The translations under genes and the position numbers were made by a program. A DNA stretch of 64,000 nucleotides from Gluconacetobacter sacchari (GTDB lineage: Bacteria > Pseudomonadota > Alphaproteobacteria > Acetobacterales > Acetobacteraceae): positions 1-64,000 of the forward strand of contig NZ_JABEQJ010000013.1 of assembly GCF_014174255.1 (NCBI RefSeq), given 5' to 3'. The notes beneath the pieces are model-generated. The model ran no database searches, was not told where the DNA came from, and worked only from the letters and a program-made list of their open reading frames with translations. How positions within the stretch are numbered: position 1 is the stretch's first letter; every line of letters begins with the position of its first letter. This document shows positions 1 through 64,000 of this stretch, piece after piece.

Positions 1-287
1 CAAACCCAGGCTAAACCCAGATCAACCAAACCCTAACAAACCTACTCTTCGCAGGCCATCAGAACGCCGCCAACATATCCCTTCCATTCCAGATTCTATT
101 GTCAATGAACATCTTCTAATCTCATCCACCCCCAACAGGGCCAAAGAAACTAGCAGAGCCAGGCCACCAGGTCAAGAACAGCAGCCCCGGCGGTGAACAG
201 CGATCTACACCCCACCCCAAACACCGTCAACAGAGAAAAAGACCCGCATAACCTTTTTTCTGACCCGCAAATCAGAAAACGGCAGTT
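1..287. other. AT-richer non-coding stretch at window edge
   Basis: No convincing gene is seen here. The stretch is visibly less GC-rich than the rest and holds three AAACCC-type repeats in its first 40 bases. It also has a direct repeat of GACCCGCA (241-248 and 262-269) flanking a run of six T. It lies downstream of the minus-strand ubiM gene and could contain its transcription end, but I cannot point to a clean hairpin. Confidence 0.4.
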
Positions 288-1466
288 TCACGCCACTTTC
301 CCACGGTCAATCAGCAGGTTCGTCACCACAGCCTTGAACGGAGACAGAGAATCCGCCGCACGCAAACCAGCACGACGAACCGCACGAAAGGGAGAGCCGT
401 CGCGCGTATACAAGCTCGCAATCCCGTTGGTCGCACCAAACAGTGGGGCCGTGGACAGACGGTGACGGATGGAAAAGCGCCGCAATGCCGCCGCCGACCC
501 AGGATCGCCGTCGCGCGCCATTCCGGCCGCGATTTCCTGGGCGAGGATATCCTGACCCTTGAGACCCAGATTGAAGCCGTGCGCCGTGATCGGATGCATG
601 CCCACCGCCGCGTCACCGATCAGCGCGAAGCGCCGCGCCGCGAAGCGATGCGCATAGACCGCCCGCAGGGGGTAGACGTGGCGCGTGCTGACCAGCCGCA
701 TCATGCCCAGCCGATTGCCGATGCGGGCCATGATCTGCTCATTGAAGTGATCGCGCTCCATCGTTCGCAGCGCCTCGATCTGCTCGGGCGGCAGGGTCAG
801 GACCAGCGAGGAGGCACCCCCATTGACGGGCAGCAGCGCGATGGTCTGCCCGTCATCGAACCATTGGATCGCCACATGATGGTGCGGCGATTCGTGCGCC
901 ATGCGGCAGACCAGCATCGATCGATGGAAATCATGGATGATCGCGCCGATGCCTTGCAGGCGGCGGATTTCGGAAAACCGGCCATCGGCCGCGATGGCCA
1001 GGCGCGACGTGACGTCGCCCCCTTCGGCCAGCACGGTGACGCTATCGCCCTCGTCGCGCACGCGGCGGGTCGCGACGCCGGCACGCAGGGTGATGCCGGG
1101 ACGGGACGCGGCCTCTTCATACAAGGCCCGGCGGATCAGGTGGTTGGAGACCAGATAGCCCAGCGCCTCGACGCCCTGGCCGTTGGTATCGAAGGTCAGC
1201 GGATGATTGTGCCGTCCGGTTTCCACCCGCGCTTCGCGCAGGGGGGAAATGCCCACCGGCGGGATGCGTGCCCAGGCCCCGGCATTGCGCAGCAGCGAGA
1301 CCGAATGATGGGTCAGGGCGATTTCCCGCCCGTCGAAGGCGGGTTCGGCCAGCACGGCCTGGGACGCGCGTTCCAGCACGGTGACCGACAGGCCGGCGCT
1401 TTCCAGCGACAGGGCGGTGGCCAGGCCGGCGGGACCGCCGCCGATGATCGTAACGTCGCTGCGCAT
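288..1466 (-). CDS. ubiM: FAD-dependent ubiquinone-biosynthesis hydroxylase, UbiM type
   Basis: This is a flavoprotein monooxygenase of the UbiH/UbiF/COQ6 group that hydroxylates the ring of ubiquinone precursors using FAD and NAD(P)H. The 392-residue protein has the FAD dinucleotide motif GGGPAG (residues 9-14). It also has a DG motif at 161-162 and the second FAD motif GDAAVGMHP (284-292), followed by ITAHGFNLGL. The stretch AEPAFDGREIALTHHS (40-55) fits my recollection of the UbiM subgroup of Neisseria and Alphaproteobacteria rather than UbiH or UbiF. I chose the ATG at 1466 because GGGAGG sits just before it; an ATG five codons upstream lies directly after an in-frame stop. It lies 16 bases downstream of the nitroreductase gene, probably cotranscribed. 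The exact ring position hydroxylated is inference. Confidence 0.75.
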   Translation of the reverse strand: MRSDVTIIGGGPAGLATALSLESAGLSVTVLERASQAVLAEPAFDGREIALTHHSVSLLRNAGAWARIPPVGISPLREARVETGRHNHPLTFDTNGQGVEALGYLVSNHLIRRALYEEAASRPGITLRAGVATRRVRDEGDSVTVLAEGGDVTSRLAIAADGRFSEIRRLQGIGAIIHDFHRSMLVCRMAHESPHHHVAIQWFDDGQTIALLPVNGGASSLVLTLPPEQIEALRTMERDHFNEQIMARIGNRLGMMRLVSTRHVYPLRAVYAHRFAARRFALIGDAAVGMHPITAHGFNLGLKGQDILAQEIAAGMARDGDPGSAAALRRFSIRHRLSTAPLFGATNGIASLYTRDGSPFRAVRRAGLRAADSLSPFKAVVTNLLIDRGKVA

Positions 1467-1482
1467 GTCGCCCTCCCGCATG

Positions 1483-2073
1483 CTAGGCCTTGTCCGCCCC
1501 GAAGGTAACGGGCGCGCCGTGCCATTCCGCCACGTATCCTTCCACCGGCCGGCGCGCCGGCGCCGCCCGGTTCCGCTCCGGCGTGCCGACGAACAGGAAG
1601 CCCGCCAGCCGGTGCGGCGCCGGGAAGCCGAGGGCGGCGGCCAGCGCGGGGTCGACGGCCATGTCGCCGGTCACCCAGACGCCGCCGAAGCCGGTCGCAT
1701 GCAGGGCATTGAGGACGTTCATCGCCGCCGCCGCCACCGCCATTTCCTGCTCGATCAGCGGGATCTTGTCCTCGGGGCGCAGATGCATGCCCAGGGCGAT
1801 GGTCAATGGCATGGTGGAGAAGCGACTGCGGCGCTTTTCGATCTTCTCGGCCGGTACGTTCGGGTCCCGCGCCAGCATGCCGGCCACCACGAGTGCCGCC
1901 AGTTTCGGCCGGGCCTCACCGCGGATCAGCACATAGCGCCACGGCCGCAGGCGGCCATGGTCGGGCGCGCGCATCGCGGTGGAAAGGATATCCTCCAGCA
2001 CCGATCCCTCGGGCGCGGGTTCGGACAGGGCGTCGGTCGATGAGCGGGACAGCAGGCTGTCGAGCGCGGCCAT
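1483..2073 (-). CDS. nitroreductase family oxidoreductase (YdjA-like)
   Basis: This is a 196-residue FMN-dependent nitroreductase-fold protein of the short, YdjA-like type, which is close to the usual 180-200 residues. Visible family features are the flavin-binding stretch [16 protein letters not shown] near residues 34-50, and [10 protein letters not shown] in the C-terminal half, where the second flavin-contacting loop normally lies. The open frame extends 44 codons further upstream, but the start at 2073 is preceded by AAAGGAG at good spacing and begins the alignable domain. Physiological substrates of this subgroup are unknown. The gene directly precedes ubiM on the same strand and is divergent from hisB. 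Confidence 0.8.
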
Positions 2074-2252
2074 GGCGGGGCTCCTTTCGGTCTGGGGCCC
2101 CGGCAGCGGTCGCGCGGCCCTGGCCGGCACCATGCCGCAGAAGGAGGGGGAAGCCAATATCCGCCACCCCTGGCGCGGGACGCCCGGGGGACGCAGACTC
2201 CACACAGACAGGAGAGTGGCCTAACGCGGCCCCGTCCTGTAGGAGAACGGGC

Positions 2253-2849
2253 ATGGATACTGCCCGCACAGCCACGATTCATCGCGTCACCAGCGAGACC
2301 GACATCACCCTCCGGCTGGATCTGGACGGCACCGGCCAGTCCCGGATCGCCACCGGAATCGGTTTTTTCGATCATATGCTGACCGCGCTGGCCCGCCATG
2401 GCCTGTTCGATCTGGAGATCGAGGCCAAGGGCGACCTGCATATCGACTTCCATCACACCACCGAGGATACCGGCATCGCGCTGGGGCAGGCCTTTGTCCG
2501 CGCGATCGGCGACAAGCGGGGCATCCGCCGGTTCGGCCACGCGCTGGTGCCGCTGGACGAGGCGCTGAGCGAAGTGGTGGTGGATATCTCCGGCCGCCCC
2601 TTCCTGGCCTGGTCGGTGGATTTCACCCGCGACAAGATCGGCGAGATGGATACCGAGCTGTTCGAGGAATTCTTCCGCGCCTTCGCCATGAGCGCCCTGC
2701 TGACGCTGCACGTCACGCAGAAGGCCGGGCGGAACTGCCACCATATCGCCGAGGCCTCGTTCAAGGCGGCGGCCCGGGCGTTGCGCATGGCGGCGGAGCC
2801 CGACCCGCGCGCGGCCGGAAGCATTCCCTCGACCAAAGGCGTGCTGTGA
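2253..2849 (+). CDS. hisB: imidazoleglycerol-phosphate dehydratase HisB
   Basis: The protein dehydrates imidazole glycerol phosphate to imidazole acetol phosphate in histidine biosynthesis. It has 198 residues, the usual length of a monofunctional HisB without the phosphatase domain. The two manganese-binding repeats are visible as [12 protein letters not shown] in the first half and [15 protein letters not shown] near the end, and FFDHML is conserved. The start at 2253 is preceded by AGGAGA at 2241-2246. It heads an operon on the plus strand and its stop overlaps the GTG start of the next gene (GTGA), implying translational coupling. Confidence 0.95.
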
Positions 2850-3238
2850 CGACCTATTCCTCCTGGTTTCGGAGCGACGGCCGGCGGCCGCCCATTTTGG
2901 TGGCCGAACGCCTGTCCTGGCGCGTGCTGCTGCTGGGCTGGCTGGGGCTGGTGATCCAGGGAAGCTGGATCGCCGGGCTGCTGGCGGGCGCCGCCAGCCT
3001 GATCCTGCTGGGCGCGGTCGCCGCGCTCCATCTGCCGGTCCCGCCGTTCTGGATCGGGCTGCATCTGCTGCTGGGCCTGTGCGCCGCCGATATCAGGGAA
3101 TGGGAATTGCGCCTGAACGGCCTGGCCGCCGGCCCGGTGGTCGTGGCCCAGGGCCGCGAGGCCGCGCTGCTGCGCCTGCTGGAGCGCAATCCCACGCTTG
3201 CGCGCACGCGCGGCGAGACGGCGGAGGCATCGGCATGA
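2846..3238 (+). CDS. small membrane protein inside the his operon (DUF2628-like)
   Basis: This 130-residue protein has two or three hydrophobic segments (about residues 26-63 and 67-80), followed by a soluble tail containing [12 protein letters not shown]. It resembles proteins annotated with DUF2628, whose function is unknown. It starts with GTG overlapping the hisB stop, and its own stop overlaps the hisH ATG. It is therefore translationally locked between two histidine genes. No enzymatic motif is seen, so I assign no function. Confidence 0.75.
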
Positions 3239-3906
3239 CGGCCGCGACGCGTTCCATCGTCGTCATCGATTATAATGGCGGCAACCTGGCATCGGCCGCG
3301 CGGGCTTTGACGCGCGCGGCGGCGGATAGCGGCATCGACGCCGAGGTGACGATCTCGGCCGATCCACGCGCGGTGCGCGCGGCGGACCGGATCGTACTGC
3401 CCGGGCAGGGCGCCTTCGCCGACTGCGCCGCCGGGCTGGAGGCCGTGCCGGGGCTGCGCGCGGCCATCATCGACGCGACGGATGCGGGGACACCCTTCCT
3501 GGGGATCTGCGTGGGCATGCAGTTGATGGCCGAACGCGGGCTGGAACATGCCGTCACCCCCGGTTTCGGCTGGATCGCGGGCGAGATCGCGCCGATGGAG
3601 GCGCCGGGGCTGCGCCTGCCGCAGATGGGGTGGAACCGGCTCGACTTCACGCCGGGCGCGCATCCGCTGACCGACGGGTTGGACGCGGACGCCCACGGCT
3701 ATTTCGTCCATTCCTATGCCTTGCGCCATGGCGTGCCGGACGAACTGGTGGCGACCACCGAGTATGGCGGGGCCGTGCCGGCGATCGTGGCCCGTGGCAA
3801 CCGCGCCGGCACGCAGTTCCATGTCGAGAAGAGCCAGACGGTCGGCCTGCGAATCCTGTCGAATTTTCTGCGCTGGGCTCCGGCCCGTGAAGGAGCCCCG
3901 GCATGA
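3235..3906 (+). CDS. hisH: imidazole glycerol phosphate synthase glutaminase subunit HisH
   Basis: This class I glutamine amidotransferase supplies ammonia to HisF to form imidazole glycerol phosphate and AICAR. It has 223 residues. The nucleophile is Cys92 in GICVGMQ, and the rest of the triad is His196 and Glu198 in FHVEKSQT. VIDYNGGNL at the N-terminus is typical. The start at 3235 overlaps the preceding stop (ATGA) and GGAGG lies about 10 bases upstream. Its stop in turn overlaps the start of the GNAT-hisA gene. Confidence 0.95.
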   Translation: MTAATRSIVVIDYNGGNLASAARALTRAAADSGIDAEVTISADPRAVRAADRIVLPGQGAFADCAAGLEAVPGLRAAIIDATDAGTPFLGICVGMQLMAERGLEHAVTPGFGWIAGEIAPMEAPGLRLPQMGWNRLDFTPGAHPLTDGLDADAHGYFVHSYALRHGVPDELVATTEYGGAVPAIVARGNRAGTQFHVEKSQTVGLRILSNFLRWAPAREGAPA

Positions 3907-5258
3907 GCGGCATCGGCAGATCCACCGGGGACCAGCCGCGCAGCGAACGGGTCCAGTCCCTGACGGAGGACGATATCCAGGCGCTGTGCGAGGCCACCGA
4001 CGCCGCGATCCTGGATGGCGGCGGGTTCGGCTGGCTGAACGTGCCGGGCCGCCAGGCGATGGAGCGGTATTTCCGCGGCCTGCTGATGGTGCCGGAACGC
4101 ATGCTGTTCGTGGCGCGGCTGGACGGCATCATCGTCGGCGCCGCCCAACTGGTTCGCCCGCCGCGCAACAACGAAGCGCAGGCGATGAGCGCCACGCTGA
4201 TGCATCTGTATGTCGCGCCCTATGCCAGGGGGCACGGGCTCGGCCGGCTGCTGCTGCTGGAGGCCGAGCAATGCGCGCGGGCGATGGGCTATCAGATCCT
4301 GAACCTGGATGTGCGCGAGACGCAGGAGGCCGCGATCCGGCTGTTCCGCACCTTCGGCTTCTATCAATGGGGCACCCATCCCAGCTATGCCCGCGCCGAC
4401 GGGCGGACGATGCGGGGCCTGTTCTTCACCAAGCGTCTACAGGATAATGAGCGGGTGGTGCCCGCCCACCCGCAGGCGGCTTCCGTTCCCATTCCCGCCA
4501 CAGGACCCGCCAGCGTGACCGGCCACAGCCTGACCCTCTATCCCGCCATCGACCTGAAGGACGGTGCCTGCGTGCGCCTGCGCCGGGGGGAGATGGATGA
4601 CGCCACCGTCTATTCCGACGACCCGGGCGCGCAGGCCCGCGCGTGGATCGCGGCCGGATGCGGCTGGCTGCATGTGGTCGATCTGAACGGCGCCTTCGCC
4701 GGAAGATCGGCCAATCGGGCGGCGATCGAAGCCATCATCGCCAATGCCACGGTGCCGGTGCAGTTGGGAGGCGGGTTGCGCGACCTGGACAGTATCGAAC
4801 GCTGGCTGGCCGCCGGAATCACCCGCGTGATCCTGGGCAGCGTGGCGGTGAAGAACCCCGAACTGGTCCGCTCCGCCTGCCGCGCCTTCCCCGGCCGGAT
4901 CGTCGCCGGCATCGATGCGCGGTCGGGACAGGTGGCGACCGAGGGCTGGGCCGAGACCTCGGACATGAGGGCCATCGACCTGGGCCGCCGGATGGAGGAT
5001 GTGGGCGTTGCCGCAATCATCTTCACCGAGATCAGCCGCGACGGCATGCTGACGGGCATCGACATTCCCCAGACCGCCGAACTGGCGGACAGCCTGTCGA
5101 TCCCGGTCATCGCCAGCGGCGGTGTGGGCGATGTCGAGCATCTGCGCGCGCTCCGGGCCGCCACCGTCACCGCGCCGGGGATCGAGGGCGTGATCGTCGG
5201 CCGCGCGCTGTATGACGGACGGGTGGACCCGGCCGATGCGCTGCGGATCCTGTCCTGA
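3903..5258 (+). CDS. hisA: GNAT acetyltransferase fused in frame to HisA
   Basis: One uninterrupted 451-codon frame carries two domains. Residues about 20-180 are a GNAT N-acetyltransferase, with the acetyl-CoA loop in [16 protein letters not shown] and [19 protein letters not shown] after it. Residues about 209-451 are HisA, the isomerase that converts ProFAR to PRFAR, with catalytic Asp217 in YPAIDLKDG and VAGIDARSG and VIASGGVG later. A linker of about 25 residues joins them. A GTG at 4515 (Val205), with AGGA at 4502-4505, could also start a free-standing HisA. Either a real fusion or a stop-less overlapping pair would fit. The acetyl acceptor is unknown. The gene overlaps hisH (ATGA) and hisF (TGATG). 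Confidence 0.9.
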
Positions 5259-6031
5259 TGCTGAAGCTGCGGGTCATTCCCTGCCTGGACGTGAAGAACG
5301 GACGGGTGGTGAAGGGGGTCAATTTCGTCTCGCTGCGCGACGCGGGCGACCCGGTGGAGCAGGCGGCGGTCTATGACGCCGCCGGCGCCGATGAACTGAC
5401 CTTTCTGGACATCACCGCCAGCCACGAGAACCGCGACACGATCCTGGACGTGGTCAACCGCACGGCGGAGAAGATCTTCCTGCCGCTGACCGTGGGCGGC
5501 GGCGTGCGCGCCACGGACGACATGCGCCGCCTGCTGCTGGCCGGCGCGGACAAATGCGCGATGAATTCCGCCGCCGTCGGCCGCCCCGACCTGGTCAACG
5601 AGGCCGCGCGCAAATTCGGCAGCCAGTGCGTGGTCGTGGGTGTCGATGCCCGCTCGGACGGCCATGGGTCGTGGGAGGTCTATACCCATGGCGGCCGCAC
5701 CCCCACCGGCCGCAACGCCATCGACTGGTGCCGCGAAGTGGTCGAGCGCGGTGCCGGCGAGATCCTGCTGACCAGCATGGACCGCGACGGCACGCGCAGC
5801 GGCTTCGACCTGGATCTGCTGCGCGCCGCCTGCGGCGCGGTGCGGGTGCCGGTCGTGGCCTCGGGCGGCGTCGGCACGCTGGCGCATTTCGTCGAGGGCG
5901 CGCGGGCCGGCGCCACCGGCCTGCTGGCCGCCAGCGTGTTCCATTTCGGCCAGTTCACCATCCCGCAGGTCAAGCAGGCCCTGGCCGATGCCGGCCTGCC
6001 GGTTCGCCGCACGCCCGCCGCCAGATCCTGA
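5258..6031 (+). CDS. hisF: imidazole glycerol phosphate synthase cyclase subunit HisF
   Basis: The protein forms imidazole glycerol phosphate and AICAR from PRFAR and the ammonia delivered by HisH. It has 257 residues and is a complete beta/alpha barrel. The two catalytic aspartates fall at the canonical positions Asp11 (IPCLDVKNG) and Asp130 (VGVDARSDG). The phosphate-binding loops TVGGGVR and VASGGVG are present. The ATG at 5258 overlaps the hisA stop as TGATG, so the two are translationally coupled. Confidence 0.97.
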
Positions 6032-6059
6032 ACGGCGCAGATACCCAAGCGAGGGCCCG

Positions 6060-6539
6060 ATGCCAAAAATCCCCAAGATCACGCGCAAGAACCCCGACAC
6101 CAAGGCCGCCGGCAAGAAGGGGGTCACCAAGAAGACGGCCCGGAAGAAGGCCGCCCCCGCCGCCGTCGTGAAAGCCGCCCCCACCCTGCCCGCCGAGCCG
6201 GCGGCAACGGCGGAGATCCTGGACCGGCTGTTCAATGTCGTCGTCTCGCGTCAGGGCACCGATCCGACCGTCAGCCATTCGGCGCGCCTGCTGTCGCGCG
6301 GCCGGCGCAAGATCGCGCAGAAATTCGGCGAGGAAGCGGTCGAATGCCTGATCGAGGCCGTCGCCGGCAATACCGAGGAACTGGTCGGCGAAAGTGCCGA
6401 CGTGCTGTACCACCTGATCGTCATGTGGGTTGATGCCGGCATCCATCCGTCGGATGTATGGGCCGAACTGACGCGCCGCGAGGGCACCAGCGGCATCGCC
6501 GAAAAGGCCAGCCGCCCCCGCGACCCGCTGGCGGTGTAA
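6060..6539 (+). CDS. hisE: phosphoribosyl-ATP pyrophosphatase HisE with Lys/Ala-rich N-terminal extension
   Basis: The protein hydrolyses phosphoribosyl-ATP to phosphoribosyl-AMP, the second step of histidine synthesis. The MazG-like helical domain covers about residues 52-150, with [13 protein letters not shown] and [14 protein letters not shown] supplying the metal-binding acidic residues. The first roughly 50 residues are a Lys/Ala/Pro-rich tail resembling histone-like linkers. HisE proteins usually have about 90-110 residues, so this 159-residue form is extended. The start at 6060 follows GAGGG closely. It lies 28 bases after hisF. Confidence 0.92.
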
Positions 6540-6557
6540 ACGCAAGGAGGCATGTCC

Positions 6558-6938
6558 ATGGCCGTTTCCGGACGGGGTCCGTACGATCCGCAGAACGTCT
6601 TTGCCAAGATCCTGCGCGGGGAAATCCCGTGCCGCAGGGTCTTTGAGAACGAATATGCGCTGGCGTTCCACGACATCGCGCCCCAGGCGCCGGTCCATGT
6701 GCTGGTGATCCCCAAAGGGCCTTATGTCTCCTTCGCCGATTTCAGCCAGACGGCCGGCGAGGCCGAGATTGCGGGCTTTACCCGCGCGGTCGGGCATGTG
6801 GCGGCATTGCTGGGGCTGGAAGATAGCGGATACCGCCTGCTGGCCAACATGGGGGTCACGGCGGGGCAGGAAGTGCCGCATTTCCATGTTCATCTGTTTG
6901 GCGGGGCCGCGTTGGGGCCGATGCTGCATCGGCCCTGA
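6558..6938 (+). CDS. HIT family (HinT-like) nucleotide hydrolase
   Basis: This is a histidine-triad protein that hydrolyses purine nucleoside phosphoramidates or acyl-AMPs. The triad HFHVHLF is at residues 108-114, with His110 as the likely nucleophile. KILRGEIPCRRVFE and HVLVIPKGP are typical of HinT. Two ATGs lie close together at 6552 and 6558. AAGGAGG at 6544-6550 is correctly spaced only for the second, giving 126 residues. It follows hisE at the end of the his operon, an arrangement that is common in Alphaproteobacteria. Confidence 0.9.
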   Translation: MAVSGRGPYDPQNVFAKILRGEIPCRRVFENEYALAFHDIAPQAPVHVLVIPKGPYVSFADFSQTAGEAEIAGFTRAVGHVAALLGLEDSGYRLLANMGVTAGQEVPHFHVHLFGGAALGPMLHRP

Positions 6939-7057
6939 ACGGACGCCCTGGCACGAGGCCTGCCTCCTGCCCCTCGATTGCCAGAACAGGGGTGGCGTCG
7001 GCCGGAATATTGATTAAAATATTTCAAAACATTGCCACGAACGGGGAGCGAACGGGA

Positions 7058-7543
7058 ATGAATGTGTGGAACCGCGTGCCGATGCGTGCCCTTGCCGTCG
7101 TGGGCATGGTGGCCTGCCTGCCATCCTGTGCCACGACCGCCGAGCGGATCGCGCAGAAGGAGGACCATCTGGCCGCGGCGGGCTTTGCCCTGAAACCCGC
7201 CACGTCACAGCAGCAGCAGGCCATGCTGAATCGCCTTCCGCCGCATCATTTCGTCCGCCGGACGCATGGCAACGCCGTGTTCTACGTGTATGCCGACCCG
7301 ACGGTCTGCGATTGCCTGTATGTCGGCGACCAGGCCGCCTACGACAATTACCAGAGCTATCGCCAGCAGAAGATGCTGGCCGACGAGCAGCAGATGACGG
7401 CGACGGAATACCAGGACGCCACATGGAACTGGAACGCATGGGGCCCGATGACCGGCCCCGGCTGGGGCGGGTGGAACCCGGCCTGGAACCCTGCCTGGGG
7501 CAACTGGGACCCTGGCATGGGACAGTATAACGCCGGCTGGTAA
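7058..7543 (+). CDS. lipoprotein with Trp/Asn-rich C-terminal tail
   Basis: This 161-residue protein begins with a lipoprotein signal, MRALAVVGMVACLPSC, predicting a lipidated Cys24. The middle part has a conserved-looking VFYVYADPTVCDCLYVGDQAAYDNYQ region. The last 35 residues are low complexity, repeating WNPAWNP and GWGGW units. I do not recognise a function. The start at 7058 was chosen because it gives the clean signal sequence and follows GGGGAGCG. The gene is monocistronic and convergent with anmK. Confidence 0.7.
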   Translation: MNVWNRVPMRALAVVGMVACLPSCATTAERIAQKEDHLAAAGFALKPATSQQQQAMLNRLPPHHFVRRTHGNAVFYVYADPTVCDCLYVGDQAAYDNYQSYRQQKMLADEQQMTATEYQDATWNWNAWGPMTGPGWGGWNPAWNPAWGNWDPGMGQYNAGW

Positions 7544-7550
7544 GCCGGGT

Positions 7551-7573
7551 CCGGCGGCGCCGGAAGCGCTTTT
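7551..7573. terminator. candidate terminator between convergent genes
   Basis: CCGGC, a three-base loop and GCCGG (7551-7563) are followed by AAGCGCTTTT. It lies between the lipoprotein stop and the convergent anmK stop, so it could serve the plus-strand gene. The stem is short but GC-only. Confidence 0.4.
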
Positions 7574-7588
7574 GGTCGAGGGCAGCGA

Positions 7589-8728
7589 TCACCCGTCTCG
7601 CCGGGTGTTGTCCGATATGTCGCGGAGCCAGTCCGGGATTGGGGAAAGCGCCGAGCAGGTCAGGCGCCCGCCGGACAGGCACGCCGGACCGCCGGTGATG
7701 GCGGGGGCGGAAAGCGGCAGGCGCCGCAAGGCGCGCACCGCGAGAAAGCCGAAACATTCGGCCTCGATCATGTCGCCATCGCGGCCGGTCGCCTCGATCG
7801 GGTCGACCGGCGCCTGGAGCGCGCGCGCCAGACCCTCCATGATGACCGGATTGTGACGGCCGCCGCCGCAGACATACCAGTGCCGCGGCGGCGCGGGCAG
7901 CGCCGTGCGGCGCACCGCCTCGACGGTGAAGGCCGCGAGCGTCGCGGCGCCATCCTCCGGGGTGCATCCGGCGACGATCCGCAAGGCGGAGGCGAATGTC
8001 AGGCGGTCCAGCGATTTCGGGGCCGGACGGGCGAAATACGGGTCGGCGAGCATCCGTTCGAGCCGGGCATGGTCGATCGTTCCGGCGCGGGCAAGCCGGC
8101 CGTCGATGTCGCAGGCGATTCCGGTATGGCTGAACGCCCAGTCGTCGAGCAGGGCGTTGCCGGGTCCGGTATCGCAGGCCAGGATGCCGCCATCGGCGTC
8201 GATGAACGTCACGTTGGCCACGCCGCCGATATTGAGGACGGCGAGCGGACCGGCCATATCGCGCATCAGGGCGGCATGGAACCACGGCGCGAGCGGCGCG
8301 CCCTCTCCTCCGGCCGCGACGTCGGCGCCACGGAAGTCATGGATCACGGGCAGGCCGGTTTCGCGCGACAGCAGCGCCGCGTCGCCGATCTGCCATGTGC
8401 GCCGCTCGGCCGGCGCGTGGAGGATCGTCTGGCCGTGGAACCCGACAAGCGCCACGCCGGAGACGAGGCTGCCCAGATGCCGCACCGCCTCGACATGCCG
8501 CAGCGTGATCTCCCGCTCGACCGACAGGAGTTCGGGATCGTCGGCGGGAAGCGAGACTGCCCGGTCGAGCAGCGCGCGAGCCCGGGCCCGCAGCGCGGGT
8601 GAATAGGCAAGGCTCACACCCTGGCCGCAGCGTTCCACCCGTTCGCCATCCGTGCGGATGGCGGCGGCGTCCACGCCGTCCAGCGACGTGCCGCTCATCA
8701 GGCCGATGACGGTCAACATCCTGGCCAT
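7589..8728 (-). CDS. anmK: anhydro-N-acetylmuramic acid kinase AnmK
   Basis: AnmK cleaves and phosphorylates 1,6-anhydro-MurNAc to MurNAc-6-phosphate during cell-wall recycling. The 379-residue protein has the signature MSGTSLDGVDAA at the N-terminus, VGFHGQTILHAP, and the sugar/ATP-binding CDTGPGNALLDDW. The length is normal. I use the ATG at 8728, which overlaps the gntR stop as TGATG and has GGGAGAG upstream; a GTG one codon earlier is also open. The gene follows gntR in one operon, divergent from a TonB receptor and a secreted hydrolase, which suggests it serves imported as well as recycled anhydro-sugars (inference). Confidence 0.93.
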   Translation of the reverse strand: MARMLTVIGLMSGTSLDGVDAAAIRTDGERVERCGQGVSLAYSPALRARARALLDRAVSLPADDPELLSVEREITLRHVEAVRHLGSLVSGVALVGFHGQTILHAPAERRTWQIGDAALLSRETGLPVIHDFRGADVAAGGEGAPLAPWFHAALMRDMAGPLAVLNIGGVANVTFIDADGGILACDTGPGNALLDDWAFSHTGIACDIDGRLARAGTIDHARLERMLADPYFARPAPKSLDRLTFASALRIVAGCTPEDGAATLAAFTVEAVRRTALPAPPRHWYVCGGGRHNPVIMEGLARALQAPVDPIEATGRDGDMIEAECFGFLAVRALRRLPLSAPAITGGPACLSGGRLTCSALSPIPDWLRDISDNTRRDG

Positions 8729-9489
8729 CACGGCTCTCCCGCGTGGCGCAATTCGACGACGAAATCGTAGAGATCGGCGCGATAGGACGAGAATGTCACC
8801 TCAAGGACTCTTCCATCGGCGAGAAAGGACCGTCTTTCGATTTCCAGCACCGCGTCCGGGCTGTCGAGCCGCAGCAGGTCCCGCTCACGGGACGTGGCGA
8901 GGCGGGCGCGTATGCGCTGCAACGCCCGGACCGGCAGCAGGTCGCGGGTTTTCAGGGCGTCGTAAAACGAATCCCCGACCGCGTCCGGGGCGGGCAGATA
9001 GGATTGCGAAATCACCGCGGCCTCGATCGCCATGGGCTGGCCGTTGGCGGTGCGGATGCGTTTCAGGCGAATGACGCGGTTTCCGGGGGCGATCCCGAGT
9101 GCCATCGCCTCGTCCGAATTCGCCCTGGCGACGCATTTGTCGAGCCAGATCGAGCCGGGCTCATAACCCCGCGCCCGCATGTCTTCCGAAAAGCCGAGCA
9201 GGATGGAAAGCGGCTGCTCGATCCGCCCGGCCACGAATGTGCCGGCGCCGGGCTTCTGGTTCAGGATGCCCGCCTCGACCAGTTGACCCAGCGCCTTGCG
9301 GATGGTCACGCGGGACACGCCGGTCATTTCAGCCAGTTCCCGCTCGGGGGGGATGGCGTCGCCCAGGCGCAGGGTGCCGCCGGCAATCAGGTCCCGCAGC
9401 CTGTCGCCGACCTGGAGATATAGCGGCTTGCGGTCATCCGGATCGGGCGTCAGAGCGCGGAAAAGCTGTTCGGTCGTCATGATGTCCAT
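8728..9489 (-). CDS. GntR/HutC family regulator with UTRA sensor domain
   Basis: This is a 253-residue one-domain-sensor transcription factor. An N-terminal winged helix (about residues 20-85) contains LRLGDAIPPERELAEMTG and SRVTIRKALGQLVEAG. The C-terminal UTRA ligand domain (about 100-250) contains LGIAPGNRVIRLKRIR and VLEVTFSSYRADLYDFVVEL. The NagR/DasR/YvoA members of this family sense amino-sugar phosphates. The gene shares an operon with anmK and is divergent from the TonB receptor, so an amino-sugar or MurNAc-derived effector is the natural hypothesis. An in-frame ATG at 9480 is an alternative start. Confidence 0.88.
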   Translation of the reverse strand: MDIMTTEQLFRALTPDPDDRKPLYLQVGDRLRDLIAGGTLRLGDAIPPERELAEMTGVSRVTIRKALGQLVEAGILNQKPGAGTFVAGRIEQPLSILLGFSEDMRARGYEPGSIWLDKCVARANSDEAMALGIAPGNRVIRLKRIRTANGQPMAIEAAVISQSYLPAPDAVGDSFYDALKTRDLLPVRALQRIRARLATSRERDLLRLDSPDAVLEIERRSFLADGRVLEVTFSSYRADLYDFVVELRHAGEP

Positions 9490-9795
9490 CGCAACCCCGA
9501 TAGCCCCGAAAAACGCGACGCGCGGGCGCGCCTTCGCATTGCGCCAATGTAACGCTTTTATAATACCATATCAATACCTTGTGTGGGCTTCATTGTCTGA
9601 AGACACACCACAAATCCGGGTGATCTTCACATAGTTGCCCAAAAATTAAGAATCCACATCTGATTCGATAGCGGAATGCCTTGTGTGCGGTTTAGTTTGG
9701 TATTAAATTGGACTTGTACGTTGCGCGAAGACGGGCGCGGCCGGAACGTTTCGGTTGGCCTGCCGCCCCTCCCTGAAGACAGGAGTGACTATCTG
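9490..9795. promoter_or_regulatory. divergent promoter region between gntR-anmK and the TonB receptor, with repeated half-sites
   Basis: This 306-base region holds no gene and is AT-rich in its middle. AATACC occurs at 9562-9567 and again at 9573-9578, eleven bases (one helical turn) apart, and its complement GGTATT is at 9699-9704. A nine-base direct repeat CCTTGTGTG lies at 9577-9585 and 9679-9687. These are candidate GntR operator elements; binding is inference. Confidence 0.45.
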
Positions 9796-12237
9796 ATGCG
9801 TCATCGCATTTGCTGGATTCTTGCATCGGTTTCCCTGATGGCGCTCCAGGTGGGCAGGGCGGAAGCGGCACCGGTTTTCGCCCATCGGAAGGCCGCGTCG
9901 CGTCCTGTTCACCACGCGCGGACGCCGGTCACCGGACACGGCACGCTGCCGGCGCCCGGGTCCGCCGCATTGCCGCCACGACGGAAATCGCCGGACGTGG
10001 CGCAATCGTCTCCGGAAGAGATCAATGTCCATGCGGCGATCCAGACCGCAACCGGCGTCACGGGTTCGACCCCGGGCGGCGGCCTGATGCCGGAGCAGAC
10101 GGCCGCCAAATCCATCAGCGGCCTGACGCGGGACTTCATCGCCAAGCAGAGCCCGACCAGCAGCCCGCTGACGATGATGGCGAGCTTGCCCGGAGTCGTC
10201 ACCAGCAGCGGCGATCCGCTCGGCACGAGCGATCAGCAGGCCGGCCTGTCGGTTCGCGGGCTCACGCAGTTCGAGCTGGGCTATACATATGAGGGCATCC
10301 CGGCCGCCGACCCGCTGAACTTCTTCATTTTCACGAGCACGACGGCGGATAACGAAAATATCCAGAGCCTCAGTCTCGCGCAGGGGTCGGCGGATATCTC
10401 GGCGCCGCTCTACAACGCCGTCGGCGGCCAGCTCTCCGAAACCTTGCGCGATCCGTCGCAGCATTCCGGCGGCCTGATCAACCTGGCCTATGGGTCCTAT
10501 GGTCTGAATCGCGAATTCGGCAGGGTCGACAGCGGCGAGATCGGCCATAGCGGCGTCAAGGCGTTTGCTTCCTTTTCGTATGAAAGCGCCGATAACTGGC
10601 GCGGCCCCGGCCGCATGACCCGATACCATGTCGATGCCAAGGTGCTGAAGGAGTGGGGGAAGGACAACCGGACATCGTTCGTCCTGTCCTATAACAGTCC
10701 GACGGGCTATTATCTGCAAACGCCGTCTCTGGCGCAGTGGAAGGCGCTGGGGACGAAAGCCAATTATGCAGCCAGCTTCCGGACCGGCGGCGCATCCTAC
10801 TATCGCTTCGAGGAAAACCAGCGGAATTCCCTGATCCTTGGCGCACCGCTCCATGTCCGCCTCGCGGATACGCTCACTGCCGATGCCACGCCCTATTACA
10901 CCTATTTCTGGGGATACGGAGATGGCGGCACCACATTGGGCACGGCCAACAGCTATGTCGGCAACCAGGATACCGGCCCGCTTCAGGTCGGATCGACGGC
11001 AAAATCGATCATTGCCGCGGCGATCGACACATTCCACGAGCAGCATAGCGGCTTGAACGCGGCGCTGCACTGGACGACGAAGCACAATACCCTCTCGATC
11101 GGATACTGGTATTCCTACTACACCCAGCAGGAGCACTCGTTTTACGGCCAGGCGGACGAGAATGGGAACGTCGCCTCGATGATCGGCGATTATCCGATCT
11201 ATACCGCGGCCGGCATTCCGCTGTCGCGATACAACATCAATTTCGTCCAGCAGACGAATTCGATCTTCATTCACGACCAGGTCAGGGCATTTGACGACAG
11301 GCTTATGATCGAGGCGGGCTTCAAGGAAGCGATGGTCTCGCGCATGTCGACCCAGTTGATTCCCGGGGCGCACTACAAGACGACCGCGAATTATGCCGAA
11401 CCGCTGCCGCAGTTTGCCGCGCGCTTCAAAATCACGCCGCATGACCAGATCTATATCAACGGGACGACGGCCTTCCGCGCGCCGTCCTCCATCCTGACGA
11501 TGGCCGATTACTTCAGCACGACGACGGGCGTGCTCGCCCACAGCCGCGCGACCAACCTCGCCCCCGAATATTCGATCGGCGAGGAAATCGGCTATCGGCA
11601 TTATGGCCTGGTGAACGTCTCGCTCGCGCTCTTCAACTACAATCTGACGAACCGGCAGCTCAGTTCGACGGTCTATCTCAACGGGGTCGCCACCACGGCA
11701 TCCATCAATGCCGGCGGCCAGACCTCCAGGGGCGCCACGCTGGAACTGGGCCTGCGTCCCTGGCATCATTTCAGCCCGTATCTGTCCGGGCAGTATCTGC
11801 ATGCCACGATCGACAACAACCTTCCCGCCGGCGGCGATTTTCTCGCGACGCGGGGCAAGACGGCGGTCAATACGCCGGAATTTTCCGGCGCGATCGGGCT
11901 TTCCTACGACAATGGCAGCGTGTTCGGCAATTTTGCCCTGAACTATGTCGGCTCTCAATACACGACATTCATGAACGACCAGAAGATCCCGTCGTACATG
12001 ACCGCGAACGTAACGGCCGGATATCGCTTTCCGAGCTATCATTTCATCAAACATCCGCAGATCCAGCTCAACCTGGTCAACCTGGGCAACAGCGGTTATC
12101 TGTCGGGCGCATCGAGCCTTGTCGGAAACGCGAAAAAGACGACGGGTGTCCGTGGCAGCGCCATTGCCGCCCAGACCCCGCTCTACTACGTTGGCGGCGG
12201 ATTCGCCGGCGTGGTCTCCGTGACGGCCGGGTTCTGA
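9796..12237 (+). CDS. TonB-dependent outer-membrane receptor facing gntR-anmK
   Basis: This 813-residue outer-membrane receptor imports a ligand using TonB energy. Residues 1-23 are a signal peptide (LASVSLMALQVGRAEA). A Pro/His-rich linker follows to about residue 75. The plug domain runs from about 90 to 220 and contains TPGGGLMPEQTAAKS, MMASLPGV and LSVRGLTQFELGYTYEGIP. The remainder is a beta-barrel ending in Phe (VSVTAGF). The start at 9796 follows AGGAG at 9781-9785. The gene is three bases from the next open frame, a secreted serine hydrolase, so they form one operon. The N-terminal region closely resembles that of the receptor at 63290. The ligand is unknown; context suggests a cell-wall sugar or peptide. 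Confidence 0.9.
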   Translation: MRHRICWILASVSLMALQVGRAEAAPVFAHRKAASRPVHHARTPVTGHGTLPAPGSAALPPRRKSPDVAQSSPEEINVHAAIQTATGVTGSTPGGGLMPEQTAAKSISGLTRDFIAKQSPTSSPLTMMASLPGVVTSSGDPLGTSDQQAGLSVRGLTQFELGYTYEGIPAADPLNFFIFTSTTADNENIQSLSLAQGSADISAPLYNAVGGQLSETLRDPSQHSGGLINLAYGSYGLNREFGRVDSGEIGHSGVKAFASFSYESADNWRGPGRMTRYHVDAKVLKEWGKDNRTSFVLSYNSPTGYYLQTPSLAQWKALGTKANYAASFRTGGASYYRFEENQRNSLILGAPLHVRLADTLTADATPYYTYFWGYGDGGTTLGTANSYVGNQDTGPLQVGSTAKSIIAAAIDTFHEQHSGLNAALHWTTKHNTLSIGYWYSYYTQQEHSFYGQADENGNVASMIGDYPIYTAAGIPLSRYNINFVQQTNSIFIHDQVRAFDDRLMIEAGFKEAMVSRMSTQLIPGAHYKTTANYAEPLPQFAARFKITPHDQIYINGTTAFRAPSSILTMADYFSTTTGVLAHSRATNLAPEYSIGEEIGYRHYGLVNVSLALFNYNLTNRQLSSTVYLNGVATTASINAGGQTSRGATLELGLRPWHHFSPYLSGQYLHATIDNNLPAGGDFLATRGKTAVNTPEFSGAIGLSYDNGSVFGNFALNYVGSQYTTFMNDQKIPSYMTANVTAGYRFPSYHFIKHPQIQLNLVNLGNSGYLSGASSLVGNAKKTTGVRGSAIAAQTPLYYVGGGFAGVVSVTAGF

Positions 12238-12258
12238 TACATGGCGGGGGTGAACGGT

Positions 12259-13545
12259 ATGCGACGGCTCGGGATCTTCGTCGGCATTGCCCTGGCTGCT
12301 GCCGGCCATGCCACCTGCCTGGCCGCGTCCGCGCCGGAAGCCTGCGGGATACTGGACAGCATGCCGGCTGGTGGCGACGACGGCAGGTTCGCCGGCATCG
12401 ATCAGGCAATCCGGCAGGGTCTCGGCCCGGACGGGCTCTATCCCGGCGCCGTCATCCTCATCGCCCATGACGGTCATGTCGCGCACCTCGCGGCATTCGG
12501 GAACGCGCAGGACCTCGTCGTCGGCAAGGACGGGCGCGTGGCGCCCCTTGCCCCGCCGCGTCCGATGCGGACGGACGAGATCTTCGACATGGCTTCCGTT
12601 TCCAAGATGGAGGCGACGACCGCCGCGATCCTGCATCTTGTCGACCAGAACCGCCTGCATCTGGACGACCGGCTGGGCCGGCTGCTGCCGGTCTTCGCCG
12701 GAACGGACAAGGCGGCGATGACCGTCGAGCAGCTTCTGACGCACCGCGCCGGCTTGTGGGAGTGGCAGCCCACATGGCTGCACCGGGATGCGACGGGCAG
12801 CGTGCTGCCGTTTCTGGCGCGACTTCCACGCCGCTACGGAATCGGCGAGCGCTGGGCGTATTCCGATCTCGGCTTCATGATCCTGGGGGCGATCGTGTCG
12901 CGCGTGAGCGGCATGCCGCTGGACGCCTATGTCCGCAAGGAACTGTATCTGCCGCAGAAGATGCCCGATACGGGCTATCTGCCCTCTCCGGCGCTTGCCC
13001 CGCGCATCGCCGCGACCTCCCAGGGGGATGCCTATCAGCGGCGGATGGCCGAAACCGGCAAGCCTTTCCCCATCATGTTCCCCCCCGACCGCGCCGGCCC
13101 CGTGGCCTATCGCACGGATTTTCTCGTCGGGCAGGTCAACGACGCCAATAGCTGGCTGGGCTGGGACGGCGTGGCGGGACATGCGGGGGTGTTTTCGACC
13201 GCGCTCGACCTGGCCCATTATTTGCAGACTCTGCTGAACGGCGGCTGCTACGGCAACTGGCGGCTCGCCTCGCCAGCGGTGCTGGCCCGTTTCGAGCAGA
13301 CTCCGTTCGATGCGAAACAGGCTCTCGGTTTCCGAAAAATCCAGATTGATGGCGTGACGACGCCGATCTTCGGTCATTCCGGGTTTACCGGGACGCAATT
13401 CATGTTTGCCCCGGCGCTAAACCTGTCCGTCGTGCTGCTGACGAACAGGCTGCACCGCCCGGATTCGGCATCGCTGCATTATCCCGCGCTGACGGCGCTG
13501 TGGAATCAGGTCATGCGCGGCGCGGTGACGGCAGCTATTCAGTAG
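12259..13545 (+). CDS. secreted serine hydrolase, beta-lactamase/class C type
   Basis: This is a 428-residue periplasmic serine hydrolase of the beta-lactamase/DD-peptidase/esterase superfamily. A signal peptide (GIFVGIALAAAGHA) is followed by the catalytic SxxK motif (SVSK, Ser113 and Lys116). The second motif is YSD at 201-203 in place of the usual YxN, and the third is a GHSG near residue 373. THRAGL and GVFSTALDLA are typical family blocks. I prefer the ATG at 12259, preceded by GGGGGTGA, over one at 12241. It is co-operonic with the TonB receptor. Plausible roles are muropeptide, D-amino-acid or ester hydrolysis. Its 3' end overlaps the convergent YitT gene by 7 bases. Confidence 0.85.
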   Translation: MRRLGIFVGIALAAAGHATCLAASAPEACGILDSMPAGGDDGRFAGIDQAIRQGLGPDGLYPGAVILIAHDGHVAHLAAFGNAQDLVVGKDGRVAPLAPPRPMRTDEIFDMASVSKMEATTAAILHLVDQNRLHLDDRLGRLLPVFAGTDKAAMTVEQLLTHRAGLWEWQPTWLHRDATGSVLPFLARLPRRYGIGERWAYSDLGFMILGAIVSRVSGMPLDAYVRKELYLPQKMPDTGYLPSPALAPRIAATSQGDAYQRRMAETGKPFPIMFPPDRAGPVAYRTDFLVGQVNDANSWLGWDGVAGHAGVFSTALDLAHYLQTLLNGGCYGNWRLASPAVLARFEQTPFDAKQALGFRKIQIDGVTTPIFGHSGFTGTQFMFAPALNLSVVLLTNRLHRPDSASLHYPALTALWNQVMRGAVTAAIQ

Positions 13546-14171
13546 CCGGTATAGCGACCTGGCCGATGGAAGGTGGCAACCACGCCACTGATCGCGACCG
13601 CGCTGATGGCGGAAAGGCCGACATGGGGCAGGTCGATCGCCAGCGTCGACATGGTCAGGATGAAGCAGTCGATGGCCAGTTGAACCTTGCCGACGTTCCA
13701 GCCCCGGTGCTTGTAGAGCCACAGCGTGACGACGCCCGTGCCACCGACGCCGGCCTGGTGGCGGGCGAGGGACAGGATGCCCATGCCGATGACGGTGCCG
13801 CCGAAGAAGGCGGCCCAGAGAGGCGCGATGAAACCGAGCGTCATGATATGGGGGAACAGTAGCGCGAACAGGGTGATGCTGCTGCTGACCAGGAAGGTCT
13901 TGACCGTGAAGGCCCACCCCATCGTGCGGCTGGCGAAGATGAGGAACGGGATATTGATCAGTGTGAACAGCGTGCCGGCCGACAGCGGCAGGATATAGGA
14001 CAGCAGCAGCGCCACCCCGGCCACGCCGCCGGTGACCAGCCCGGCACGATGCAGGCAGGCCAGGCCCAGCACGATCAGCGAACAGCCGATCACGAGGGCA
14101 TAGGCGTCCTCGAACAGCGAATGGCGCAGGGCGGCGGAAGCGTCGGCGGACGGGCGGGACATGGCGGCCAT
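13539..14171 (-). CDS. YitT family integral membrane protein
   Basis: This 210-residue protein has five or six transmembrane segments and the blocks LVTGGVAGVALLLSYILP, NIPFLIFASRTMGWAFTVKT and FGGTVIGMGILSLARH. These are typical of the YitT (DUF161) membrane domain. The C-terminal DUF2179 domain found in many YitT proteins is absent, as in other short forms. The function is unknown. ATGs at 14171 and 14162 are both possible starts and neither has a strong ribosome-binding site. Confidence 0.85.
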   Translation of the reverse strand: MAAMSRPSADASAALRHSLFEDAYALVIGCSLIVLGLACLHRAGLVTGGVAGVALLLSYILPLSAGTLFTLINIPFLIFASRTMGWAFTVKTFLVSSSITLFALLFPHIMTLGFIAPLWAAFFGGTVIGMGILSLARHQAGVGGTGVVTLWLYKHRGWNVGKVQLAIDCFILTMSTLAIDLPHVGLSAISAVAISGVVATFHRPGRYTGY

Positions 14172-14182
14172 GGATCGGAGCG

Positions 14183-14203
14183 AGGAAAGGCGGAACCTTT
14201 CCT
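14183..14203. other. perfect hairpin in the yitT leader
   Basis: AGGAAAGG and CCTTTCCT form an 8-base-pair stem with a 5-base loop, between the small lipoprotein gene and yitT. A run of A follows on the plus strand (T run before the stem on the minus strand). It is therefore not a classical terminator for the minus-strand genes. It could affect yitT translation. Confidence 0.35.
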
Positions 14204-14245
14204 AAAAAGCCTGCCCCGGCGTGTAAAGGGCGCCGCCCGCCCCCG

Positions 14246-14434
14246 TCAGTGCGTGGCGCGGTCGATATCGCGGCCGATCTTCTCGGCCGGTCCCTTGGGC
14301 GGGTCCACGGTATCCTGCACCTTGTCGCCCAGGCGATCGATCTTCTGGCCCAGTGTCTCGGGCTTCTTCTTGCATCCCGTCAGGGCGACGCACCCCAGGG
14401 CGACACCCAGCGCGATGTGGACGAATGGACGCAT
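14246..14434 (-). CDS. small lipoprotein, 62 residues
   Basis: This is a very short predicted lipoprotein. The signal peptide MRPFVHIALGVALGCVALTGC ends in a lipobox (LTGC), giving a mature, highly charged protein of about 42 residues starting CKKKPETLGQKIDRLGDKV. A GAGGGAG ribosome-binding site precedes the ATG at 14434. A TTG two codons upstream is also open but less likely. I do not recognise a family; the amphipathic tail could contact DNA, membrane or peptidoglycan. Confidence 0.65.
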   Translation of the reverse strand: MRPFVHIALGVALGCVALTGCKKKPETLGQKIDRLGDKVQDTVDPPKGPAEKIGRDIDRATH

Positions 14435-14496
14435 CGGCAACTCCCTCGTTATCCTTGGTATTTCAACGTCCGCATGGTCCGAAGTTTCCCTGCCGG

Positions 14497-15585
14497 TCAG
14501 TGGCCGGGCGCGGCGGGGGCGTCATCCTGCTCCTGAACCGCGACATCGGCGAGGCGCGACTGGGCGAGGCTGAAGCCTGCCGATGCCGGGGCACCAGCCG
14601 CCGGATGGGTGTCGGAAAAATAAAGCATGCCGGTCGGGAAGGCGAACAGCACCCGACGCCCGCGAAAGAAATCCATCCCCAGCATGTTGAAGCGCGCGCC
14701 CGTCACGTCGGCGGCCAGGGCGTCGGCGTGCCAGGTACCGATCACGATATGATCGAAACGGTGCCGCCGGCCGATGATGGCCGTTCCGGCATCGGTGCGC
14801 GAGCGCGGATCGCCCGCCAGGGTCGCGGCGGTCACCCCGATATCGGCGGCATCCGCGGTCCGCACGATCGAGGCGTTGGAGGCGGGTTCGGCCTGCATGC
14901 CGAGCGGCGCGCCGCCGATCGACACCTGGAGCATGACCATCATGCCCCGCCCGTCGGGCAGCAGCGGCGCGGCATAGGTCCGCTCGCCCAGCAGCGTCGG
15001 CAGCGGCGGGCAGGCCGGGGCACCGCTCTCCTTGAACAGGGTGACGGTATGGCCGGGAAAATCCATCAGCACATCGTAGTTGCCCAGGATATCGTAGCCC
15101 ACCACACCCAGGACCGGGCGGCCCGCCACCCGCGTGTCGCCGATCTGGCCCAGGATCACGGCCCGGACATGGTGCGCCGAGCCCCGGTCCAGCCGTAGCT
15201 CGTCCACCTCCGTCTCGGCGGTTTTGCCGGTACCGGTCACCGTTTCCACCGTCAGCGGCCGGCCATGGGGGTAATGCGTGCCGGGGCGCTCGAAAACCCC
15301 GAGCGATTCCTGTGACAGGCCCAGGAACGCCATCCCCTCGATCCCGTCGAAACTCACCGGAACCCCGGGGCTGCCGTCCCCCGTCAGCAGGGGCAGCGAC
15401 AGGACATGCGCCACACAGCGCCCCGACGGGACGATCGCCGACGCGGCCGATCGCGCGGCCGGTGGCACGACCGGCGACGCCTTGGTGCCCGCCGCCACCG
15501 GGGTGGATGGCGTCGAGGCAGCCATCATGACGGCCGCCATCTTCGCCAATCGTGCCGGCAGCAACCTAGCGGGTGGGCGCGTCAT
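14497..15585 (-). CDS. two-lobed retropepsin-like protein lacking the catalytic Asp motifs
   Basis: This is a 362-residue exported protein (hydrophobic N-terminus about residues 8-30) with two aspartyl-protease-like lobes. Each lobe ends with the typical flap-side blocks GYDILGNYDVLMDF (about 165-178) and LGMDFFRGRRVLFAF (about 311-325). Where a DTG triad would be expected there is MAFLGLSQE in the first lobe and MQAEPASNA in the second, so catalysis looks lost. It lies downstream of gntK on the same strand, 25 bases away, at the end of the pentose phosphate operon. The role is unknown; it may be a binding protein. Confidence 0.6.
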   Translation of the reverse strand: MTRPPARLLPARLAKMAAVMMAASTPSTPVAAGTKASPVVPPAARSAASAIVPSGRCVAHVLSLPLLTGDGSPGVPVSFDGIEGMAFLGLSQESLGVFERPGTHYPHGRPLTVETVTGTGKTAETEVDELRLDRGSAHHVRAVILGQIGDTRVAGRPVLGVVGYDILGNYDVLMDFPGHTVTLFKESGAPACPPLPTLLGERTYAAPLLPDGRGMMVMLQVSIGGAPLGMQAEPASNASIVRTADAADIGVTAATLAGDPRSRTDAGTAIIGRRHRFDHIVIGTWHADALAADVTGARFNMLGMDFFRGRRVLFAFPTGMLYFSDTHPAAGAPASAGFSLAQSRLADVAVQEQDDAPAAPGH

Positions 15586-15610
15586 CCCCCCATGCAGGCA
15601 TTATCAGCCC

Positions 15611-16180
15611 TCAGCGGTCAAGAAGACTGTATCGAATCTGGCTGAGCACGCGGGCGATCACCTCGGCCGGCGGCCCCTCGCAATCCACCACCAGCGCGTG
15701 TTCGTCGGGGGTCGGCTCTTCCAGGGTCGCGAGCTGGCTGGGCAGCAGCGTGGGCGACATATAGTGCCCCTGGCGGCGGGACAGCCGCACCTCCAGGATC
15801 GCTTTCGGCACCTCCAGGTAGACGAAGACGACCTTCTGCGATCCCTGGCGCAGGATATCGCGATAGGAGCGCTTGAGTGCCGAACAGGTCAGGATACCGC
15901 CGCCGCCGGTGGTCAGCCGCTGCGCGATCCAGGCATGGCAGCGTTCCAGCCACGGCTGCCGGTCCTCGTCAGTCAGCGGGATGCCGGCCTGCATCTTGTC
16001 GATATTGGCCTGGGGGTGAAGCAGGTCGCCCTCCTGATACGGCCAGCCCAGCAGATTGTGCAGGCCCTCGGCCACCGAAGTCTTGCCGCTGCCCGACACA
16101 CCCATCAGCACGATGACATGAGGGGGAATCCCCTCCGCCACCGGCAGGGGCGCGTGATGCCCCTCGCCCGCCGCGCTCAT
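15611..16180 (-). CDS. gntK: gluconokinase GntK
   Basis: GntK phosphorylates gluconate to 6-phosphogluconate, feeding the pentose phosphate pathway. The 189-residue P-loop kinase has GVSGSGKT near residue 29, EGDLLHPQANIDKMQAGIPL, and TCSALKRSYRDILR. This is the expected set for the GntK/thermoresistant gluconokinase family. The open frame continues upstream into rpiA. The ATG at 16180 overlaps the rpiA stop (ATGA) and gives the normal length. Acetic acid bacteria make gluconate in the periplasm, which suits its place in this operon. Confidence 0.95.
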   Translation of the reverse strand: MSAAGEGHHAPLPVAEGIPPHVIVLMGVSGSGKTSVAEGLHNLLGWPYQEGDLLHPQANIDKMQAGIPLTDEDRQPWLERCHAWIAQRLTTGGGGILTCSALKRSYRDILRQGSQKVVFVYLEVPKAILEVRLSRRQGHYMSPTLLPSQLATLEEPTPDEHALVVDCEGPPAEVIARVLSQIRYSLLDR

Positions 16181-16881
16181 GCCGCCACCAGACGGGTCAG
16201 GCCCTGGCGGCCGGCCACGACCACTTCCGAGGTGCGGCTGACGAACAGGCCGCTTTCGATCACGCCGACGATGTCGCCGATCGCCGCTTCCAGCGCCTTC
16301 GGGTCCGCGATCGGGCCGAAACTGCAATCCAGGATCAGGTTGCCGCCATCAGTCATGAACATCTCGCCATCCCGCTTGATGCGCAGCGCCACCCGCGCGC
16401 CCAGTTCGCCCAATTGCCGCGCCGTGCTTTCCCAGCCGAAGGGCGTGACCTCGACGGGCACCGGCGACCGACTGCCCAGATGATCGACCAGCTTGCCCTC
16501 GTCGACGATGACGACGAAGCGCCGCGCCGCCGCCGCCACGATCTTTTCGCGCAACAGAGCGCCCCCCAGGCCCTTGATCAGGTCCAGCGAGCCGCGCTCG
16601 ACCTCGTCCGCGCCGTCGATGGCCAGGTCGAGCTGCGCGTGGCTGCCGAAATCGACCAGCGTAATGCCCAGCGCCCGCGCCTGCTCCGCCGAATGTTCCG
16701 AGGTCGGGATGGCGACGAAACGCAGCCCCTCCGCCCAGCGCCGGCCCAGCGCCTCGATCATCAGCGCCGCGGTGCTGCCCGTCCCCAGGCCCACCGCCAT
16801 GCCGTCCTGCACCATTGCCGCGGCCTCCTCGGCCGCCCTGCGTTTCAGCTCGACCGTCGGGTCGGAATTCTGACCGCTCAT
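16177..16881 (-). CDS. rpiA: ribose-5-phosphate isomerase A
   Basis: RpiA interconverts ribose 5-phosphate and ribulose 5-phosphate. It has 234 residues with the substrate loop GLGTGSTAALMIEALG, DGADEVERGSLDLIKGLGGA and VDEGKLVDHLG. The catalytic Asp and Lys residues lie in the last two blocks. The length is normal. AACAGGATG and GAGGGA sit just upstream of the start at 16881. The stop overlaps gntK, and pgl lies 63 bases upstream on the same strand. Confidence 0.96.
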   Translation of the reverse strand: MSGQNSDPTVELKRRAAEEAAAMVQDGMAVGLGTGSTAALMIEALGRRWAEGLRFVAIPTSEHSAEQARALGITLVDFGSHAQLDLAIDGADEVERGSLDLIKGLGGALLREKIVAAAARRFVVIVDEGKLVDHLGSRSPVPVEVTPFGWESTARQLGELGARVALRIKRDGEMFMTDGGNLILDCSFGPIADPKALEAAIGDIVGVIESGLFVSRTSEVVVAGRQGLTRLVAA

Positions 16882-16944
16882 CCTGTTCCCTCTCCGGAAC
16901 CTGCCGGACCCGCCGGCGGTTCACTTGTTTTTATCCTGCGACGG

Positions 16945-17682
16945 TCATACGCCAGCCGCGGCCTGGTCCACCAGCCAGGTCAGGTCGCCTTCGGTGGTGA
17001 TGTGGCTGGCCGGTTCGACCGGATCGCCGGCGCGCACGCGGGCGAAGACCTGGCGCTTGCCCGCCCCGGCCAGCATGAAGACCACATGCCGGCTGGAATG
17101 AATGGCCGGATAAGTCAATGTCAGGCGCGTATGGGGCGCATCGTCCGGCACGCAGGTCGAGACCCAGAGCGTGCGTTCCTGCAACACCGGCTGGCGCGGG
17201 AAGAGCGACGCGGTATGGCCGTTATCGCCCAGCCCCAGCAGCACGACGTCGAACAACGGCCGGCCCGCCTGCAAATCCGTCGCGCCGTAGAGCGCCTGTA
17301 ATTCCGCCTGGTAGCGCGCGGCGGCCTGCACCGGGTCGCCCTCGGTGGGCATCGGATGCACCTGGGCGGGCGGAATGGCGATATGCGACAGCAGCGCCGC
17401 CTGCGTCATGGCATAGTTGCTGGCCGGATCGGACGGCGGCACGAACCGCTCGTCACCGAAGAACAGATGCGTGCGCGCCCACGGAAAGCGGGTGGCATAG
17501 TCCGCCGAGCCCAGGATTTCATACAGCCGCTTGGGCGTCGACCCGCCGGACAGCGCGACCACGAACGGCCCGTCCGTCTTGGCCAATGCCTGTTCGGTCA
17601 GCCATTCGGCCATATGGCGGGCGATCGCCTCGCCATCGGCCAGCACGACCACCTGGCCGCTCGTGACATCATGACCATCCAT
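16945..17682 (-). CDS. pgl: 6-phosphogluconolactonase (DevB/Pgl type)
   Basis: The protein hydrolyses 6-phosphogluconolactone to 6-phosphogluconate, the step after zwf. It has 245 residues. The DevB-type blocks are VVALSGGSTPKRLYEIL, HLFFGDERFVPPSDPASNY and LLGLGDNGHTASLFP. The ATG at 17682 overlaps the stop of the preceding HAD gene as TAATG, so it is translationally coupled to that phosphatase. Confidence 0.95.
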   Translation of the reverse strand: MDGHDVTSGQVVVLADGEAIARHMAEWLTEQALAKTDGPFVVALSGGSTPKRLYEILGSADYATRFPWARTHLFFGDERFVPPSDPASNYAMTQAALLSHIAIPPAQVHPMPTEGDPVQAAARYQAELQALYGATDLQAGRPLFDVVLLGLGDNGHTASLFPRQPVLQERTLWVSTCVPDDAPHTRLTLTYPAIHSSRHVVFMLAGAGKRQVFARVRAGDPVEPASHITTEGDLTWLVDQAAAGV

Positions 17683-18500
17683 TACGAATCCTCTCCGAGA
17701 ATATAACGCTCGATCCCCACCGCGAATCCTTCCTCCTCGGACGAGGTGGTGACGTGCGTGGCCTGCGCCTTGACCTCGTCCGACGCCTGGCCCATCGCGA
17801 TCGACAGGCCGCTGGGGCGGAACATCAGCACATCATTGGGCTGGTCGCCCAATGTCGCGATCCGCGCCGCCGGAATCCCCAACAGCCGCTCCAGCGCCGC
17901 CACCACCCCGCCCTTGTTGGCATCGTGATGGGTGACATCGACATAATAAGGCTGCGACCGCGCGGCGGAGGCCGCATCGCCCAGCGCCTGTTGCAGATCG
18001 TGCTCCACCCGCTTCATCAATTCCAGATCGTCGGAGACGCCGGTGATCTTGACCACCTGGTCCAGCGCGGCACCGACATCGGCCGCGACCTTGGGCGGGA
18101 ATTTCACCGTCCATTGCTCGCGCGCCACATGGGGGGCGTCTGCGTTGCCGACGATCCAGTCATTGCCGTTATAGACCCAGGGATCGACCTTGTGGTCGCG
18201 CAGGATCTCCAGCGTGCGGCGCGCCACCTCCGGCGTCAGCGTGTGGGATTCGATCACCGAATAATCCGGCCTGACGATCATGCCGCCATTGAAGCCGGCG
18301 ATCGGCTGGTCGATCCGCAGCGGATCGATCACCATCTTCATGCCCAGCGGCGGACGGCCGCTGGTGATGGTGAACAGGATGCCCCGCGCACGCAGCCGCT
18401 CCACGGCGCGGATCGCGCGCGGGGTCAGAATCTTCTCCCGCGTGACCAGGGTTCCGTCGACATCGGCCAACACCAGCCGGATCTGGTCGGCTGTACCCAT
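17682..18500 (-). CDS. Cof-type HAD-family sugar-phosphate phosphatase (copy 1)
   Basis: This is a 272-residue haloacid dehalogenase superfamily phosphatase of the Cof/YidA type. Motif I is LADVDGTLVT (nucleophile Asp). SGRPPLGM follows at motif II, and TLGDQPNDVLMF carries the motif IV metal aspartates. A large cap domain lies between. It probably dephosphorylates a sugar phosphate in this pathway; the substrate is unknown. GAGGGAA precedes the ATG at 18500. It is a paralogue of the gene at 18640-19482, separated from it by a repeat element. Confidence 0.9.
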   Translation of the reverse strand: MGTADQIRLVLADVDGTLVTREKILTPRAIRAVERLRARGILFTITSGRPPLGMKMVIDPLRIDQPIAGFNGGMIVRPDYSVIESHTLTPEVARRTLEILRDHKVDPWVYNGNDWIVGNADAPHVAREQWTVKFPPKVAADVGAALDQVVKITGVSDDLELMKRVEHDLQQALGDAASAARSQPYYVDVTHHDANKGGVVAALERLLGIPAARIATLGDQPNDVLMFRPSGLSIAMGQASDEVKAQATHVTTSSEEEGFAVGIERYILGEDS

Positions 18501-18527
18501 TTCCCTCGTCCTCCGTCTTCAGGGAAG

Positions 18528-18636
18528 GCCGGGCTCTGCCCGAACCCGGAAGGGGACGGTCGCCCCCTTCACCCCTGGTCGTTCAACTGGTTGCCAAAGG
18601 CGACCGCCCTTGGCGGGGTGCGGGGCGGCGCCCCGC
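18528..18636. repeat. GC-rich intergenic repeat, copy A
   Basis: The block contains GGCTCTGCCCGAACCCGG, then ACCCCTGG, then CCAAAGGCGACCGCCCTTGG followed by GCGGGG. The same ordered words recur near 31118, 34461 and 40798. The last palindromic word can form a stem. It separates the two HAD genes. Confidence 0.6.
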
Positions 18637-18639
18637 GAA

Positions 18640-19482
18640 TCAGGCGCGCGGGAGGACATGATCATGCATCGCCCGCGCCCAGCCGTCCTCGGTATTGGCA
18701 GCGGTCACGAAATGGGCGTGCGCCTTCACGACCTCGGGCGCGTTGCCCATCGCGATCGCGACACCGGCCTCGTCGAGCATCGGCACGTCGTTGTTCATGT
18801 CGCCGATGCACGCCACCTCGGCGATATCGACCCCCATCAGGCGCGCCAACTCCATGGCGGCATAGCCCTTGTTGGCCTGCGGATGGGTGATATCCAGGTA
18901 ATAATCCGACGAGCGATGCACGCTGGCACGTCCGGCCAGCAGGGTGCCCAGCCGCGCCTCGACCCGCGCCAGGAGCGGATAATCGTTCGACGCGCCCATG
19001 ATCTTGCCCACGTCATGGTAATGGCCGGAGAAATCGGGCACCACCACCGGGTCGGTCTGCACCGTCTGGCGCTCGCGCGCCACATAGGGGCCGTGCGGAT
19101 CGGTCAGCAGCCAGTCGCGGCCGATGAACAGCCAGGCGCTCACCTCGTCCTCGCGCAACGCCGTCACCGCCTCGCGCGTCGTGTCGGGCGCCAGCGAGCG
19201 TCGGGACAGGATGGTGCCGTCCGCCCGCGTCACCAGCCCGCCATTCAGCCCGGCATAAGGCGTGTCGTTTTCCAGCGGCCCGAGGAACATCTCCATCCCG
19301 CGCGGCGCGCGGCTGCTGACCAGGCACAGCGCGATGCCCGCCGCGCGCAATGCCCGCGCCGCGTCGAGCGTCGCGGGCGTAAGGTGCTTGTCGGGCGTGA
19401 CCAGCGTGCCGTCGATGTCCGAGACCACCAGCCGGACACGCCCGGACGGGCCGGGACGATCGGTCGATCCGGGCGCGCTCAT
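18640..19482 (-). CDS. Cof-type HAD-family sugar-phosphate phosphatase (copy 2)
   Basis: This 280-residue HAD phosphatase is clearly related to copy 1. Motif I is [16 protein letters not shown], motif [10 protein letters not shown], and motif [18 protein letters not shown]. The shared blocks [18 protein letters not shown] and [26 protein letters not shown] show an old tandem duplication. The ATG at 19482 overlaps the zwf stop (ATGA), so it is translated with glucose-6-phosphate dehydrogenase. The substrate is unknown; a sugar phosphate of the pathway is likely. Confidence 0.9.
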
Positions 19483-21011
19483 TTACCCAGCGCCAGCCAG
19501 TGGCGACCGTCGCGGGCCAGCAGCGCATCGGCCTCCACAGGGCCGGAGGAGCCCGCGGCATAGGCGCAGAGCGGCGCCGCCCCCACCCGCGCGCTCCAGT
19601 CCAGCGCCGGCTGTACGACCTGCCAGCCAGCTTCGATATTGTCGGCGCGCTGGAACAGGGTCGCATCGCCGATCAGGCAATCATAGATCAGCGTCTCGTA
19701 GCCGGTGCTGGGCCCGTCGCTGAACCATTCGGAATAATCGAACTTCATCCGCACGCCGCCCAGCCGCACGGTCGGGCCCGGCACCTTGGCGCCGAATTGC
19801 AGGGTCACGCCTTCGGTCGGCTGGATATGCATGGTCATGATATTGGGCGTCAGCCGCTCGACCGGCGTGTCGCGGAACAGCGCGTAGGGCGCATGGCGGA
19901 AATGGATCGCGATCTCGGTCCGGCGTTCCGCCAGACGCTTGCCGGTGCGCAGGTAGAACGGCACCCCCGCCCAGCGCCAGTTATCGACCGCCAGTTTCAT
20001 CGCCACATAGGTTTCGGTCTGCGAATCCGGCGCCACGTCGGGCTCGTCGCGATAGGCGGGCACGTCTTCGCCGCCCAGCATGCCGGCAACATACTGGCCG
20101 CGCACCATGTCGTCGGCCCCCACGCAATGCGCGGCCTTCAGCACCTTGGATTTCTCGTCGCGCACCGCGTCGGCGTCGAAGGAAACCGGGGCTTCCATCG
20201 CCGTCATGGCCAGGAGCTGCATCAGATGGTTGGGCACCATGTCGCGCAGGGCGCCCGTGCCCTCGTAGAAGCGGCCGCGCCGCTCCACCCCCACGGTCTC
20301 GGCCGCCGTGATCTGGACGTGGTCGATATTCTGCCGATTCCACAGCGGCTCGAAGAACCCGTTGGAAAAGCGCAGCGCCAGGATGTTCTGGACCGTTTCC
20401 TTGCCCAGGTAATGGTCGATCCGATAGATCTGCCGCTCGCGCAGCACGCCCAGCAGGTGGCGATTGAGTTCCTTCGCGGAGTGAAGGTCGTGGCCGAAAG
20501 GCTTTTCGACGATCACACGACGGAACGAGCCGTCGGTTTCCACGACCAGCCCGGACTCGCCCAGCCGGTCGCTGATGGACCCGAAGAAGCGGGCCGCGAC
20601 GGCCAGATAGAACACGGCATTGCCCGACCCGATCCGCTCGCCCAGGCTGGCGAAGGTCGATGCCTCGTCGAACGATCCGCGCAGGTAGGAAATCCGGCTC
20701 GACAGCCAGGCCCAGATATCCGGACGCAGCGTGGTGGCGGCCGTGCCGCGCCGCGCCACGAACTCCTGCAACGCCTCGTGGAACTGCGCGCGCAGCACGT
20801 CGTCGGACAGATCCGCCCAGTCCACGGCCACGATCGAGAATGCGTCATCCAGCAGTCCGGCGCAGGCCAGATTGTAGATGGCAGGCACCAGCAGCCGCTT
20901 CGTCAGGTCACCGCCGCCGCCGAAAATGACGAAGGCGCATGGTGGCGCGCGCCGTGGCGGATGGCTGCTCCCTTCGACCTCGGAGGACGCGGACGCGATG
21001 ATTCCATCCAT
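19479..21011 (-). CDS. zwf: glucose-6-phosphate 1-dehydrogenase
   Basis: The protein oxidises glucose 6-phosphate to 6-phosphogluconolactone with NAD(P)+. It has 510 residues, a normal length. The N-terminal nucleotide-binding loop is [12 protein letters not shown] and the active-site signature is [24 protein letters not shown] is also present. AGGGA lies ten bases before the ATG at 21011. The gene follows gnd on the same strand after a 240-base spacer with a long palindrome, and overlaps the downstream HAD gene. Confidence 0.97.
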
Positions 21012-21196
21012 GTGGGACGTTTCCCTGTATTGTTTCCATCCGGTGTTGTGGGCATCGAGAGGTCGTTCCGAGGCATCGGCGGAAAACGCATGAACGAATC
21101 AGAGCTTTCCGGTTCTTTTTTTCAAAAAGGTTCAAAAAGGAACGAAGGTCGGCCGCCTCTTCATCATTGGCCCGCAACACGATCACGCTTTCGATA

Positions 21197-21226
21197 CGTG
21201 CCTGTGGAATGCATTCCACAGGCACG
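21197..21226. repeat. 30-base perfect palindrome between gnd and zwf
   Basis: CGTGCCTGTGGAATG is followed without a gap by its exact reverse complement. It lies 26 bases beyond the gnd stop and about 186 bases before the zwf start. No T-run follows on either strand, so it is not a classical terminator. It could be an operator or an RNA processing/termination hairpin. Nearby (21118-21142) is a direct repeat of TTCAAAAAGG. Confidence 0.6.
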
Positions 21227-21251
21227 ACTTTACCGTCTTTGACGCAATAGC

Positions 21252-22247
21252 TTACTTTTTCTCGACATGCCCGCCGAAGCCGAAGCGCATGGCGGAGAGG
21301 ATCTTCTCGGCGTAATTGTTGCCGGTGCGCGAGCGGAAGCGCGTGAACAGCGAGGCGGTGATGACCGGCGCCGGCACCGATTCCTCGATCGCGGCCTCCA
21401 GCGTCCAGCGGCCTTCGCCGGAATCCGCGACCTCGCCGGTGAATTCGGACAGCGAGGCGTTCTTGGCCAGGGCTTCCGCCGTCAGGTCCAGCAGCCAGGA
21501 CGAGACCACGCTGCCACGACGCCAGACTTCGGCGATGTCGGCCATGTTCAGGTCGAAGCGCTGGTCCTCGGGCAGGAGCGGCGCGTTCTTGCTCTTCATG
21601 ATGTCGAAGCCTTCCGCGAAGGCCTGCATCATGCCGTATTCGATGCCGTTATGGACCATCTTCACGAAATGGCCGGAACCGGCGGGGCCGCAATGCAGGT
21701 AGCCCTTCTCGGCGCGGGGGTCGAGGCCCGGCTTGTCGCGATCGGGCGTGGGGGCCACGTCGCCCTTGCCCGGCGCCAGAGCATCCAGGATCGGGTCGAT
21801 ATGGTCGGCCGAGTCCTTGGTGCCGCCGTACATCATGCAGTAGCCGCGCTCCAGGCCCCACACGCCGCCGGACGTGCCGACATCGATATAATGGATGCCC
21901 TTTTCCGCAAGCTGGGCGGCGCGGCGGATATCGTCCTTGTAATAGGTGTTGCCGCCGTCGATCAGGATATCGTCACGGCCCAGCAGGCCCGACAGTTCCT
22001 GCACCGCCGCCTCGGTGATCTCGCCGGCCGGCAGCATCAACCAGACGATCTTGCGCGCCGCCGTCAGCTTGCCCACCAGGTCGGCCACACTGTCGGCGGC
22101 GACGCCGCGCCCGCCCTCGGTCCGGTCGCGGACCTTGCCCACCGTGGCGGGGTCGCGATCGAACAGGACCACGTCATGCCCGTGGCGCGACAGGCGGACG
22201 GCGATGTTGCCGCCCATGCGACCCAGGCCAATGATGCCGATTTGCAT
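21252..22247 (-). CDS. gnd: 6-phosphogluconate dehydrogenase, decarboxylating (short type)
   Basis: The protein converts 6-phosphogluconate to ribulose 5-phosphate and CO2. At 331 residues it is the short YqeC-like type rather than the 470-residue enterobacterial form. The cofactor loop [13 protein letters not shown] is at the N-terminus, followed by [16 protein letters not shown]. The catalytic block is [17 protein letters not shown], which holds the substrate Lys and Asn. The ATG at 22247 begins the Rossmann fold exactly; the 13 extra upstream codons are not conserved-looking. Confidence 0.95.
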
Positions 22248-22294
22248 ATTCGTTCCATCTCCATGGCGCGGCACGGTGCCGCGCATAAGCCAGC

Positions 22295-22350
22295 CCCCCG
22301 GACGATTCTTTCATGAAACCGGGGGTGCCCCGCCCGCGTGCGGGCGGGGC
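22295..22350 (-). terminator. two stem-loops downstream of tal-pgi
   Basis: An 11-base GC-only arm at 22327-22337 pairs with 22340-22350. A second stem pairs CCCCCGG (22295-22301) with CCGGGGG (22319-22325). They begin 10 bases beyond the tal-pgi stop and precede gnd. They could stop or pause minus-strand transcription and so reduce gnd/zwf expression relative to tal-pgi. Confidence 0.5.
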
Positions 22351-22359
22351 CGTCCAGAT

Positions 22360-25227
22360 TCAGAGGGCGGCGGCGATCGCCTGACCCAGTGCCCGCAGGC
22401 CCGATGCCAGATCGCCGGTGATGTGTACCCGCAGCGCGCGCCGGCCGCGTTCGGCCAGCACGTCGAAATCACCCCGCGCCTGCGCGGCCTTGACCACGCC
22501 GAACGTGTATTTCTCGCCCGGTACCGGCAGGTCGGCGACATCGTCCGTCGTGATCTGCAAGAACACGCCGCTGTCGGGGCCGCCCTTGTAGGCCTGGCCG
22601 GTCGAATGCAGGAAGCGCGGCCCGAATTCGGCCGCCGTCGCCACTTTCAGCGCGTCGCGAATAGCCAGGCGGGTGGCCTGGATCCAGGCGATGGTCGCCT
22701 CGTCGCGTTCGACATAGGCCAGCAGCCCGACATAATCGCCCGCCTTCACCCGGCCGAAATGGGCCTTCAGGATCTCCGCCGTCGAACCGCCCTTCAGCGC
22801 CGCCGCGTTGGTCGGGTCGGCGAAGAAGGAAAAGGCACCGTCGGTCGCGAACGGCGTTTCCGCCGGCAGGGTGCCCGTTTCGTTGTAGGCGGTCGTCAGC
22901 TTCTTGGTTTCGATCTTCGAGGCCTCGACATCCGGCTGGTCGAAGGGATCGATCCCCAGGATCGCGCCCGCGACGGCGGTGGCGAATTCCCAATGGAAGA
23001 ATTCCTGCGCGATCTGGAGCGGATGGTGCAGCGTGATCGTCACCACCGGCTCGCCGGCCGCGACCAGGGCGCGGATCGCCTCGTCCTGCTCGGCATCGGG
23101 CTTCGATGCCAGGCGCAGATAGGCGAAGACGCGATCCTTGCCGTACAGCGCGGGCGCGCCGAGCGTTTCCTGGTCGATCGGGACCAGACCCTTGCCGATC
23201 TTGCCCGTCGATTCCGCGATCAACTGCTCCAGCCAGGCGCCCAGATCGTAGATGCCGGGCGAGGCGACGATCGTGACCTTGTCCCGCCCGAACTGCGTCG
23301 CCGCGACACCCAGCACGGTGCCCAGCAGCACGCCCGGATTGAGCGTGGGCGGCACCGAGGCGGCGGAGGCGCGCACGCCATGCAGCGCGCTGTCCAGGAA
23401 GGGCTTCAACGGCACGCCGGAGGCGGCGGCCGGGACGATGCCGAAATTCGACAGGACCGAATAACGGCCGCCGATTTCCTTCTCGCCGTAGAAGATCTTC
23501 CAGAACCCGTCCTGCTTCGCGACCTCTTCCATGTGCGAGCCCGGATCGGTCACCGCCACGAAATGGCTGCCCACCTTGTCGCCCAGCACCTTCTTCGCGG
23601 CTTCGAAGAAATAGGCCTTGAGGATGTTCGGCTCCAGCGTGCCGCCCGATTTGGACGAGACGATGAACAGGGTCTTCGCGAGGTCGATCTTGTTCTCGAA
23701 GGCGCGAACCTGCTGCGGATCGGTGCTGTCGAGCACGTAGAGATGCCCGAAGCCCTCATGCTTGCCGAAGGTCTCGGCCAGCACTTCCGGCCCGAGGCTC
23801 GATCCGCCCATGCCCAGCAGCAGGATGTCCTTGAAGCCCCTTGCCTTCACGTCGGCCTGGAAGGCTTCCAGCGCCGGCAAGTCGGCCAGGCGGTCATCGA
23901 CGATGCCGAGCCATTTCAGCCATTTGGCCTCGTCCTTGCCGGTCCATACCGTGGCGTCGCGCGCCCAGATGCGGCGCACGGTGCCGTCCTTGCGCCAGGA
24001 TTCCAGGCTGGCCTTCACCGCCGCGTCGATCTCGGCCGGCAGGTCCAGCTTCGTTGCCGTCAGCTTGTCGCCCAGCAGGGCGTTCTGCTTGCCGGCCACC
24101 GAGCCCAGCAGGTCGTCGAACGCATCGGCGAAGGACGAGACGCCCTCGTCGACCAGCGTCGCCGTCACGCCGGCCAGGCCCAGCCCCAGCCGCTCGGCCT
24201 CGGCCAGCACATGGCGCGCGCCCTCGACATCCTCGGTCAGCGAGGCGCGGACCTTGCCGTGGTCGCGAAAGGCGTCGAACGTCGCGGGCGGGATGGTGTT
24301 GACCGTCTCGGGCCCGATCAGTTCCTCGACATACAGCACGTCGCTGTAGGCCTTGTCCTTGGTGCCGGTGCTGGCCCACAGCAGGCGCTGGGTCTGCGCG
24401 CCCAGGGCCGCCAGCTTCTGCCAGCGCTCGGACTTCGTCACCTCCTGCCAGTGCAGATAGGCCATCTTGGCATTGGCGATCGCCACCTTGCCGCGCAGGA
24501 CCTTCAGCGTCTCGGCGTCCTTGTCGCCGGCCGCCACGCGCTGGTCGATCGCCTTGTCGATCTTGCCGTCGATGCGGCTGACGAAGAAGGAGGCGACGCT
24601 GGCGATGCCGGACACCGGCAGGCCCTTGGCGTGACGGTCTTCCAGGCCCGCGATATAGGCTTCCAGCACCGCCTTGTAGGCGTCGAGCGAGAACAGCAGG
24701 GTAACGTTGATGTTCAGCCCGTCGGCGATCACGGTGCGCACCGCCGGCGCGCCCTCGTCGGTGCCGGGGATCTTGATCATCAGGTTGCGGGCATCGACCG
24801 CCTTCCACAGGCGTCGCGCCTCGTCGACCGTGCCGTGCGTGTCGCGGGCCAGATAGGGCGAGACTTCGAGACTGACATAGCCGTCCAGCCCCTTGGTCTC
24901 CTCATAGACCGGATACAGTACCTTGGCCGCGGCCTTGATGTCGTCGATGGCCATGGTCTCGTACAAGGTGCCGGCATCGACGATGCGATGGGCGAGAATG
25001 TCCTTGTATTGCGGATCGTAATCCGTGCCCTGGCCCATGGCCTTCTGGAAGATGGCGGGGTTGGAGGTCACGCCCTTCAGCCCGTCCTCGTCCACCAGCT
25101 TCTTCAGGCTGCCATTTTCGGTGTACGACCGTTGGATGAAATCCAGCCAGGGAGACTGGCCGAACGATTCAAGCGCCTTCAGCGGATTGGCGCTGCCCTG
25201 CACACCCGCCTTTTGTACGACGTTCAT
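22360..25227 (-). CDS. tal-pgi: bifunctional transaldolase / glucose-6-phosphate isomerase
   Basis: This 955-residue fusion protein joins two sugar-phosphate enzymes. Residues 1 to about 370 are a transaldolase with the Schiff-base Lys152 in MIKIPGTDEGA and GVTSNPAIF near 52-60. Residues about 385-955 are a glucose-6-phosphate isomerase, with LLGMGGSSLGPEVLAE and SSKSGGTLEPN binding the sugar phosphate. Such Tal-Pgi fusions are known in acetic acid bacteria, where they support the pentose cycle. AAAAAGGAG precedes the ATG at 25227. It follows tkt on the same strand across a strong hairpin. Confidence 0.97.
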   Translation of the reverse strand: MNVVQKAGVQGSANPLKALESFGQSPWLDFIQRSYTENGSLKKLVDEDGLKGVTSNPAIFQKAMGQGTDYDPQYKDILAHRIVDAGTLYETMAIDDIKAAAKVLYPVYEETKGLDGYVSLEVSPYLARDTHGTVDEARRLWKAVDARNLMIKIPGTDEGAPAVRTVIADGLNINVTLLFSLDAYKAVLEAYIAGLEDRHAKGLPVSGIASVASFFVSRIDGKIDKAIDQRVAAGDKDAETLKVLRGKVAIANAKMAYLHWQEVTKSERWQKLAALGAQTQRLLWASTGTKDKAYSDVLYVEELIGPETVNTIPPATFDAFRDHGKVRASLTEDVEGARHVLAEAERLGLGLAGVTATLVDEGVSSFADAFDDLLGSVAGKQNALLGDKLTATKLDLPAEIDAAVKASLESWRKDGTVRRIWARDATVWTGKDEAKWLKWLGIVDDRLADLPALEAFQADVKARGFKDILLLGMGGSSLGPEVLAETFGKHEGFGHLYVLDSTDPQQVRAFENKIDLAKTLFIVSSKSGGTLEPNILKAYFFEAAKKVLGDKVGSHFVAVTDPGSHMEEVAKQDGFWKIFYGEKEIGGRYSVLSNFGIVPAAASGVPLKPFLDSALHGVRASAASVPPTLNPGVLLGTVLGVAATQFGRDKVTIVASPGIYDLGAWLEQLIAESTGKIGKGLVPIDQETLGAPALYGKDRVFAYLRLASKPDAEQDEAIRALVAAGEPVVTITLHHPLQIAQEFFHWEFATAVAGAILGIDPFDQPDVEASKIETKKLTTAYNETGTLPAETPFATDGAFSFFADPTNAAALKGGSTAEILKAHFGRVKAGDYVGLLAYVERDEATIAWIQATRLAIRDALKVATAAEFGPRFLHSTGQAYKGGPDSGVFLQITTDDVADLPVPGEKYTFGVVKAAQARGDFDVLAERGRRALRVHITGDLASGLRALGQAIAAAL

Positions 25228-25249
25228 GGTGTTGCTCCTTTTTCATGGC

Positions 25250-25280
25250 GGGGCTGGCCGGCATCGGGCCGGCCAGCCCC
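25250..25280 (-). terminator. 13-base-pair hairpin between tkt and tal-pgi
   Basis: The arms 25250-25262 and 25268-25280 are perfect complements, almost all G and C, with a 5-base loop. The stem lies just upstream of the tal-pgi ribosome-binding site (25236-25243). No T-run follows, so partial attenuation or mRNA stabilisation is as likely as termination. Confidence 0.5.
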
Positions 25281-25345
25281 GTCTCTTTCCGATCAATCCG
25301 GGCCGGACCGCCCCTTCGCCAGGCGGAGGGAGCGGCCACGGGTGA

Positions 25346-27454
25346 TCATTTGGCCAGCAGCGCGCGGGCCTGTGCCAGCACGGCGTCGACCGTGAAGCCG
25401 AACTTCTTCATCAGCGCGCCGGCCGGGGCGGAGGCGCCGAAGCCATGCATGGCGATGATCGCGCCCTGCAACCCGACATAGCGGTCCCAGCCGACCGGCG
25501 AGGCCATCTCGACCGCGATACGCGCCGTGACCGACGGCGGCAGCACGCTGTCGCGGTATTCCTTCGGCTGGGCCTCGAACAGGTCCCATGACGGCATGGA
25601 CACCACGCGCGCCTTCACGCCCTCTGCCTTCAGCGTCTCGTAGGCCGAAACCACCAGCCCGACCTCGCTGCCCGTCGCCATCAGGATGATGTCGGGCGCG
25701 CCGTCGCTGTCCGCCAGCACATAGGCACCCTTGGCCAGACCGCTCGCCGGGGCATAGACGGTGCGGTCCAGCGTCGGCAGGTTCTGCCGGCTGAGGATCA
25801 GCACCGACGGGCGGTCGGTCATCGGGATCAGGGTGCGCCAGGCCTCGGCGACCTCGTTGGCGTCGGCGGGGCGGAGCGTGGTCACGCCCGGCGTCGCGCG
25901 GAGCTGCACCAGTTGCTCGATCGGCTGATGGGTCGGGCCGTCCTCGCCCACGCCGATCGAATCATGGGTGAAGATATACACCACCGGCTGGTTCATCAGC
26001 GCCGACAGGCGGATCGGCGGCTTCATGTAATCCGAGAAGATCAGGAAGCCCGAGCAATAGGCCCGAATGCCGGACAGCGAGATGCCGTTGCAGATCGAGC
26101 CCATGGCATGCTCGCGCACGCCGAAATGCAGGTTGCGCCCGCCATAGGTGCCGTTCCATTCCGGCGGCTGGAACGCGCCCGCGCCCTGGAAGGTCAGGTT
26201 GGTCTTGGTCGAGGGCGACAGGTCGGCCGAGCCGCCGATCAGCCATGGCAGGTTCGGCGCGATGGCATTCAGCACCTCGCCCGAACTCTGGCGCGACGCC
26301 ACGCCCTTGGCGCTGGCCTCGTAAGTCGGGATGTCCTTGTCCCAGCCGGCGGGCAGGCGTCCGGTCAGGATCTCGTCCAGTTCCGTCGCCAGTTCGGGAT
26401 ATTCCTTGGCGTAGGTGGCGTACAGCGCCTTCCATTTCGCGCTGGCCGCGGCGCCACGGGCGCCCAGCCCGTTCTGGAACGTGGCCTGCACGCCGTCGGG
26501 GACGTAAAACGTTTTCTCATCAGGCCAGCCGTAAGCCTTCTTGGCCCCGCGGATTTCTTCCTCGCCCAACGGTTCGCCGTGCGCCGAGGCCGTCCCGGCC
26601 TTCTTGGGCGCGCCGAAACCGATGACCGAATGGACGATAATCAGGGTCGGACGGCTGGTCTCGGCCTTGGCGTCGGCCAGGGCCGCCAGGAACGCCCCCT
26701 GGTCGTTGGCGTCGCGGACTTCCAGCACATGCCAGCCATAGCCCTCGAAGCGCTTGCCGACATTCTCGGTGAAGGCGATATCGGTCGAGCCCTCGATCGA
26801 TATCCGGTTGCTGTCATAGATCCAGGTCAGGTTGCCCAGCTTCAGATGGCCGGCGGTCGAGGCGGCCTCGCTGGCCACGCCCTCCATCATGTCGCCGTCA
26901 CCGCAGAAGGTGTAGACATGATAGTCGAACAGGTCGAAGCCCGGCTTGTTGAAGCGCGCGGCCAGCCATTTCTCGGCGATCGCCATGCCGACCGAATTGC
27001 CGCAGCCCTGGCCCAGCGGCCCGGTCGTCGTCTCGACGCCCGCCGTGTGGTGGTATTCCGGATGGCCGGGGGTGCGGGAATCGAGCTGGCGGAACTGCTT
27101 CAGGTCCTCCAGCGTCAGGGCCGGGGCGTCCAGCACCTTGCCGTGCCTCACGTCGCGCACGCCGGCCAGATAGATCAGCGAATAGATCAGCATCGACGCG
27201 TGACCGATCGACAGCACGAAACGGTCCCGATTCGGCCAGAGCGGATCAGCCGGGTCGTAACTCAGCACGTTCTGCCACAGGGCGAAGGCAGGTGCCGCCA
27301 TCGCCATCGGCGTGCCCGGATGCCCGGAATTCGCCTTCTGAACCGCATCCATCGACAGGGTACGAATCGTATCGATACACAGCAGATCCTCGGCAGACGG
27401 CCCTGCCGCCGCACCCTCGAACGCCCGAACGGGCTGGGTGATCATAGAACGCAT
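25346..27454 (-). CDS. tkt: transketolase
   Basis: Transketolase moves two-carbon units between sugar phosphates using thiamine diphosphate. It has 702 residues, slightly longer than usual (about 660-670) because of a roughly 20-residue N-terminal tail. The ThDP motif begins GDGDMMEG and continues to WIYDSN. SIGHASMLIYSLIYL, DGPTHQPIEQLVQLR and the C-terminal MHGFGASAPAGALMKKFG are typical. The ATG at 27454 follows AGAAGGTGG. It is the first gene of the pentose phosphate operon. Confidence 0.97.
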   Translation of the reverse strand: MRSMITQPVRAFEGAAAGPSAEDLLCIDTIRTLSMDAVQKANSGHPGTPMAMAAPAFALWQNVLSYDPADPLWPNRDRFVLSIGHASMLIYSLIYLAGVRDVRHGKVLDAPALTLEDLKQFRQLDSRTPGHPEYHHTAGVETTTGPLGQGCGNSVGMAIAEKWLAARFNKPGFDLFDYHVYTFCGDGDMMEGVASEAASTAGHLKLGNLTWIYDSNRISIEGSTDIAFTENVGKRFEGYGWHVLEVRDANDQGAFLAALADAKAETSRPTLIIVHSVIGFGAPKKAGTASAHGEPLGEEEIRGAKKAYGWPDEKTFYVPDGVQATFQNGLGARGAAASAKWKALYATYAKEYPELATELDEILTGRLPAGWDKDIPTYEASAKGVASRQSSGEVLNAIAPNLPWLIGGSADLSPSTKTNLTFQGAGAFQPPEWNGTYGGRNLHFGVREHAMGSICNGISLSGIRAYCSGFLIFSDYMKPPIRLSALMNQPVVYIFTHDSIGVGEDGPTHQPIEQLVQLRATPGVTTLRPADANEVAEAWRTLIPMTDRPSVLILSRQNLPTLDRTVYAPASGLAKGAYVLADSDGAPDIILMATGSEVGLVVSAYETLKAEGVKARVVSMPSWDLFEAQPKEYRDSVLPPSVTARIAVEMASPVGWDRYVGLQGAIIAMHGFGASAPAGALMKKFGFTVDAVLAQARALLAK

Positions 27455-27854
27455 TAAACCACCTTCTTCCAATGGGGAGTTACCCTGTCTCGCTCATCTG
27501 ACCGGGCTCCGCGCCCGACTCCCGCCGCATGCGGCAGTGCGCATGACGACGGACAAGATTTGTCACAGAAGGGCGGTCATCACCCGTCCACTGGGACCTT
27601 ATTCTTCATTTTTTTGTCATCCGGGTATGGCCCTGGCAGGCAAACCGGATGAAAAACCGGGGCAACCTTGTCACGGTCCCCCCATCCTGAGCAAGTCGTC
27701 CCGCGACGCCGGAATGACCGCCACTATTACAGCGCCCGGTGGCGCCAGGTTTCCAGTCCCGAATTTTCACGAATTCTCGACCGATTTTCCGAAGCGCGCA
27801 TTTTCCTGGCGCGCCAGGACACGCCATAACAAAATCGAGACCAAGGAGACGCCC
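27455..27854. promoter_or_regulatory. divergent control region between tkt and the metallo-hydrolase gene
   Basis: This 400-base stretch holds no gene. It contains an inverted repeat TCATCCGG (27617-27624) / CCGGATGA (27645-27652) with an inner GGCC-rich loop. A perfect 14-base palindrome CCTGGCGCGCCAGG lies at 27805-27818, about 35 bases before the plus-strand start. Either could be an operator. Promoters for the pentose phosphate operon should lie here. Confidence 0.4.
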
Positions 27855-28925
27855 ATGCCGCCATCCCGCCTTCCGATGTCGGATCATTGCGACGGACGCC
27901 GATTCTTCAACCCGGCCGCCATCCTGCCGGCCGCCGCCGGTGCCCGGCAGGGCGGCCTGGGGGAGATCCTGCGCTGGCAGCGCCGCAGGCGGGGCCTGCC
28001 CGCCTGGTCGGTCCCGCCCGTCGCGACACCGACCGGCGACCCGTACGCCCTGCCCGCCCCCGGCACCGTCCATGTCACCTTCATCGGGCACAGCACCTTT
28101 CTGCTGCGCCTGCCCCGGGCCGACGGCACCGCGCTGACGGTGCTGACCGACCCGATCTTCTCCGACCGCTGCTCGCCGGTCCGCTGGGCCGGCCCGCGCC
28201 GCGTGCTGCCGCCGGGGCGCAGCCTCGACGCGCTGCCCCGGGTGGACCTGGTGCTGGTATCGCATTGCCATTACGACCATCTGGACCTGCCCAGCCTGGC
28301 CGCGCTCGCCCGTCGCGACGCGCCCGCCGTCGTCACCGCGCCGGGCAATGCGCGCCATATCCGCAAGGCCGGCCTGCACACCATCGTGGAATGCGACTGG
28401 TGGCAGGGGCATGACATCGGCGCGCTGCGCGTCACCAGCACGCCGGCACGGCACGGATCGGCGCGCACGCCCTTCGACGCCAACCGGGCGTTGTGGTGCG
28501 GGTTCGACATCCGCCCCACGGGCGACGGGCCGGCACCATCGGTCTTCTTTGCCGGCGATAGTGGCCACGGCCGGCACTGGGCGCAGATCCGCGCCCGGCT
28601 GGGCGCGCCGGACATCGCGCTGCTGCCCGTCGGCGCCTATGATCCGCGCTTCCTGATGGAGCCGGTCCATATCACGCCCGAGGAGGCGGTGTCGGCCATG
28701 ATCGACCTGGAGGCCGGGCAAGCCGTGGGCATGCATTACGGTACCTTCCGCCTGACCGACGAACCCTATGACGAACCGCTGCGCCGCCTGGCCGCCGCCC
28801 GCGCCGCCGCCGGGCTGGCGGCGGATCGCTTCGTCGGGCTGGGCCACGGCGAATGCCGCGCCCTGGCCGCCGCGCGCGAGGCCCGCGCGCATCGCGGCCT
28901 CGCGCCCCAGGGCGCCAGCGGCTAG
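27855..28925 (+). CDS. metallo-beta-lactamase-fold hydrolase (NAPE-PLD/UlaG-like)
   Basis: This is a 356-residue zinc hydrolase of the MBL superfamily. The metal motif SHCHYDHLD has His137, His139, Asp141 and His142. Further ligands are expected in ARHGSAR and FFAGDSGHG. FIGHSTFLLRL and VLTDPIFSDRCSPVRW are characteristic of the branch that includes NAPE-hydrolysing phospholipase D and UlaG-like lactonases. AAGGAG at 27843-27848 fixes the start. The substrate is unknown. The ankyrin gene follows after 31 bases, probably in the same transcript. Confidence 0.88.
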   Translation: MPPSRLPMSDHCDGRRFFNPAAILPAAAGARQGGLGEILRWQRRRRGLPAWSVPPVATPTGDPYALPAPGTVHVTFIGHSTFLLRLPRADGTALTVLTDPIFSDRCSPVRWAGPRRVLPPGRSLDALPRVDLVLVSHCHYDHLDLPSLAALARRDAPAVVTAPGNARHIRKAGLHTIVECDWWQGHDIGALRVTSTPARHGSARTPFDANRALWCGFDIRPTGDGPAPSVFFAGDSGHGRHWAQIRARLGAPDIALLPVGAYDPRFLMEPVHITPEEAVSAMIDLEAGQAVGMHYGTFRLTDEPYDEPLRRLAAARAAAGLAADRFVGLGHGECRALAAAREARAHRGLAPQGASG

Positions 28926-28956
28926 AACCGGCACCAGGACCAGCCGCAGCGAGACC

Positions 28957-29508
28957 ATGATGACCCACACCAATTCCGACACCCCGTCCGTCCCGGCGGA
29001 TGAAGACGCCCCCTCCTTCACCCCCGAACAGATCAGCCGCCTGTTCCTCGACGCCGCGCGCGACGGCCAGGCCGACCTGGTGGCCAGCTTTCTCGACGCC
29101 GGGATGGACCCCGATACGCGCAACGAGCGCGGACATTCCGCGCTGATCCTGGCCGCCTATAACAGCCATGCCGACACCGTCGCCGCACTGCTGGCGGGCG
29201 GCGCCAGCGTGGACCTGCGCGACGACAAGGGGGCGACCGCCCTGGCCGGCGTCGCCTTCAAGGGCGACCTGGCGGTGGCGCGGCAGTTGATCGCGGCGGG
29301 GGCGGCTCTCGACGCGCCGAACCATGCGGGCCGCACGCCGCTGATCTTCGCCGTCATGTTCAACCGCGCCGCCATGGCCACCTTCCTGCTGGACAGCGGG
29401 GCCGACCCCGACCTGCGCGACGGCGAGGGCAACAGCGCGCGCCTGCTGGCCGGGCGGCTGGGCCTGACCGAACTCGCCGCGCGGATGCCGGCACCGCCGG
29501 CCGCCTGA
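28957..29508 (+). CDS. ankyrin-repeat protein
   Basis: This 183-residue protein is built of about four ankyrin repeats from residue 25 to 170. Typical units read NERGHSALILAAYNSHADTV, DDKGATALAGVAFKGDLAV, NHAGRTPLIFAVMFNRAAM and DGEGNSARLLAGRLGLTEL. No signal peptide is visible, so a cytoplasmic protein-binding role is likely. The double ATG at 28957/28960 leaves the start uncertain by one residue. It lies between the metallo-hydrolase and hisC on the same strand. Confidence 0.88.
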   Translation: MMTHTNSDTPSVPADEDAPSFTPEQISRLFLDAARDGQADLVASFLDAGMDPDTRNERGHSALILAAYNSHADTVAALLAGGASVDLRDDKGATALAGVAFKGDLAVARQLIAAGAALDAPNHAGRTPLIFAVMFNRAAMATFLLDSGADPDLRDGEGNSARLLAGRLGLTELAARMPAPPAA

Positions 29509-29614
29509 CACGCATGCGGGGCGGGGCATATCCGTCCGGTGCGCCTTGCGGTAGAACGAACGCGGCCCGGCATCAGCCGGGGCGCCTCACAGCCTTGCGT
29601 CAGCGGAACCCGTC

Positions 29615-30685
29615 ATGAGCCGTTTCTGGAGCCCCATCGTCCACAGCCTGACACCCTATGTCCCGGGCGAGCAGCCGAAACTGGCGAACCTGATCAAGCT
29701 CAACACCAATGAATCGCCCTATGGGCCGTCACCGGCCGCGCTGGCGGCGATTCGCGCCGCCGCCGACGAGACGCTGCGCCTGTATCCCGACCCCGGCTCG
29801 GACCGGCTGCGCGCCGCCATCGCCCGGGCGCATGGGATGGAAGCGGACCAGATCTTCATCGGCAACGGATCGGACGAGGTGCTGGCCCACACTTTCCAGG
29901 CCCTGCTGCGGCACGACGCGCCGCTGCTGACGCCCGACATCACCTACAGCTTCTATCCCGTCTATTGCGGCCTGTACGACATCGCCCATGAACGGGTGCC
30001 GCTGGACAGCGCGATGCGCGTCGATGTCGCGGCCTATTGCCGCCCGTGCGGCGGCATCGTGCTGCCCAACCCCAACGCGCCGACGGGCATCGCGCTGGGG
30101 CTTGACGACATCGCAACCCTGCTGCGCGCCCACCCCGACCGGGTGGTGGTGATCGACGAGGCCTATGTCGATTTCGGCGCCGAGACCGCGATCCCGCTGG
30201 TGCGACACCACGCGAACCTGCTGGTGGTGCGCACCCTGTCCAAGTCGCACGGGCTGGCGGGGCTGCGCGTGGGCTATGCGATCGGCCAGCCGGACCTGAT
30301 CGAGGCGCTGAACCGCGTCAAGGACAGCTTCAATTCCTACCCGCTGGACAGGCTGGCCCAGGCGGGCGCGGAAGCCGCGATCGACGATCGGGAATGGCTT
30401 GCGCGATCCACGGGAAAAATCATAGAAACGCGAAGCGGGCTGGTCGCCAGCCTGAAGACTCTGGGGTTCGAGGTCCTGCCCTCGCAGGCGAACTTCGTGT
30501 TCGCCCGCCACCCTGATCGTGATGCCGCCACTCTGGCCGCCGCTCTGCGGGAACGGTCGATCATCGTGCGTCACTTCAGGGAACCCCGGATCGTGGAATG
30601 GCTGCGCATCACGGTCGGCACCGACGAAGAGTGTCGGATCCTGGCCGAGGCGCTGAAAGCCATCCTGAACCGAAACGCGGACTGA
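29615..30685 (+). CDS. hisC: histidinol-phosphate aminotransferase
   Basis: HisC transfers an amino group from glutamate to imidazole acetol phosphate, giving histidinol phosphate. The 356-residue fold-type I PLP enzyme has [27 protein letters not shown], the DEAYVDF block and the PLP-lysine motif [15 protein letters not shown]. It is separate from the his operon at 2.2-6.5 kb. Some close paralogues act on aromatic amino acids, but the sequence blocks fit HisC best. Confidence 0.93.
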
Positions 30686-30835
30686 CCGCCGATCCTCTAC
30701 CGGACACGGGCCCCCGGGCCTCCGGCGGGGGCGCCCTGCGGCCAGGGGCTCTGGTACCCGCTCATGGCCGTTTGCGCGCCTGGCGCGTTTCTTCACCATC
30801 GTCCGGGCCTGCCCGGTCATTTTCATTATTCTGAC

Positions 30836-31114
30836 ATGGACACCACCATCATGCGCGCATTTCACGGCCAGATGTCCGACAACCAGCCAATCCGGCGCAC
30901 GCACGCGGAAAAGCAGAAGCAATTGCGCGACCTGCGCGAAACGCTCGCGGCCATGAAGTCGCACACCGCCCCGACCCTGCGCGAAAGCGTGCAGAAGCGC
31001 ATCCGCCAGCTCGAAGCCGAACTGGCCGCGGCGCCGGTGCTGAAGGATTCCAGCCCCGGCACCCGCCCCGCGCGCACCGAGGGCCGTGGCCCCCGTCGCC
31101 CGCGCACGCTCTGA
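30836..31114 (+). CDS. small charged helical protein of unknown function
   Basis: A frame of about 92 codons encodes a highly charged protein. A likely coiled coil covers residues about 20-68 (RTHAEKQKQLRDLRETLAAM, then RESVQKRIRQLEAELAAA) and a basic Arg/Pro tail follows. Starts at 30836 or 30851 are possible and neither has a good ribosome-binding site. I do not recognise a family. The heptad-like pattern, unlike that of shadow frames, is the reason for calling it. Confidence 0.5.
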   Translation: MDTTIMRAFHGQMSDNQPIRRTHAEKQKQLRDLRETLAAMKSHTAPTLRESVQKRIRQLEAELAAAPVLKDSSPGTRPARTEGRGPRRPRTL

Positions 31115-31117
31115 CCT

Positions 31118-31170
31118 CGGGCCCGCCCGAATCCGGCAGGGGTCGCGCTGACCCCTGCACCCCATTTCAC
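31118..31170. repeat. GC-rich intergenic repeat, copy B (partial)
   Basis: It contains GGGCCCGCCCGAATCCGG, then CAGGGG and TGCACCCCATTTCACC, matching the first half of copies A and C in the same order. It sits between the small helical protein gene and the 3' end of the antiporter gene. Confidence 0.5.
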
Positions 31171-31187
31171 CGCCCCCTGACGGCCTG

Positions 31188-32870
31188 CTAGCTCACGCGG
31201 GGGAGGCTGCGTGCCCGGTTCCTCAACACCTGTTCCTCGTAATCCATTTCCTGCATCAGGACGGATTCGGTGTCGTCGTTGATATATTGGGCGTCCCGCA
31301 GGTTGCGCAGCTCGATCCGCGAGGTGCGCAGGTTGTTCAGCCGCAGGGCCAGTTCCAGCCTCATGCGACGGATCGACACCAGTTGGGCGGCACTGGCCTC
31401 GCCACTGGTGTTGCGGCGCAACTGATTCATCCGGTTTTCATATTCCTGCATCAGCCGGGCGATGATTTCGATCCGCATTTCGCCGGCCTCGTCGCGTGTC
31501 TTGGCGCGGGTGGTCAGGCTTTGCTGCTCGTCGCGCATGGCGCGCAGCATCGTGCGGACCAGGACCAGCCGCGCCCAACTGACTTCGCGCGCCTGGGGGT
31601 CGACATCGCCGTCGGTCAGACCCTTCGTCAGCCAGGGCAGCGTGAAACTGGCCATCAGCAGCGACACCAGGATCACCCCGACCGCCACCGTCACCAGCAG
31701 GTCGCGCGCGGGAAAGCCCGCCACGCCCTCGGCCGCCTGCGGCAGCGACAGCACGGCCGCCAGCGTGACGGCGCCACGCACCCCCGCGACGGTGGTGACC
31801 AGCAATCCGCGCCAGCCGGGCCAGCGGAACACCCCGTGATCATGCCGGGCCCGCCAGGCCGCGGCACCCAGGATCAGCGCCACCCCGGCCACGCGCAGGA
31901 TGCACATCGCCAGATGGATGGCGACGATCAGCAGCAGCAGCAGCCAGGGCGAGCGGTCGGCGGACCGTACCAGCGCCATGCCGCTGCCCGCCAGCGCCGG
32001 CAGTTGCAGGCCCAGCAGCAGGAAGATGACGGAATTGAAGATGAACCCGACCATGTCCCACATCGTGCGGGCCTGAAGGCGCGTCGTGATCTGGGTTTCC
32101 TGGAGCACGCCGGTCAGCTTGATGGTCATGCCGCCCGCCACCGCCGCCAGGATGCCCGAGCAGCCGACCGCCTCGGCCGACATGTAGGCGGCGAAAGGCA
32201 GCAGCAGCATGAAGGTGATCTGGGTCGGCGGATCGTCATACCCCCGGGCGAGCAGGATCTTGTCCAGCCGCGCCGCCGCCAGGCAGACGCCGATGCCGAT
32301 CGCGATCCCGCCCAGCGACAGCAGGCTGAACGTGGTCAGCGCCCCGCGCAGCGAGAACGCGCCGGTCATGGCCGCGACGGTCGCGAAACGGAAGCAGACC
32401 AGGCCCGAGGCATCGTTCAGCAGGGACTCGCCTTCGAGCATGTGGACGATGGTGCGCGGCACGGAGGCGCCCAGCATGCCGCCCACCGCCACCGCATCGG
32501 TCGGCGACAGGACCGCCGCCAGAGCGAAGCAGACCGGCAGCGGCAGGAGCGGCAGCATCCAGTGAATCGCGTACCCGCACAGGATGGTCGTCGCCAGGAC
32601 CATCGGCCCCGCCAGGGCGAAGATGATCGTGCGCAACTGCCCGAATTCGCGCATCGGCATATGGAACGCGTCGCGAAACAGCAGCGGCGGAATGAACAGC
32701 AGCATGAACATGTCCGGATCCAGCCTGACATGCAGCCCGGCGATCGACCCCAGCACGCCCAGGGCGATCTGCAACAGCGGCAGCGGAACCGACACCGGCA
32801 GCAGACGTACGGCCAGACTGCTGAAGGCCGCGACAAACAACAGGATCAGGCTGAGGATAACGTCATGCAT
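31188..32870 (-). CDS. Na+/H+ antiporter, CPA1 family
   Basis: This 560-residue inner-membrane antiporter has about 12 transmembrane segments over residues 1-425. The ion-binding core is visible as LSPTDAVAVGGMLG and EGESLLNDASGLVCF, with GVRGAVTLAAVLSLP near residue 370. A cytoplasmic tail (about 430-560) is rich in charged helices (MRIEIIARLMQEYENRMNQL) as in NhaP-type exchangers of Gram-negative bacteria. The start at 32870 begins the first membrane segment; the open frame extends further upstream without similarity. It probably supports pH or Na+ homeostasis. Confidence 0.9.
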   Translation of the reverse strand: MHDVILSLILLFVAAFSSLAVRLLPVSVPLPLLQIALGVLGSIAGLHVRLDPDMFMLLFIPPLLFRDAFHMPMREFGQLRTIIFALAGPMVLATTILCGYAIHWMLPLLPLPVCFALAAVLSPTDAVAVGGMLGASVPRTIVHMLEGESLLNDASGLVCFRFATVAAMTGAFSLRGALTTFSLLSLGGIAIGIGVCLAAARLDKILLARGYDDPPTQITFMLLLPFAAYMSAEAVGCSGILAAVAGGMTIKLTGVLQETQITTRLQARTMWDMVGFIFNSVIFLLLGLQLPALAGSGMALVRSADRSPWLLLLLIVAIHLAMCILRVAGVALILGAAAWRARHDHGVFRWPGWRGLLVTTVAGVRGAVTLAAVLSLPQAAEGVAGFPARDLLVTVAVGVILVSLLMASFTLPWLTKGLTDGDVDPQAREVSWARLVLVRTMLRAMRDEQQSLTTRAKTRDEAGEMRIEIIARLMQEYENRMNQLRRNTSGEASAAQLVSIRRMRLELALRLNNLRTSRIELRNLRDAQYINDDTESVLMQEMDYEEQVLRNRARSLPRVS

Positions 32871-33131
32871 CGGCGGTCTTCGACCTGTTCCCCCGCTTTG
32901 GCGCGCGAGGCGGACAGCACCTCCGGTCCAAGATGGGCGCACCATACACATGCCCTCCCGGACTGACCACCGGAGGCTCCATGACACGATGGTGACAGAA
33001 AGGCACCACCAACGACCGACAAGGCGTCTCCCGCCCAGAACACGCGGACGATACAAGCGCCATCGGTACGGCGTCGGCGGTGGCGCCCCCTCCCCCGCGA
33101 TCAGCCCTTCAGACAACGAGGACAGGCGAGC

Positions 33132-34403
33132 ATGTCATCCAGCAATTCCGCCCTTCAGGCGCGGCGCGAGGCGGCAGTGCCGCGCGGCGTCGGCTCGGCC
33201 ACCACCATCCATGCCACCCGGGCGGAAAATGCCGAACTGTGGGATGTCGAAGGCAGGCGCTACATCGATTTTGCCGGCGGCATCGCGGTGCTGAATGTCG
33301 GGCATCGTCACCCGAAGGTGATGGAGGCGGTGCGGCGGCAGCTCGACCTGTTCACCCATACGGCGTTCCAGGTCGCGCCGTACGAATCCTATATCGCGCT
33401 GGCCGAGCGGCTGAACGCGCTGGCGCCCTTTCCCGGCCCGGCCAAGACCATCCTGTTCACCACCGGCGCCGAAGCCACCGAGAACGCGGTGAAGATCGCC
33501 CGCGCCGCCACCGGGCGCAGCGGCGTGGTGGCCTTTACCGGCGGATTCCATGGCCGCACGCTGTTGGCCTCGGCCCTGACGGGCAAGGTGCAGCCCTACA
33601 AGGCACCGTTCGGCACCATGCCCGGCGGCGTCTATCACCTGCCCTTCCCGGCCGGCGATAGTTCGGTCGCCGACAGCCTGCGCGCGCTCGACCTGCTGTT
33701 CGCCGCGGATATCGACCCGACGCAGGTCGCCGCCATCATCATCGAACCCGTGCAGGGCGAAGGCGGCTTCCGCGCCGCCCCCGCCGCATTGCTGCACGCC
33801 CTGCGCGCGGTCTGCGACACGCACGGGATCAAGCTGATCGCCGACGAGGTGCAGACCGGCTTTGCCCGCACCGGCAGGATGTTCGGCATCGAACTGTCCG
33901 GCGTGGCGCCCGACCTGGTGTGCGTCGCCAAGTCGCTGGGCGGCGGCATGCCACTGTCGGGCGTGATCGGCCGGGCCGAGCTGATGGATGCCGTCGGCCC
34001 CGGCGGGCTGGGCGGCACTTATGCCGGCGCGCCGCTGGCGTGCGCCGCCGGGTTGGCGGTGCTGGACGTGATTGCCGAGGAAGGGCTGGTGGAACGCGCC
34101 GACGTGATCGGCGCGCGCATCCGCGACCGGCTGGACGCGCTGCGCGGCAAGCCGGGGCTGGTGCCCTTCAGCGCCGCGCGCGGGCCCGGTGCGATGATCG
34201 GTTTCGACATTCTGGAAGCCGACGGCAAGACCCCGCGCAAGGGTGGCGCCGGCATCATCTGCGCCCGTGCGGCCGAACGTGGGTTGATCCTGCTGTCCTG
34301 CGGTGTGCTGGGCGAGACTGTTCGCATCCTGGTGCCCCTGACCGCACCTGACAGCGTGATCGAGGAGGGGTTGGCGATGATCGAGCAGGCTCTGGCGGCC
34401 TGA
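33132..34403 (+). CDS. class III aminotransferase, 4-aminobutyrate type (GabT-like)
   Basis: This 423-residue PLP-dependent omega-aminotransferase most resembles 4-aminobutyrate/2-oxoglutarate aminotransferase. Key blocks are DFAGGIAVLNVGHRHPKV, FTTGAEATENAVKIARAATG, AFTGGFHGRT, EPVQGEGGF, and IADEVQTGFARTGRMF. The PLP lysine is in CVAKSLGGGMPLSGVIG. The start at 33132 is preceded by GAGGACAGGCGAG. It is monocistronic, with a terminator-like hairpin just after the stop. GABA use is likely but related diamines or ornithine are possible substrates. Confidence 0.88.
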   Translation: MSSSNSALQARREAAVPRGVGSATTIHATRAENAELWDVEGRRYIDFAGGIAVLNVGHRHPKVMEAVRRQLDLFTHTAFQVAPYESYIALAERLNALAPFPGPAKTILFTTGAEATENAVKIARAATGRSGVVAFTGGFHGRTLLASALTGKVQPYKAPFGTMPGGVYHLPFPAGDSSVADSLRALDLLFAADIDPTQVAAIIIEPVQGEGGFRAAPAALLHALRAVCDTHGIKLIADEVQTGFARTGRMFGIELSGVAPDLVCVAKSLGGGMPLSGVIGRAELMDAVGPGGLGGTYAGAPLACAAGLAVLDVIAEEGLVERADVIGARIRDRLDALRGKPGLVPFSAARGPGAMIGFDILEADGKTPRKGGAGIICARAAERGLILLSCGVLGETVRILVPLTAPDSVIEEGLAMIEQALAA

Positions 34404-34410
34404 AATGTGG

Positions 34411-34443
34411 AGAGGCTGTTTTGGAAGGAACGGCCTCTTCTTT
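34411..34443 (+). terminator. rho-independent terminator after the aminotransferase gene
   Basis: AGAGGCTGTT (34411-34420) pairs with AACGGCCTCT (34429-34438) with one G-U wobble and an 8-base loop. TCTTTG follows. It starts eight bases after the stop codon. Confidence 0.65.
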
Positions 34444-34460
34444 GCCGTGAGCGATTTGAA

Positions 34461-34555
34461 TCCAGGGCTCCGCCCTGAACCCGGCAGGGCCTGAGGCCCT
34501 GCACCCCAGTCATTTGGTTTCCACAGTGCGCTGCCCTTTGGTGGCGGGCAGCGGC
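34461..34555. repeat. GC-rich intergenic repeat, copy C
   Basis: The order of words is GGGCTCCGCCCTGAACCCGG, CAGGGC, GCACCCCAG, then GCGCTGCCCTTTGGTGGCGGG. It has both halves of the repeat family. It lies between the aminotransferase terminator and the 3' end of the helicase gene. Confidence 0.6.
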
Positions 34556-34562
34556 CGCCTGG

Positions 34563-35855
34563 TCAGGCGGCCCCGGCGGCCATCTTGGCGGCTGCCCGCG
34601 CGGCCTGCTTCTCTTCCTCGGTCCAGACTTTGCGCTCGCGCTTCTGCTGCGGCTTGATTTCCTTGGGCGGCGCGCCGCCCAGCAGGGGCGGACGCATGGT
34701 CGAGTTGCGCGCCGCTTCCGAATGCCACGGGTGATCGTCCTGGACGGTCAGGGTGCGACCGATTTCCTGTTCCACATCCCGCAGCCAGACGCGCTGCTCG
34801 GCATCGCACAGCGTGATGGCAAAGCCGTTGCGCCCGGCGCGGCCGGTGCGGCCGATACGGTGGACGTAGCTTTCCGGCAGGCTGGGCAGATCGTGATTGA
34901 AAACATGGGTGACGGTATCGACATCGATGCCGCGCGCCGCGATATCCGTCGCCACCAGGACTCGCGCGGTGCCGGCGCGGAAGGCATCGAGCGCGCGCTC
35001 CCGCTGGCCCTGCGACTTGTTGCCGTGCAGGGCCTCCGCCGTGATACCGGCCTCGGTGATGAAGGCGCAGACGTCGTTGGCGATGTTCTTCTGCAACGTG
35101 AAGACGACCGCCTGGCCGATGCCGGGCGTTTGCAGCAGGTGCAGCAATGCCGCCTTCTTGTCTGCGGCATCAACGAACATGACCGACTGTTCGATCCGGT
35201 CGACAGTGGTCGAGGGCGGAGCGATCTCGACCCGTGCCGGGTCGCGCAGGAGGCTTTCAGCCAGCGCCGCGATGGATTTCGGCATCGTTGCCGAAAACAG
35301 CACCGTGTGCCGGTCCTTGGGCAACGTCGCGACGATGCGTTCGATCGGCTTGGCGAAACCCATATCGAGCATCTGGTCGGCTTCGTCGAGCACCAGTGCC
35401 TCAAGCTGCGACAGGTCGCACAGGCCCTGATCGACCAGATCCAGCAACCGCCCCGGCGCGGCCACGATGATGTCGACACCCGCCTTGAGGGCATTGACCT
35501 GATGAAACTGGCTGACGCCGCCGAAGATCGTCGTCACGCTGAAATCGAGATGACGGCCGAAGCTCTCGAAACCATCCGCGATCTGCGAGACCAGTTCGCG
35601 CGTGGGCGCGAGAACCAGGACGCGGGCGCCGCCCTTGGGCGCCGGGCGAGGCGACGCAGCCAGGCGATGCAGCAGCGGCAGCGCGAAGGAGGCCGTCTTG
35701 CCCGTGCCGGTCTGGGCCATGCCCAGCAGGTCGCGGCCCTCCAGCAGCAGCGGGATCGACTGGGCCTGGATCGGGGTGGGGGTGACATACTCTTCCTCGG
35801 CCAGCGCGCTCAGCAGGGCCGGCGCCAGGGAGAGATCGGCGAACGTCATGGACAT
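34563..35855 (-). CDS. DEAD-box RNA helicase (RhlE-like)
   Basis: This 430-residue ATP-dependent RNA helicase has the complete motif set: Q motif in TPTPIQAQSIP, motif I AQTGTGKT, Ia PTRELVSQ, II DEAD, III SAT, V ATDIAARGIDVD and VI HRIGRTGRAG. The C-terminal 60 residues are Lys/Arg-rich (KPQQKRERKVWTEEEKQ), as in RhlE-type helicases that bind rRNA or the degradosome. The ATG at 35855 is preceded by GGAGG at wide spacing; a second ATG at 35849 is an alternative. Confidence 0.93.
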   Translation of the reverse strand: MSMTFADLSLAPALLSALAEEEYVTPTPIQAQSIPLLLEGRDLLGMAQTGTGKTASFALPLLHRLAASPRPAPKGGARVLVLAPTRELVSQIADGFESFGRHLDFSVTTIFGGVSQFHQVNALKAGVDIIVAAPGRLLDLVDQGLCDLSQLEALVLDEADQMLDMGFAKPIERIVATLPKDRHTVLFSATMPKSIAALAESLLRDPARVEIAPPSTTVDRIEQSVMFVDAADKKAALLHLLQTPGIGQAVVFTLQKNIANDVCAFITEAGITAEALHGNKSQGQRERALDAFRAGTARVLVATDIAARGIDVDTVTHVFNHDLPSLPESYVHRIGRTGRAGRNGFAITLCDAEQRVWLRDVEQEIGRTLTVQDDHPWHSEAARNSTMRPPLLGGAPPKEIKPQQKRERKVWTEEEKQAARAAAKMAAGAA

Positions 35856-36219
35856 GGTCAAGCGGCGCCTCCGGCGCTCAGTCAAGGCTGCGCCTGTTCG
35901 GGCTTCGCTGGTTGGGGACGCGGGGGTTCTTACGGGAGATGCCGCATTGCGTCAACGCGAGGAGCAGGGGCTGTTACGGAACGCTGGATCGAGAAAGCGT
36001 TGCTGAACACGTCTCCTGAGTTCATGCTCGGTTCGAATGAAGGGTTCGGCGTCGCAGGAGCGCCGCTGCACGACAGGATGGCGCTAAACAAGCAGGCGAG
36101 ATTTCCTAGAGAAAGTTGCAACAGCCGGTAATGCGTACGCGTCGGCACAAGACACCCCTCCATGCGGTTTTTCCTCGCGGGATTGTCTCCTTGCGCGCCT
36201 TTGGCGGGAACTCGCATCA
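35856..36219. other. intergenic region with weak IS/MITE-like ends
   Basis: No gene is supported. GGCTGTT at 35969-35975 faces AACAGCC at 36120-36126, enclosing about 158 bases. This resembles a small element remnant, but the similarity does not extend beyond seven bases, so the call is weak. The helicase promoter should lie at the left end. Confidence 0.3.
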
Positions 36220-37194
36220 TCATAGATGACTGCACACATCGTCAATGGGCCGGTGCATCGCAACGAACGCGCCGATCGACACTTTGTAGGGCCGCATGAG
36301 TCCGTTGGCATAATTGGCCTGCTCCAAGCGGAAAGCCGCGCTGTTGGCTGGTTTCGTGCGCGGCGTCGTGACACTTGAGCGGGCACTGGAGAAATATAAC
36401 GTCTGCCCATCCGGTGATAAACCGGTTGCGACCTCGTTGCCGGTGCTGTTGATCGGGGCATCAAAATGCAACGGCGTACACCAGCCGGTTGTGGTTCGGA
36501 ACGCGATAAACAGATCCTTTGCGCCCAGCGTGCCCGCACGGTTGCTGGCGAAGACAATGAAGCTCTCATCCGGCGCGATGGTCGGATCCATGTCGCGGGT
36601 CGTTTTATCCGCACCAGGGATGACGATGGGCGACGGTGCCGCAAACCCATGACCTACCGGCGCGGCGCGATAGATCGCCGTTCCGGTTGAGCCCATCTTC
36701 ATGAAATACAGGACGCCGGCTCGGGTGAAGCTCGGATAAAGGTCATTGTCGGTCGCCGAAGCTGGCTCGGGCAGGGCCAGCGTGGTCAGGCCGGTCTTGA
36801 AATCGTATCGATACAAGCGATAGACCGCCCCGGTGGCGGGACGGATCGAGGCGAACACGATCGACGTGCCGTCAGGGGACACGGCCGGGTCGGTGTCCTT
36901 GTCCACTCCGGAGAACGGTGCGACTTGAGGGGCGGACCATAGGCCGTGCCGTCGCATCGCGGCGAAAATGGTCAAGCCATCCCATGTCGGCTGGCTTTTG
37001 GAGAAATAGACGGTATTGCCATCTGGAGTGAATGCGGCGTTCAGAGTAAAGCCCGGATCGCTGGAGAAGGGCTGGAATACGCCGAACCCGGCGGGGGAAA
37101 CGGGAGGGTTATCCCCGGCGAGCGCAGTTTGCGTCATACCTGCGAGAAGGGCCAGTCCGAGGCCCCATCGTCCGAGCAAGGAAGGGCGTACCAT
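36220..37194 (-). CDS. exported PD40/TolB-like beta-propeller protein
   Basis: This 324-residue protein has a clear signal peptide (LLGRWGLGLALLAGMTQTALA). Its WD40-like PD40 repeats read FTPDGNTVYFSKSQP, VSPDGTSIVFASIRP, IAPDESFIVFASNRAG and LSPDGQTLYFSSARS. It therefore forms a periplasmic beta-propeller. Proteins of this kind bind peptides or other proteins; no catalytic residues are evident. The start at 37194 gives the signal peptide, with AAGGAGA upstream at wide spacing. By eye its DNA is less GC-rich than the flanking operons. Confidence 0.75.
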   Translation of the reverse strand: MVRPSLLGRWGLGLALLAGMTQTALAGDNPPVSPAGFGVFQPFSSDPGFTLNAAFTPDGNTVYFSKSQPTWDGLTIFAAMRRHGLWSAPQVAPFSGVDKDTDPAVSPDGTSIVFASIRPATGAVYRLYRYDFKTGLTTLALPEPASATDNDLYPSFTRAGVLYFMKMGSTGTAIYRAAPVGHGFAAPSPIVIPGADKTTRDMDPTIAPDESFIVFASNRAGTLGAKDLFIAFRTTTGWCTPLHFDAPINSTGNEVATGLSPDGQTLYFSSARSSVTTPRTKPANSAAFRLEQANYANGLMRPYKVSIGAFVAMHRPIDDVCSHL

Positions 37195-37397
37195 TGACGT
37201 TGCCAGTCTCCTTGCTGGGCGTTGACGGCGATGTCGCCGCCGCCGTAACGTTTCTGGAAGCGACGATAACCACGAACCGTCCGCTCTCAAACATGAATCA
37301 TAATAAGATTATAGAAAGGTAATTTGCGGTAACTCCTGCATGGCAGTTGCCGCAATATGCGTAATGCAGATTGGCTACTCTCGTTGAGACGGTATTT

Positions 37398-38721
37398 ATG
37401 ACTCCTGCGAACCGAATCTTCATGGCAATTACCTGCGCGAGCATGCCGGTTTTTCTCTGTGCCGCTGCGCCGCCGCCCGATGGGACGCCCGTCACCTTGG
37501 CGCATGAAGCACCCGGCTGCGCCGGCCCTACGCCCCACGCGTGCATCGGCTTGGCGCTTGAGGCCATGGGTGGCGCGAGTCGCCTGGCCGGCGTGCGAAC
37601 GGCACGATATGCTATCATCGGCCATCGTGAGGAAGCGGAACAATCCTGACGATATCCTGCATGACGAGCCGATGATGCTGCTACAGGCCGCAGCAAAGGC
37701 GCCCGATCTACGCTACGCCGCGCCCGAATGGCTGCACGCGGCACCGCATATGGTGGTGACATTCACGGATCACGAGCAGCCGGTTCGTCTCGTCCTGAAT
37801 GCCGGAAGCCATTTGCCCGACGCGATCGAACGGATCCGGACATTCGAGGATCTCTGGAATGTCTGGGGCGACGTCAATCAGCGCATCTATCTCGACAGCT
37901 GGCAGGATGTCGGCGGCCTGCTTTTCCCCGCGAGCCGGGTCGATCAGCGCAACGGCCAGGAAACGGCTCACGAGCAATATCTGGACGTGCGATTCGATCC
38001 GGCTCTGGCAAGCGAGGCCTTCCCCGTCGATTCAGCGGCAGCCGCCAAAAGCCTGCGGTCGCCGGGATGGGACCGGCCGTTTCCACCACAGGCGCAAACG
38101 ATCATTCCCGGGGTCTGGCTATTCCAGGGGGCATGGAATGTCAGCGTGATCGAACAGGACGATGGCCTGATTCTGCTCGAAGCGCCGATTTCCGCGTCCT
38201 ATACGGCACAGGCGCTGGATGCTGCCGCACGCCTCGTGCCGGGCAAGCCCGTCAAGGCCGTGATCTCGACAACGGACTCCTGGCCGCATGTCGCAGGACT
38301 GCGGGAAGCGGTGGCACGGGGTATTCAGGTCTATCAGCTCGATCTGAACCGACCGTTGCTGGATCGATTGATCGCTGCTCCTCATACCCTGCGACCCGAC
38401 GACCTTGCCCGTCATCCCCGGCCGCCGCAATGGCACATGGTGGATCAGGCGCTTGCGATTCCCAGCCTTCGCAATCCGATCATGCTGATCCCGATCCGGG
38501 GGCCGTCGACCGAGCGGCAATACATGGTTTACTGGCCCGATGCGAAACTGCTTTACGCGAGCGACACGCTGGTACTGAACCCGGACAATTCGTTGTATAA
38601 TCCCGAACTAATGCATGAAGTGGCAAAGGCGGTTGCGCGGGCGCATATCGCGCCGCAGACCGTCTACGCGATGCATCAGGCACCGATACCGTGGAGTAGA
38701 GCGATAGGGATGGTGCCGTAA
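37398..38721 (+). pseudogene. frameshifted metallo-beta-lactamase-like hydrolase
   Basis: The first 84 codons encode a signal peptide (NRIFMAITCASMPVFLCAAA) and CIGLALEAMGGASRLAGVRT, and stop with TGA at about 37647. The remainder continues in another frame from about codon DDILHDEPMM to the stop at 38721. It contains an MBL-like core (IIPGVWLFQGAWNVSVIEQD, LVPGKPVKAVISTTDSWPHV, YASDTLVLNPDNSLYN). Removing one base near 37648 would join the parts. The usual HxHxDH metal motif is replaced by TTDSWPH. It is either a decayed gene, a programmed shift or a sequence error. Confidence 0.6.
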
Positions 38722-38773
38722 GATTGGGCGTCCGCTGTCGGGAAGGCATGAGCTTACATCTGTCGTCTGGAAA

Positions 38774-38792
38774 GAGGGCGGAAGCCGCCCTC
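38774..38792. terminator. bidirectional terminator candidate
   Basis: GAGGGCGG and CCGCCCTC form a perfect 8-base-pair stem with a 3-base loop, centred between two convergent genes (stops at 38721 and 38833). There is no long T-run on either side. Confidence 0.5.
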
Positions 38793-38832
38793 AACCACTA
38801 TCAATGCGGCTGTCCTCTATATGTCCTTCTTT

Positions 38833-39777
38833 TCAGCGCAGCACCCGCGTGAAGAACGCCACGATATCCGCGTCGAGCTGGCGGTGAAACGCCGCCCTGT
38901 CAAAGCCCGCGGCACTTCGGCAGATCGGCACCGGTGCGGCACAGGGGGCAAGGAAGTCGAAATGGCCTGCTCCGGGGACGTCATGAAACTCTGGTGCCCG
39001 GGGCAGGTCGGCATGCACCGCATCGGCGTAGAATGGTGCGGGCAGGACATGGTCGTCATCCGCTCGCCAGAGCTGCACGGGAACGGTTATGCCTGACAGG
39101 CCAGTCCGCCCGAACGTGTAGCCGAGTGCGGGAGCCGCCACGACGATCGCCTTGATGCGGGGATCGCGGCGATTGCTCCAGCCAGGAAGCGGGCCCGGAT
39201 GCTGCCGGACGAGCTGGCAGTCATAGAAATCGGGATGCGCCGCACAGTGGGCCATGACGCGGGACAGGTCCGGTTGACCGCCGGCTGCCGCGAGCACGGT
39301 AAAGCCGCCCGAGGAGAACCCGAATGCGCCGATCCGGGCCGGGTCGAGGAGAGCGTGCGAGGGCCAGGCCGAAAGCATGTATGTGATCAACCCGCTTAGC
39401 GCTTTCGGGCGGTCCTCGACATGGGTCGCGCGGCTTTCGTCGCGCCAGTTATCACCGGGATGGGTGAGACTGGCGACAACGAACCCGGCCTGCACCAGTG
39501 CAGCAGCGGTATCGAGGTGGCCGGAAAATGCGCCGCCGTGACCGTGCGAGATGACGACCAGCGGCAGATCATGGCCGACCGGGACGGCTTCCGGGACAAC
39601 GTCCTGCTCGTAAAGGCCGAGATGCTGATGCTTTGGCTGGCCCGCAGCCGGATACCAGATGCCGATCTCCGTGCCGTCCGGCAGATGTCGGTATTGGAAC
39701 CCGACCTGCGGCGTTGGGGCTGCGAATGCCTGGACCCAAGGCAGGAGCAACAGAAGGGCGAGCAACCTGACGAACAT
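38833..39777 (-). CDS. secreted alpha/beta hydrolase (dienelactone hydrolase/PAF-AH-like)
   Basis: This 314-residue periplasmic hydrolase has a signal peptide (VRLLALLLLLPWVQAFA). The oxyanion block LPLVVISHGHGG is followed by the nucleophile elbow GFSSGGFTVLA (Ser in GxSxG form), an acidic residue in LWRADDDHVLP and the histidine in GAGHFDF. This matches predicted dienelactone hydrolases and platelet-activating-factor acetylhydrolase-like proteins. GAGAGG precedes the ATG at 39777. It is divergent from the LytTR gene. The natural ester is unknown. Confidence 0.85.
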   Translation of the reverse strand: MFVRLLALLLLLPWVQAFAAPTPQVGFQYRHLPDGTEIGIWYPAAGQPKHQHLGLYEQDVVPEAVPVGHDLPLVVISHGHGGAFSGHLDTAAALVQAGFVVASLTHPGDNWRDESRATHVEDRPKALSGLITYMLSAWPSHALLDPARIGAFGFSSGGFTVLAAAGGQPDLSRVMAHCAAHPDFYDCQLVRQHPGPLPGWSNRRDPRIKAIVVAAPALGYTFGRTGLSGITVPVQLWRADDDHVLPAPFYADAVHADLPRAPEFHDVPGAGHFDFLAPCAAPVPICRSAAGFDRAAFHRQLDADIVAFFTRVLR

Positions 39778-39925
39778 GATGAACCTCTCGAGCGATGGAA
39801 GAGCTGTTTCTGGTCTGCCCAAGCTGTAAGGCGCTGAAAAGCGGGGGTTTCGCGAATGGGCGAACCGGCACGCGCACGGGCGAGTGGGTCGCCTCGGAGT
39901 CCGAGAGCGTGTAGGCTTGGGACCG

Positions 39926-40708
39926 ATGACCGAGATTGCTCTCCCGCCGTTGCTGCGTTCCCCCCGAATCCGTGTGGCCCTGATCGTAACGACGGCAGGG
40001 TTGTGTCTGGGGCTGCTGGCACCGTTCGGCAGCTACCTCAACGCGGGTCTTGGCTCGCGTTTGTTCTATTGGTGCGGGTCGGTCTGGCTCGGGTTCCTGC
40101 TGCTTTTAGGCGCATGGCATGTGTGGCTTCGCTTTGCTGCAAATCGTAGGCAGCGGCGATGGTTAACGCTCGTGGCGTTGTTGCTTGGGGTGATGGCCGT
40201 TCAATCCGTAGCGACGCACTTGGCGGCATTCGCGATCTGGCCGGATCTGCGGTCGCATGGACCGGGCTGGGGCGTCTGGTGTCTGCAAAACGGGCTCACC
40301 GAAGGTTGCGGGTTCGCGGCGTTGCAAGTCATGCGTCGAAGGTCGACGCATGATGTGCCGGCGGTTGACGAGACACCGGCACTTCCCGAACGCCCAGTGC
40401 GCGTCTCGCAGCTTGGTCAGGATGTCATAGCGTTGCAAATGGAAGATCATTACGTCCGGATCCATACGTCTGCCGGATCACAGCTGGTGCATATGACGCT
40501 GACGGAGGCGATCGAGGCTTTAGGCCCGGCTAACGGCCTCAAGACCCATCGCTCCTGGTGGGTGGCGCGTCACGCTGTCGAGCGTATCGAGGGCACGCCG
40601 CGCTCCATGCGGCTTCAACTGCGAGGCGGTCTGGCGGCGCCAGTGGCACGTGGTGCGGTGACATTGTTGCGCGACGCGGGCTGGATCGACGCTATGACGG
40701 CCGAGTAG
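39926..40708 (+). CDS. membrane-anchored LytTR transcriptional regulator
   Basis: This 260-residue protein has four hydrophobic segments (about residues 17-125, e.g. VALIVTTAGLCLGLLAPFG and LTLVALLLGVMAVQSVATH). A cytoplasmic LytTR DNA-binding domain covers about 165-255 with VIALQMEDHYVRIHTSAG and LKTHRSWWVARHAVERIEG. It would sense something in the membrane and bind DNA directly without a separate kinase. It is divergent from the secreted hydrolase gene, which is a plausible target. The start at 39926 was chosen by similarity of the N-terminal segment. Confidence 0.85.
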   Translation: MTEIALPPLLRSPRIRVALIVTTAGLCLGLLAPFGSYLNAGLGSRLFYWCGSVWLGFLLLLGAWHVWLRFAANRRQRRWLTLVALLLGVMAVQSVATHLAAFAIWPDLRSHGPGWGVWCLQNGLTEGCGFAALQVMRRRSTHDVPAVDETPALPERPVRVSQLGQDVIALQMEDHYVRIHTSAGSQLVHMTLTEAIEALGPANGLKTHRSWWVARHAVERIEGTPRSMRLQLRGGLAAPVARGAVTLLRDAGWIDAMTAE

Positions 40709-40797
40709 GGTCGCGTCAGCTTCCGGGAGTTGCGATCGCTCTTTCGTTCGTCAGGAATGAGGCGAAAACGGACTGAACGTTTCCTTTCCATTCGACC

Positions 40798-40850
40798 GGG
40801 TTTCCAAAGGGCGACTGCCCTTTGGTGGGTCCAGGGCAAAGCCCGGGTTG
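40798..40850. repeat. GC-rich intergenic repeat, copy D
   Basis: TCCAAAGGGCGACTGCCCTT, ending TGGTGGG, is an almost perfect stem, followed by CCAGGGCAAAGCCCGGG. It matches the second half of copies A and C. It ends just before the mauD stop codon and may act as the minus-strand operon's terminator. Confidence 0.6.
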
Positions 40851-40854
40851 CCTT

Positions 40855-41421
40855 TCACGCCGCCGCGGAATGCCCGGCGACGGTGGGCAGCAGGGTTTCG
40901 ACCTGGCGGCGGGTGTTGACCACGTCGCGGGCGAGGATGGTGCCGCTGTCGTCCAGCAGGACCAGGGTGGGGAGGCGATTGACTTGCAGGACCAGGCCGA
41001 GTTCGACGCCGGTGATGAAGGGGATGTCGCTCAGCGCGAAACGGTCGCGCATCGCGGCGAGTTCGGGGGGAGCACCGTCGCCGACCAGGACGGGGTCGAG
41101 GCCGCGTTCGCGAGCCACGTCGAGGGCGATGGGCAGGACACGTTTGCAGACGGGGCAGTCGGCGCCGACGAAGAGGAGCATGCGGATGGTGCCGGCGGGC
41201 AGGCGCTCGCCGACCGGGAAGGGCGCGCCGTCCAGCGTGCGCATGGTGATGCGGGGGATAGGCTGGCCGACGTCGAGGCCGCGCTGGGGGGTCTGCTGGC
41301 CGATGGGGGCGATGCGTTCGTGTAGGATGCCGATCTGGCGCGCGAGGGCCAGCACGACCAGCACCAGGGCGACGATGGCGGCGAACAGCAGCCCCTGCGA
41401 CACGATCAGGACGGTCATCAT
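40855..41421 (-). CDS. mauD: MauD-like thioredoxin-fold protein with CPVC motif
   Basis: MauD helps fold the disulfide-rich light chain of TTQ amine dehydrogenases. The 188-residue protein has one N-terminal membrane anchor (residues about 4-28) and a periplasmic thioredoxin fold with the redox pair Cys89-Pro-Val-Cys92 in FVGADCPVCKRVLPIA. VNRLPTLVLLDDSGTILA is also typical. Its ATG overlaps the mauE stop (ATGATG). It is the last gene of the amine dehydrogenase operon. A second, altered copy lies at 43163-43780. Confidence 0.88.
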   Translation of the reverse strand: MMTVLIVSQGLLFAAIVALVLVVLALARQIGILHERIAPIGQQTPQRGLDVGQPIPRITMRTLDGAPFPVGERLPAGTIRMLLFVGADCPVCKRVLPIALDVARERGLDPVLVGDGAPPELAAMRDRFALSDIPFITGVELGLVLQVNRLPTLVLLDDSGTILARDVVNTRRQVETLLPTVAGHSAAA

Positions 41422-41957
41422 GCGGAATGTTCCTCGGGGCCGGAAGTGGCCGATATCAGGTGCGACAAAGCGAGGGCGAGCGCCAGCAGGCAGGCGCCGG
41501 CGGCCAGCGCCTGGTAGCGGAGCGGCAGAGAGGCGGGCAGACCCGTGAGGGGGGGCAGGAGAGAGGCGGGGATCAGCAGGGCGCTGCGGGCGACGGCGGC
41601 CCAGGACAGGCGGGCGGATGCCATGCCGGGCAGGCAGCCGCAGGAGAGGTCGGTCCGGCCGCGCAGCAGGTTGATGGCCATGGCAAGGCCGAACAGCGCG
41701 AACAGCAGGGCGGCGCCGATGCCGGCAGCAAAGGGGGCGAACCCGGCCAGCAGGGATGCCCCCATGGCGGTTTCGGCCCCGGCGAGGACCCAGGCGGCGG
41801 GCTCCAGCAGGGTGCCCGGCACGAGACGGTAGGCGGCGAGCGTGGTGAGGAAGGTATCGTGATCGCGCAGTTTGGCGATACCGGCGGCCAGCAGCAGCGT
41901 GCCGATGCCGCCGGCCAGCAGCGCGCCGACCAGGGGGAGGAGGGTCGGGCCGGTCAT
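41418..41957 (-). CDS. mauE: MauE-like membrane protein for amine dehydrogenase light-chain maturation
   Basis: This 179-residue inner-membrane protein has about four or five transmembrane segments. The conserved block is GIAKLRDHDTFLTTLAAYRL, then LRGRTDLSCGCLPGM with the Cys pair that may relay electrons. In Paracoccus, MauE and MauD are both needed to make stable light chain. The start at 41957 opens directly into the first membrane segment. It is coupled to the downstream mauD and lies 28 bases after the cytochrome gene. Confidence 0.88.
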   Translation of the reverse strand: MTGPTLLPLVGALLAGGIGTLLLAAGIAKLRDHDTFLTTLAAYRLVPGTLLEPAAWVLAGAETAMGASLLAGFAPFAAGIGAALLFALFGLAMAINLLRGRTDLSCGCLPGMASARLSWAAVARSALLIPASLLPPLTGLPASLPLRYQALAAGACLLALALALSHLISATSGPEEHSA

Positions 41958-41985
41958 GATGGGTGCCTGCGGGGGAAAGAGTCTG

Positions 41986-42516
41986 TCATCTGGCTGGTCC
42001 GGCTCCGGTATATTGGCCCTCGCGCGCGGCCTGCGCCACGTCATAACCGTGCAGGGCGGCCGCCGCCGGGCAGGCGCGGGTAACGGCGCGTACGATCTGG
42101 TCGCGGTAGCCGTGCAGGTCGGCCGTGCGCAGAGGATCGGCACGCAGGGCAGCGATTTCGGCGGTGGTGTAGGGGCGGCTGTTGGCCGGCACGCTGGCGC
42201 CGCCGAAGGTGAAGACTACGAAGTTCATCATCCGGGCCAGATCCGCCGACGAGAGGTTGGCGAAGGCGACGTTGGGCAGGCGAACGAGATAATCCCGCCC
42301 CTCGGGCGTGCAGAGGAAATAGCCGACCTGCCCGGCGAGATCGGGCACGACCTCGCGCCCCGAGCGGCCCTGTATGCCGTGGCAGCCGCCGCAGCCCATC
42401 AGATAATGACCCTGCACCGCCGGAATGACGGGCAGCGGGCTTGCCACCGGGCCGGCGCGCGCCGGCCCCTGCACCGGCAGGATGGCAAGGAAGAGGATCG
42501 GGAATCGCAGACGCAT
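41986..42516 (-). CDS. periplasmic monoheme cytochrome c of the amine dehydrogenase operon
   Basis: This 176-residue protein has a signal peptide (RFPILFLAILPVQGPARA) and one heme-attachment motif, Cys42-Gly-Gly-Cys45-His46 in LMGCGGCHGIQG. A likely axial Met lies in LARMMNFVVF. Only one CxxCH is present, so it is not a diheme MauG. It sits between the light chain and mauE. The obvious role is to take electrons from the reduced TTQ enzyme, replacing amicyanin or azurin. A part in TTQ formation is an alternative. CAGGCGG precedes the start at 42516. Confidence 0.85.
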   Translation of the reverse strand: MRLRFPILFLAILPVQGPARAGPVASPLPVIPAVQGHYLMGCGGCHGIQGRSGREVVPDLAGQVGYFLCTPEGRDYLVRLPNVAFANLSSADLARMMNFVVFTFGGASVPANSRPYTTAEIAALRADPLRTADLHGYRDQIVRAVTRACPAAAALHGYDVAQAAREGQYTGAGPAR

Positions 42517-42554
42517 CGCCGCCTGGCGCCATCTGTGGGGGGCGCCCCCGCCCT

Positions 42555-43115
42555 TCACCCGGCCTGGCCGATGATGGCGGCGGTGGAGCAATGATAGGCG
42601 GTCGAGGCCGTGCCGAAGCACCAGATGATGTCGTTGCTGGCCTGGGGACGATAGATCGGCATTTCGCGATCGGCGGTGTTGCAGCCGCATGATTTCGGCG
42701 CGGCGCAGATGTTGCGGCCGCAGCAGTCGCGATAGGCGATGACGTAGGAGCGGCCGTCGTCGGGATTGCGGCAGGTGCCGATCCAGGAGACGGGCGATGG
42801 CTCGGTGCCTGGCGGGCAGGTATGGACGCCGCCGCCGCAGCAGCCGCACAGCACGCCGTCGATGGCGCAATGGCGCCAGTAGGTGCATTTGGTGGGGTCG
42901 GTGCTCTGTGCCCGGCGTTCGAAATCGGTCAGGGTGGCGGCCGGGTTGGGGGTAGGGGCCGGCGCGGCGTCGGCCCGACGTACCGGCAGCAGCGGGAAGG
43001 CGGGGGCCACCGCCATGGCCGCGCCCATCCGCCCCAGCATGCCGCGCCGCGAGGAACGGGCCGCCAGCCGGCGCGTGACGGCTTCGCCCAGCGTGTCGAG
43101 GAAGGAAACCGGCAT
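42555..43115 (-). CDS. mauA: TTQ amine dehydrogenase light (beta) chain
   Basis: This is the catalytic small subunit carrying tryptophan tryptophylquinone made from two of its own tryptophans. The 186-residue precursor has an unusual long leader with SSRRGMLGRMG, like known MauA leaders. By alignment with Paracoccus MauA, the TTQ tryptophans are Trp111 (VSWIGTC) and Trp165 (DIIWCFG) and the catalytic Asp is Asp130 (AYRDCCG). Many Cys residues form disulfides. I use the ATG at 43115, preceded by AGGAG, which matches the known leader. An ATG at 43166 overlaps the previous stop. Methylamine versus aromatic amine specificity cannot be read here. Confidence 0.93.
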   Translation of the reverse strand: MPVSFLDTLGEAVTRRLAARSSRRGMLGRMGAAMAVAPAFPLLPVRRADAAPAPTPNPAATLTDFERRAQSTDPTKCTYWRHCAIDGVLCGCCGGGVHTCPPGTEPSPVSWIGTCRNPDDGRSYVIAYRDCCGRNICAAPKSCGCNTADREMPIYRPQASNDIIWCFGTASTAYHCSTAAIIGQAG

Positions 43116-43162
43116 TGGCGAGTGACTCCTGAAGGTTCCGGGGACCGGGCGAGACGGCGCGA

Positions 43163-43780
43163 TCATGCCGCGCGGGGCCGCGCGTCCAGATAGGATTGCA
43201 CCGAGACATGGCCGGTTTCCCCGGCGACGACGAGGCTTTCCAGATGTTCGCGATTATTGACCAGGCCCTTGGCCACGATCGTGCCGGATGCATCGAGCAG
43301 CAAAGCGAAGGGCAGTTTGTCGATGCCGAGCACGCGCCCGATCTCGGGATCGTTGACGAAACGCGACGGCGGCAGCCCGAAACGGGCAACCAGGTCCTGC
43401 TGCATCGCGTCGGTATCGTCGCCCAGGCACAGCAGGGCGAGGGCTTCACGCCGCGCGAAATCCTGCGCGATGGGCAGCATCTTGCGGGAGATGGGGCAGG
43501 TGCCCGACACGAACAGCAGCAGCGTGCGCGTGCCCGCGGGTTGCGGGCCGCCCACCGTCAGCGCCGTGCCGTCCAGCGCGCGCAGGGGGTGCGCCGCCAG
43601 GGTCTGGCCGGGGGCCGGACCGCCGGACGTCATCAGCGCGCCGACCGGCGCCACCCTGGCGAACAGATGCCGCATGCGCCGGAACAGCAGGCCCAGCACC
43701 GGCGCCAGCGCCAGCAGCAGCAACCAGTCCAACGCCTGGGCCCAGGCCAGGACCGTCATCGATGCCGCCTGCTCCATCAC
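43163..43780 (-). CDS. second MauD-like protein with CPIS instead of CPxC
   Basis: This 205-residue protein has an N-terminal membrane anchor (residues about 12-33) and a thioredoxin-like periplasmic domain. The redox site reads FVSGTCPISRKMLPIA: Cys95 is kept and the second Cys is Ser98. It shares PAGTRTLLLF, IDKLPFALLLDASGTIVAKG and NNREHLESL with MauD proteins. The start at 43780 overlaps the heavy-chain stop (ATGA). It lies directly upstream of the light chain. A monothiol MauD could bind or trap the light chain rather than shuffle its disulfides; this is inference. Confidence 0.8.
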   Translation of the reverse strand: MMEQAASMTVLAWAQALDWLLLLALAPVLGLLFRRMRHLFARVAPVGALMTSGGPAPGQTLAAHPLRALDGTALTVGGPQPAGTRTLLLFVSGTCPISRKMLPIAQDFARREALALLCLGDDTDAMQQDLVARFGLPPSRFVNDPEIGRVLGIDKLPFALLLDASGTIVAKGLVNNREHLESLVVAGETGHVSVQSYLDARPRAA

Positions 43781-44952
43781 CCGTTACCGGCCGGGAGGTC
43801 GGGCGCCACGATCATCGACTGGGCGTGCGCCTCGACCGTGCGGCGGACGGCGCCGGTCCGCGCGTCGATCACGATCATCGTGCCATCCTGCGACGTGGCA
43901 TAGAGCAGCGGGGCGGCGTCGCCGCTGACGGCGATGCCCCGCGCGGGCATCGGCAGGTCGATGCGCCGCACCAGCGCATGGCGGGCGGGATCGAGTTCCC
44001 ATATCTCGGTGCCGTCGGTCTTGTGCGTCCAGTACGTGCCGACATGCATCAGCACGAACAGATGGCCGCTGGCGCGGTTCCAGGCGAAGGGCTGCTTGCC
44101 GCCGGGGCGCCAGGCCTGTTCCTGGACGCCGGTACCGGCCACGGGCTGGCCGGCCGCCGCCTGGATCGACCAGGGGGCCGCGATAGCGGGCTTCTGGCCC
44201 AGCGTGGCCGCGTAGACCTTGCCGGTATAGGAGACGAACAGCGCGTGGCCGGTTGCGCGGTCGACCAGTCCCTGCTCGAAGATCGGGTCGTTATTGGCGT
44301 CGAAGAACGGCGCGGTGTGGGTCACGGTCGGAGTGTCGCCACCCGCATAGCCGACATTGGTCAGCGAGCCGTCGCCGCACAGGCTGGAAAATCCGTTCTG
44401 CTTCCATGGAAAGACCAGGGCGCAGCCGGGGATGTCGACCGTGCGCGCCACGGCGCCCTTCGACAGATCGACGATCGTGACCGAGGTTGCCGGGCTCATG
44501 TCGAAGACATAGCCCCATCTGCCGTCGGGACTGACATCGAAATCCTGGCCTTTATACACCGCCAGCGCGCGGGGCGGCAGCGTGATCTCGCGCCGCAGGG
44601 CCAGGGTATGGGCGTCATATTCCTGGATCAGATCCTGCCGCGTGCCGTGATCGACACGCGACCAGATCGTGTCGGCGACGTAGAAGGTGCGCCGGTCGGG
44701 CGACAGCGCGATATTGCCCAGGATGCTGGCCGGCAGCGTGCCCAGGATCCTGCCCGCGTCGGCGTCGTAGATCGTATAGGCGTCGCGGTCGGTCGCCGGC
44801 AGGACCCAGTGTGCGCCGACCGCCGGCAGCGTCGCCACGTCGCTCTGCTCGGCCTGCAGGACGGGGGGCGCCGCCCGCGCAAGGCCGGCCGGTGCCAGCA
44901 GCAGCGCGGCCATCGCCGCGCGCCGCGCGGCCTTCCTGTTCCAATTCACCAT
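43777..44952 (-). CDS. mauB: TTQ amine dehydrogenase heavy (alpha) chain
   Basis: The heavy chain forms a seven-bladed beta-propeller that holds the TTQ light chain in the periplasmic enzyme. The 391-residue precursor has a signal peptide (ARRAAMAALLLAPAGLARA). Typical blocks are HWVLPATDRDAYTIYDADAG, FYVADTIWSRVDHGTRQD, WGYVFDMSPATSVTIVDL, and HLFVLMHVGTYWTHKTDGTE. This assigns it to the methylamine/aromatic amine dehydrogenase heavy-chain family. It starts 27 bases after the TonB receptor gene on the same strand and overlaps the CPxS MauD gene. Confidence 0.93.
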   Translation of the reverse strand: MVNWNRKAARRAAMAALLLAPAGLARAAPPVLQAEQSDVATLPAVGAHWVLPATDRDAYTIYDADAGRILGTLPASILGNIALSPDRRTFYVADTIWSRVDHGTRQDLIQEYDAHTLALRREITLPPRALAVYKGQDFDVSPDGRWGYVFDMSPATSVTIVDLSKGAVARTVDIPGCALVFPWKQNGFSSLCGDGSLTNVGYAGGDTPTVTHTAPFFDANNDPIFEQGLVDRATGHALFVSYTGKVYAATLGQKPAIAAPWSIQAAAGQPVAGTGVQEQAWRPGGKQPFAWNRASGHLFVLMHVGTYWTHKTDGTEIWELDPARHALVRRIDLPMPARGIAVSGDAAPLLYATSQDGTMIVIDARTGAVRRTVEAHAQSMIVAPDLPAGNG

Positions 44953-44979
44953 CGCCGCCTGCCCCCGTTGACCCCAAGA

Positions 44980-47550
44980 TCAGTATTCGGCGCTGATCGT
45001 GCCGAAATATTCCCGCACCGCGCCGCGCTCCAGCGACTGGTAGTCCCCGCCATCGCCGGACTGGCCGCCGATCGGGAAGCCGTTCTCGCCCATCATCGCG
45101 ATATATTTCTGGTTGAACAGGTTATAGACCTCGAACGCCAGCGTCACGTTCTTCAGCACGCTCAGATTGCCGAAACGGTATTTGGCGCCCAGATTGGCCA
45201 GCCAGTACGGCGCGATGCTGGTGTCGTTCAGATAGGAGAAATAGCGCTTGCCGTAGTAGTTCACGTCGAAATGGGCGGACGCGCCCTTGTATTCATACCC
45301 CAGGCTGGTCTTGTACATCAGCGGCGGGTAGGCGACCATCTGCTTGCCCTTGATGTCGCAGTCGCCATCGAGCGGGCAGATATTGACATGGTCCGCGTAG
45401 GCGAAGTGGTTGTAGCTGATCGAGTTGGTCCATGTCAGGCCGCGCGCCAACCCTTCGAACGGCTGCACTGTCAGCGACGCGTCGGCGCCCCACATCGTCG
45501 CGTGCTTCGAATTCACCACCGAGGTGACCGGGTTGTTCAGCGAGCCGACCGAGGCCGAGATCAGGCGGTTATAGGCATCGGAATGATAGCCGTCGACCGA
45601 GGCCTGGATCTTGCGCGAGGTGTAGCGGTAGCCGACCACATAGGAGAAATCACGCTCGTTCGGCAGGCTGTGCTGGAGGGATTTGAACGTGTCCTGCGAC
45701 GACACCGCCCAGGGAGAGACCTCGCCCCCCGAAGGCGCCACCATGAACGGGCGCATGTTCTCGGCGAAATCGAAATAGACTTCGTGGCCCCGGCCGAAAT
45801 GATAATCGAGATTGACGGCCGGAAGGAAGGCGGCGGCCGAGGTCATCGATCCGTTGGGCAGGCCCGAATCGGCACCGACGCCCGTGCCGTACCCGGCATT
45901 GACATTGCCGTAATATGCGCCGCCCGCCGTCGTCTGCAACACCGAGCGGAAGCCGTACGTCACGGTCAGCCCCTCCACCGGGCGCCAGGCATCCATCAGA
46001 TGGAACTGGAAGCTGTTGGTCGTCCACTTGAAGCCGTAGCCCTGCATGAATGCCGGACCATAGGTGGTGTAGGGGCCGACCGTCTGGAGCGGGGCGCCCT
46101 GGCCGTAGACCGGCTCGTTGTACCAGAACAGGTCGGCGCGCTGGGAATTGTTTTCATACCAGCCACCGGCACTGATGGTGTGGTGCCCGATCCGCCAGGT
46201 GAAGGCGCTGGTAAAGCCGAAGCGCTGGTAGGACGGCTGCCAGACCTCCTCCGACAGCGGCGCGCCGGTGCCCGGCGACGGAGTCGTGGGGGCGCCATAT
46301 GTCGCATGCCCGTCGTACGCGGCACCGTAGAACACCGTATTCCAGCGCAGGCGGTCGGTCAGCGCCAGGTCGGCGTTGATGTGGCCCAGGAAATCCTGTG
46401 ACGCCTGCCCGGCGTCATAGAACGCGGTTTCCGCGCCCTGGTCGGTCAGCGCCCAGGAGGCCGGAATCGTCGGGCTGGTGCCCGCCGGGAAGATCAGGTT
46501 CGTGCCGCCGACATTATAGGTGCCGGGGCCGGTATAATTCACCAGGCCGGAATTCACATAGGTATATTCCGAGGCATTGTAGCCGCCCCGGTAGTTCGGT
46601 GCCCAGGATTCCGTCCGCCAGCCGGCATTCTGGAGAATGCTGAGCGACTTGTCCGCATAGCCCCAGACCGCGGCATTGTTCCAGTTGAACGACGCGGTGA
46701 TCCGGCTGTCGCTGCCGACCGGCTGGACGAGCTTGGCGTTTACCGTCTGCATGAAACCCGGCGTCGCGGCGTCGTATTTCCGTTCGTCCGAACGCTGGTA
46801 GGCGATGTAGAATTTCGTGCCGCTCCGGTTCAGCACGCCGCTGTCGGCGCGGACGTAGGTGCGCAGCGTGCCGTAGCTGCCGAACACCTGCGAAACCTTG
46901 GCCGCCGTCCGGTCCTTGGGGTCGGTGGTATGGAAGCGCATCGTGCCGCCGAGGCTGGAATTGCCCGGCAGGTCGACGCCCCCCGCGCCCTGCGAGACCT
47001 CGACGCCCTGGATATCGTCGGAAATCCAGGCATCGGCGATGTTGATGCCGTTGACGCTGATATAGGTCTGGTCGTTGAGCGGGACGCCATCCAGCGTCAT
47101 GCCGATCGAATCCTGGAAGAAGCCGCGCACATAGACGCTGGTGCCCCAGGTATCGAGACCCAGCGGATCGCTGGAACTGAAGCTGACGCCCGGCAACTGG
47201 CCGACCGCTTTCAGAATGTTCGTGCCCGCCACCTGTGATTCCAGCATCGCGCGGGTGACGCTGGTCTCGGCGCTGTGGGAGGCATGGCGGCTGCCCAGGA
47301 CGTCCAGCGCCTCCGCCGCCGCGCGCGGCACGACCGGCTGGGCCGCCGGGCCCGGGACGTGGCGAGACTTCGGCGCCGCGTGCGCGGCCTTCTTCGCGGA
47401 CGGTGCCGATGCCGTGGCGGGCTCCGCCGCCGCCCGGGCGAAAGCCGGGGCGGCGATCAGGCCGCCGATGACGCTGCTCAGAACCGCCGTGCCCAATAGC
47501 CGAGCGCGCAGGAATTGTCCGTCTCGCACCCAAACCCGTCCTGCTCGCAT
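44980..47550 (-). CDS. TonB-dependent receptor heading the amine dehydrogenase operon
   Basis: This is an outer-membrane receptor of about 856 residues. The signal peptide (LLGTAVLSSVIGGLIAAPAFA) is followed by a Pro/Ala-rich linker. The plug contains ILKAVGQLPGVSFSSSDPLG and SVYVRGFFQDSIGMTLDGVP. The beta-barrel ends YFGTISAEY. I use the ATG at 47550, preceded by GAAGAGG; an ATG at 47595 with GGAG is also good and would add 15 residues across a run of eight G. It is 27 bases from the heavy-chain gene, so receptor and enzyme are likely coexpressed. The ligand may be an amine compound or a metal chelate. Confidence 0.88.
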   Translation of the reverse strand: MRAGRVWVRDGQFLRARLLGTAVLSSVIGGLIAAPAFARAAAEPATASAPSAKKAAHAAPKSRHVPGPAAQPVVPRAAAEALDVLGSRHASHSAETSVTRAMLESQVAGTNILKAVGQLPGVSFSSSDPLGLDTWGTSVYVRGFFQDSIGMTLDGVPLNDQTYISVNGINIADAWISDDIQGVEVSQGAGGVDLPGNSSLGGTMRFHTTDPKDRTAAKVSQVFGSYGTLRTYVRADSGVLNRSGTKFYIAYQRSDERKYDAATPGFMQTVNAKLVQPVGSDSRITASFNWNNAAVWGYADKSLSILQNAGWRTESWAPNYRGGYNASEYTYVNSGLVNYTGPGTYNVGGTNLIFPAGTSPTIPASWALTDQGAETAFYDAGQASQDFLGHINADLALTDRLRWNTVFYGAAYDGHATYGAPTTPSPGTGAPLSEEVWQPSYQRFGFTSAFTWRIGHHTISAGGWYENNSQRADLFWYNEPVYGQGAPLQTVGPYTTYGPAFMQGYGFKWTTNSFQFHLMDAWRPVEGLTVTYGFRSVLQTTAGGAYYGNVNAGYGTGVGADSGLPNGSMTSAAAFLPAVNLDYHFGRGHEVYFDFAENMRPFMVAPSGGEVSPWAVSSQDTFKSLQHSLPNERDFSYVVGYRYTSRKIQASVDGYHSDAYNRLISASVGSLNNPVTSVVNSKHATMWGADASLTVQPFEGLARGLTWTNSISYNHFAYADHVNICPLDGDCDIKGKQMVAYPPLMYKTSLGYEYKGASAHFDVNYYGKRYFSYLNDTSIAPYWLANLGAKYRFGNLSVLKNVTLAFEVYNLFNQKYIAMMGENGFPIGGQSGDGGDYQSLERGAVREYFGTISAEY

Positions 47551-47710
47551 GTGGCCTCTTCCCCCCCCAACGCGGCGTCGCGCGTTCATAGCCATGGACA
47601 TCTCCGTGAATGCAGTCTCGAAACAAGGACGGTCCGCTGACAAGATATATTGCGATCGCCCGGCGGCTTTCGCCGGAACAGATGCGCCCGCGACACACCC
47701 GTTAGTCTAT

Positions 47711-47737
47711 CGAAATAATGTGCAACAGTTGCTTTCG
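47711..47737. promoter_or_regulatory. nested inverted repeat in the LysR/TonB-receptor divergent promoter
   Basis: GCAAC-A-GTTGC (47722-47732) is a perfect inverted repeat, flanked by CGAAA (47711-47715) and TTTCG (47733-47737). It lies in the 262-base divergent spacer, roughly midway. It is the best candidate for the LysR operator, though it is not a strict T-N11-A site. Confidence 0.45.
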
Positions 47738-47812
47738 TTGCCCTCGTGGTGACAAAAAGGCACCATTCTCCTGATCGCACCAATCGTTTGTTTCCTTCGT
47801 TCCGGGCATTCC

Positions 47813-48763
47813 ATGGCAGACAGACGCGCTTTTCCGCCCTTTGGCCCGCTCCGTGCCTTCGACGCGTTCGGCCGCACGCGTGGCATTCGCCGCGCGGCGG
47901 AATGGCTGCGGATCGATCATGCCGTCGTCAGCCGCCATCTGCGCGCCCTGGAAAAATGGGCCGGCGTGCGGCTGCTGGATCGGCCCGGCGGGGGACTGAC
48001 CGAGGCGGGCAGGATCTATCATGAGCGGATCGCCACCGCGCTGGACGAGATCGCCCGCGCCACCGAGGCCCTGCGCGCCGGCGACCTGCCGCAACTGAGC
48101 GTCTGGTGCGTGCCGGGCTTCGCCTTTCACTGGCTGGTCCGCCGGCTGGGCAGCTTTCGCGCCGACTATCCGGATATCGACCTGCTGCTGCGCCCGGCCG
48201 ATGCCCGCGCCCGCTTCTGGTCCGATGGGGTCGATGCCGATATCCGCTACCAACTGGACGGCAGGCACCACGAGCCGCAGCCGGGCATCCGCCAGGCGGA
48301 ACTGGCCCGGCCGCCCGTCTTCCCGGTTGCCAGTCCGGATTTCCTGCGCCGCGCCGGGCCGATCCGCACGATCGGCGACCTGCTGGCGCAACCGCTGCTG
48401 GCCGAGGAGGATAGCGGCGAATGGCTGACCTGGTTCGCTCGCCAGGGCCTGGCCGCGCCGGGCATGGTTCCGGCGGTCCGGCTATGGCATGCCCATCTGG
48501 TGCTGGCCTCGGCCCGCGAGGGCCAGGGCGTGGCCCTGGCCAATCCGTTTCTGCTGGAAGACGATCTGCGCAACGGAACGCTGGTGCGGGTCGGGCCGCC
48601 GGAGGCGCCGTTCCCGGGTGTCGCGATCGGGGCCTATACGCTGTTCATCCCCGAAAATGGTTGGGACCGCCCCGCTTTGGTGCGTCTGCGCACCTGGCTG
48701 ACCCAGGTCGCCGGGGCGTTTCTGCCGCCCGAGGCGCCGCCGGGCGACCCCGGGGATGCCTGA
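47813..48763 (+). CDS. LysR-family regulator of the amine dehydrogenase locus
   Basis: This 316-residue LysR-type transcription factor has a winged helix at about residues 9-65 (FGPLRAFDAFGRTRGIRRAA, then VVSRHLRALEKWAGVRLLDR). The periplasmic-binding-protein-like effector domain covers about 90-300 with SAREGQGVALANPFLL. It is divergent from the TonB receptor/amine dehydrogenase operon and probably controls it in response to an amine or derivative. It is a clear paralogue of the LysR at 61978-62979. It belongs to the GcvA-like branch. Confidence 0.92.
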   Translation: MADRRAFPPFGPLRAFDAFGRTRGIRRAAEWLRIDHAVVSRHLRALEKWAGVRLLDRPGGGLTEAGRIYHERIATALDEIARATEALRAGDLPQLSVWCVPGFAFHWLVRRLGSFRADYPDIDLLLRPADARARFWSDGVDADIRYQLDGRHHEPQPGIRQAELARPPVFPVASPDFLRRAGPIRTIGDLLAQPLLAEEDSGEWLTWFARQGLAAPGMVPAVRLWHAHLVLASAREGQGVALANPFLLEDDLRNGTLVRVGPPEAPFPGVAIGAYTLFIPENGWDRPALVRLRTWLTQVAGAFLPPEAPPGDPGDA

Positions 48764-48793
48764 AACGCCGCGCGACCGTCCCTTCCCGGATGT

Positions 48794-49573
48794 TCAGCCG
48801 GCGATCTGGTCGAACAGCGCGACGTCCCGGCGATAGAACGCGAGGATGCGCGCCCGCTGCCGGTCGGTCGGCACCAGGCCATGGGGCCGGCCCTCGTTCA
48901 GGTGCGGCGCGCGGACGGTGCCCAGTCCCGGCACCCGGTCGGACAGGCGCGCGATATCGTCCATGCGCAGCAGGTGCCGTACCAGGCACCGCCCGGCCCG
49001 GTCGGCGACGTACCAGGATTGCGGACGGAAGATATGGTCCATGCCATAGACCGACCCGGCCTGCTCGACATGATCGAGCGCGTCGTCAAGCGAGCGGAAG
49101 CGCATATACCGGTCGCGGAATCCGGACGCGACCATGCGGTCGCGGCTGCCGCCGTTGCGGGCATAGCTGTAGGCCGACAGGAAGCGGTCCACCGGGTCGC
49201 GCAGGATCGCGAAGCTGGGCAAGGCACGCGCCATGTCCGGCATCACCCCCTGATAATAGCGGATGGATTCGTGCGAGACCGGCTGGCCATAGACGGCGGT
49301 GGCGACCGAGGTCCCGGCATTCTTCGGCACGTGGATGAACAGGGCGCCGCGCCGGGCGATCAGCGCCATGCGATCGCGCCGCTTCGCCCCCATGGGCAGG
49401 CGGACGCCGGCCCGCCCCGTCCATTCGTGAATGTCCGTCGGCAGATGGAACCCCATGAGACGGGCCACATGCGCGAAAGCCCGGGCGGAAGGCGCCGCCG
49501 CGCGCTCCCGCTCGGAAGGTCCGATGTCCGTGGCCGCCTGCAAGGCTGAAATCGTCTTCTGTTGGACAGCCAT
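48794..49573 (-). CDS. sulfotransferase family protein
   Basis: This 259-residue cytoplasmic protein resembles PAPS-dependent sulfotransferases of the sulfotransferase-2/heparan type. The 5'-phosphosulfate loop is FIHVPKNAGTSVATAVYG (residues 79-96). The 3'-phosphate motif is ILRDPVDRFLSAYSYA (123-138). A late basic region follows. Targets in bacteria are usually sugars, lipids or surface polymers. GGGGGA precedes the ATG at 49573. It is convergent with the LysR gene; the methyltransferase gene lies upstream on the same strand. Confidence 0.8.
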   Translation of the reverse strand: MAVQQKTISALQAATDIGPSERERAAAPSARAFAHVARLMGFHLPTDIHEWTGRAGVRLPMGAKRRDRMALIARRGALFIHVPKNAGTSVATAVYGQPVSHESIRYYQGVMPDMARALPSFAILRDPVDRFLSAYSYARNGGSRDRMVASGFRDRYMRFRSLDDALDHVEQAGSVYGMDHIFRPQSWYVADRAGRCLVRHLLRMDDIARLSDRVPGLGTVRAPHLNEGRPHGLVPTDRQRARILAFYRRDVALFDQIAG

Positions 49574-49749
49574 GGCAGTTCCCCCGTTCGAGACAGACGA
49601 GGCAACCTAACAGAAGAAACCGCCACGGAAAGCCGCACGACCGGCCATGTTACATTTGGAAATTATTTGAACGATTGGAAATAACTCTCTTTTCCGATCC
49701 TTCGCCTGATCTTGCTTCCCGCAAGCCGTCCTCGTTTAAGAATGACGAT

Positions 49750-50541
49750 TTACCGCGCCGGCTTGCGGAATTTCAGCACGACCTGATCGGTATGGCCCCG
49801 GATCGCGGGGTCGAACACCGGCAGGTCGTGGGCGTCGTTGGGGTTGGCCAGGACCTTGCTTTCGCTTTCGAAATGGAAGCCCGCCGCCTCGACCTGCCGG
49901 CGGATGATCGCCGGATCGATCCGGTGCAGTTTCGTCACGTCGCCGCCCACGGCGGGATCGGCCACATGGTCGACCACGATGAACGCGCCGCCCGGACGCA
50001 ATGCGGCGAAGACCGACTTGTCGAACGCCAGCGCCGCGTCGGCGCCGGCACCGTAATAGACGTCGTGATAATTCTGCGATGTCCAGGCCAGGTCGAGCGG
50101 CCGGGGCAGGCTCAGCGCGTCCAGGGGCTGGATCACGACCGAGACGTTGGAGAAGACCGGCATCGCGGCGATGGCCTTGACGGCGTCCGCCGCCGCGGGC
50201 TTCTTCGCCACCAGCCCAGTCGGCACCACGGCCCAGACATGGCCCTCGCCGCCGACCACGTTGCTGAACAGGCGGGTGAAATATCCCCGGCCCGGCATCA
50301 CGTCGGCGACGTTCATGCCGCGCTTCAGCCCCGCGAAGGCCAGCAGGCTGGCCGGCTTGCGATCCTTGTCGCGGGCGACGTCCTCGGCCGGCCGATCCTT
50401 GTTGGCGACCGCCGCGGCGATCCCGACCGCGGCCCCGCGCCGGCCCTGATAGAGGGGGGACTGCGCGCCGGCCGGCGCGATGGCGGCGGCCGCGACGGCC
50501 GCGCCCATCATGACGGTCACGAGAAAAGTCCGAACGGCCAT
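49750..50541 (-). CDS. exported SAM-dependent methyltransferase-like protein
   Basis: This 263-residue class I methyltransferase-fold protein resembles the predicted methyltransferase group COG4798. A signal peptide is evident (RTFLVTVMMGAAVAAAAIAP, then AGAQ). The SAM-binding region is GMNVADVMPGRGYFTRLFSN, with NYHDVYYG and LRPGGAFIVVDHVAD in later strands. A periplasmic location is unexpected for an enzyme that needs SAM. The ATG at 50541 follows GGAGAAGCAAGG. It lies 201 bases downstream of a siderophore-type receptor. The function is unknown. Confidence 0.78.
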   Translation of the reverse strand: MAVRTFLVTVMMGAAVAAAAIAPAGAQSPLYQGRRGAAVGIAAAVANKDRPAEDVARDKDRKPASLLAFAGLKRGMNVADVMPGRGYFTRLFSNVVGGEGHVWAVVPTGLVAKKPAAADAVKAIAAMPVFSNVSVVIQPLDALSLPRPLDLAWTSQNYHDVYYGAGADAALAFDKSVFAALRPGGAFIVVDHVADPAVGGDVTKLHRIDPAIIRRQVEAAGFHFESESKVLANPNDAHDLPVFDPAIRGHTDQVVLKFRKPAR

Positions 50542-50742
50542 GCCTTGCTTCTCCATACCCGCGCCGGCAGCCCGCCTGACCGGTCGCCCGTGCCCGGAAT
50601 CCTCTGCCGGGACATGCGCTGACCATAAGGCCGATTCGAAACAGGCGGAAGGGCACCCCGGCCTCCAACGAACCGGCCGGGGGAACGTTCCGGCCCATGC
50701 CCTACCGAGGCAGGTCTCCATGATCGGGCCGGGCGGCGGCCG

Positions 50743-52995
50743 TCAGAAATCCGCGGTGAAGGAGAATTTGTAGGTCCGGGGCAGGCCCTCCAGCAGGTAC
50801 CCGCCATAGGCCGAGGCCCAGTAGCGGGCATTGCCCACGTTATCGACACCGAAGCGCAGCGTGATGGGCTTGTGCGCGGTGACGAAGGTATAGCGAGCGC
50901 CGAGATCGAAACGCGTCCAGACGGGCAGATGCAGCGTATTGGCGGTGTTGACCCATTGCTTGCCGGTATTGACCACCCGCCCGGTCACCGTGCCGCCACG
51001 CAGGAACGGCAGGTCATATTCGATATTGGCGTTGATCGAATAATTGGGCACGCCGATCGCGCTGTGCCCGTTTTGCAGGCCGCCGGCGGTGCGGGTCAGA
51101 TCGGCGTCGATCAGCGTCGCACCCCCGTTGAAGCGCAGGCCGGGCATCAGTTCGCCATTGACGTTCAGTTCCGCCCCGCGATTGCGCTGCATGCCGTCGA
51201 CGGTGAAGATATACTGGCCGCCGCTGCCATAGGGCGCGGTATAGGCGTTGGGCTGCGAGATCTGGTAGAAGGCCAGGGACGCGGCAAAGCGGCCGATATC
51301 GTATTTGGCGCCGACTTCGTACTGCACCGACCGGTAGGGCGGAAAGACCTGCCCCAGATTGACGACGTTGCCCGATGCCGTGGGCCCCTGCGACAGGCCC
51401 TCGATCCGGTTGAAATAGATCGCGGTCTGGCGGATGGGATGCACGACCAGCCCGACGACGGGCGTGATCGCGTCCTGGTTGTAATCGGCGTTGCGGGCGC
51501 CGCGACCCGGCGCGTGGTAGTCGAAGCCGGCCACCATCAGGTTCTGGTACCGGAAACCGCCGGTCAGCGCCACGCGATTGTCGAAGAAGGACATCGTGTC
51601 GGAGAAGAACAGGCTATAGAGCCGCGTGCCGCTGATCTGCCTGGGGTCGGCGACGTTGCCGCCGGTATAGGTCTGGTCCGGCACGCCGGTATAGGCGGGG
51701 CGATAGAGATTGGTGGCGCTGTATGGCCACGCATAGGCATAGGCGCTGTCGCTTTCCTCCCACAGCGCCGAGCCGCCGGCATTGATCTCGTGCCTGACCG
51801 GCCCCGTCGCGACATGCGCCCGCACGCCGCCGCGCGTGCTCTTGTTGGTCTGCACGTAGGGGACATAGAGATTGCCGTTGGTGCTGTCGCCGGTGCGGGC
51901 GTCGTTGACGGTCAGGACCTGGTAGTTGCCCTGCTCGTGGCCGCCCAGGCCGCCAAATGCCGCATAAAGCGTGACATGTTTCGACAGGTCGTGTTCGACA
52001 TTGAGCATGCCGAAGATGTAGTTGAGGTTGTTGTAGGTCCAGGGCTGGCCGAAATTGGCGCCGGGCGAGACCGGGCGCGGCACGTGGGTGACGTCGGCGC
52101 CGAGGAAGATCGCCGGGCGGCCCCAATTGACCCCCTGGTTCTGGAAATTCATGTCCAGCGTCACGCGGGTCCGGTCGTCATGCCAGTCGAAATCGCCGCC
52201 GACGGCGACCGAATGGCGCCGTTCGTGGTCGATGGAATCGGTGCCGTCCATGCCCGCGACATTGACGCGGGCGCCAAACGCGTGATCGGTGCCGAAACGC
52301 CGGCCCAGGTCGACGCTGCCGCCCCCCATCGCGCCGCTGGTGTAATCGCCGGTCAGGCGGGTGATCGGGGCTTCGGTGGCGTGCTTGAACATCAGGTTGA
52401 TGTTGCCGCCGATCGCCGACCCGCCCGGTGCCGCGCCGTTGAGGAAGGCGCTGGCGCCGTTGAGCACCTGCACCTGGTCATAGAGCTGCGGCGAGACGAG
52501 CTGGCGCGGCGTGATGCCATACAGGCCGTTGATCGCGACGTCGTCGCCATAGACCTGGAAGCCGCGAATGATGAACATCTCGGAAAAATTGCCGTAGCCG
52601 TAGGTGGTGCGGACCGACGGGTCGTTCTCCAGCACCTGGCCCAGCGTCTGCGACTGCTGGTTCAGGATCAGGCTGGCATTGTAGCTGCGGACGTTGAAGG
52701 GCACGTCGATCCCCTTCTTGTCGCCCAGCACGCCGAGTTGGCCGCCGCTGGAAACCTGCATCTGGTTGCGGCGCTTGGCCTCGACCACGATGGTTTCATC
52801 GCGCGTCGCCGCCGGCGATCCGGCCGGCAGGGCCGCGGGGGCTGCCGCCCCGCCATCGGCCTTCCTGCCCTTGGCCGGTTTGCCGGCGGCCGCGTGGGCG
52901 ACCCCATGCGACGACACGCCGGCCAGCAATGCCAGCAGCGCCAGGTTGAGGGGCTTCCTGTGCCGGGCACGGGTCGGGTGGCAGGTCTTCCGCAT
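50743..52995 (-). CDS. TonB-dependent siderophore-type receptor
   Basis: This 750-residue outer-membrane receptor is of the FhuE/FpvA-like siderophore group. It has a signal peptide (LALLALLAGVSSHGVAHA) and a plug with ETIVVEAKRR, VPFNVRSYNASLILNQQSQT, VLENDPSVR and MFIIRGFQVYGDDVAINGLY. NGASAFLNGAAPGGSAIGGN follows, a block frequent in this group. The barrel ends LPRTYKFSFTADF. No extra signalling domain is seen before the plug. The start is the ATG at 52995. An AraC-family gene lies directly upstream on the same strand and probably controls it in response to iron or the siderophore. Confidence 0.9.
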   Translation of the reverse strand: MRKTCHPTRARHRKPLNLALLALLAGVSSHGVAHAAAGKPAKGRKADGGAAAPAALPAGSPAATRDETIVVEAKRRNQMQVSSGGQLGVLGDKKGIDVPFNVRSYNASLILNQQSQTLGQVLENDPSVRTTYGYGNFSEMFIIRGFQVYGDDVAINGLYGITPRQLVSPQLYDQVQVLNGASAFLNGAAPGGSAIGGNINLMFKHATEAPITRLTGDYTSGAMGGGSVDLGRRFGTDHAFGARVNVAGMDGTDSIDHERRHSVAVGGDFDWHDDRTRVTLDMNFQNQGVNWGRPAIFLGADVTHVPRPVSPGANFGQPWTYNNLNYIFGMLNVEHDLSKHVTLYAAFGGLGGHEQGNYQVLTVNDARTGDSTNGNLYVPYVQTNKSTRGGVRAHVATGPVRHEINAGGSALWEESDSAYAYAWPYSATNLYRPAYTGVPDQTYTGGNVADPRQISGTRLYSLFFSDTMSFFDNRVALTGGFRYQNLMVAGFDYHAPGRGARNADYNQDAITPVVGLVVHPIRQTAIYFNRIEGLSQGPTASGNVVNLGQVFPPYRSVQYEVGAKYDIGRFAASLAFYQISQPNAYTAPYGSGGQYIFTVDGMQRNRGAELNVNGELMPGLRFNGGATLIDADLTRTAGGLQNGHSAIGVPNYSINANIEYDLPFLRGGTVTGRVVNTGKQWVNTANTLHLPVWTRFDLGARYTFVTAHKPITLRFGVDNVGNARYWASAYGGYLLEGLPRTYKFSFTADF

Positions 52996-53019
52996 TGTGG
53001 GGGGCACTCGCGATGCTGG

Positions 53020-53045
53020 CGCCTCGATCGAGGCGGCGTTTTTTG
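53020..53045 (+). terminator. terminator-like hairpin in the receptor leader, oriented to the plus strand
   Basis: CGCCTCGATCGAGGCG is a perfect 16-base palindrome, followed on the plus strand by GCGTTTTTTG. Both flanking genes are on the minus strand, so it would stop antisense transcription. On the minus strand it forms a stem in the leader of the receptor mRNA. Confidence 0.5.
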
Positions 53046-53076
53046 TTTGAAAAATCCGTTTTATGGCGGGTAGCTT

Positions 53077-53874
53077 TTATATCTTCGCGCTCCCCCGGCA
53101 ATACGCGCTGGGCGACATGCCGAAGATGCGATGAAAGGCGGCGCTGAAGGCGCTGGGGCTGTCATAGCCGACATCGTAGGCCGCCACCGTGACCGACCGC
53201 CCCTGCTCCAGCAGGGCGATCGCCTCGACCATCCGGGCCTGCTGGCGCCAGCTTGCCAGGCCCATGCCGGTCTGCTCGCGGAACAGGCGCGTGAAGGTGC
53301 GCCGCCCCATGCCGGCCTCGATCGCCCAATGGTCCAGGTCGCGCCCGTCGGTCGGGTCCAGCAGCAGGGCGCGGCAGACGCGCGCCAGCCGCCGGTCGGA
53401 CGGCATGCTGATCCGCAGCCCGACGCTGGGCATGCGGTCCAGTTCGTCGAGCAGCAGGCTGGTCAGGCGGACCTCGCGCCCATGGGGCGGAAAGGGAAAG
53501 CGGAATTGCAGCACTTCGTCGATCAGCGCGCGCACCAGCGGCGTGGTCTCGAACACATGGCAGCGGTCGGGCCATTTATTGAGCGTGTTGTCGACATAGA
53601 GCGTGCGGAACTGCACCGCCGCGCGGGTGGTCACCTGATGATGGGTGCCGGCCGGGATCCAGATGGCCCGGTTCGGCGGCAGGATATAGCTGGCGGCATC
53701 GGTCGTCACCGTGATCACGCCCGACACGGTCAGGGCGAGCTGGCAGCGCTCATGGGCATGGAACGGGTCGGAAAAGCCCGGAGGATAATGGTCGGCCAGG
53801 CCCACGACCGGGCTGGCATCGTGCGGCAGGTCGCTGCTGCGCTTGATCGGAAGGATCTTCGCCTGCGTCGACAT
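53077..53874 (-). CDS. AraC-family regulator with cupin sensor
   Basis: This 265-residue transcription factor has an N-terminal cupin-like domain (about residues 20-130, with HAHERCQLALTVSGVITV and WIPAGTHHQVTT). The C-terminal AraC double helix-turn-helix (about 165-260) contains GMGRRTFTRLFREQTGMGLA and VGYDSPSAFSAAFHRIFGMS. GGGAGGGGA precedes the ATG at 53874. It is upstream of the siderophore-type receptor on the same strand, 81 bases away, and most likely regulates it. Small aromatic or siderophore-like ligands are typical of this subgroup. Confidence 0.9.
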   Translation of the reverse strand: MSTQAKILPIKRSSDLPHDASPVVGLADHYPPGFSDPFHAHERCQLALTVSGVITVTTDAASYILPPNRAIWIPAGTHHQVTTRAAVQFRTLYVDNTLNKWPDRCHVFETTPLVRALIDEVLQFRFPFPPHGREVRLTSLLLDELDRMPSVGLRISMPSDRRLARVCRALLLDPTDGRDLDHWAIEAGMGRRTFTRLFREQTGMGLASWRQQARMVEAIALLEQGRSVTVAAYDVGYDSPSAFSAAFHRIFGMSPSAYCRGSAKI

Positions 53875-54271
53875 TCTTCCCCTCCCCTCCTTCACCCCAA
53901 TACCGGCGGCCCCGGCTCCTGCCCCTGAATTGTTACGTTAATAGGTCGTTGCGAATTCGGTCTGTTCAGGCAGGGCCAGCCACCGTCTCGATAGGGCCAA
54001 AACAGATCCGGCGTGGCGGCCCCGCCCGATCGCGGCTGTCGGCGGCGGGCCGAGCTTCGTCTCGAACAGGCCGTCCTCGCGCGTCGGCATGCGCCACATG
54101 CGCCGTTTTCATTTCCGGATCAATCCCTTGGTCCGCGCGCCGATCCGGGCGCGCGCGGGCGGCGACCGCATGGACAATGCGGCGCGCCGATGGAACGATA
54201 TCGCGGCGAGCGCAACGAGTCCTGTCGTTTGCCCCACCCCCATGACGCACCGTCCAGACCGGGACCCGATA
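53875..54271. promoter_or_regulatory. divergent spacer between the AraC and S9 peptidase genes
   Basis: This 397-base stretch holds no recognisable gene. It is AT-richer only around 53930-53960. Promoters for both genes must lie here. I see no strong repeat or hairpin in it. Confidence 0.3.
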
Positions 54272-56272
54272 ATGGCGCGATACGGTTCTTTCCTCTGTCT
54301 TTCCGCCACGCGACCGGTCACGGCCCTGGGGATCGCCTTTCTGGGCGCGCTGGCGGCGTCTTCCTGCTTCGTCCGCGCGGCGCGGGCGGCGAAGCCGATG
54401 ATCACGCCGGAACAGATCAGCGCGCTGCGCGGTGTCGGCGATGTCGCGCTGGCGCCCGACGGCAGGCATATCGTCTATGGCGTGCGCGCCTTCGCCGACC
54501 CGGCGCGGCCGCCGGTCACCCGGCTGTGGCTGCGCGCCGTCCAGCCGGATGGGCCGGCGGCCGCGCTGGATGGCGCGCAGGACAATGACAGCCATCCCCG
54601 CTGGTCGCCCGACGGGCGCCGCCTGGCCTATATCGGTCGGCATGGCGGCGCGCACGACACGCTATGGCTGACCGGCCCGGCGGGCGGCGCCCCGCATGCG
54701 CTGGGGCCCTTCGCGGGGGACGTGACCGACTTCCGCTGGTCGCCGGACGGCAAGGCGCTGGCGATCCTGGTGCGTCCCGCCTCCGCCGCTCCCGGCGCCC
54801 CCGGCGCACAGATGGCGGGATCGGCCCCGGACGACGCTCCGCCCGGCCCCGGCCTGGCCATCGTCACGCCGGCCGACGGGCACGTGCGGCCGGTCGCGCT
54901 GGACGCGCGCGCGGTGTTCGATGTCGATTGGGCGCCCGACGGGCGGTCGCTGGTCGTGCGGACGGGCCGGTCGAGCGGCCTGGACGCATTCTGGTATCGC
55001 TCGGCCGTCAGCATCGTCGATACCGAAGGGCATGTCCTGCACCGCCTGCCGGGCCACGCGACGGCGGTGCATCCGGTCTTTTCGCCCGACGGGCGGTCTC
55101 TGGCCTGGGGGCATTTCGACGACAAGGGAATCGTCGGCGCGGTCAGCCGCTATGATCTGTCGGATGGCCGCAGCCATCCGATGGGTGCCGGCTGGTCCGG
55201 GTCGATCCGCGCCATGGCGTGGAATCCGGACGGCAGGAGCCTGACGGTGCTGGGCCTGGACGACGTGACGCCCTGCCTGGCGCGGCTGGATGCCGCCGAC
55301 GGCACCGTGCGCCGGACGGTCGGACTGGGCGGCCAGCCCTACGCGTTTTCCATGGCCGGCGACGGCACCGTGGCGCTGCCGGCCAGCACGCCGAGCCGGG
55401 CGGAGGATGTCTGGATCGTCCATGACGGCCACGCGCGGCCCCTGACCGACCTGAACCCGCAGGTCGCCGGCTGGCCGCTGGGCACGCAGCAGGTGGTCCG
55501 CTGGCGCGGCCGGGACGGCACGGCCCTGAGCGGCCTGCTGGTCCTGCCCCCGGGTCGGGAGCATGGCCTGCCGCTGTTCACCCAGATCCATGGCGGGCCG
55601 TACGAGGCCTGGACACAGGGCTGGCTGGGATCATGGCATGACTGGGCACGGCTGCTGGCCAGCCACGGCATCGCCGTCTTTCTGCCCGACCCGCGCGGGT
55701 CGGAGGGGCGCGGCACCGCCTTCGCCGAGGCGACGCGCGGCGACTGGGGCGGCGCCGACGCCCGCGATATCCTCGACGGCATCGACATGCTGACCCGCCG
55801 CGGCATCGCCGACCCGAAGCGCCTGGCGCTGGGCGGATGGAGCTATGGCGGCTTCATGGCCGCCTGGATGGCGGGGCATGAGGAGCGGTTCCTGACCGTG
55901 ATCGACGGCGCGGGCATCACCGACCTGCGGGCAATGGCGCTGTCGACCGACGTGACCACCGGCTTCCTGCCGCCCTATTTCGGCGACCCGATCGACCGGG
56001 CGGCGGAGTATGCCGCGCATTCGCCGCTCGACGCCGTGGCGCGGGTGCGGATTCCCGTCCTGCTGCTGCATGGCATGGCCGATAGCCGCGTGCCGCCGGA
56101 CCAGGGGCTGATGTTCTTCAACGCCCTGCGGGCGCGTGGCGCGCGGGTGGTGCTGGCGCGCTATCCCGGCGCGCCGCACTGGTTCGGCGGCGCGGTCGGC
56201 GCGACGGTCGAGGCGGATGTGCAACGGCGGGTCCTGACATGGCTGACCCCGATCCTGAAACCCGTGCCATGA
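54272..56272 (+). CDS. exported S9 (prolyl oligopeptidase) family peptidase
   Basis: This 666-residue serine peptidase resembles acylaminoacyl/dipeptidyl peptidases of family S9. It has a long signal sequence ending ASSCFVRAARA. An N-terminal PD40 beta-propeller (about residues 40-390) has units such as HPRWSPDGRRLAYIGRHGG and HPVFSPDGRSLAWG. The C-terminal catalytic domain has the nucleophile in GGWSYGGFMAAWMAG, Asp in HGMADSRVPPDQG and His in YPGAPHWF. The ATG at 54272 gives the signal sequence. Its stop overlaps the start of the permease gene (ATGA), suggesting peptide hydrolysis coupled to amino-acid uptake. Confidence 0.9.
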   Translation: MARYGSFLCLSATRPVTALGIAFLGALAASSCFVRAARAAKPMITPEQISALRGVGDVALAPDGRHIVYGVRAFADPARPPVTRLWLRAVQPDGPAAALDGAQDNDSHPRWSPDGRRLAYIGRHGGAHDTLWLTGPAGGAPHALGPFAGDVTDFRWSPDGKALAILVRPASAAPGAPGAQMAGSAPDDAPPGPGLAIVTPADGHVRPVALDARAVFDVDWAPDGRSLVVRTGRSSGLDAFWYRSAVSIVDTEGHVLHRLPGHATAVHPVFSPDGRSLAWGHFDDKGIVGAVSRYDLSDGRSHPMGAGWSGSIRAMAWNPDGRSLTVLGLDDVTPCLARLDAADGTVRRTVGLGGQPYAFSMAGDGTVALPASTPSRAEDVWIVHDGHARPLTDLNPQVAGWPLGTQQVVRWRGRDGTALSGLLVLPPGREHGLPLFTQIHGGPYEAWTQGWLGSWHDWARLLASHGIAVFLPDPRGSEGRGTAFAEATRGDWGGADARDILDGIDMLTRRGIADPKRLALGGWSYGGFMAAWMAGHEERFLTVIDGAGITDLRAMALSTDVTTGFLPPYFGDPIDRAAEYAAHSPLDAVARVRIPVLLLHGMADSRVPPDQGLMFFNALRARGARVVLARYPGAPHWFGGAVGATVEADVQRRVLTWLTPILKPVP

Positions 56273-57710
56273 GCGCCGGCCCCACGCTGCGCCGGGCGCT
56301 GGGCCCGATGGACCTGCTGCTGCTGGGCGTCGGCTGCGTCGTCGGGGCCGGGGTCTATATCCTGCCCGGCGTCGCGGCGGCGGAATATGCGGGTCCGGCC
56401 GTCACACTTTCCTTCCTGGCGGCCGGGGGCGCCTGCGGGCTGACAGGGATCTGCTACGCCGAGCTGTCGACCGCGATGCCGATCGCCGGGGCATCGTACA
56501 GCTATGTCACCCGCGCCTTCGGGCCGGGGGCCGCCCTGTGGGTGGGCTGGATGCTGACGCTGGAATTCCTGCTGGCCGGCGCGGCGGTCGCCACCGGCTT
56601 CGCCAGCTATCTGCAAAGCCTGCTGGTGGCGCTGGGCCACGGTCTGCCGTCGGCGCTGGTCCAAGCGTGGGACCGGCCGCCGGTGCGCCGGGGCCGCATG
56701 CCAATCTGGCCGCCCTCGCCGCGCTGATGCTGGTCGCGGCGGCGCTGGTGCGCGGCGTGCGGGAATCGGCCCGGGTCAATACCGCGCTGGTGGTGGTGAA
56801 GACGGGCGTGCTGCTGGTCTTCCTGGGCATCGGGATCGGCCATGTGACGCCGGCCAACTGGTCGCCCTTCCTGCCGCCGTCCGAGGGCGGGTTCCGCTTC
56901 GGCGTGCCCGGGGTGCTGCGCGCGGCCTCGATCGTCGTCTTCGCCTATCTGGGGTTCGACACCGTCGCGACGGCAGCGGCCGAGGCGCGCCGGCCGGCAC
57001 GCGACCTGCCGATCGGCCTGATCGGCACGCTGCTGGCCAGCGCGCTGCTCTATGCGCTGGTCTCGCTGGTGCTGACCGGGCTGGTGCCGTTCCGCAGCCT
57101 CGACGTGCCCGACCCGGTGGCCGAGGCGATGGCGGCGGTGGGCTATCCGCGCATCGGCATCCTGCTGCGGGTCGGCGCGCTGACGGGGCTGGCCTCGGTG
57201 ATGCTGGTCAATACCTACGGCCATTCGCGCATCTGCTACGCCATGGCCCGCGACGGGCTGCTGCCGGGCTGGTTCATGCGGCTGCACCCGCGCCACGGCA
57301 CGCCGGGGCTGGGGATCGTGCTGGCCGCCCTGCTGGCGGGGCTGCTGGCGGCGCTGTTTCCCATCGGGGTGCTGGCGGACCTGGTCAGCATCGGAACCAT
57401 GGTCGCCTTCTCGGGCGTGGCGCTCAGCGCCATGCGGCTGCGGGTGACCGCTCCCGACATGGCGCGGCCCTTCCGCATTCCGCTGGGCGGCGTGCGTGTC
57501 GGCGGCCTGTGGCTGGGGGTGGTGCCGATCTGCGCGCTGGCCGTCTCGGTCGGCACCATCCTCATCGTCCTGGCCGGCATCGGCCAGCAGGCGCTGGCCG
57601 GACGGCCGTCGGCCGCGATCTTCCTGCTGCTGTACCTGGCGGCCGGACTGGCCCTGGCCCGGCATCAGGCCAGGCGCCGACGGCGCGGAGAGGCGGACAG
57701 CCGGGCCTGA
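56269..57710 (+). pseudogene. APC-family amino-acid permease broken by a frameshift
   Basis: Two frames together encode a full permease of about 480 residues. The first (56269-56727) begins MSAGPTLRRALGPMDLLLLG and VGAGVYILPGVAAAEYAGPA, up to LLVALGHGLPSALVQAW. From about 56675 the sense continues in another frame with NLAALAALMLVAAALVRGVR, FAYLGFDTVATAAAEARRPA and further membrane segments to 57710. A one-base loss near 56660-56700 explains it. It would be a cationic amino-acid transporter of the YfnA/CAT type. It overlaps the S9 peptidase stop. A sequencing error cannot be excluded. Confidence 0.7.
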
Positions 57711-57724
57711 CGGCCCGGCGGCGC

Positions 57725-58363
57725 TCAGCCGCCGGGCGCGCGGCCGAACGCCGCCATGTCCTCGGCCACCCGCCGCTGCTGCAACGTGCCATGCGACAGC
57801 GCGTCATGCACGCCCTGCCAGTCCTCCGCGCCGTTATGCTGGCCCAGCCGGATCTGGCCCCGCAGCGTGGCGATGGGAATCTCGAACCCCGCGATCGCGC
57901 CCAGCAGCCGGTCGATATAGCCGCCGACCGCACCGGGCCGCCATGCGCCGCCATCGGGCATCGCCAGGGCGCTGCTGCGGTCCAGGATCGTGCGCAGGGC
58001 GGCCGGGTCCTCGATCACGGCCGGGGTGCCGGTGGCATGCGCGGCGGTGTACAGCCAGGTCGGCACGCGCGGGCTGGTGCGGTACCAGTCGGGCGAGACG
58101 CCGGCATCGGCGCCCAGGAAGGTCACCAGCACCGGACGCCCGGCGGCCAGGTCGGCCAGTTGCGGATTGCGGCGGTCCAGATGGCCGACCAGCGTCCCCA
58201 GCGGCCCCCGGTCGCGGTCCAGCAGCAGGGGCAGGTGGCAGGCTACGGGCGGACGGGAACCGGCGCCGCCGGGCAGGGTGACGACCGTGGCCAGGCGCAC
58301 CCGCGCCATCAGGTCGTGCAGGCGCGCGCTGTCGTCGCAGGCGTAATCCGGTGGAGCGTACAT
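57725..58363 (-). CDS. FMN-binding PaiB-like protein
   Basis: This 212-residue protein of the PaiB/FMN-binding negative transcriptional regulator family starts MYAPPDYACDD. It also has ARLHDLMARVRLATVVTL, HLPLLLDRDRGPLGTLVGHL, YRTSPRVPTWLYTAAHATG and GFEIPIATLRGQIRLGQHN. The fold is a split-barrel flavin-binding domain. In Bacillus PaiB affects sporulation and protease genes; the real activity of the family is unclear. The start at 58363 matches the family N-terminus. It is convergent with the broken permease gene. Confidence 0.88.
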   Translation of the reverse strand: MYAPPDYACDDSARLHDLMARVRLATVVTLPGGAGSRPPVACHLPLLLDRDRGPLGTLVGHLDRRNPQLADLAAGRPVLVTFLGADAGVSPDWYRTSPRVPTWLYTAAHATGTPAVIEDPAALRTILDRSSALAMPDGGAWRPGAVGGYIDRLLGAIAGFEIPIATLRGQIRLGQHNGAEDWQGVHDALSHGTLQQRRVAEDMAAFGRAPGG

Positions 58364-58564
58364 GGCAGGCATTTCCGGCTGGACGAAGGGGATCGGGCAT
58401 TCTAGCACCGTTCCGGCCGCCGACCCGTGCCGCCGGGCCAGAACCCACCGCCGCCGGGCCGGCCCCAAGCCGGCCGTCGCGATTCCGGAGCGTTTCGTCC
58501 CATGGCCCGGCCGCTGGCCTCTTTGACCCTTTCCGACACGCCCGGCCGGCCGGTTTCGTCAAGA

Positions 58565-60733
58565 ATGGCGCCAAGACAGCGGAGCCCGACGATCGTGACC
58601 TCACCCCCTCTCGCAGACCCGCCAGGCCTCCTGGACCCGGAGATCGCGGCCTTTCGCCGGCATATGGCCATGGCGGGGCAGGACTTCCCGCCCTTCGAGA
58701 CCCTGCCGCCCGACGCCGCCCGCGCCCTGGCCGCCCAGGCGCGCGCGACGCTGCCGGCCAGGCGCCCGGCCGTGGCGCATGTCGGCGACATCGTCATCGA
58801 AGAGGCCACACCGCCCCTGCGCGCGCGGATCTTTTCCCCCGGCCCGGCGGCGGAGGGCGTGCTGGTCTATCTGCATGGCGGGGGCTGGACCCTGTTCGGC
58901 CTGGATACCCATGACAGGCTGATGCGCGAATATGCCGTCGGCGCGAACCTGGCGGTGGTCGGGCTGGATTACGCCCTGGCGCCGGAACATGTCTTTCCCG
59001 TCGCACTGGAACAGGTCATGGACTGCCTGCGGGCGTTGCCCGACCATCTGGGCCCGCTCGCGGACCTGCCGCTGTTCGTCGGCGGGGATTCGGCCGGGGC
59101 CAACCTGTCGCTGGCCGCCGCGATCGGACTGCGCGACGCGGGTGCCGGCCTGCATGGGCGGCTGCGCGGCCTGCTGCTGAGCTACGGCGTGTATGACAGC
59201 GCGTGCGACACGCCGTCCTATACCCGGTTCGCCGGGCCGGACTTCATGCTGACGCGCGACGAGATGCTGTTCTTCTGGCAGCGCTACATCCCCGATGCCG
59301 CCCGGCGCGCGCTGCCGCTGGCCTCTCCGCTGCGGGCGGATCTCGCGGGCCTGCCGCCGGTTTTCATGACCATCGCGGAATGCGACGTGCTGGCCGACGA
59401 GAACCATGCCATGGCCGACCGCCTGCGCGCCGCCGGCAACGCCGTCACCGCCCGGTCCTATCCGGGGGCTACCCACTCGTTCCTCGAGGCGCTGGATGTC
59501 GCCGGCCTGGCCGCCCGGGCGGTGGGCGACCAGATCGCCTGGCTGCGCGCGCGCCGCCCGGGACGGGGCGGCGGCATGACCCTGCGCCGGGGCCTGTTCC
59601 TGGCGCATCGCTATGCCGGGCTGGGCATCGCGCTGTTCCTGATGCTCGCGGCGGCGACGGGCACGGCGCTGGTCTTCCGCGACCGGGCGGATGCCGCGCT
59701 CAATCCCGGCCTGTTCCGTGTGCCGGCGGGGCCGGTGCGGCCGGCGGCCGAACTGATGGCACGCGTTCTGGCCGCCCATCCGTCCTGGCGCGTCGTGCGC
59801 TTCGACCTGCGGCCGCGCTCGGGCTCCGCGCTGCGCGCCGTGATGACCCGCGCCCCCGGCGCCGCGCCCGAGGACGTGTTTATCGACCCGCGCGACGGGC
59901 GGGTGACGGGCACCCGCACCCGGCAGGGCCGGCCGGACCGGGCCCATGCGATGCAGCTTCTGTACGACCTGCATGACACGCTGGCGCTGGGCAACGCCGG
60001 GCGCCTGTTCATGGGAAGCATCGCGGCCTGCTGGCTGGCGCTGACGGTGGCGGGGCTGGTCGTCACCCTGCCGCGCCGCCGGCCGCTGCTGGCCGCCTGG
60101 CGGCCGGCCTGGGGCCTGAACCGCCAGATGCTGGCCCGCCGTCTGTGGCCGGAACTGCACCGGACGATCGGACTGTGGACGATGCCGTTCATGATCGTGA
60201 TCGCGCTGACCTCGGTGGCGATGAATTTTTTCGACGAGGCCTTCGCCCCGCTCGCAGCCTTCCTGTCGCCGCCCCGCGCCGGCTCGCCCTTCGCCGAGGG
60301 CGCCCCGCCGCCGCCCGCCCGTTCCGGCTCCGTTCTGGACTATGCGGCGGCCGAGGCGATCGCCCGCGCCTGGGCCGCGCGCGCCTATCCCGGCGCCATG
60401 CCGGTGGCGCTGGCCGACGATCCGGCGCGGGACCTGTACGGCGTGTCGTTCGCGCCGGGGGGTACGCCGCTTTATACCGGTTTCGGGCGGATCACCTGCG
60501 AGATCGACCGGCATGACGGCCGGATCGTCTGGGTCGACGATCCGCGCCTGGACGGTGCCGGCACGCTGGCGATCCGCCTGCTCTATCCGCTGCATAGCGG
60601 CCAGATCGGCGGCTGGCCGACGATGGCCGGCGTGCTGGCGATCGGCCTGGCCTGCGGGTTCATGATCGTCTCCGGCGTGCTGCCCTGGCTGCGCCGGCAG
60701 ACCGGGCGGCCCCGTCCCCGCCGGAGGGCATGA
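58565..60733 (+). CDS. HSL-type esterase fused to a PepSY membrane protein
   Basis: A single frame of about 722 codons joins two domains. Residues 1-330 are a hormone-sensitive-lipase-type alpha/beta hydrolase: oxyanion HGGGW (104-108), nucleophile Ser176 in GDSAG, YALAPEH, Asp in AECDVLADENH and His304 in ATHSF. From Met338 a PepSY-TM protein of the iron-regulated type follows, with about four membrane segments (LAHRYAGLGIALFLMLAAAT; HRTIGLWTMPFMIVIALTSV) and a PepSY domain near 600-690. The ATG at 59576 could start the second part separately. The N-terminal start is uncertain; GTG at 58595 with GGAG is also good. Confidence 0.8.
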   Translation: MAPRQRSPTIVTSPPLADPPGLLDPEIAAFRRHMAMAGQDFPPFETLPPDAARALAAQARATLPARRPAVAHVGDIVIEEATPPLRARIFSPGPAAEGVLVYLHGGGWTLFGLDTHDRLMREYAVGANLAVVGLDYALAPEHVFPVALEQVMDCLRALPDHLGPLADLPLFVGGDSAGANLSLAAAIGLRDAGAGLHGRLRGLLLSYGVYDSACDTPSYTRFAGPDFMLTRDEMLFFWQRYIPDAARRALPLASPLRADLAGLPPVFMTIAECDVLADENHAMADRLRAAGNAVTARSYPGATHSFLEALDVAGLAARAVGDQIAWLRARRPGRGGGMTLRRGLFLAHRYAGLGIALFLMLAAATGTALVFRDRADAALNPGLFRVPAGPVRPAAELMARVLAAHPSWRVVRFDLRPRSGSALRAVMTRAPGAAPEDVFIDPRDGRVTGTRTRQGRPDRAHAMQLLYDLHDTLALGNAGRLFMGSIAACWLALTVAGLVVTLPRRRPLLAAWRPAWGLNRQMLARRLWPELHRTIGLWTMPFMIVIALTSVAMNFFDEAFAPLAAFLSPPRAGSPFAEGAPPPPARSGSVLDYAAAEAIARAWAARAYPGAMPVALADDPARDLYGVSFAPGGTPLYTGFGRITCEIDRHDGRIVWVDDPRLDGAGTLAIRLLYPLHSGQIGGWPTMAGVLAIGLACGFMIVSGVLPWLRRQTGRPRPRRRA

Positions 60734-60880
60734 CGGCGCGGCGCAGGTCCCTTATCCTCGCGCCGATCGCGTCGCGCCCGGCCATCGTTTCATTTCCTGC
60801 AAGGCTTGGTTTCACAACTGGGGCAAGACAACGGCCTTGCCCGGGAAGAGAATACGCGGTCAGGAAGAACCGGAACGGAC

Positions 60881-61981
60881 ATGACCATGGACCAGATCAC
60901 CCTCGCCGCGCGCGCCGATGCCGGAATCGGCGCCCCCGATCTGCGCACGGTCGATTGCGATCCCGATTTCTGGTACCCCGTGGCCTGGTCGCGCGAGCTG
61001 AAGGCGGGCAAGACCATCGGCACCCGCTATGCCGGCCTGCCGATCGCGCTGGTGCGGCCCGTCGAGGGCGCGGTCTTCGCCCTGGAAGATCGCTGCGCCC
61101 ACCGGCAGGTGCCGCTGAGCAAGGGCACGGTGACGGGCCAGGCGGTGCAATGCTGCTATCATGGCTGGGCGTACGGGCGGTCGGGCCGGTGCATCGACGT
61201 GCCGTACCTGGGCAAGGGCAAGCTGCCCAACGGCGTGCGGAGCTATCCCTGCCGCGAGCAGGGCGGGCTGATCTTCATCTTCCCCGGCGATGCCGACAAG
61301 GCCGAATCCGTGCCCCTGCCCAGGCTGGCGCATGTCGGCGACCCCGCGTTCCGCACCCGGCAATTCGGCCCCCGCGTGGCCTGCCACTATACCTTCATGC
61401 ATGAGAACCTGATGGACATGAACCATCAGTTCCTGCATCGCCGCCAGATGGGCCAGATCCGCGCGCGCTTCCTGGGCCAGGACCGGGGCGAGGATTTCGT
61501 CGAGGCGCGCTACAGCTTCGCGCGCACCGACACCCGCCAGCCGCTGGCCGAGGCGCTGATCTTCGGCCGCCACCGCGACCTGAAGGGACGCGAGCAGCCG
61601 GTGGAGGAAGTGGTGACGGTGCGGACCGAGTATCCGTACCAGACGCTGCGGATCGTCGACAAGGACGGCGACCTGATGATGGATCTGTGGGTGGCCTATG
61701 TGCCGCAGAGCGCCGACCAGCGCACCAGCCGCGCCTTCGGCCTGCTGTCGGTGCGCCGCCCCGGGATTCCGTTCCTGATCGACCTGATCTGGCCGGCGCT
61801 GGCGGTCTTCACCAACCGGATCTTCGAGGAGGACCGCGAGGTGGTGGAACTGGAGCAGCAGGCATGGGATGCCCAGGGCGGCGACCGGAACCGCGAGGTC
61901 TTTCCGGTGGTCAACCATCTGCGCGCGCTGCTGACGCGCTGCGGCGTGCCGGGCAGCGGGCCCGATCGCGGCAGCCGTTAA
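60881..61981 (+). CDS. Rieske-type aromatic-ring oxygenase, large subunit
   Basis: This 366-residue Rieske non-heme iron oxygenase has its [2Fe-2S] cluster bound by Cys72-x-His74 (CAH) and Cys91-x2-His94 (CCYHGW). The mononuclear iron site lies in ENLMDMNHQFLHRR, with Asp179, His182 and His186. The reductase/ferredoxin partner is not adjacent. The family carries out hydroxylation, demethylation or amine oxidation; the substrate is unknown. The stop shares the TTAA at 61978-61981 with the convergent LysR stop. The start is either ATG 60881 or 60887. Confidence 0.88.
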   Translation: MTMDQITLAARADAGIGAPDLRTVDCDPDFWYPVAWSRELKAGKTIGTRYAGLPIALVRPVEGAVFALEDRCAHRQVPLSKGTVTGQAVQCCYHGWAYGRSGRCIDVPYLGKGKLPNGVRSYPCREQGGLIFIFPGDADKAESVPLPRLAHVGDPAFRTRQFGPRVACHYTFMHENLMDMNHQFLHRRQMGQIRARFLGQDRGEDFVEARYSFARTDTRQPLAEALIFGRHRDLKGREQPVEEVVTVRTEYPYQTLRIVDKDGDLMMDLWVAYVPQSADQRTSRAFGLLSVRRPGIPFLIDLIWPALAVFTNRIFEEDREVVELEQQAWDAQGGDRNREVFPVVNHLRALLTRCGVPGSGPDRGSR

Positions 61982-62979
61982 GGCGTCTCGCGGGCCAGGA
62001 ACGACGCGACCTCGGCCGTCATCCAGTTGCGGAAGCGCGCGAATTGCGGGCGGTTCCAGTTGCTTTCGGGTGCGATCAGGTAATAGCCGCCGATAAAGAC
62101 CCGGCGGAACGCCTGCCCCGGCAGCGTGACCCGGACCAGCGTCCCGCGTTGCAGGTCGTCCCACGCCAGGAAGATGTTGGCCAGCGAGATCCCCTGCCCA
62201 TGCCGCGCCGCCGCCAGGGTGATGCTGGCGTGCCCCAGCCGCCCGAACGGCACGAACAGCGCCGGGCTGACTTTGTGGCCCGACAGGAAGATGTGCCATT
62301 CCTGGCTGTCCTCCGCCTCGATCAGCGGTTCGGCCAGCAGGTCGGTGATGGTCCGCAGGCGCCCCGCCACCTCGGTCGCCAGATCGGGGCTGGCCACCGG
62401 AAACATCGCCGGCCGCGCCAGTTGCACCTTCTTGAAGCCGGGCGGGAAGCTTTCCAGCTCCTTGTCGCGGAGATAGCGGATATCGGCATGCAGATCGTCG
62501 CGATCGAAATCGGGAAACCGGTCGAACGGCCGGACCACCAGATTGACCGACGGCTCGCTGCGCCGGAAGGCCCCGACCCGTCCCGCCAGCCAGAGCGAGG
62601 CGAAGCCCGAGACGCAACTGATGCGGATCGACTCGTCCATGCGCGGGCGCAGCCGCTCGGTCGCGTGCGACAGGCCATCGAGCGCCCTGATGATCTCCTC
62701 GTGATAGGCAAGGCCCTTTTGCGTCAGCGTGCCGCTGGCCCGGTCGATCAACGCGACCCCGACCCAGTCTTCCAGCGTGCGCAGGTGGCGGCCGACGATC
62801 GTATGGCTGACGCCCAGATATTCCGCCGCCTTGCGTACGCCGCCGGCATGGCCATAGGCCGCAAAGGCGCGCAAGGCCCCGAAAGGGGGAAGCAGAAGCC
62901 GTTTCTTCGTCGACACGATCTGGTCCGCCAGGCTGTCCGGGGCAAGCTTACGGGCCGGCGGCAGGCGCTGTAAAGCCAT
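61978..62979 (-). CDS. LysR-family regulator divergent from the last TonB receptor
   Basis: This is a LysR-type regulator of about 333 residues. The winged helix (about residues 30-90) reads FGALRAFAAYGHAGGVRKAA and IVGRHLRTLEDWVGVALIDR. The effector domain has AARHGQGISLANIFLAWDDL and GGYYLIAPESNWNRPQF. These blocks match the LysR at 47813-48763 closely, so the two are paralogues. A 30-residue N-terminal tail precedes the usual domain start and the true start may be internal. It is convergent with the Rieske gene and divergent from the TonB receptor. Confidence 0.9.
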   Translation of the reverse strand: MALQRLPPARKLAPDSLADQIVSTKKRLLLPPFGALRAFAAYGHAGGVRKAAEYLGVSHTIVGRHLRTLEDWVGVALIDRASGTLTQKGLAYHEEIIRALDGLSHATERLRPRMDESIRISCVSGFASLWLAGRVGAFRRSEPSVNLVVRPFDRFPDFDRDDLHADIRYLRDKELESFPPGFKKVQLARPAMFPVASPDLATEVAGRLRTITDLLAEPLIEAEDSQEWHIFLSGHKVSPALFVPFGRLGHASITLAAARHGQGISLANIFLAWDDLQRGTLVRVTLPGQAFRRVFIGGYYLIAPESNWNRPQFARFRNWMTAEVASFLARETP

Positions 62980-63289
62980 TGGAAACCCGGGGTGCCCACC
63001 CGCCGGCAGGACGTCATCCGTCCCGGCAAGGGGCCGAAACCATGGCCGGCACACGCGGGCCCCGGGTGGAAACTTTTTGTTTCCACGCACGAAGAAAAAG
63101 TCGCTATCGAAACATTTTCAGCCGATGATATCGTTGCTCGTAATGAGATGGATTTATTTTCTCATTGTATGAAATTCAAAATAAAAATCAAAAAATACCG
63201 TCGATGCGTCATTATTCATCGACCATTCCACGGAACGACCCTGTGCAGGCCGGATATGGCCAGACGCTTCACTTCCAGGAGGTCCTGTC
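62980..63289. promoter_or_regulatory. AT-rich divergent promoter region with inverted repeat
   Basis: The region is strikingly A/T-rich between about 63075 and 63220. GTCGATG (63200-63206) and CATCGAC (63217-63223) form an inverted repeat with a 10-base spacer, a plausible LysR operator close to the receptor promoter. CAGGAGG at 63276-63282 is the receptor ribosome-binding site. Confidence 0.5.
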
Positions 63290-64000
63290 ATGCGATCACC
63301 GACCCATCCGCGACGACGGCTTCTGATTTCCGGCCCCATCATTGCCTGTAGCGGCATCTGGGTAGTCGGGCCGGATGCCCGGGCCGCGACATCCGACACC
63401 CCCGCCCATCACGCACGCCACGCCACCGCCCAGGGTGCCGGCCCCATCGCCACCCGCGTCGCACCGGCCCCGCCGGCGGCCGAGACCGTTTCCGTCACCG
63501 GCGGCATCACCACGCCGACCGGCGTACGCAACACCACGCCCGGCGGCGGCATGATGCCGGTTCAGACCGCCCCGAAATCGCGCAGCGAGGTCACGCGCGA
63601 TTTCATCGCCAAGAAGCCGGCCAACACCACGGTGCAGGCGATGCTGGCCAGCATGCCCGGCGTGTCCTACGCGCGATCCGATCCATACGGCCAGATCTCG
63701 CGCGGGATCATGGTCCGCGGCCTGAACTACACGCAGGTCGGCTACCTGGTCGAAGGCATTCCGCTGACCGACGCCGTCTATCTCAGCCCCGATGCGATCG
63801 GCGGCAGCCCGGACATGGAAAACGTGTCGTCGGTGGCGCTGACCCAGGGTTCGCCCGACATCAGCAGCCCGGCCTATTATTCGGTGGGCGCCGAAATCCG
63901 CACCACATTGCGCGATCCGGCGCGAACGGCCGGCGGCCTGCTGGAATCCAGCTACGGCACCTGGAACATGAAGAAGGAATTCGCCCGGATCGATACCGGC
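63290..64000 (+). CDS. TonB-dependent receptor, 5' part (runs off the window)
   Basis: The first 237 codons of an outer-membrane receptor are present, with no stop before the end of the window. A signal sequence (LLISGPIIACSGIWVVGPDA) is followed by a His/Ala/Pro-rich linker. The plug contains TPGGGMMPVQTAPKS, DFIAKKPANT, AMLASMPGVSYARSDPYG and MVRGLNYTQVGYLVEGIPLT. These blocks match the receptor at 9796-12237 position by position. CAGGAGG lies eight bases upstream of the ATG. It is divergent from the LysR gene. Confidence 0.9.
   Translation, partial: MRSPTHPRRRLLISGPIIACSGIWVVGPDARAATSDTPAHHARHATAQGAGPIATRVAPAPPAAETVSVTGGITTPTGVRNTTPGGGMMPVQTAPKSRSEVTRDFIAKKPANTTVQAMLASMPGVSYARSDPYGQISRGIMVRGLNYTQVGYLVEGIPLTDAVYLSPDAIGGSPDMENVSSVALTQGSPDISSPAYYSVGAEIRTTLRDPARTAGGLLESSYGTWNMKKEFARIDTG

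Follow-up and report, generated by a model that had tools for sequence, protein, structure and literature searches.

How is TTQ formed in an amine dehydrogenase whose genes have no MauG beside them, and why does a TonB receptor head the same operon? These questions arise at a locus in the window, the whole stretch of 64,000 nucleotides that was analysed. To our knowledge, TTQ formation in clusters without MauG has been unsolved since the aau cluster was described in 2001. We consider it probable that the locus is an aau-type TTQ amine dehydrogenase operon of Gluconacetobacter, with a nutrient-type TonB receptor at its head and a cytochrome, here called A-type, as the dedicated partner of the enzyme.

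Operon Layout and Enzyme Class

The operon is read along the minus strand. It begins with the TonB-dependent receptor (44980..47643; PF00593, 4.3e-29; PF07715, 1.4e-11), whose true start is perhaps the ATG at 47601, followed by the TTQ amine dehydrogenase heavy chain (43777..44952; PF06433, 2.3e-46; PDB matches to MADH at 4.9e-40 and AADH at 1.5e-38). Then come a MauD-like protein (43163..43780), the TTQ light chain (42555..43166; PF02975, 4.8e-52), the A-type monoheme cytochrome c (41986..42516), the membrane protein MauE (41418..41957; PF07291, 3.6e-20; start inferred) and MauD (40855..41421). A GcvA-like regulator of the LysR type is divergent from them (47813..48763, plus strand; PF03466 and PF00126; NF008352 at 1.1e-54, under its cut-off). 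The first-pass annotation had described the same content, order and direction, including the divergent LysR gene. The receptor and heavy-chain genes are separated by 27 bases, and the terminator scan listed no minus-strand terminator-like site between them, so both are likely carried on one transcript.

The heavy chain scored 158.8 bits against PF06433 (cut-off 21) and the light chain 175.6 bits against PF02975 (cut-off 25), which places the pair among the TTQ amine dehydrogenases. Trp128, Asp147 and Trp182 of the light chain are conserved in all 92 covered rows (one row duplicates another), with gaps in 2 of the 94 rows. Following MADH numbering, we take Trp128 and Trp182 to be the TTQ tryptophans and Asp147 the catalytic Asp; with all three present, the protein is a predicted member of the TTQ light chains. 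The same genome encodes three light chains of this type. Both chains fell short of the methylamine dehydrogenase equivalogs, the light chain with 186.5 of 196.85 bits (MauA) and the heavy chain with 151.5 of 454.45 bits (MauB). The mau-type light chains formed a separate clade with 100% support, in a tree for which a crude position-by-position filter kept 29 of 102 rows and L113 and L097 were skipped because their motif was unmatched. The gene content is that of the aau type, namely heavy chain, MauE, MauD, light chain and monoheme cytochrome and no mauFGJ, with a rearranged order and one extra MauD. Judged from its genes, the operon is a predicted aau-type (MauG-less) TTQ amine dehydrogenase system, in a variant with the receptor at the head. 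As is established for the family, the heavy and light chains would oxidise the amine in the periplasm to an aldehyde and ammonia.

MauE and MauD serve the folding of the disulfide-rich light chain. The MauD at 40855-41421 has a CPxC active site (CPVC; TIGR02661, 2e-39, 135 bits), whereas the MauD-like protein at 43163-43780 has CPIS and is a monothiol paralogue (2.4e-38, 131.5 bits); both scores are under the cut-off of 188.6 bits. We infer a split of roles, in which MauE, the dithiol MauD and the monothiol paralogue would fold the light chain.

Absence of MauG and TTQ Maturation

HMM searches of the 9 kb to either side of the operon's light chain gave no MauG, amicyanin, MauF or MauJ; lacking these four, the locus is not of the mau type. 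We rejected the idea that the missing MauG is a peculiarity of this locus: MauG lay near none of the 98 distinct aau-type light chains in the available sequence within 9 kb, a count in which both flanks reach the full 9 kb for 64 of the 99 rows and at least one flank is shorter than 4.5 kb for 16, so that absences are partial there. Two rows (L108 and L043) are identical DNA, so the 99 rows represent 98 light chains; this duplicate repeats one row in the light-chain residue, Met-loop and neighbour counts and two in the MauD count. Chistoserdov is said to have reported the aau cluster of Alcaligenes faecalis without mauG in 2001, and a MauG-less cluster is thus not the novelty that it had seemed. 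Among the papers listed from the open-licence literature, none pointed to a MauG-free TTQ route.

The first-pass annotation supposed that a distant or different factor completes TTQ. The 98 light chains without MauG agree with this, and the whole CCP_MauG family (PF03150) had no match in 21 of the 67 light-chain genomes, whose completeness is not given. The absence of amicyanin and azurin extended to the whole genome, where PF00127 had no match. Proteins of the CCP_MauG family (PF03150), on the other hand, do occur elsewhere in it: four are encoded, none of them in the three light-chain loci read. In another genome (G016), the single PF03150 match was taken as MbnH-like by length alone.

One of the four proteins, on contig C19 (locus L013), is BthA-like and could be the working MauG of this genome. 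It matched BthA at E 1.1e-62 and MauG at 2e-33, and a Tyr is aligned at the position of the His-Tyr heme ligand. For BthA, heme ligation by Tyr463 is described (PMC6405878). With the NCBIfam TTQ_mauG model it scored 101 bits, compared with 97 for the annotated Paracoccus denitrificans MauG; since the latter is also under the cut-off of 443.85, this cut-off was rejected as arbiter of MauG membership. A BthA-like homologue was present in 6 of 6 light-chain genomes of the Acetobacteraceae sample and in 22 of 144 others (Fisher 2.6e-5, not corrected for kinship; up to 10 candidates per genome scored, so weak copies may be missed). Those 22 genomes without the enzyme argue against such a role, as do the different context of the gene and the 21 light-chain genomes without any PF03150 match, and we regard it as unlikely.

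A-Type Cytochrome as Dedicated Partner

A single heme site (CGGCH) is present in the A-type cytochrome, which has lost the loop that carries the Met ligand in its paralogue. Across the family, conservation of any Met, Lys or second His column stays at or below 61%, and no profile similarity to MauG was seen beyond the heme motif. Because the Met-ligand loop is missing, an ordinary Met-ligated carrier was rejected, and a role as acceptor is uncertain.

The cytochrome follows the enzyme closely. In 349 genomes sampled from two families (for part of them completeness is not given), all 37 light chains had it 99-762 bases downstream, and one strong match was found away from light chains among the up to 28 or 21 candidates scored per genome, where weak copies may be missed. 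The profile (A5) was built from cytochromes adjacent to light chains, some of which are also in the sampled genomes (the window, L034 = G018 and L043 = G087). Recovering these is therefore no independent test; the scarcity of strong matches elsewhere is. Among the fetched loci, the cytochrome was downstream of 95 of the 98 distinct aau-type light chains (96/99 rows). The three rows without it are the Komagataeibacter heavy-light pairs L036 and L037, which are real exceptions with the cytochrome missing from the locus, and L084, whose contig ends at the light chain. The five mau-type loci read (three Paracoccus, one Methylobacterium and one Indioceanicola) showed the opposite pattern, with MauG in 5/5 and the A-type cytochrome in 0/5, whereas aau-type loci had no MauG. 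The A-type cytochrome is thus shown, by its genomic coupling, to be a partner dedicated to this enzyme.

As such a partner, it would either complete TTQ or take electrons from the enzyme. There is close to an even chance that it is only a dedicated electron acceptor or a third subunit, and that another factor finishes TTQ. Near most aau-type light chains it is the sole cytochrome of the A and B types, the Met-ligated B-type being near 26 of the 99 rows; one copy accompanies each light chain even where the locus has no MauE and MauD (e.g., L008); and there is an oxidase cluster that contains COX2, COX1 and, as judged by eye, a gene for cytochrome c. However, the deleted Met-bearing loop and the lack of a Met, Lys or second His column above that 61% are unusual for an electron carrier. 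Furthermore, no other conserved maturation gene stood out in the neighbourhoods: predicted-gene clustering of 83 loci, in which the gene calls were crude and one family (7) resembles antisense frames, gave only lineage-limited neighbours beyond heavy chain, cytochrome, MauD, light chain and MauE.

We tentatively propose, while holding it rather doubtful, that the A-type cytochrome serves aau-type enzymes in place of MauG. It would be a duplicate of a Met-ligated cytochrome c that lost the Met loop, with an open or Tyr-ligated heme oxidising the precursor light chain to TTQ, and in Acetobacteraceae it would work with a folding pair of CPxC and CPxS MauD proteins and an amine-feeding receptor. 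With a near one-to-one partner gene that has lost a heme ligand, the TTQ maturation question could be reduced to a single gene.

TonB Receptor at the Operon Head

Plug (PF07715) and barrel (PF00593) domains both scored over cut-off, which identifies the first gene as a TonB-dependent transporter. Relatives occur in 19 of the 27 Acetobacteraceae TTQ loci, across at least four gene orders. The other 8 show no receptor (one of them is cut by the contig start), and the operon of Ga. diazotrophicus is otherwise colinear and has the receptor missing. The family is also absent from the 53 other loci of an 80-locus set, which is the best 80 of 568 confirmed relatives and leans to the window's kind. 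Together, these absences indicate that the enzyme does not require the receptor. The 16 receptors from window-type loci formed one clade with 97% support, and two further groups lie at other TTQ loci; in this tree 8 of 32 rows are under half filled, and the first receptor of L089 was grouped as 'other' despite lying in a TTQ locus. The receptor that the first-pass annotation tied to the enzyme thus appears to be a genuine but accessory part of the system, and its absence from some orthologous clusters speaks against a fixed link between them.

The family was found in 33 of 150 Acetobacteraceae genomes (up to 6 candidates per genome scored, so weak copies may be missed), compared with 6 that have a light chain over cut-off. 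Receptor presence alone was rejected as a sign of amine use, since the family is too broad. Paralogues of the receptor in the same genome neighbour other genes of catabolism, among them a type III glutamine synthetase and glutamate-synthase-like set, a choline dehydrogenase no more than 5 kb away and, as judged by eye, glycoside hydrolases.

It is unlikely that the receptor takes up a metal, heme or cofactor and owes its operon position to chance. Weak matches to heme and transferrin receptor models point that way, as do the fold comparison, in which a poorly predicted structure (pLDDT 54) came closest to PqqU, and the 8 Acetobacteraceae loci without a receptor. The 27-base spacing to the heavy chain, the repeated finding of receptors in three groups and several gene orders, and the paralogues beside amine and glycan catabolic genes speak against it. 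TTQ is made from the protein itself, so no cofactor needs import. With so poor a model, fold comparison could name no ligand class, and the receptor had no match among PDB sequences at E 0.001.

Active import of the amine across the outer membrane, as first suggested, is plausible. Most likely, the receptor would carry into the periplasm an amine that is scarce or bulky, or else a bound form of such an amine. No link between such a receptor and an amine dehydrogenase was found among the papers listed from the open-licence literature; if real, it would mean that acetic acid bacteria have dedicated TonB receptors for amines as well as for other nutrients.

Substrate and Neighbouring Genes

GABA-pathway neighbours give a hint of diamine substrates. 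The window carries a 4-aminobutyrate aminotransferase gene, gabT (33132..34403, plus strand; TIGR00700, 538.6 bits, cut-off 506.65), which could encode a downstream step, and a relative is present in 10 of 100 loci, the window included. A diamine or polyamine such as putrescine would be converted to an amino aldehyde and pass on through the GABA route; we consider such a substrate somewhat less likely than not. Relatives of GABA aminotransferase or AptA occur in 17 of the 100 loci, GABA-permease-like genes in 18 and both in 13, and some loci have a MocR regulator, an aldehyde oxidoreductase and an aldehyde dehydrogenase as neighbours. Nevertheless, most loci do not have these neighbours, the loci share ancestry, gabT is about 6.5 kb from the operon, and the Novosphingobium pNL2 cluster is instead flanked by catechol and ketoadipate genes.

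Comparison with Known Systems

The receptor shares plug and barrel with nutrient TonB transporters and the PQQ importer PqqU, its best match from the poor model, but differs from them in having no PDB sequence match at the threshold used. MauG and BthA diheme enzymes have a counterpart in the BthA-like protein with its aligned Tyr; however, that gene is outside the operon, and the A-type cytochrome has a single heme site. The mau system of Paracoccus denitrificans has homologous heavy and light chains, MauE and MauD. Unlike it, the operon has no MauF, amicyanin, MauJ or MauG nearby, and the light chains of the two belong to separate clades.

The closest likeness is to the aau type of Alcaligenes faecalis, whose cluster reportedly comprises heavy and light chains, MauE, MauD and a monoheme cytochrome; as in that cluster, no mauF, mauG, mauJ or amicyanin was found here. 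On a plasmid of Pseudomonas aeruginosa, an annotated cluster of this type has the order aauB-mauE-mauD-aauA-cyt-cyt. The LysR gene is no distinction, since an annotated LysR adjoins the Cupriavidus cluster. In contrast to aau, the operon has the receptor first, the order H-D-L-C-E-D and a second, monothiol MauD, and in the tree its light chain does not fall with the aau group of beta/gamma members. The MauG-less cluster itself is already known; what is new here is the coupling of the A-type cytochrome to aau-type light chains.

Coupling of a monoheme cytochrome to the light chain

The near-strict coupling of one monoheme cytochrome family (A-type) to the light chain of TTQ amine dehydrogenase loci without MauG (aau-type) is the main new result. 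The A-type cytochrome was found near 96/99 aau-type rows (95/98 distinct) and at 0/5 of the methylamine dehydrogenase loci with MauG (mau-type). The misses were L036 and L037, two Komagataeibacter heavy-light pairs at which no MauE, MauD or cytochrome was seen, and L084, which lies at a contig end. Light chains above the cut-off had an A-type gene beside them in 13/13 cases among 150 Acetobacteraceae genomes and in 24/24 among 199 genomes from the family to which G043, a Novosphingobium, belongs. In both samples the gene lay 99-762 bases downstream of the light chain on the same strand. Among the best 28 or 21 candidates per genome, one strong and seven weak matches (6e-7 to 1e-9) were located away from light chains. 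The contig with the strong match belongs to a 66%-complete genome, and a genus mate of that genome carries the enzyme.

No conserved Met column was found among 89 A-type sequences (best column 54/89). Met-Pro occurred in the expected stretch of 0/87 A-type sequences versus 18/19 Met-ligated (B-type) paralogues, and alignment of the two families (hhalign 2.7e-11) showed this segment deleted in the A-type. The solved relative closest to the A-type both in sequence (3.8e-7) and in fold (E 1.3e-3, TM 0.68) was Thermus c552, which aligned with a gap at the same stretch. The A-type structure was predicted confidently (pLDDT 93.7), and no fold match to it fell under 0.001. A Tyr is conserved in 86/89 sequences. 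Two cysteines are both present in 81/89, both missing in 8 and never found singly, as a disulfide would give. The coupling is consistent with a TTQ maturase and with a dedicated acceptor alike, and the lost ligand favours the maturase only partly. At locus L099 (418-3647), COX2 and COX1 stand with a gene that by eye encodes a cytochrome c; this set is a possible electron outlet from cytochrome c.

Operon structure and the other light-chain loci

Gene calls and domain matches agreed with the first-pass annotation of a seven-gene operon with a divergent LysR gene (40855-48763 in all); the operon lies on the minus strand. The heavy chain, light chain and MauE reached Pfam cut-offs; both MauD-like proteins matched the MauD model with scores below the equivalog cut-off. 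The receptor and heavy chain are separated by 27 bases, with no minus-strand terminator-like site listed between them in the scan. Four-base overlaps join the heavy chain to the CPIS MauD-like gene (43163-43780) and the latter to the light chain. CPxS was read in 23 of 104 MauD-like rows and CPxC in the others. The CPxS rows are all from Acetobacteraceae (one, L108, duplicates L043), usually with a CPxC partner at the same locus, and the CPxS protein may be a monothiol partner in folding.

Several other features were recorded in the window. A sulfotransferase-family protein (48794-49573) is retained next to LysR in 7/83 clustered loci. A second receptor close to the operon (50743-53007) is of siderophore type (TIGR01783 above cut-off). 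At 61978-63290 another LysR gene (48% identity to the operon's) is divergent from a weak receptor match, which begins there at the window end. At 9676-13545 a receptor is directly followed by a PF00144 (beta-lactamase/esterase family) protein, and at 22360-25227 transaldolase and phosphoglucose isomerase domains share a single frame.

Three light chains are encoded in the genome, which has 4.83 Mb in 114 contigs and a stated completeness of 100. L008 (7916-10647) lacks MauE, MauD and a receptor and has one heavy-chain gene, one light-chain gene and two genes for cytochromes; therefore, folding proteins for its light chain would have to be encoded elsewhere. Heavy chain, MauE, MauD, light chain and cytochromes are present at L009 (5262-12790), together with an AraC-type gene (by eye) and a receptor sharing 40% identity with that of the window; therefore, a same-family receptor stands at 2/3 light-chain loci of this genome. 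Integrase- and transposase-like genes (by eye) lie near L009. This divergent TTQ arrangement, in which the locus has a separate receptor and is followed by what by eye is an RND-type efflux set, also occurs at L109 in genome G087. Light-chain position 103 is His in L009 and L109 and Asp in 90/94 rows.

The TonB receptor and the substrate

Receptors were surveyed at the loci of the best 80 of 568 relatives (27 Acetobacteraceae by title, 53 others), among which the nearest to the window's were from Gluconacetobacter dulcium and liquefaciens. The proposed association of receptor and enzyme held in part. The receptor family recurred within 9 kb of the light chain in 19/27 Acetobacteraceae loci and near none of the 53 others, and it is absent from the orthologous cluster of Ga. 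diazotrophicus (L023), which retains LysR and the enzyme genes. With H, heavy chain; D, MauD-like; L, light chain; C, cytochrome; and E, MauE, the order is receptor-H-D-L-C-E-D in Gluconacetobacter, receptor-H-L-C in Komagataeibacter, receptor-E-D-H-D-L-C in Acetobacter oeni and Acidomonas, and receptor-H-E-D-L-C-C in Asaia. Other TonB receptors occur in 35/83 clustered loci, all 35 outside Acetobacteraceae; on Novosphingobium aromaticivorans pNL2, an annotated one lies upstream of a cytochrome and heavy chain.

The family is broad (33/150 Acetobacteraceae genomes at 1e-40, best 6 candidates per genome scored). Paralogues in the same genome are clustered with a type III glutamine synthetase (TIGR03105, 650.7 bits, above cut-off) and an aldehyde dehydrogenase (best models succinate-semialdehyde dehydrogenases, below cut-off), lie no more than 5 kb from a choline dehydrogenase (TIGR01810 above cut-off), or stand beside glycoside hydrolases or beside aconitase- and hydantoinase-like genes (the hydrolases and the latter set alike by eye). 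We read the receptor as a member of a nutrient receptor family recruited more than once to the TTQ enzyme. At locus L104 (2377-10833), a paralogue lies within a type III glutamine synthetase/glutamate-synthase-like cluster that also has an aldehyde dehydrogenase and may be a further amine route. The window contains gabT, and some TTQ loci have recurring neighbours that encode an aminotransferase, a GABA-permease-like protein, an aldehyde oxidoreductase or an aldehyde dehydrogenase. Diamines are a tentative guess at the substrate.

MauG and its diheme relatives

The genome-wide search for MauG that the first-pass annotation had proposed returned four PF03150 proteins. The best NCBIfam model of three was the MbnH family, below its cut-off, and one of these carries an N-terminal heme domain. 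The fourth is BthA-like, with an aligned Tyr. In the Acetobacteraceae sample (best 10 candidates per genome), a BthA-like protein was present in 6/6 light-chain genomes versus 22/144 others. This co-occurrence counts against the favoured reading of maturation without MauG, and kinship may be its cause. PF03150 was absent from 14/50 and 10/20 light-chain genomes, together 21/67 distinct genomes; these 21 all come from the sphingomonad sets. The accessible part of PMC7876137 sets MauG against other quinone-forming enzymes and does not treat MauG-free TTQ. The lack of a visible MauG at this operon was borne out within 9 kb and is common to all aau-type rows: a CCP/MauG protein lay within 9 kb in 0/99 rows (98 distinct light chains; 64/99 rows with 9 kb on both sides), and in 5/5 mau-type loci.
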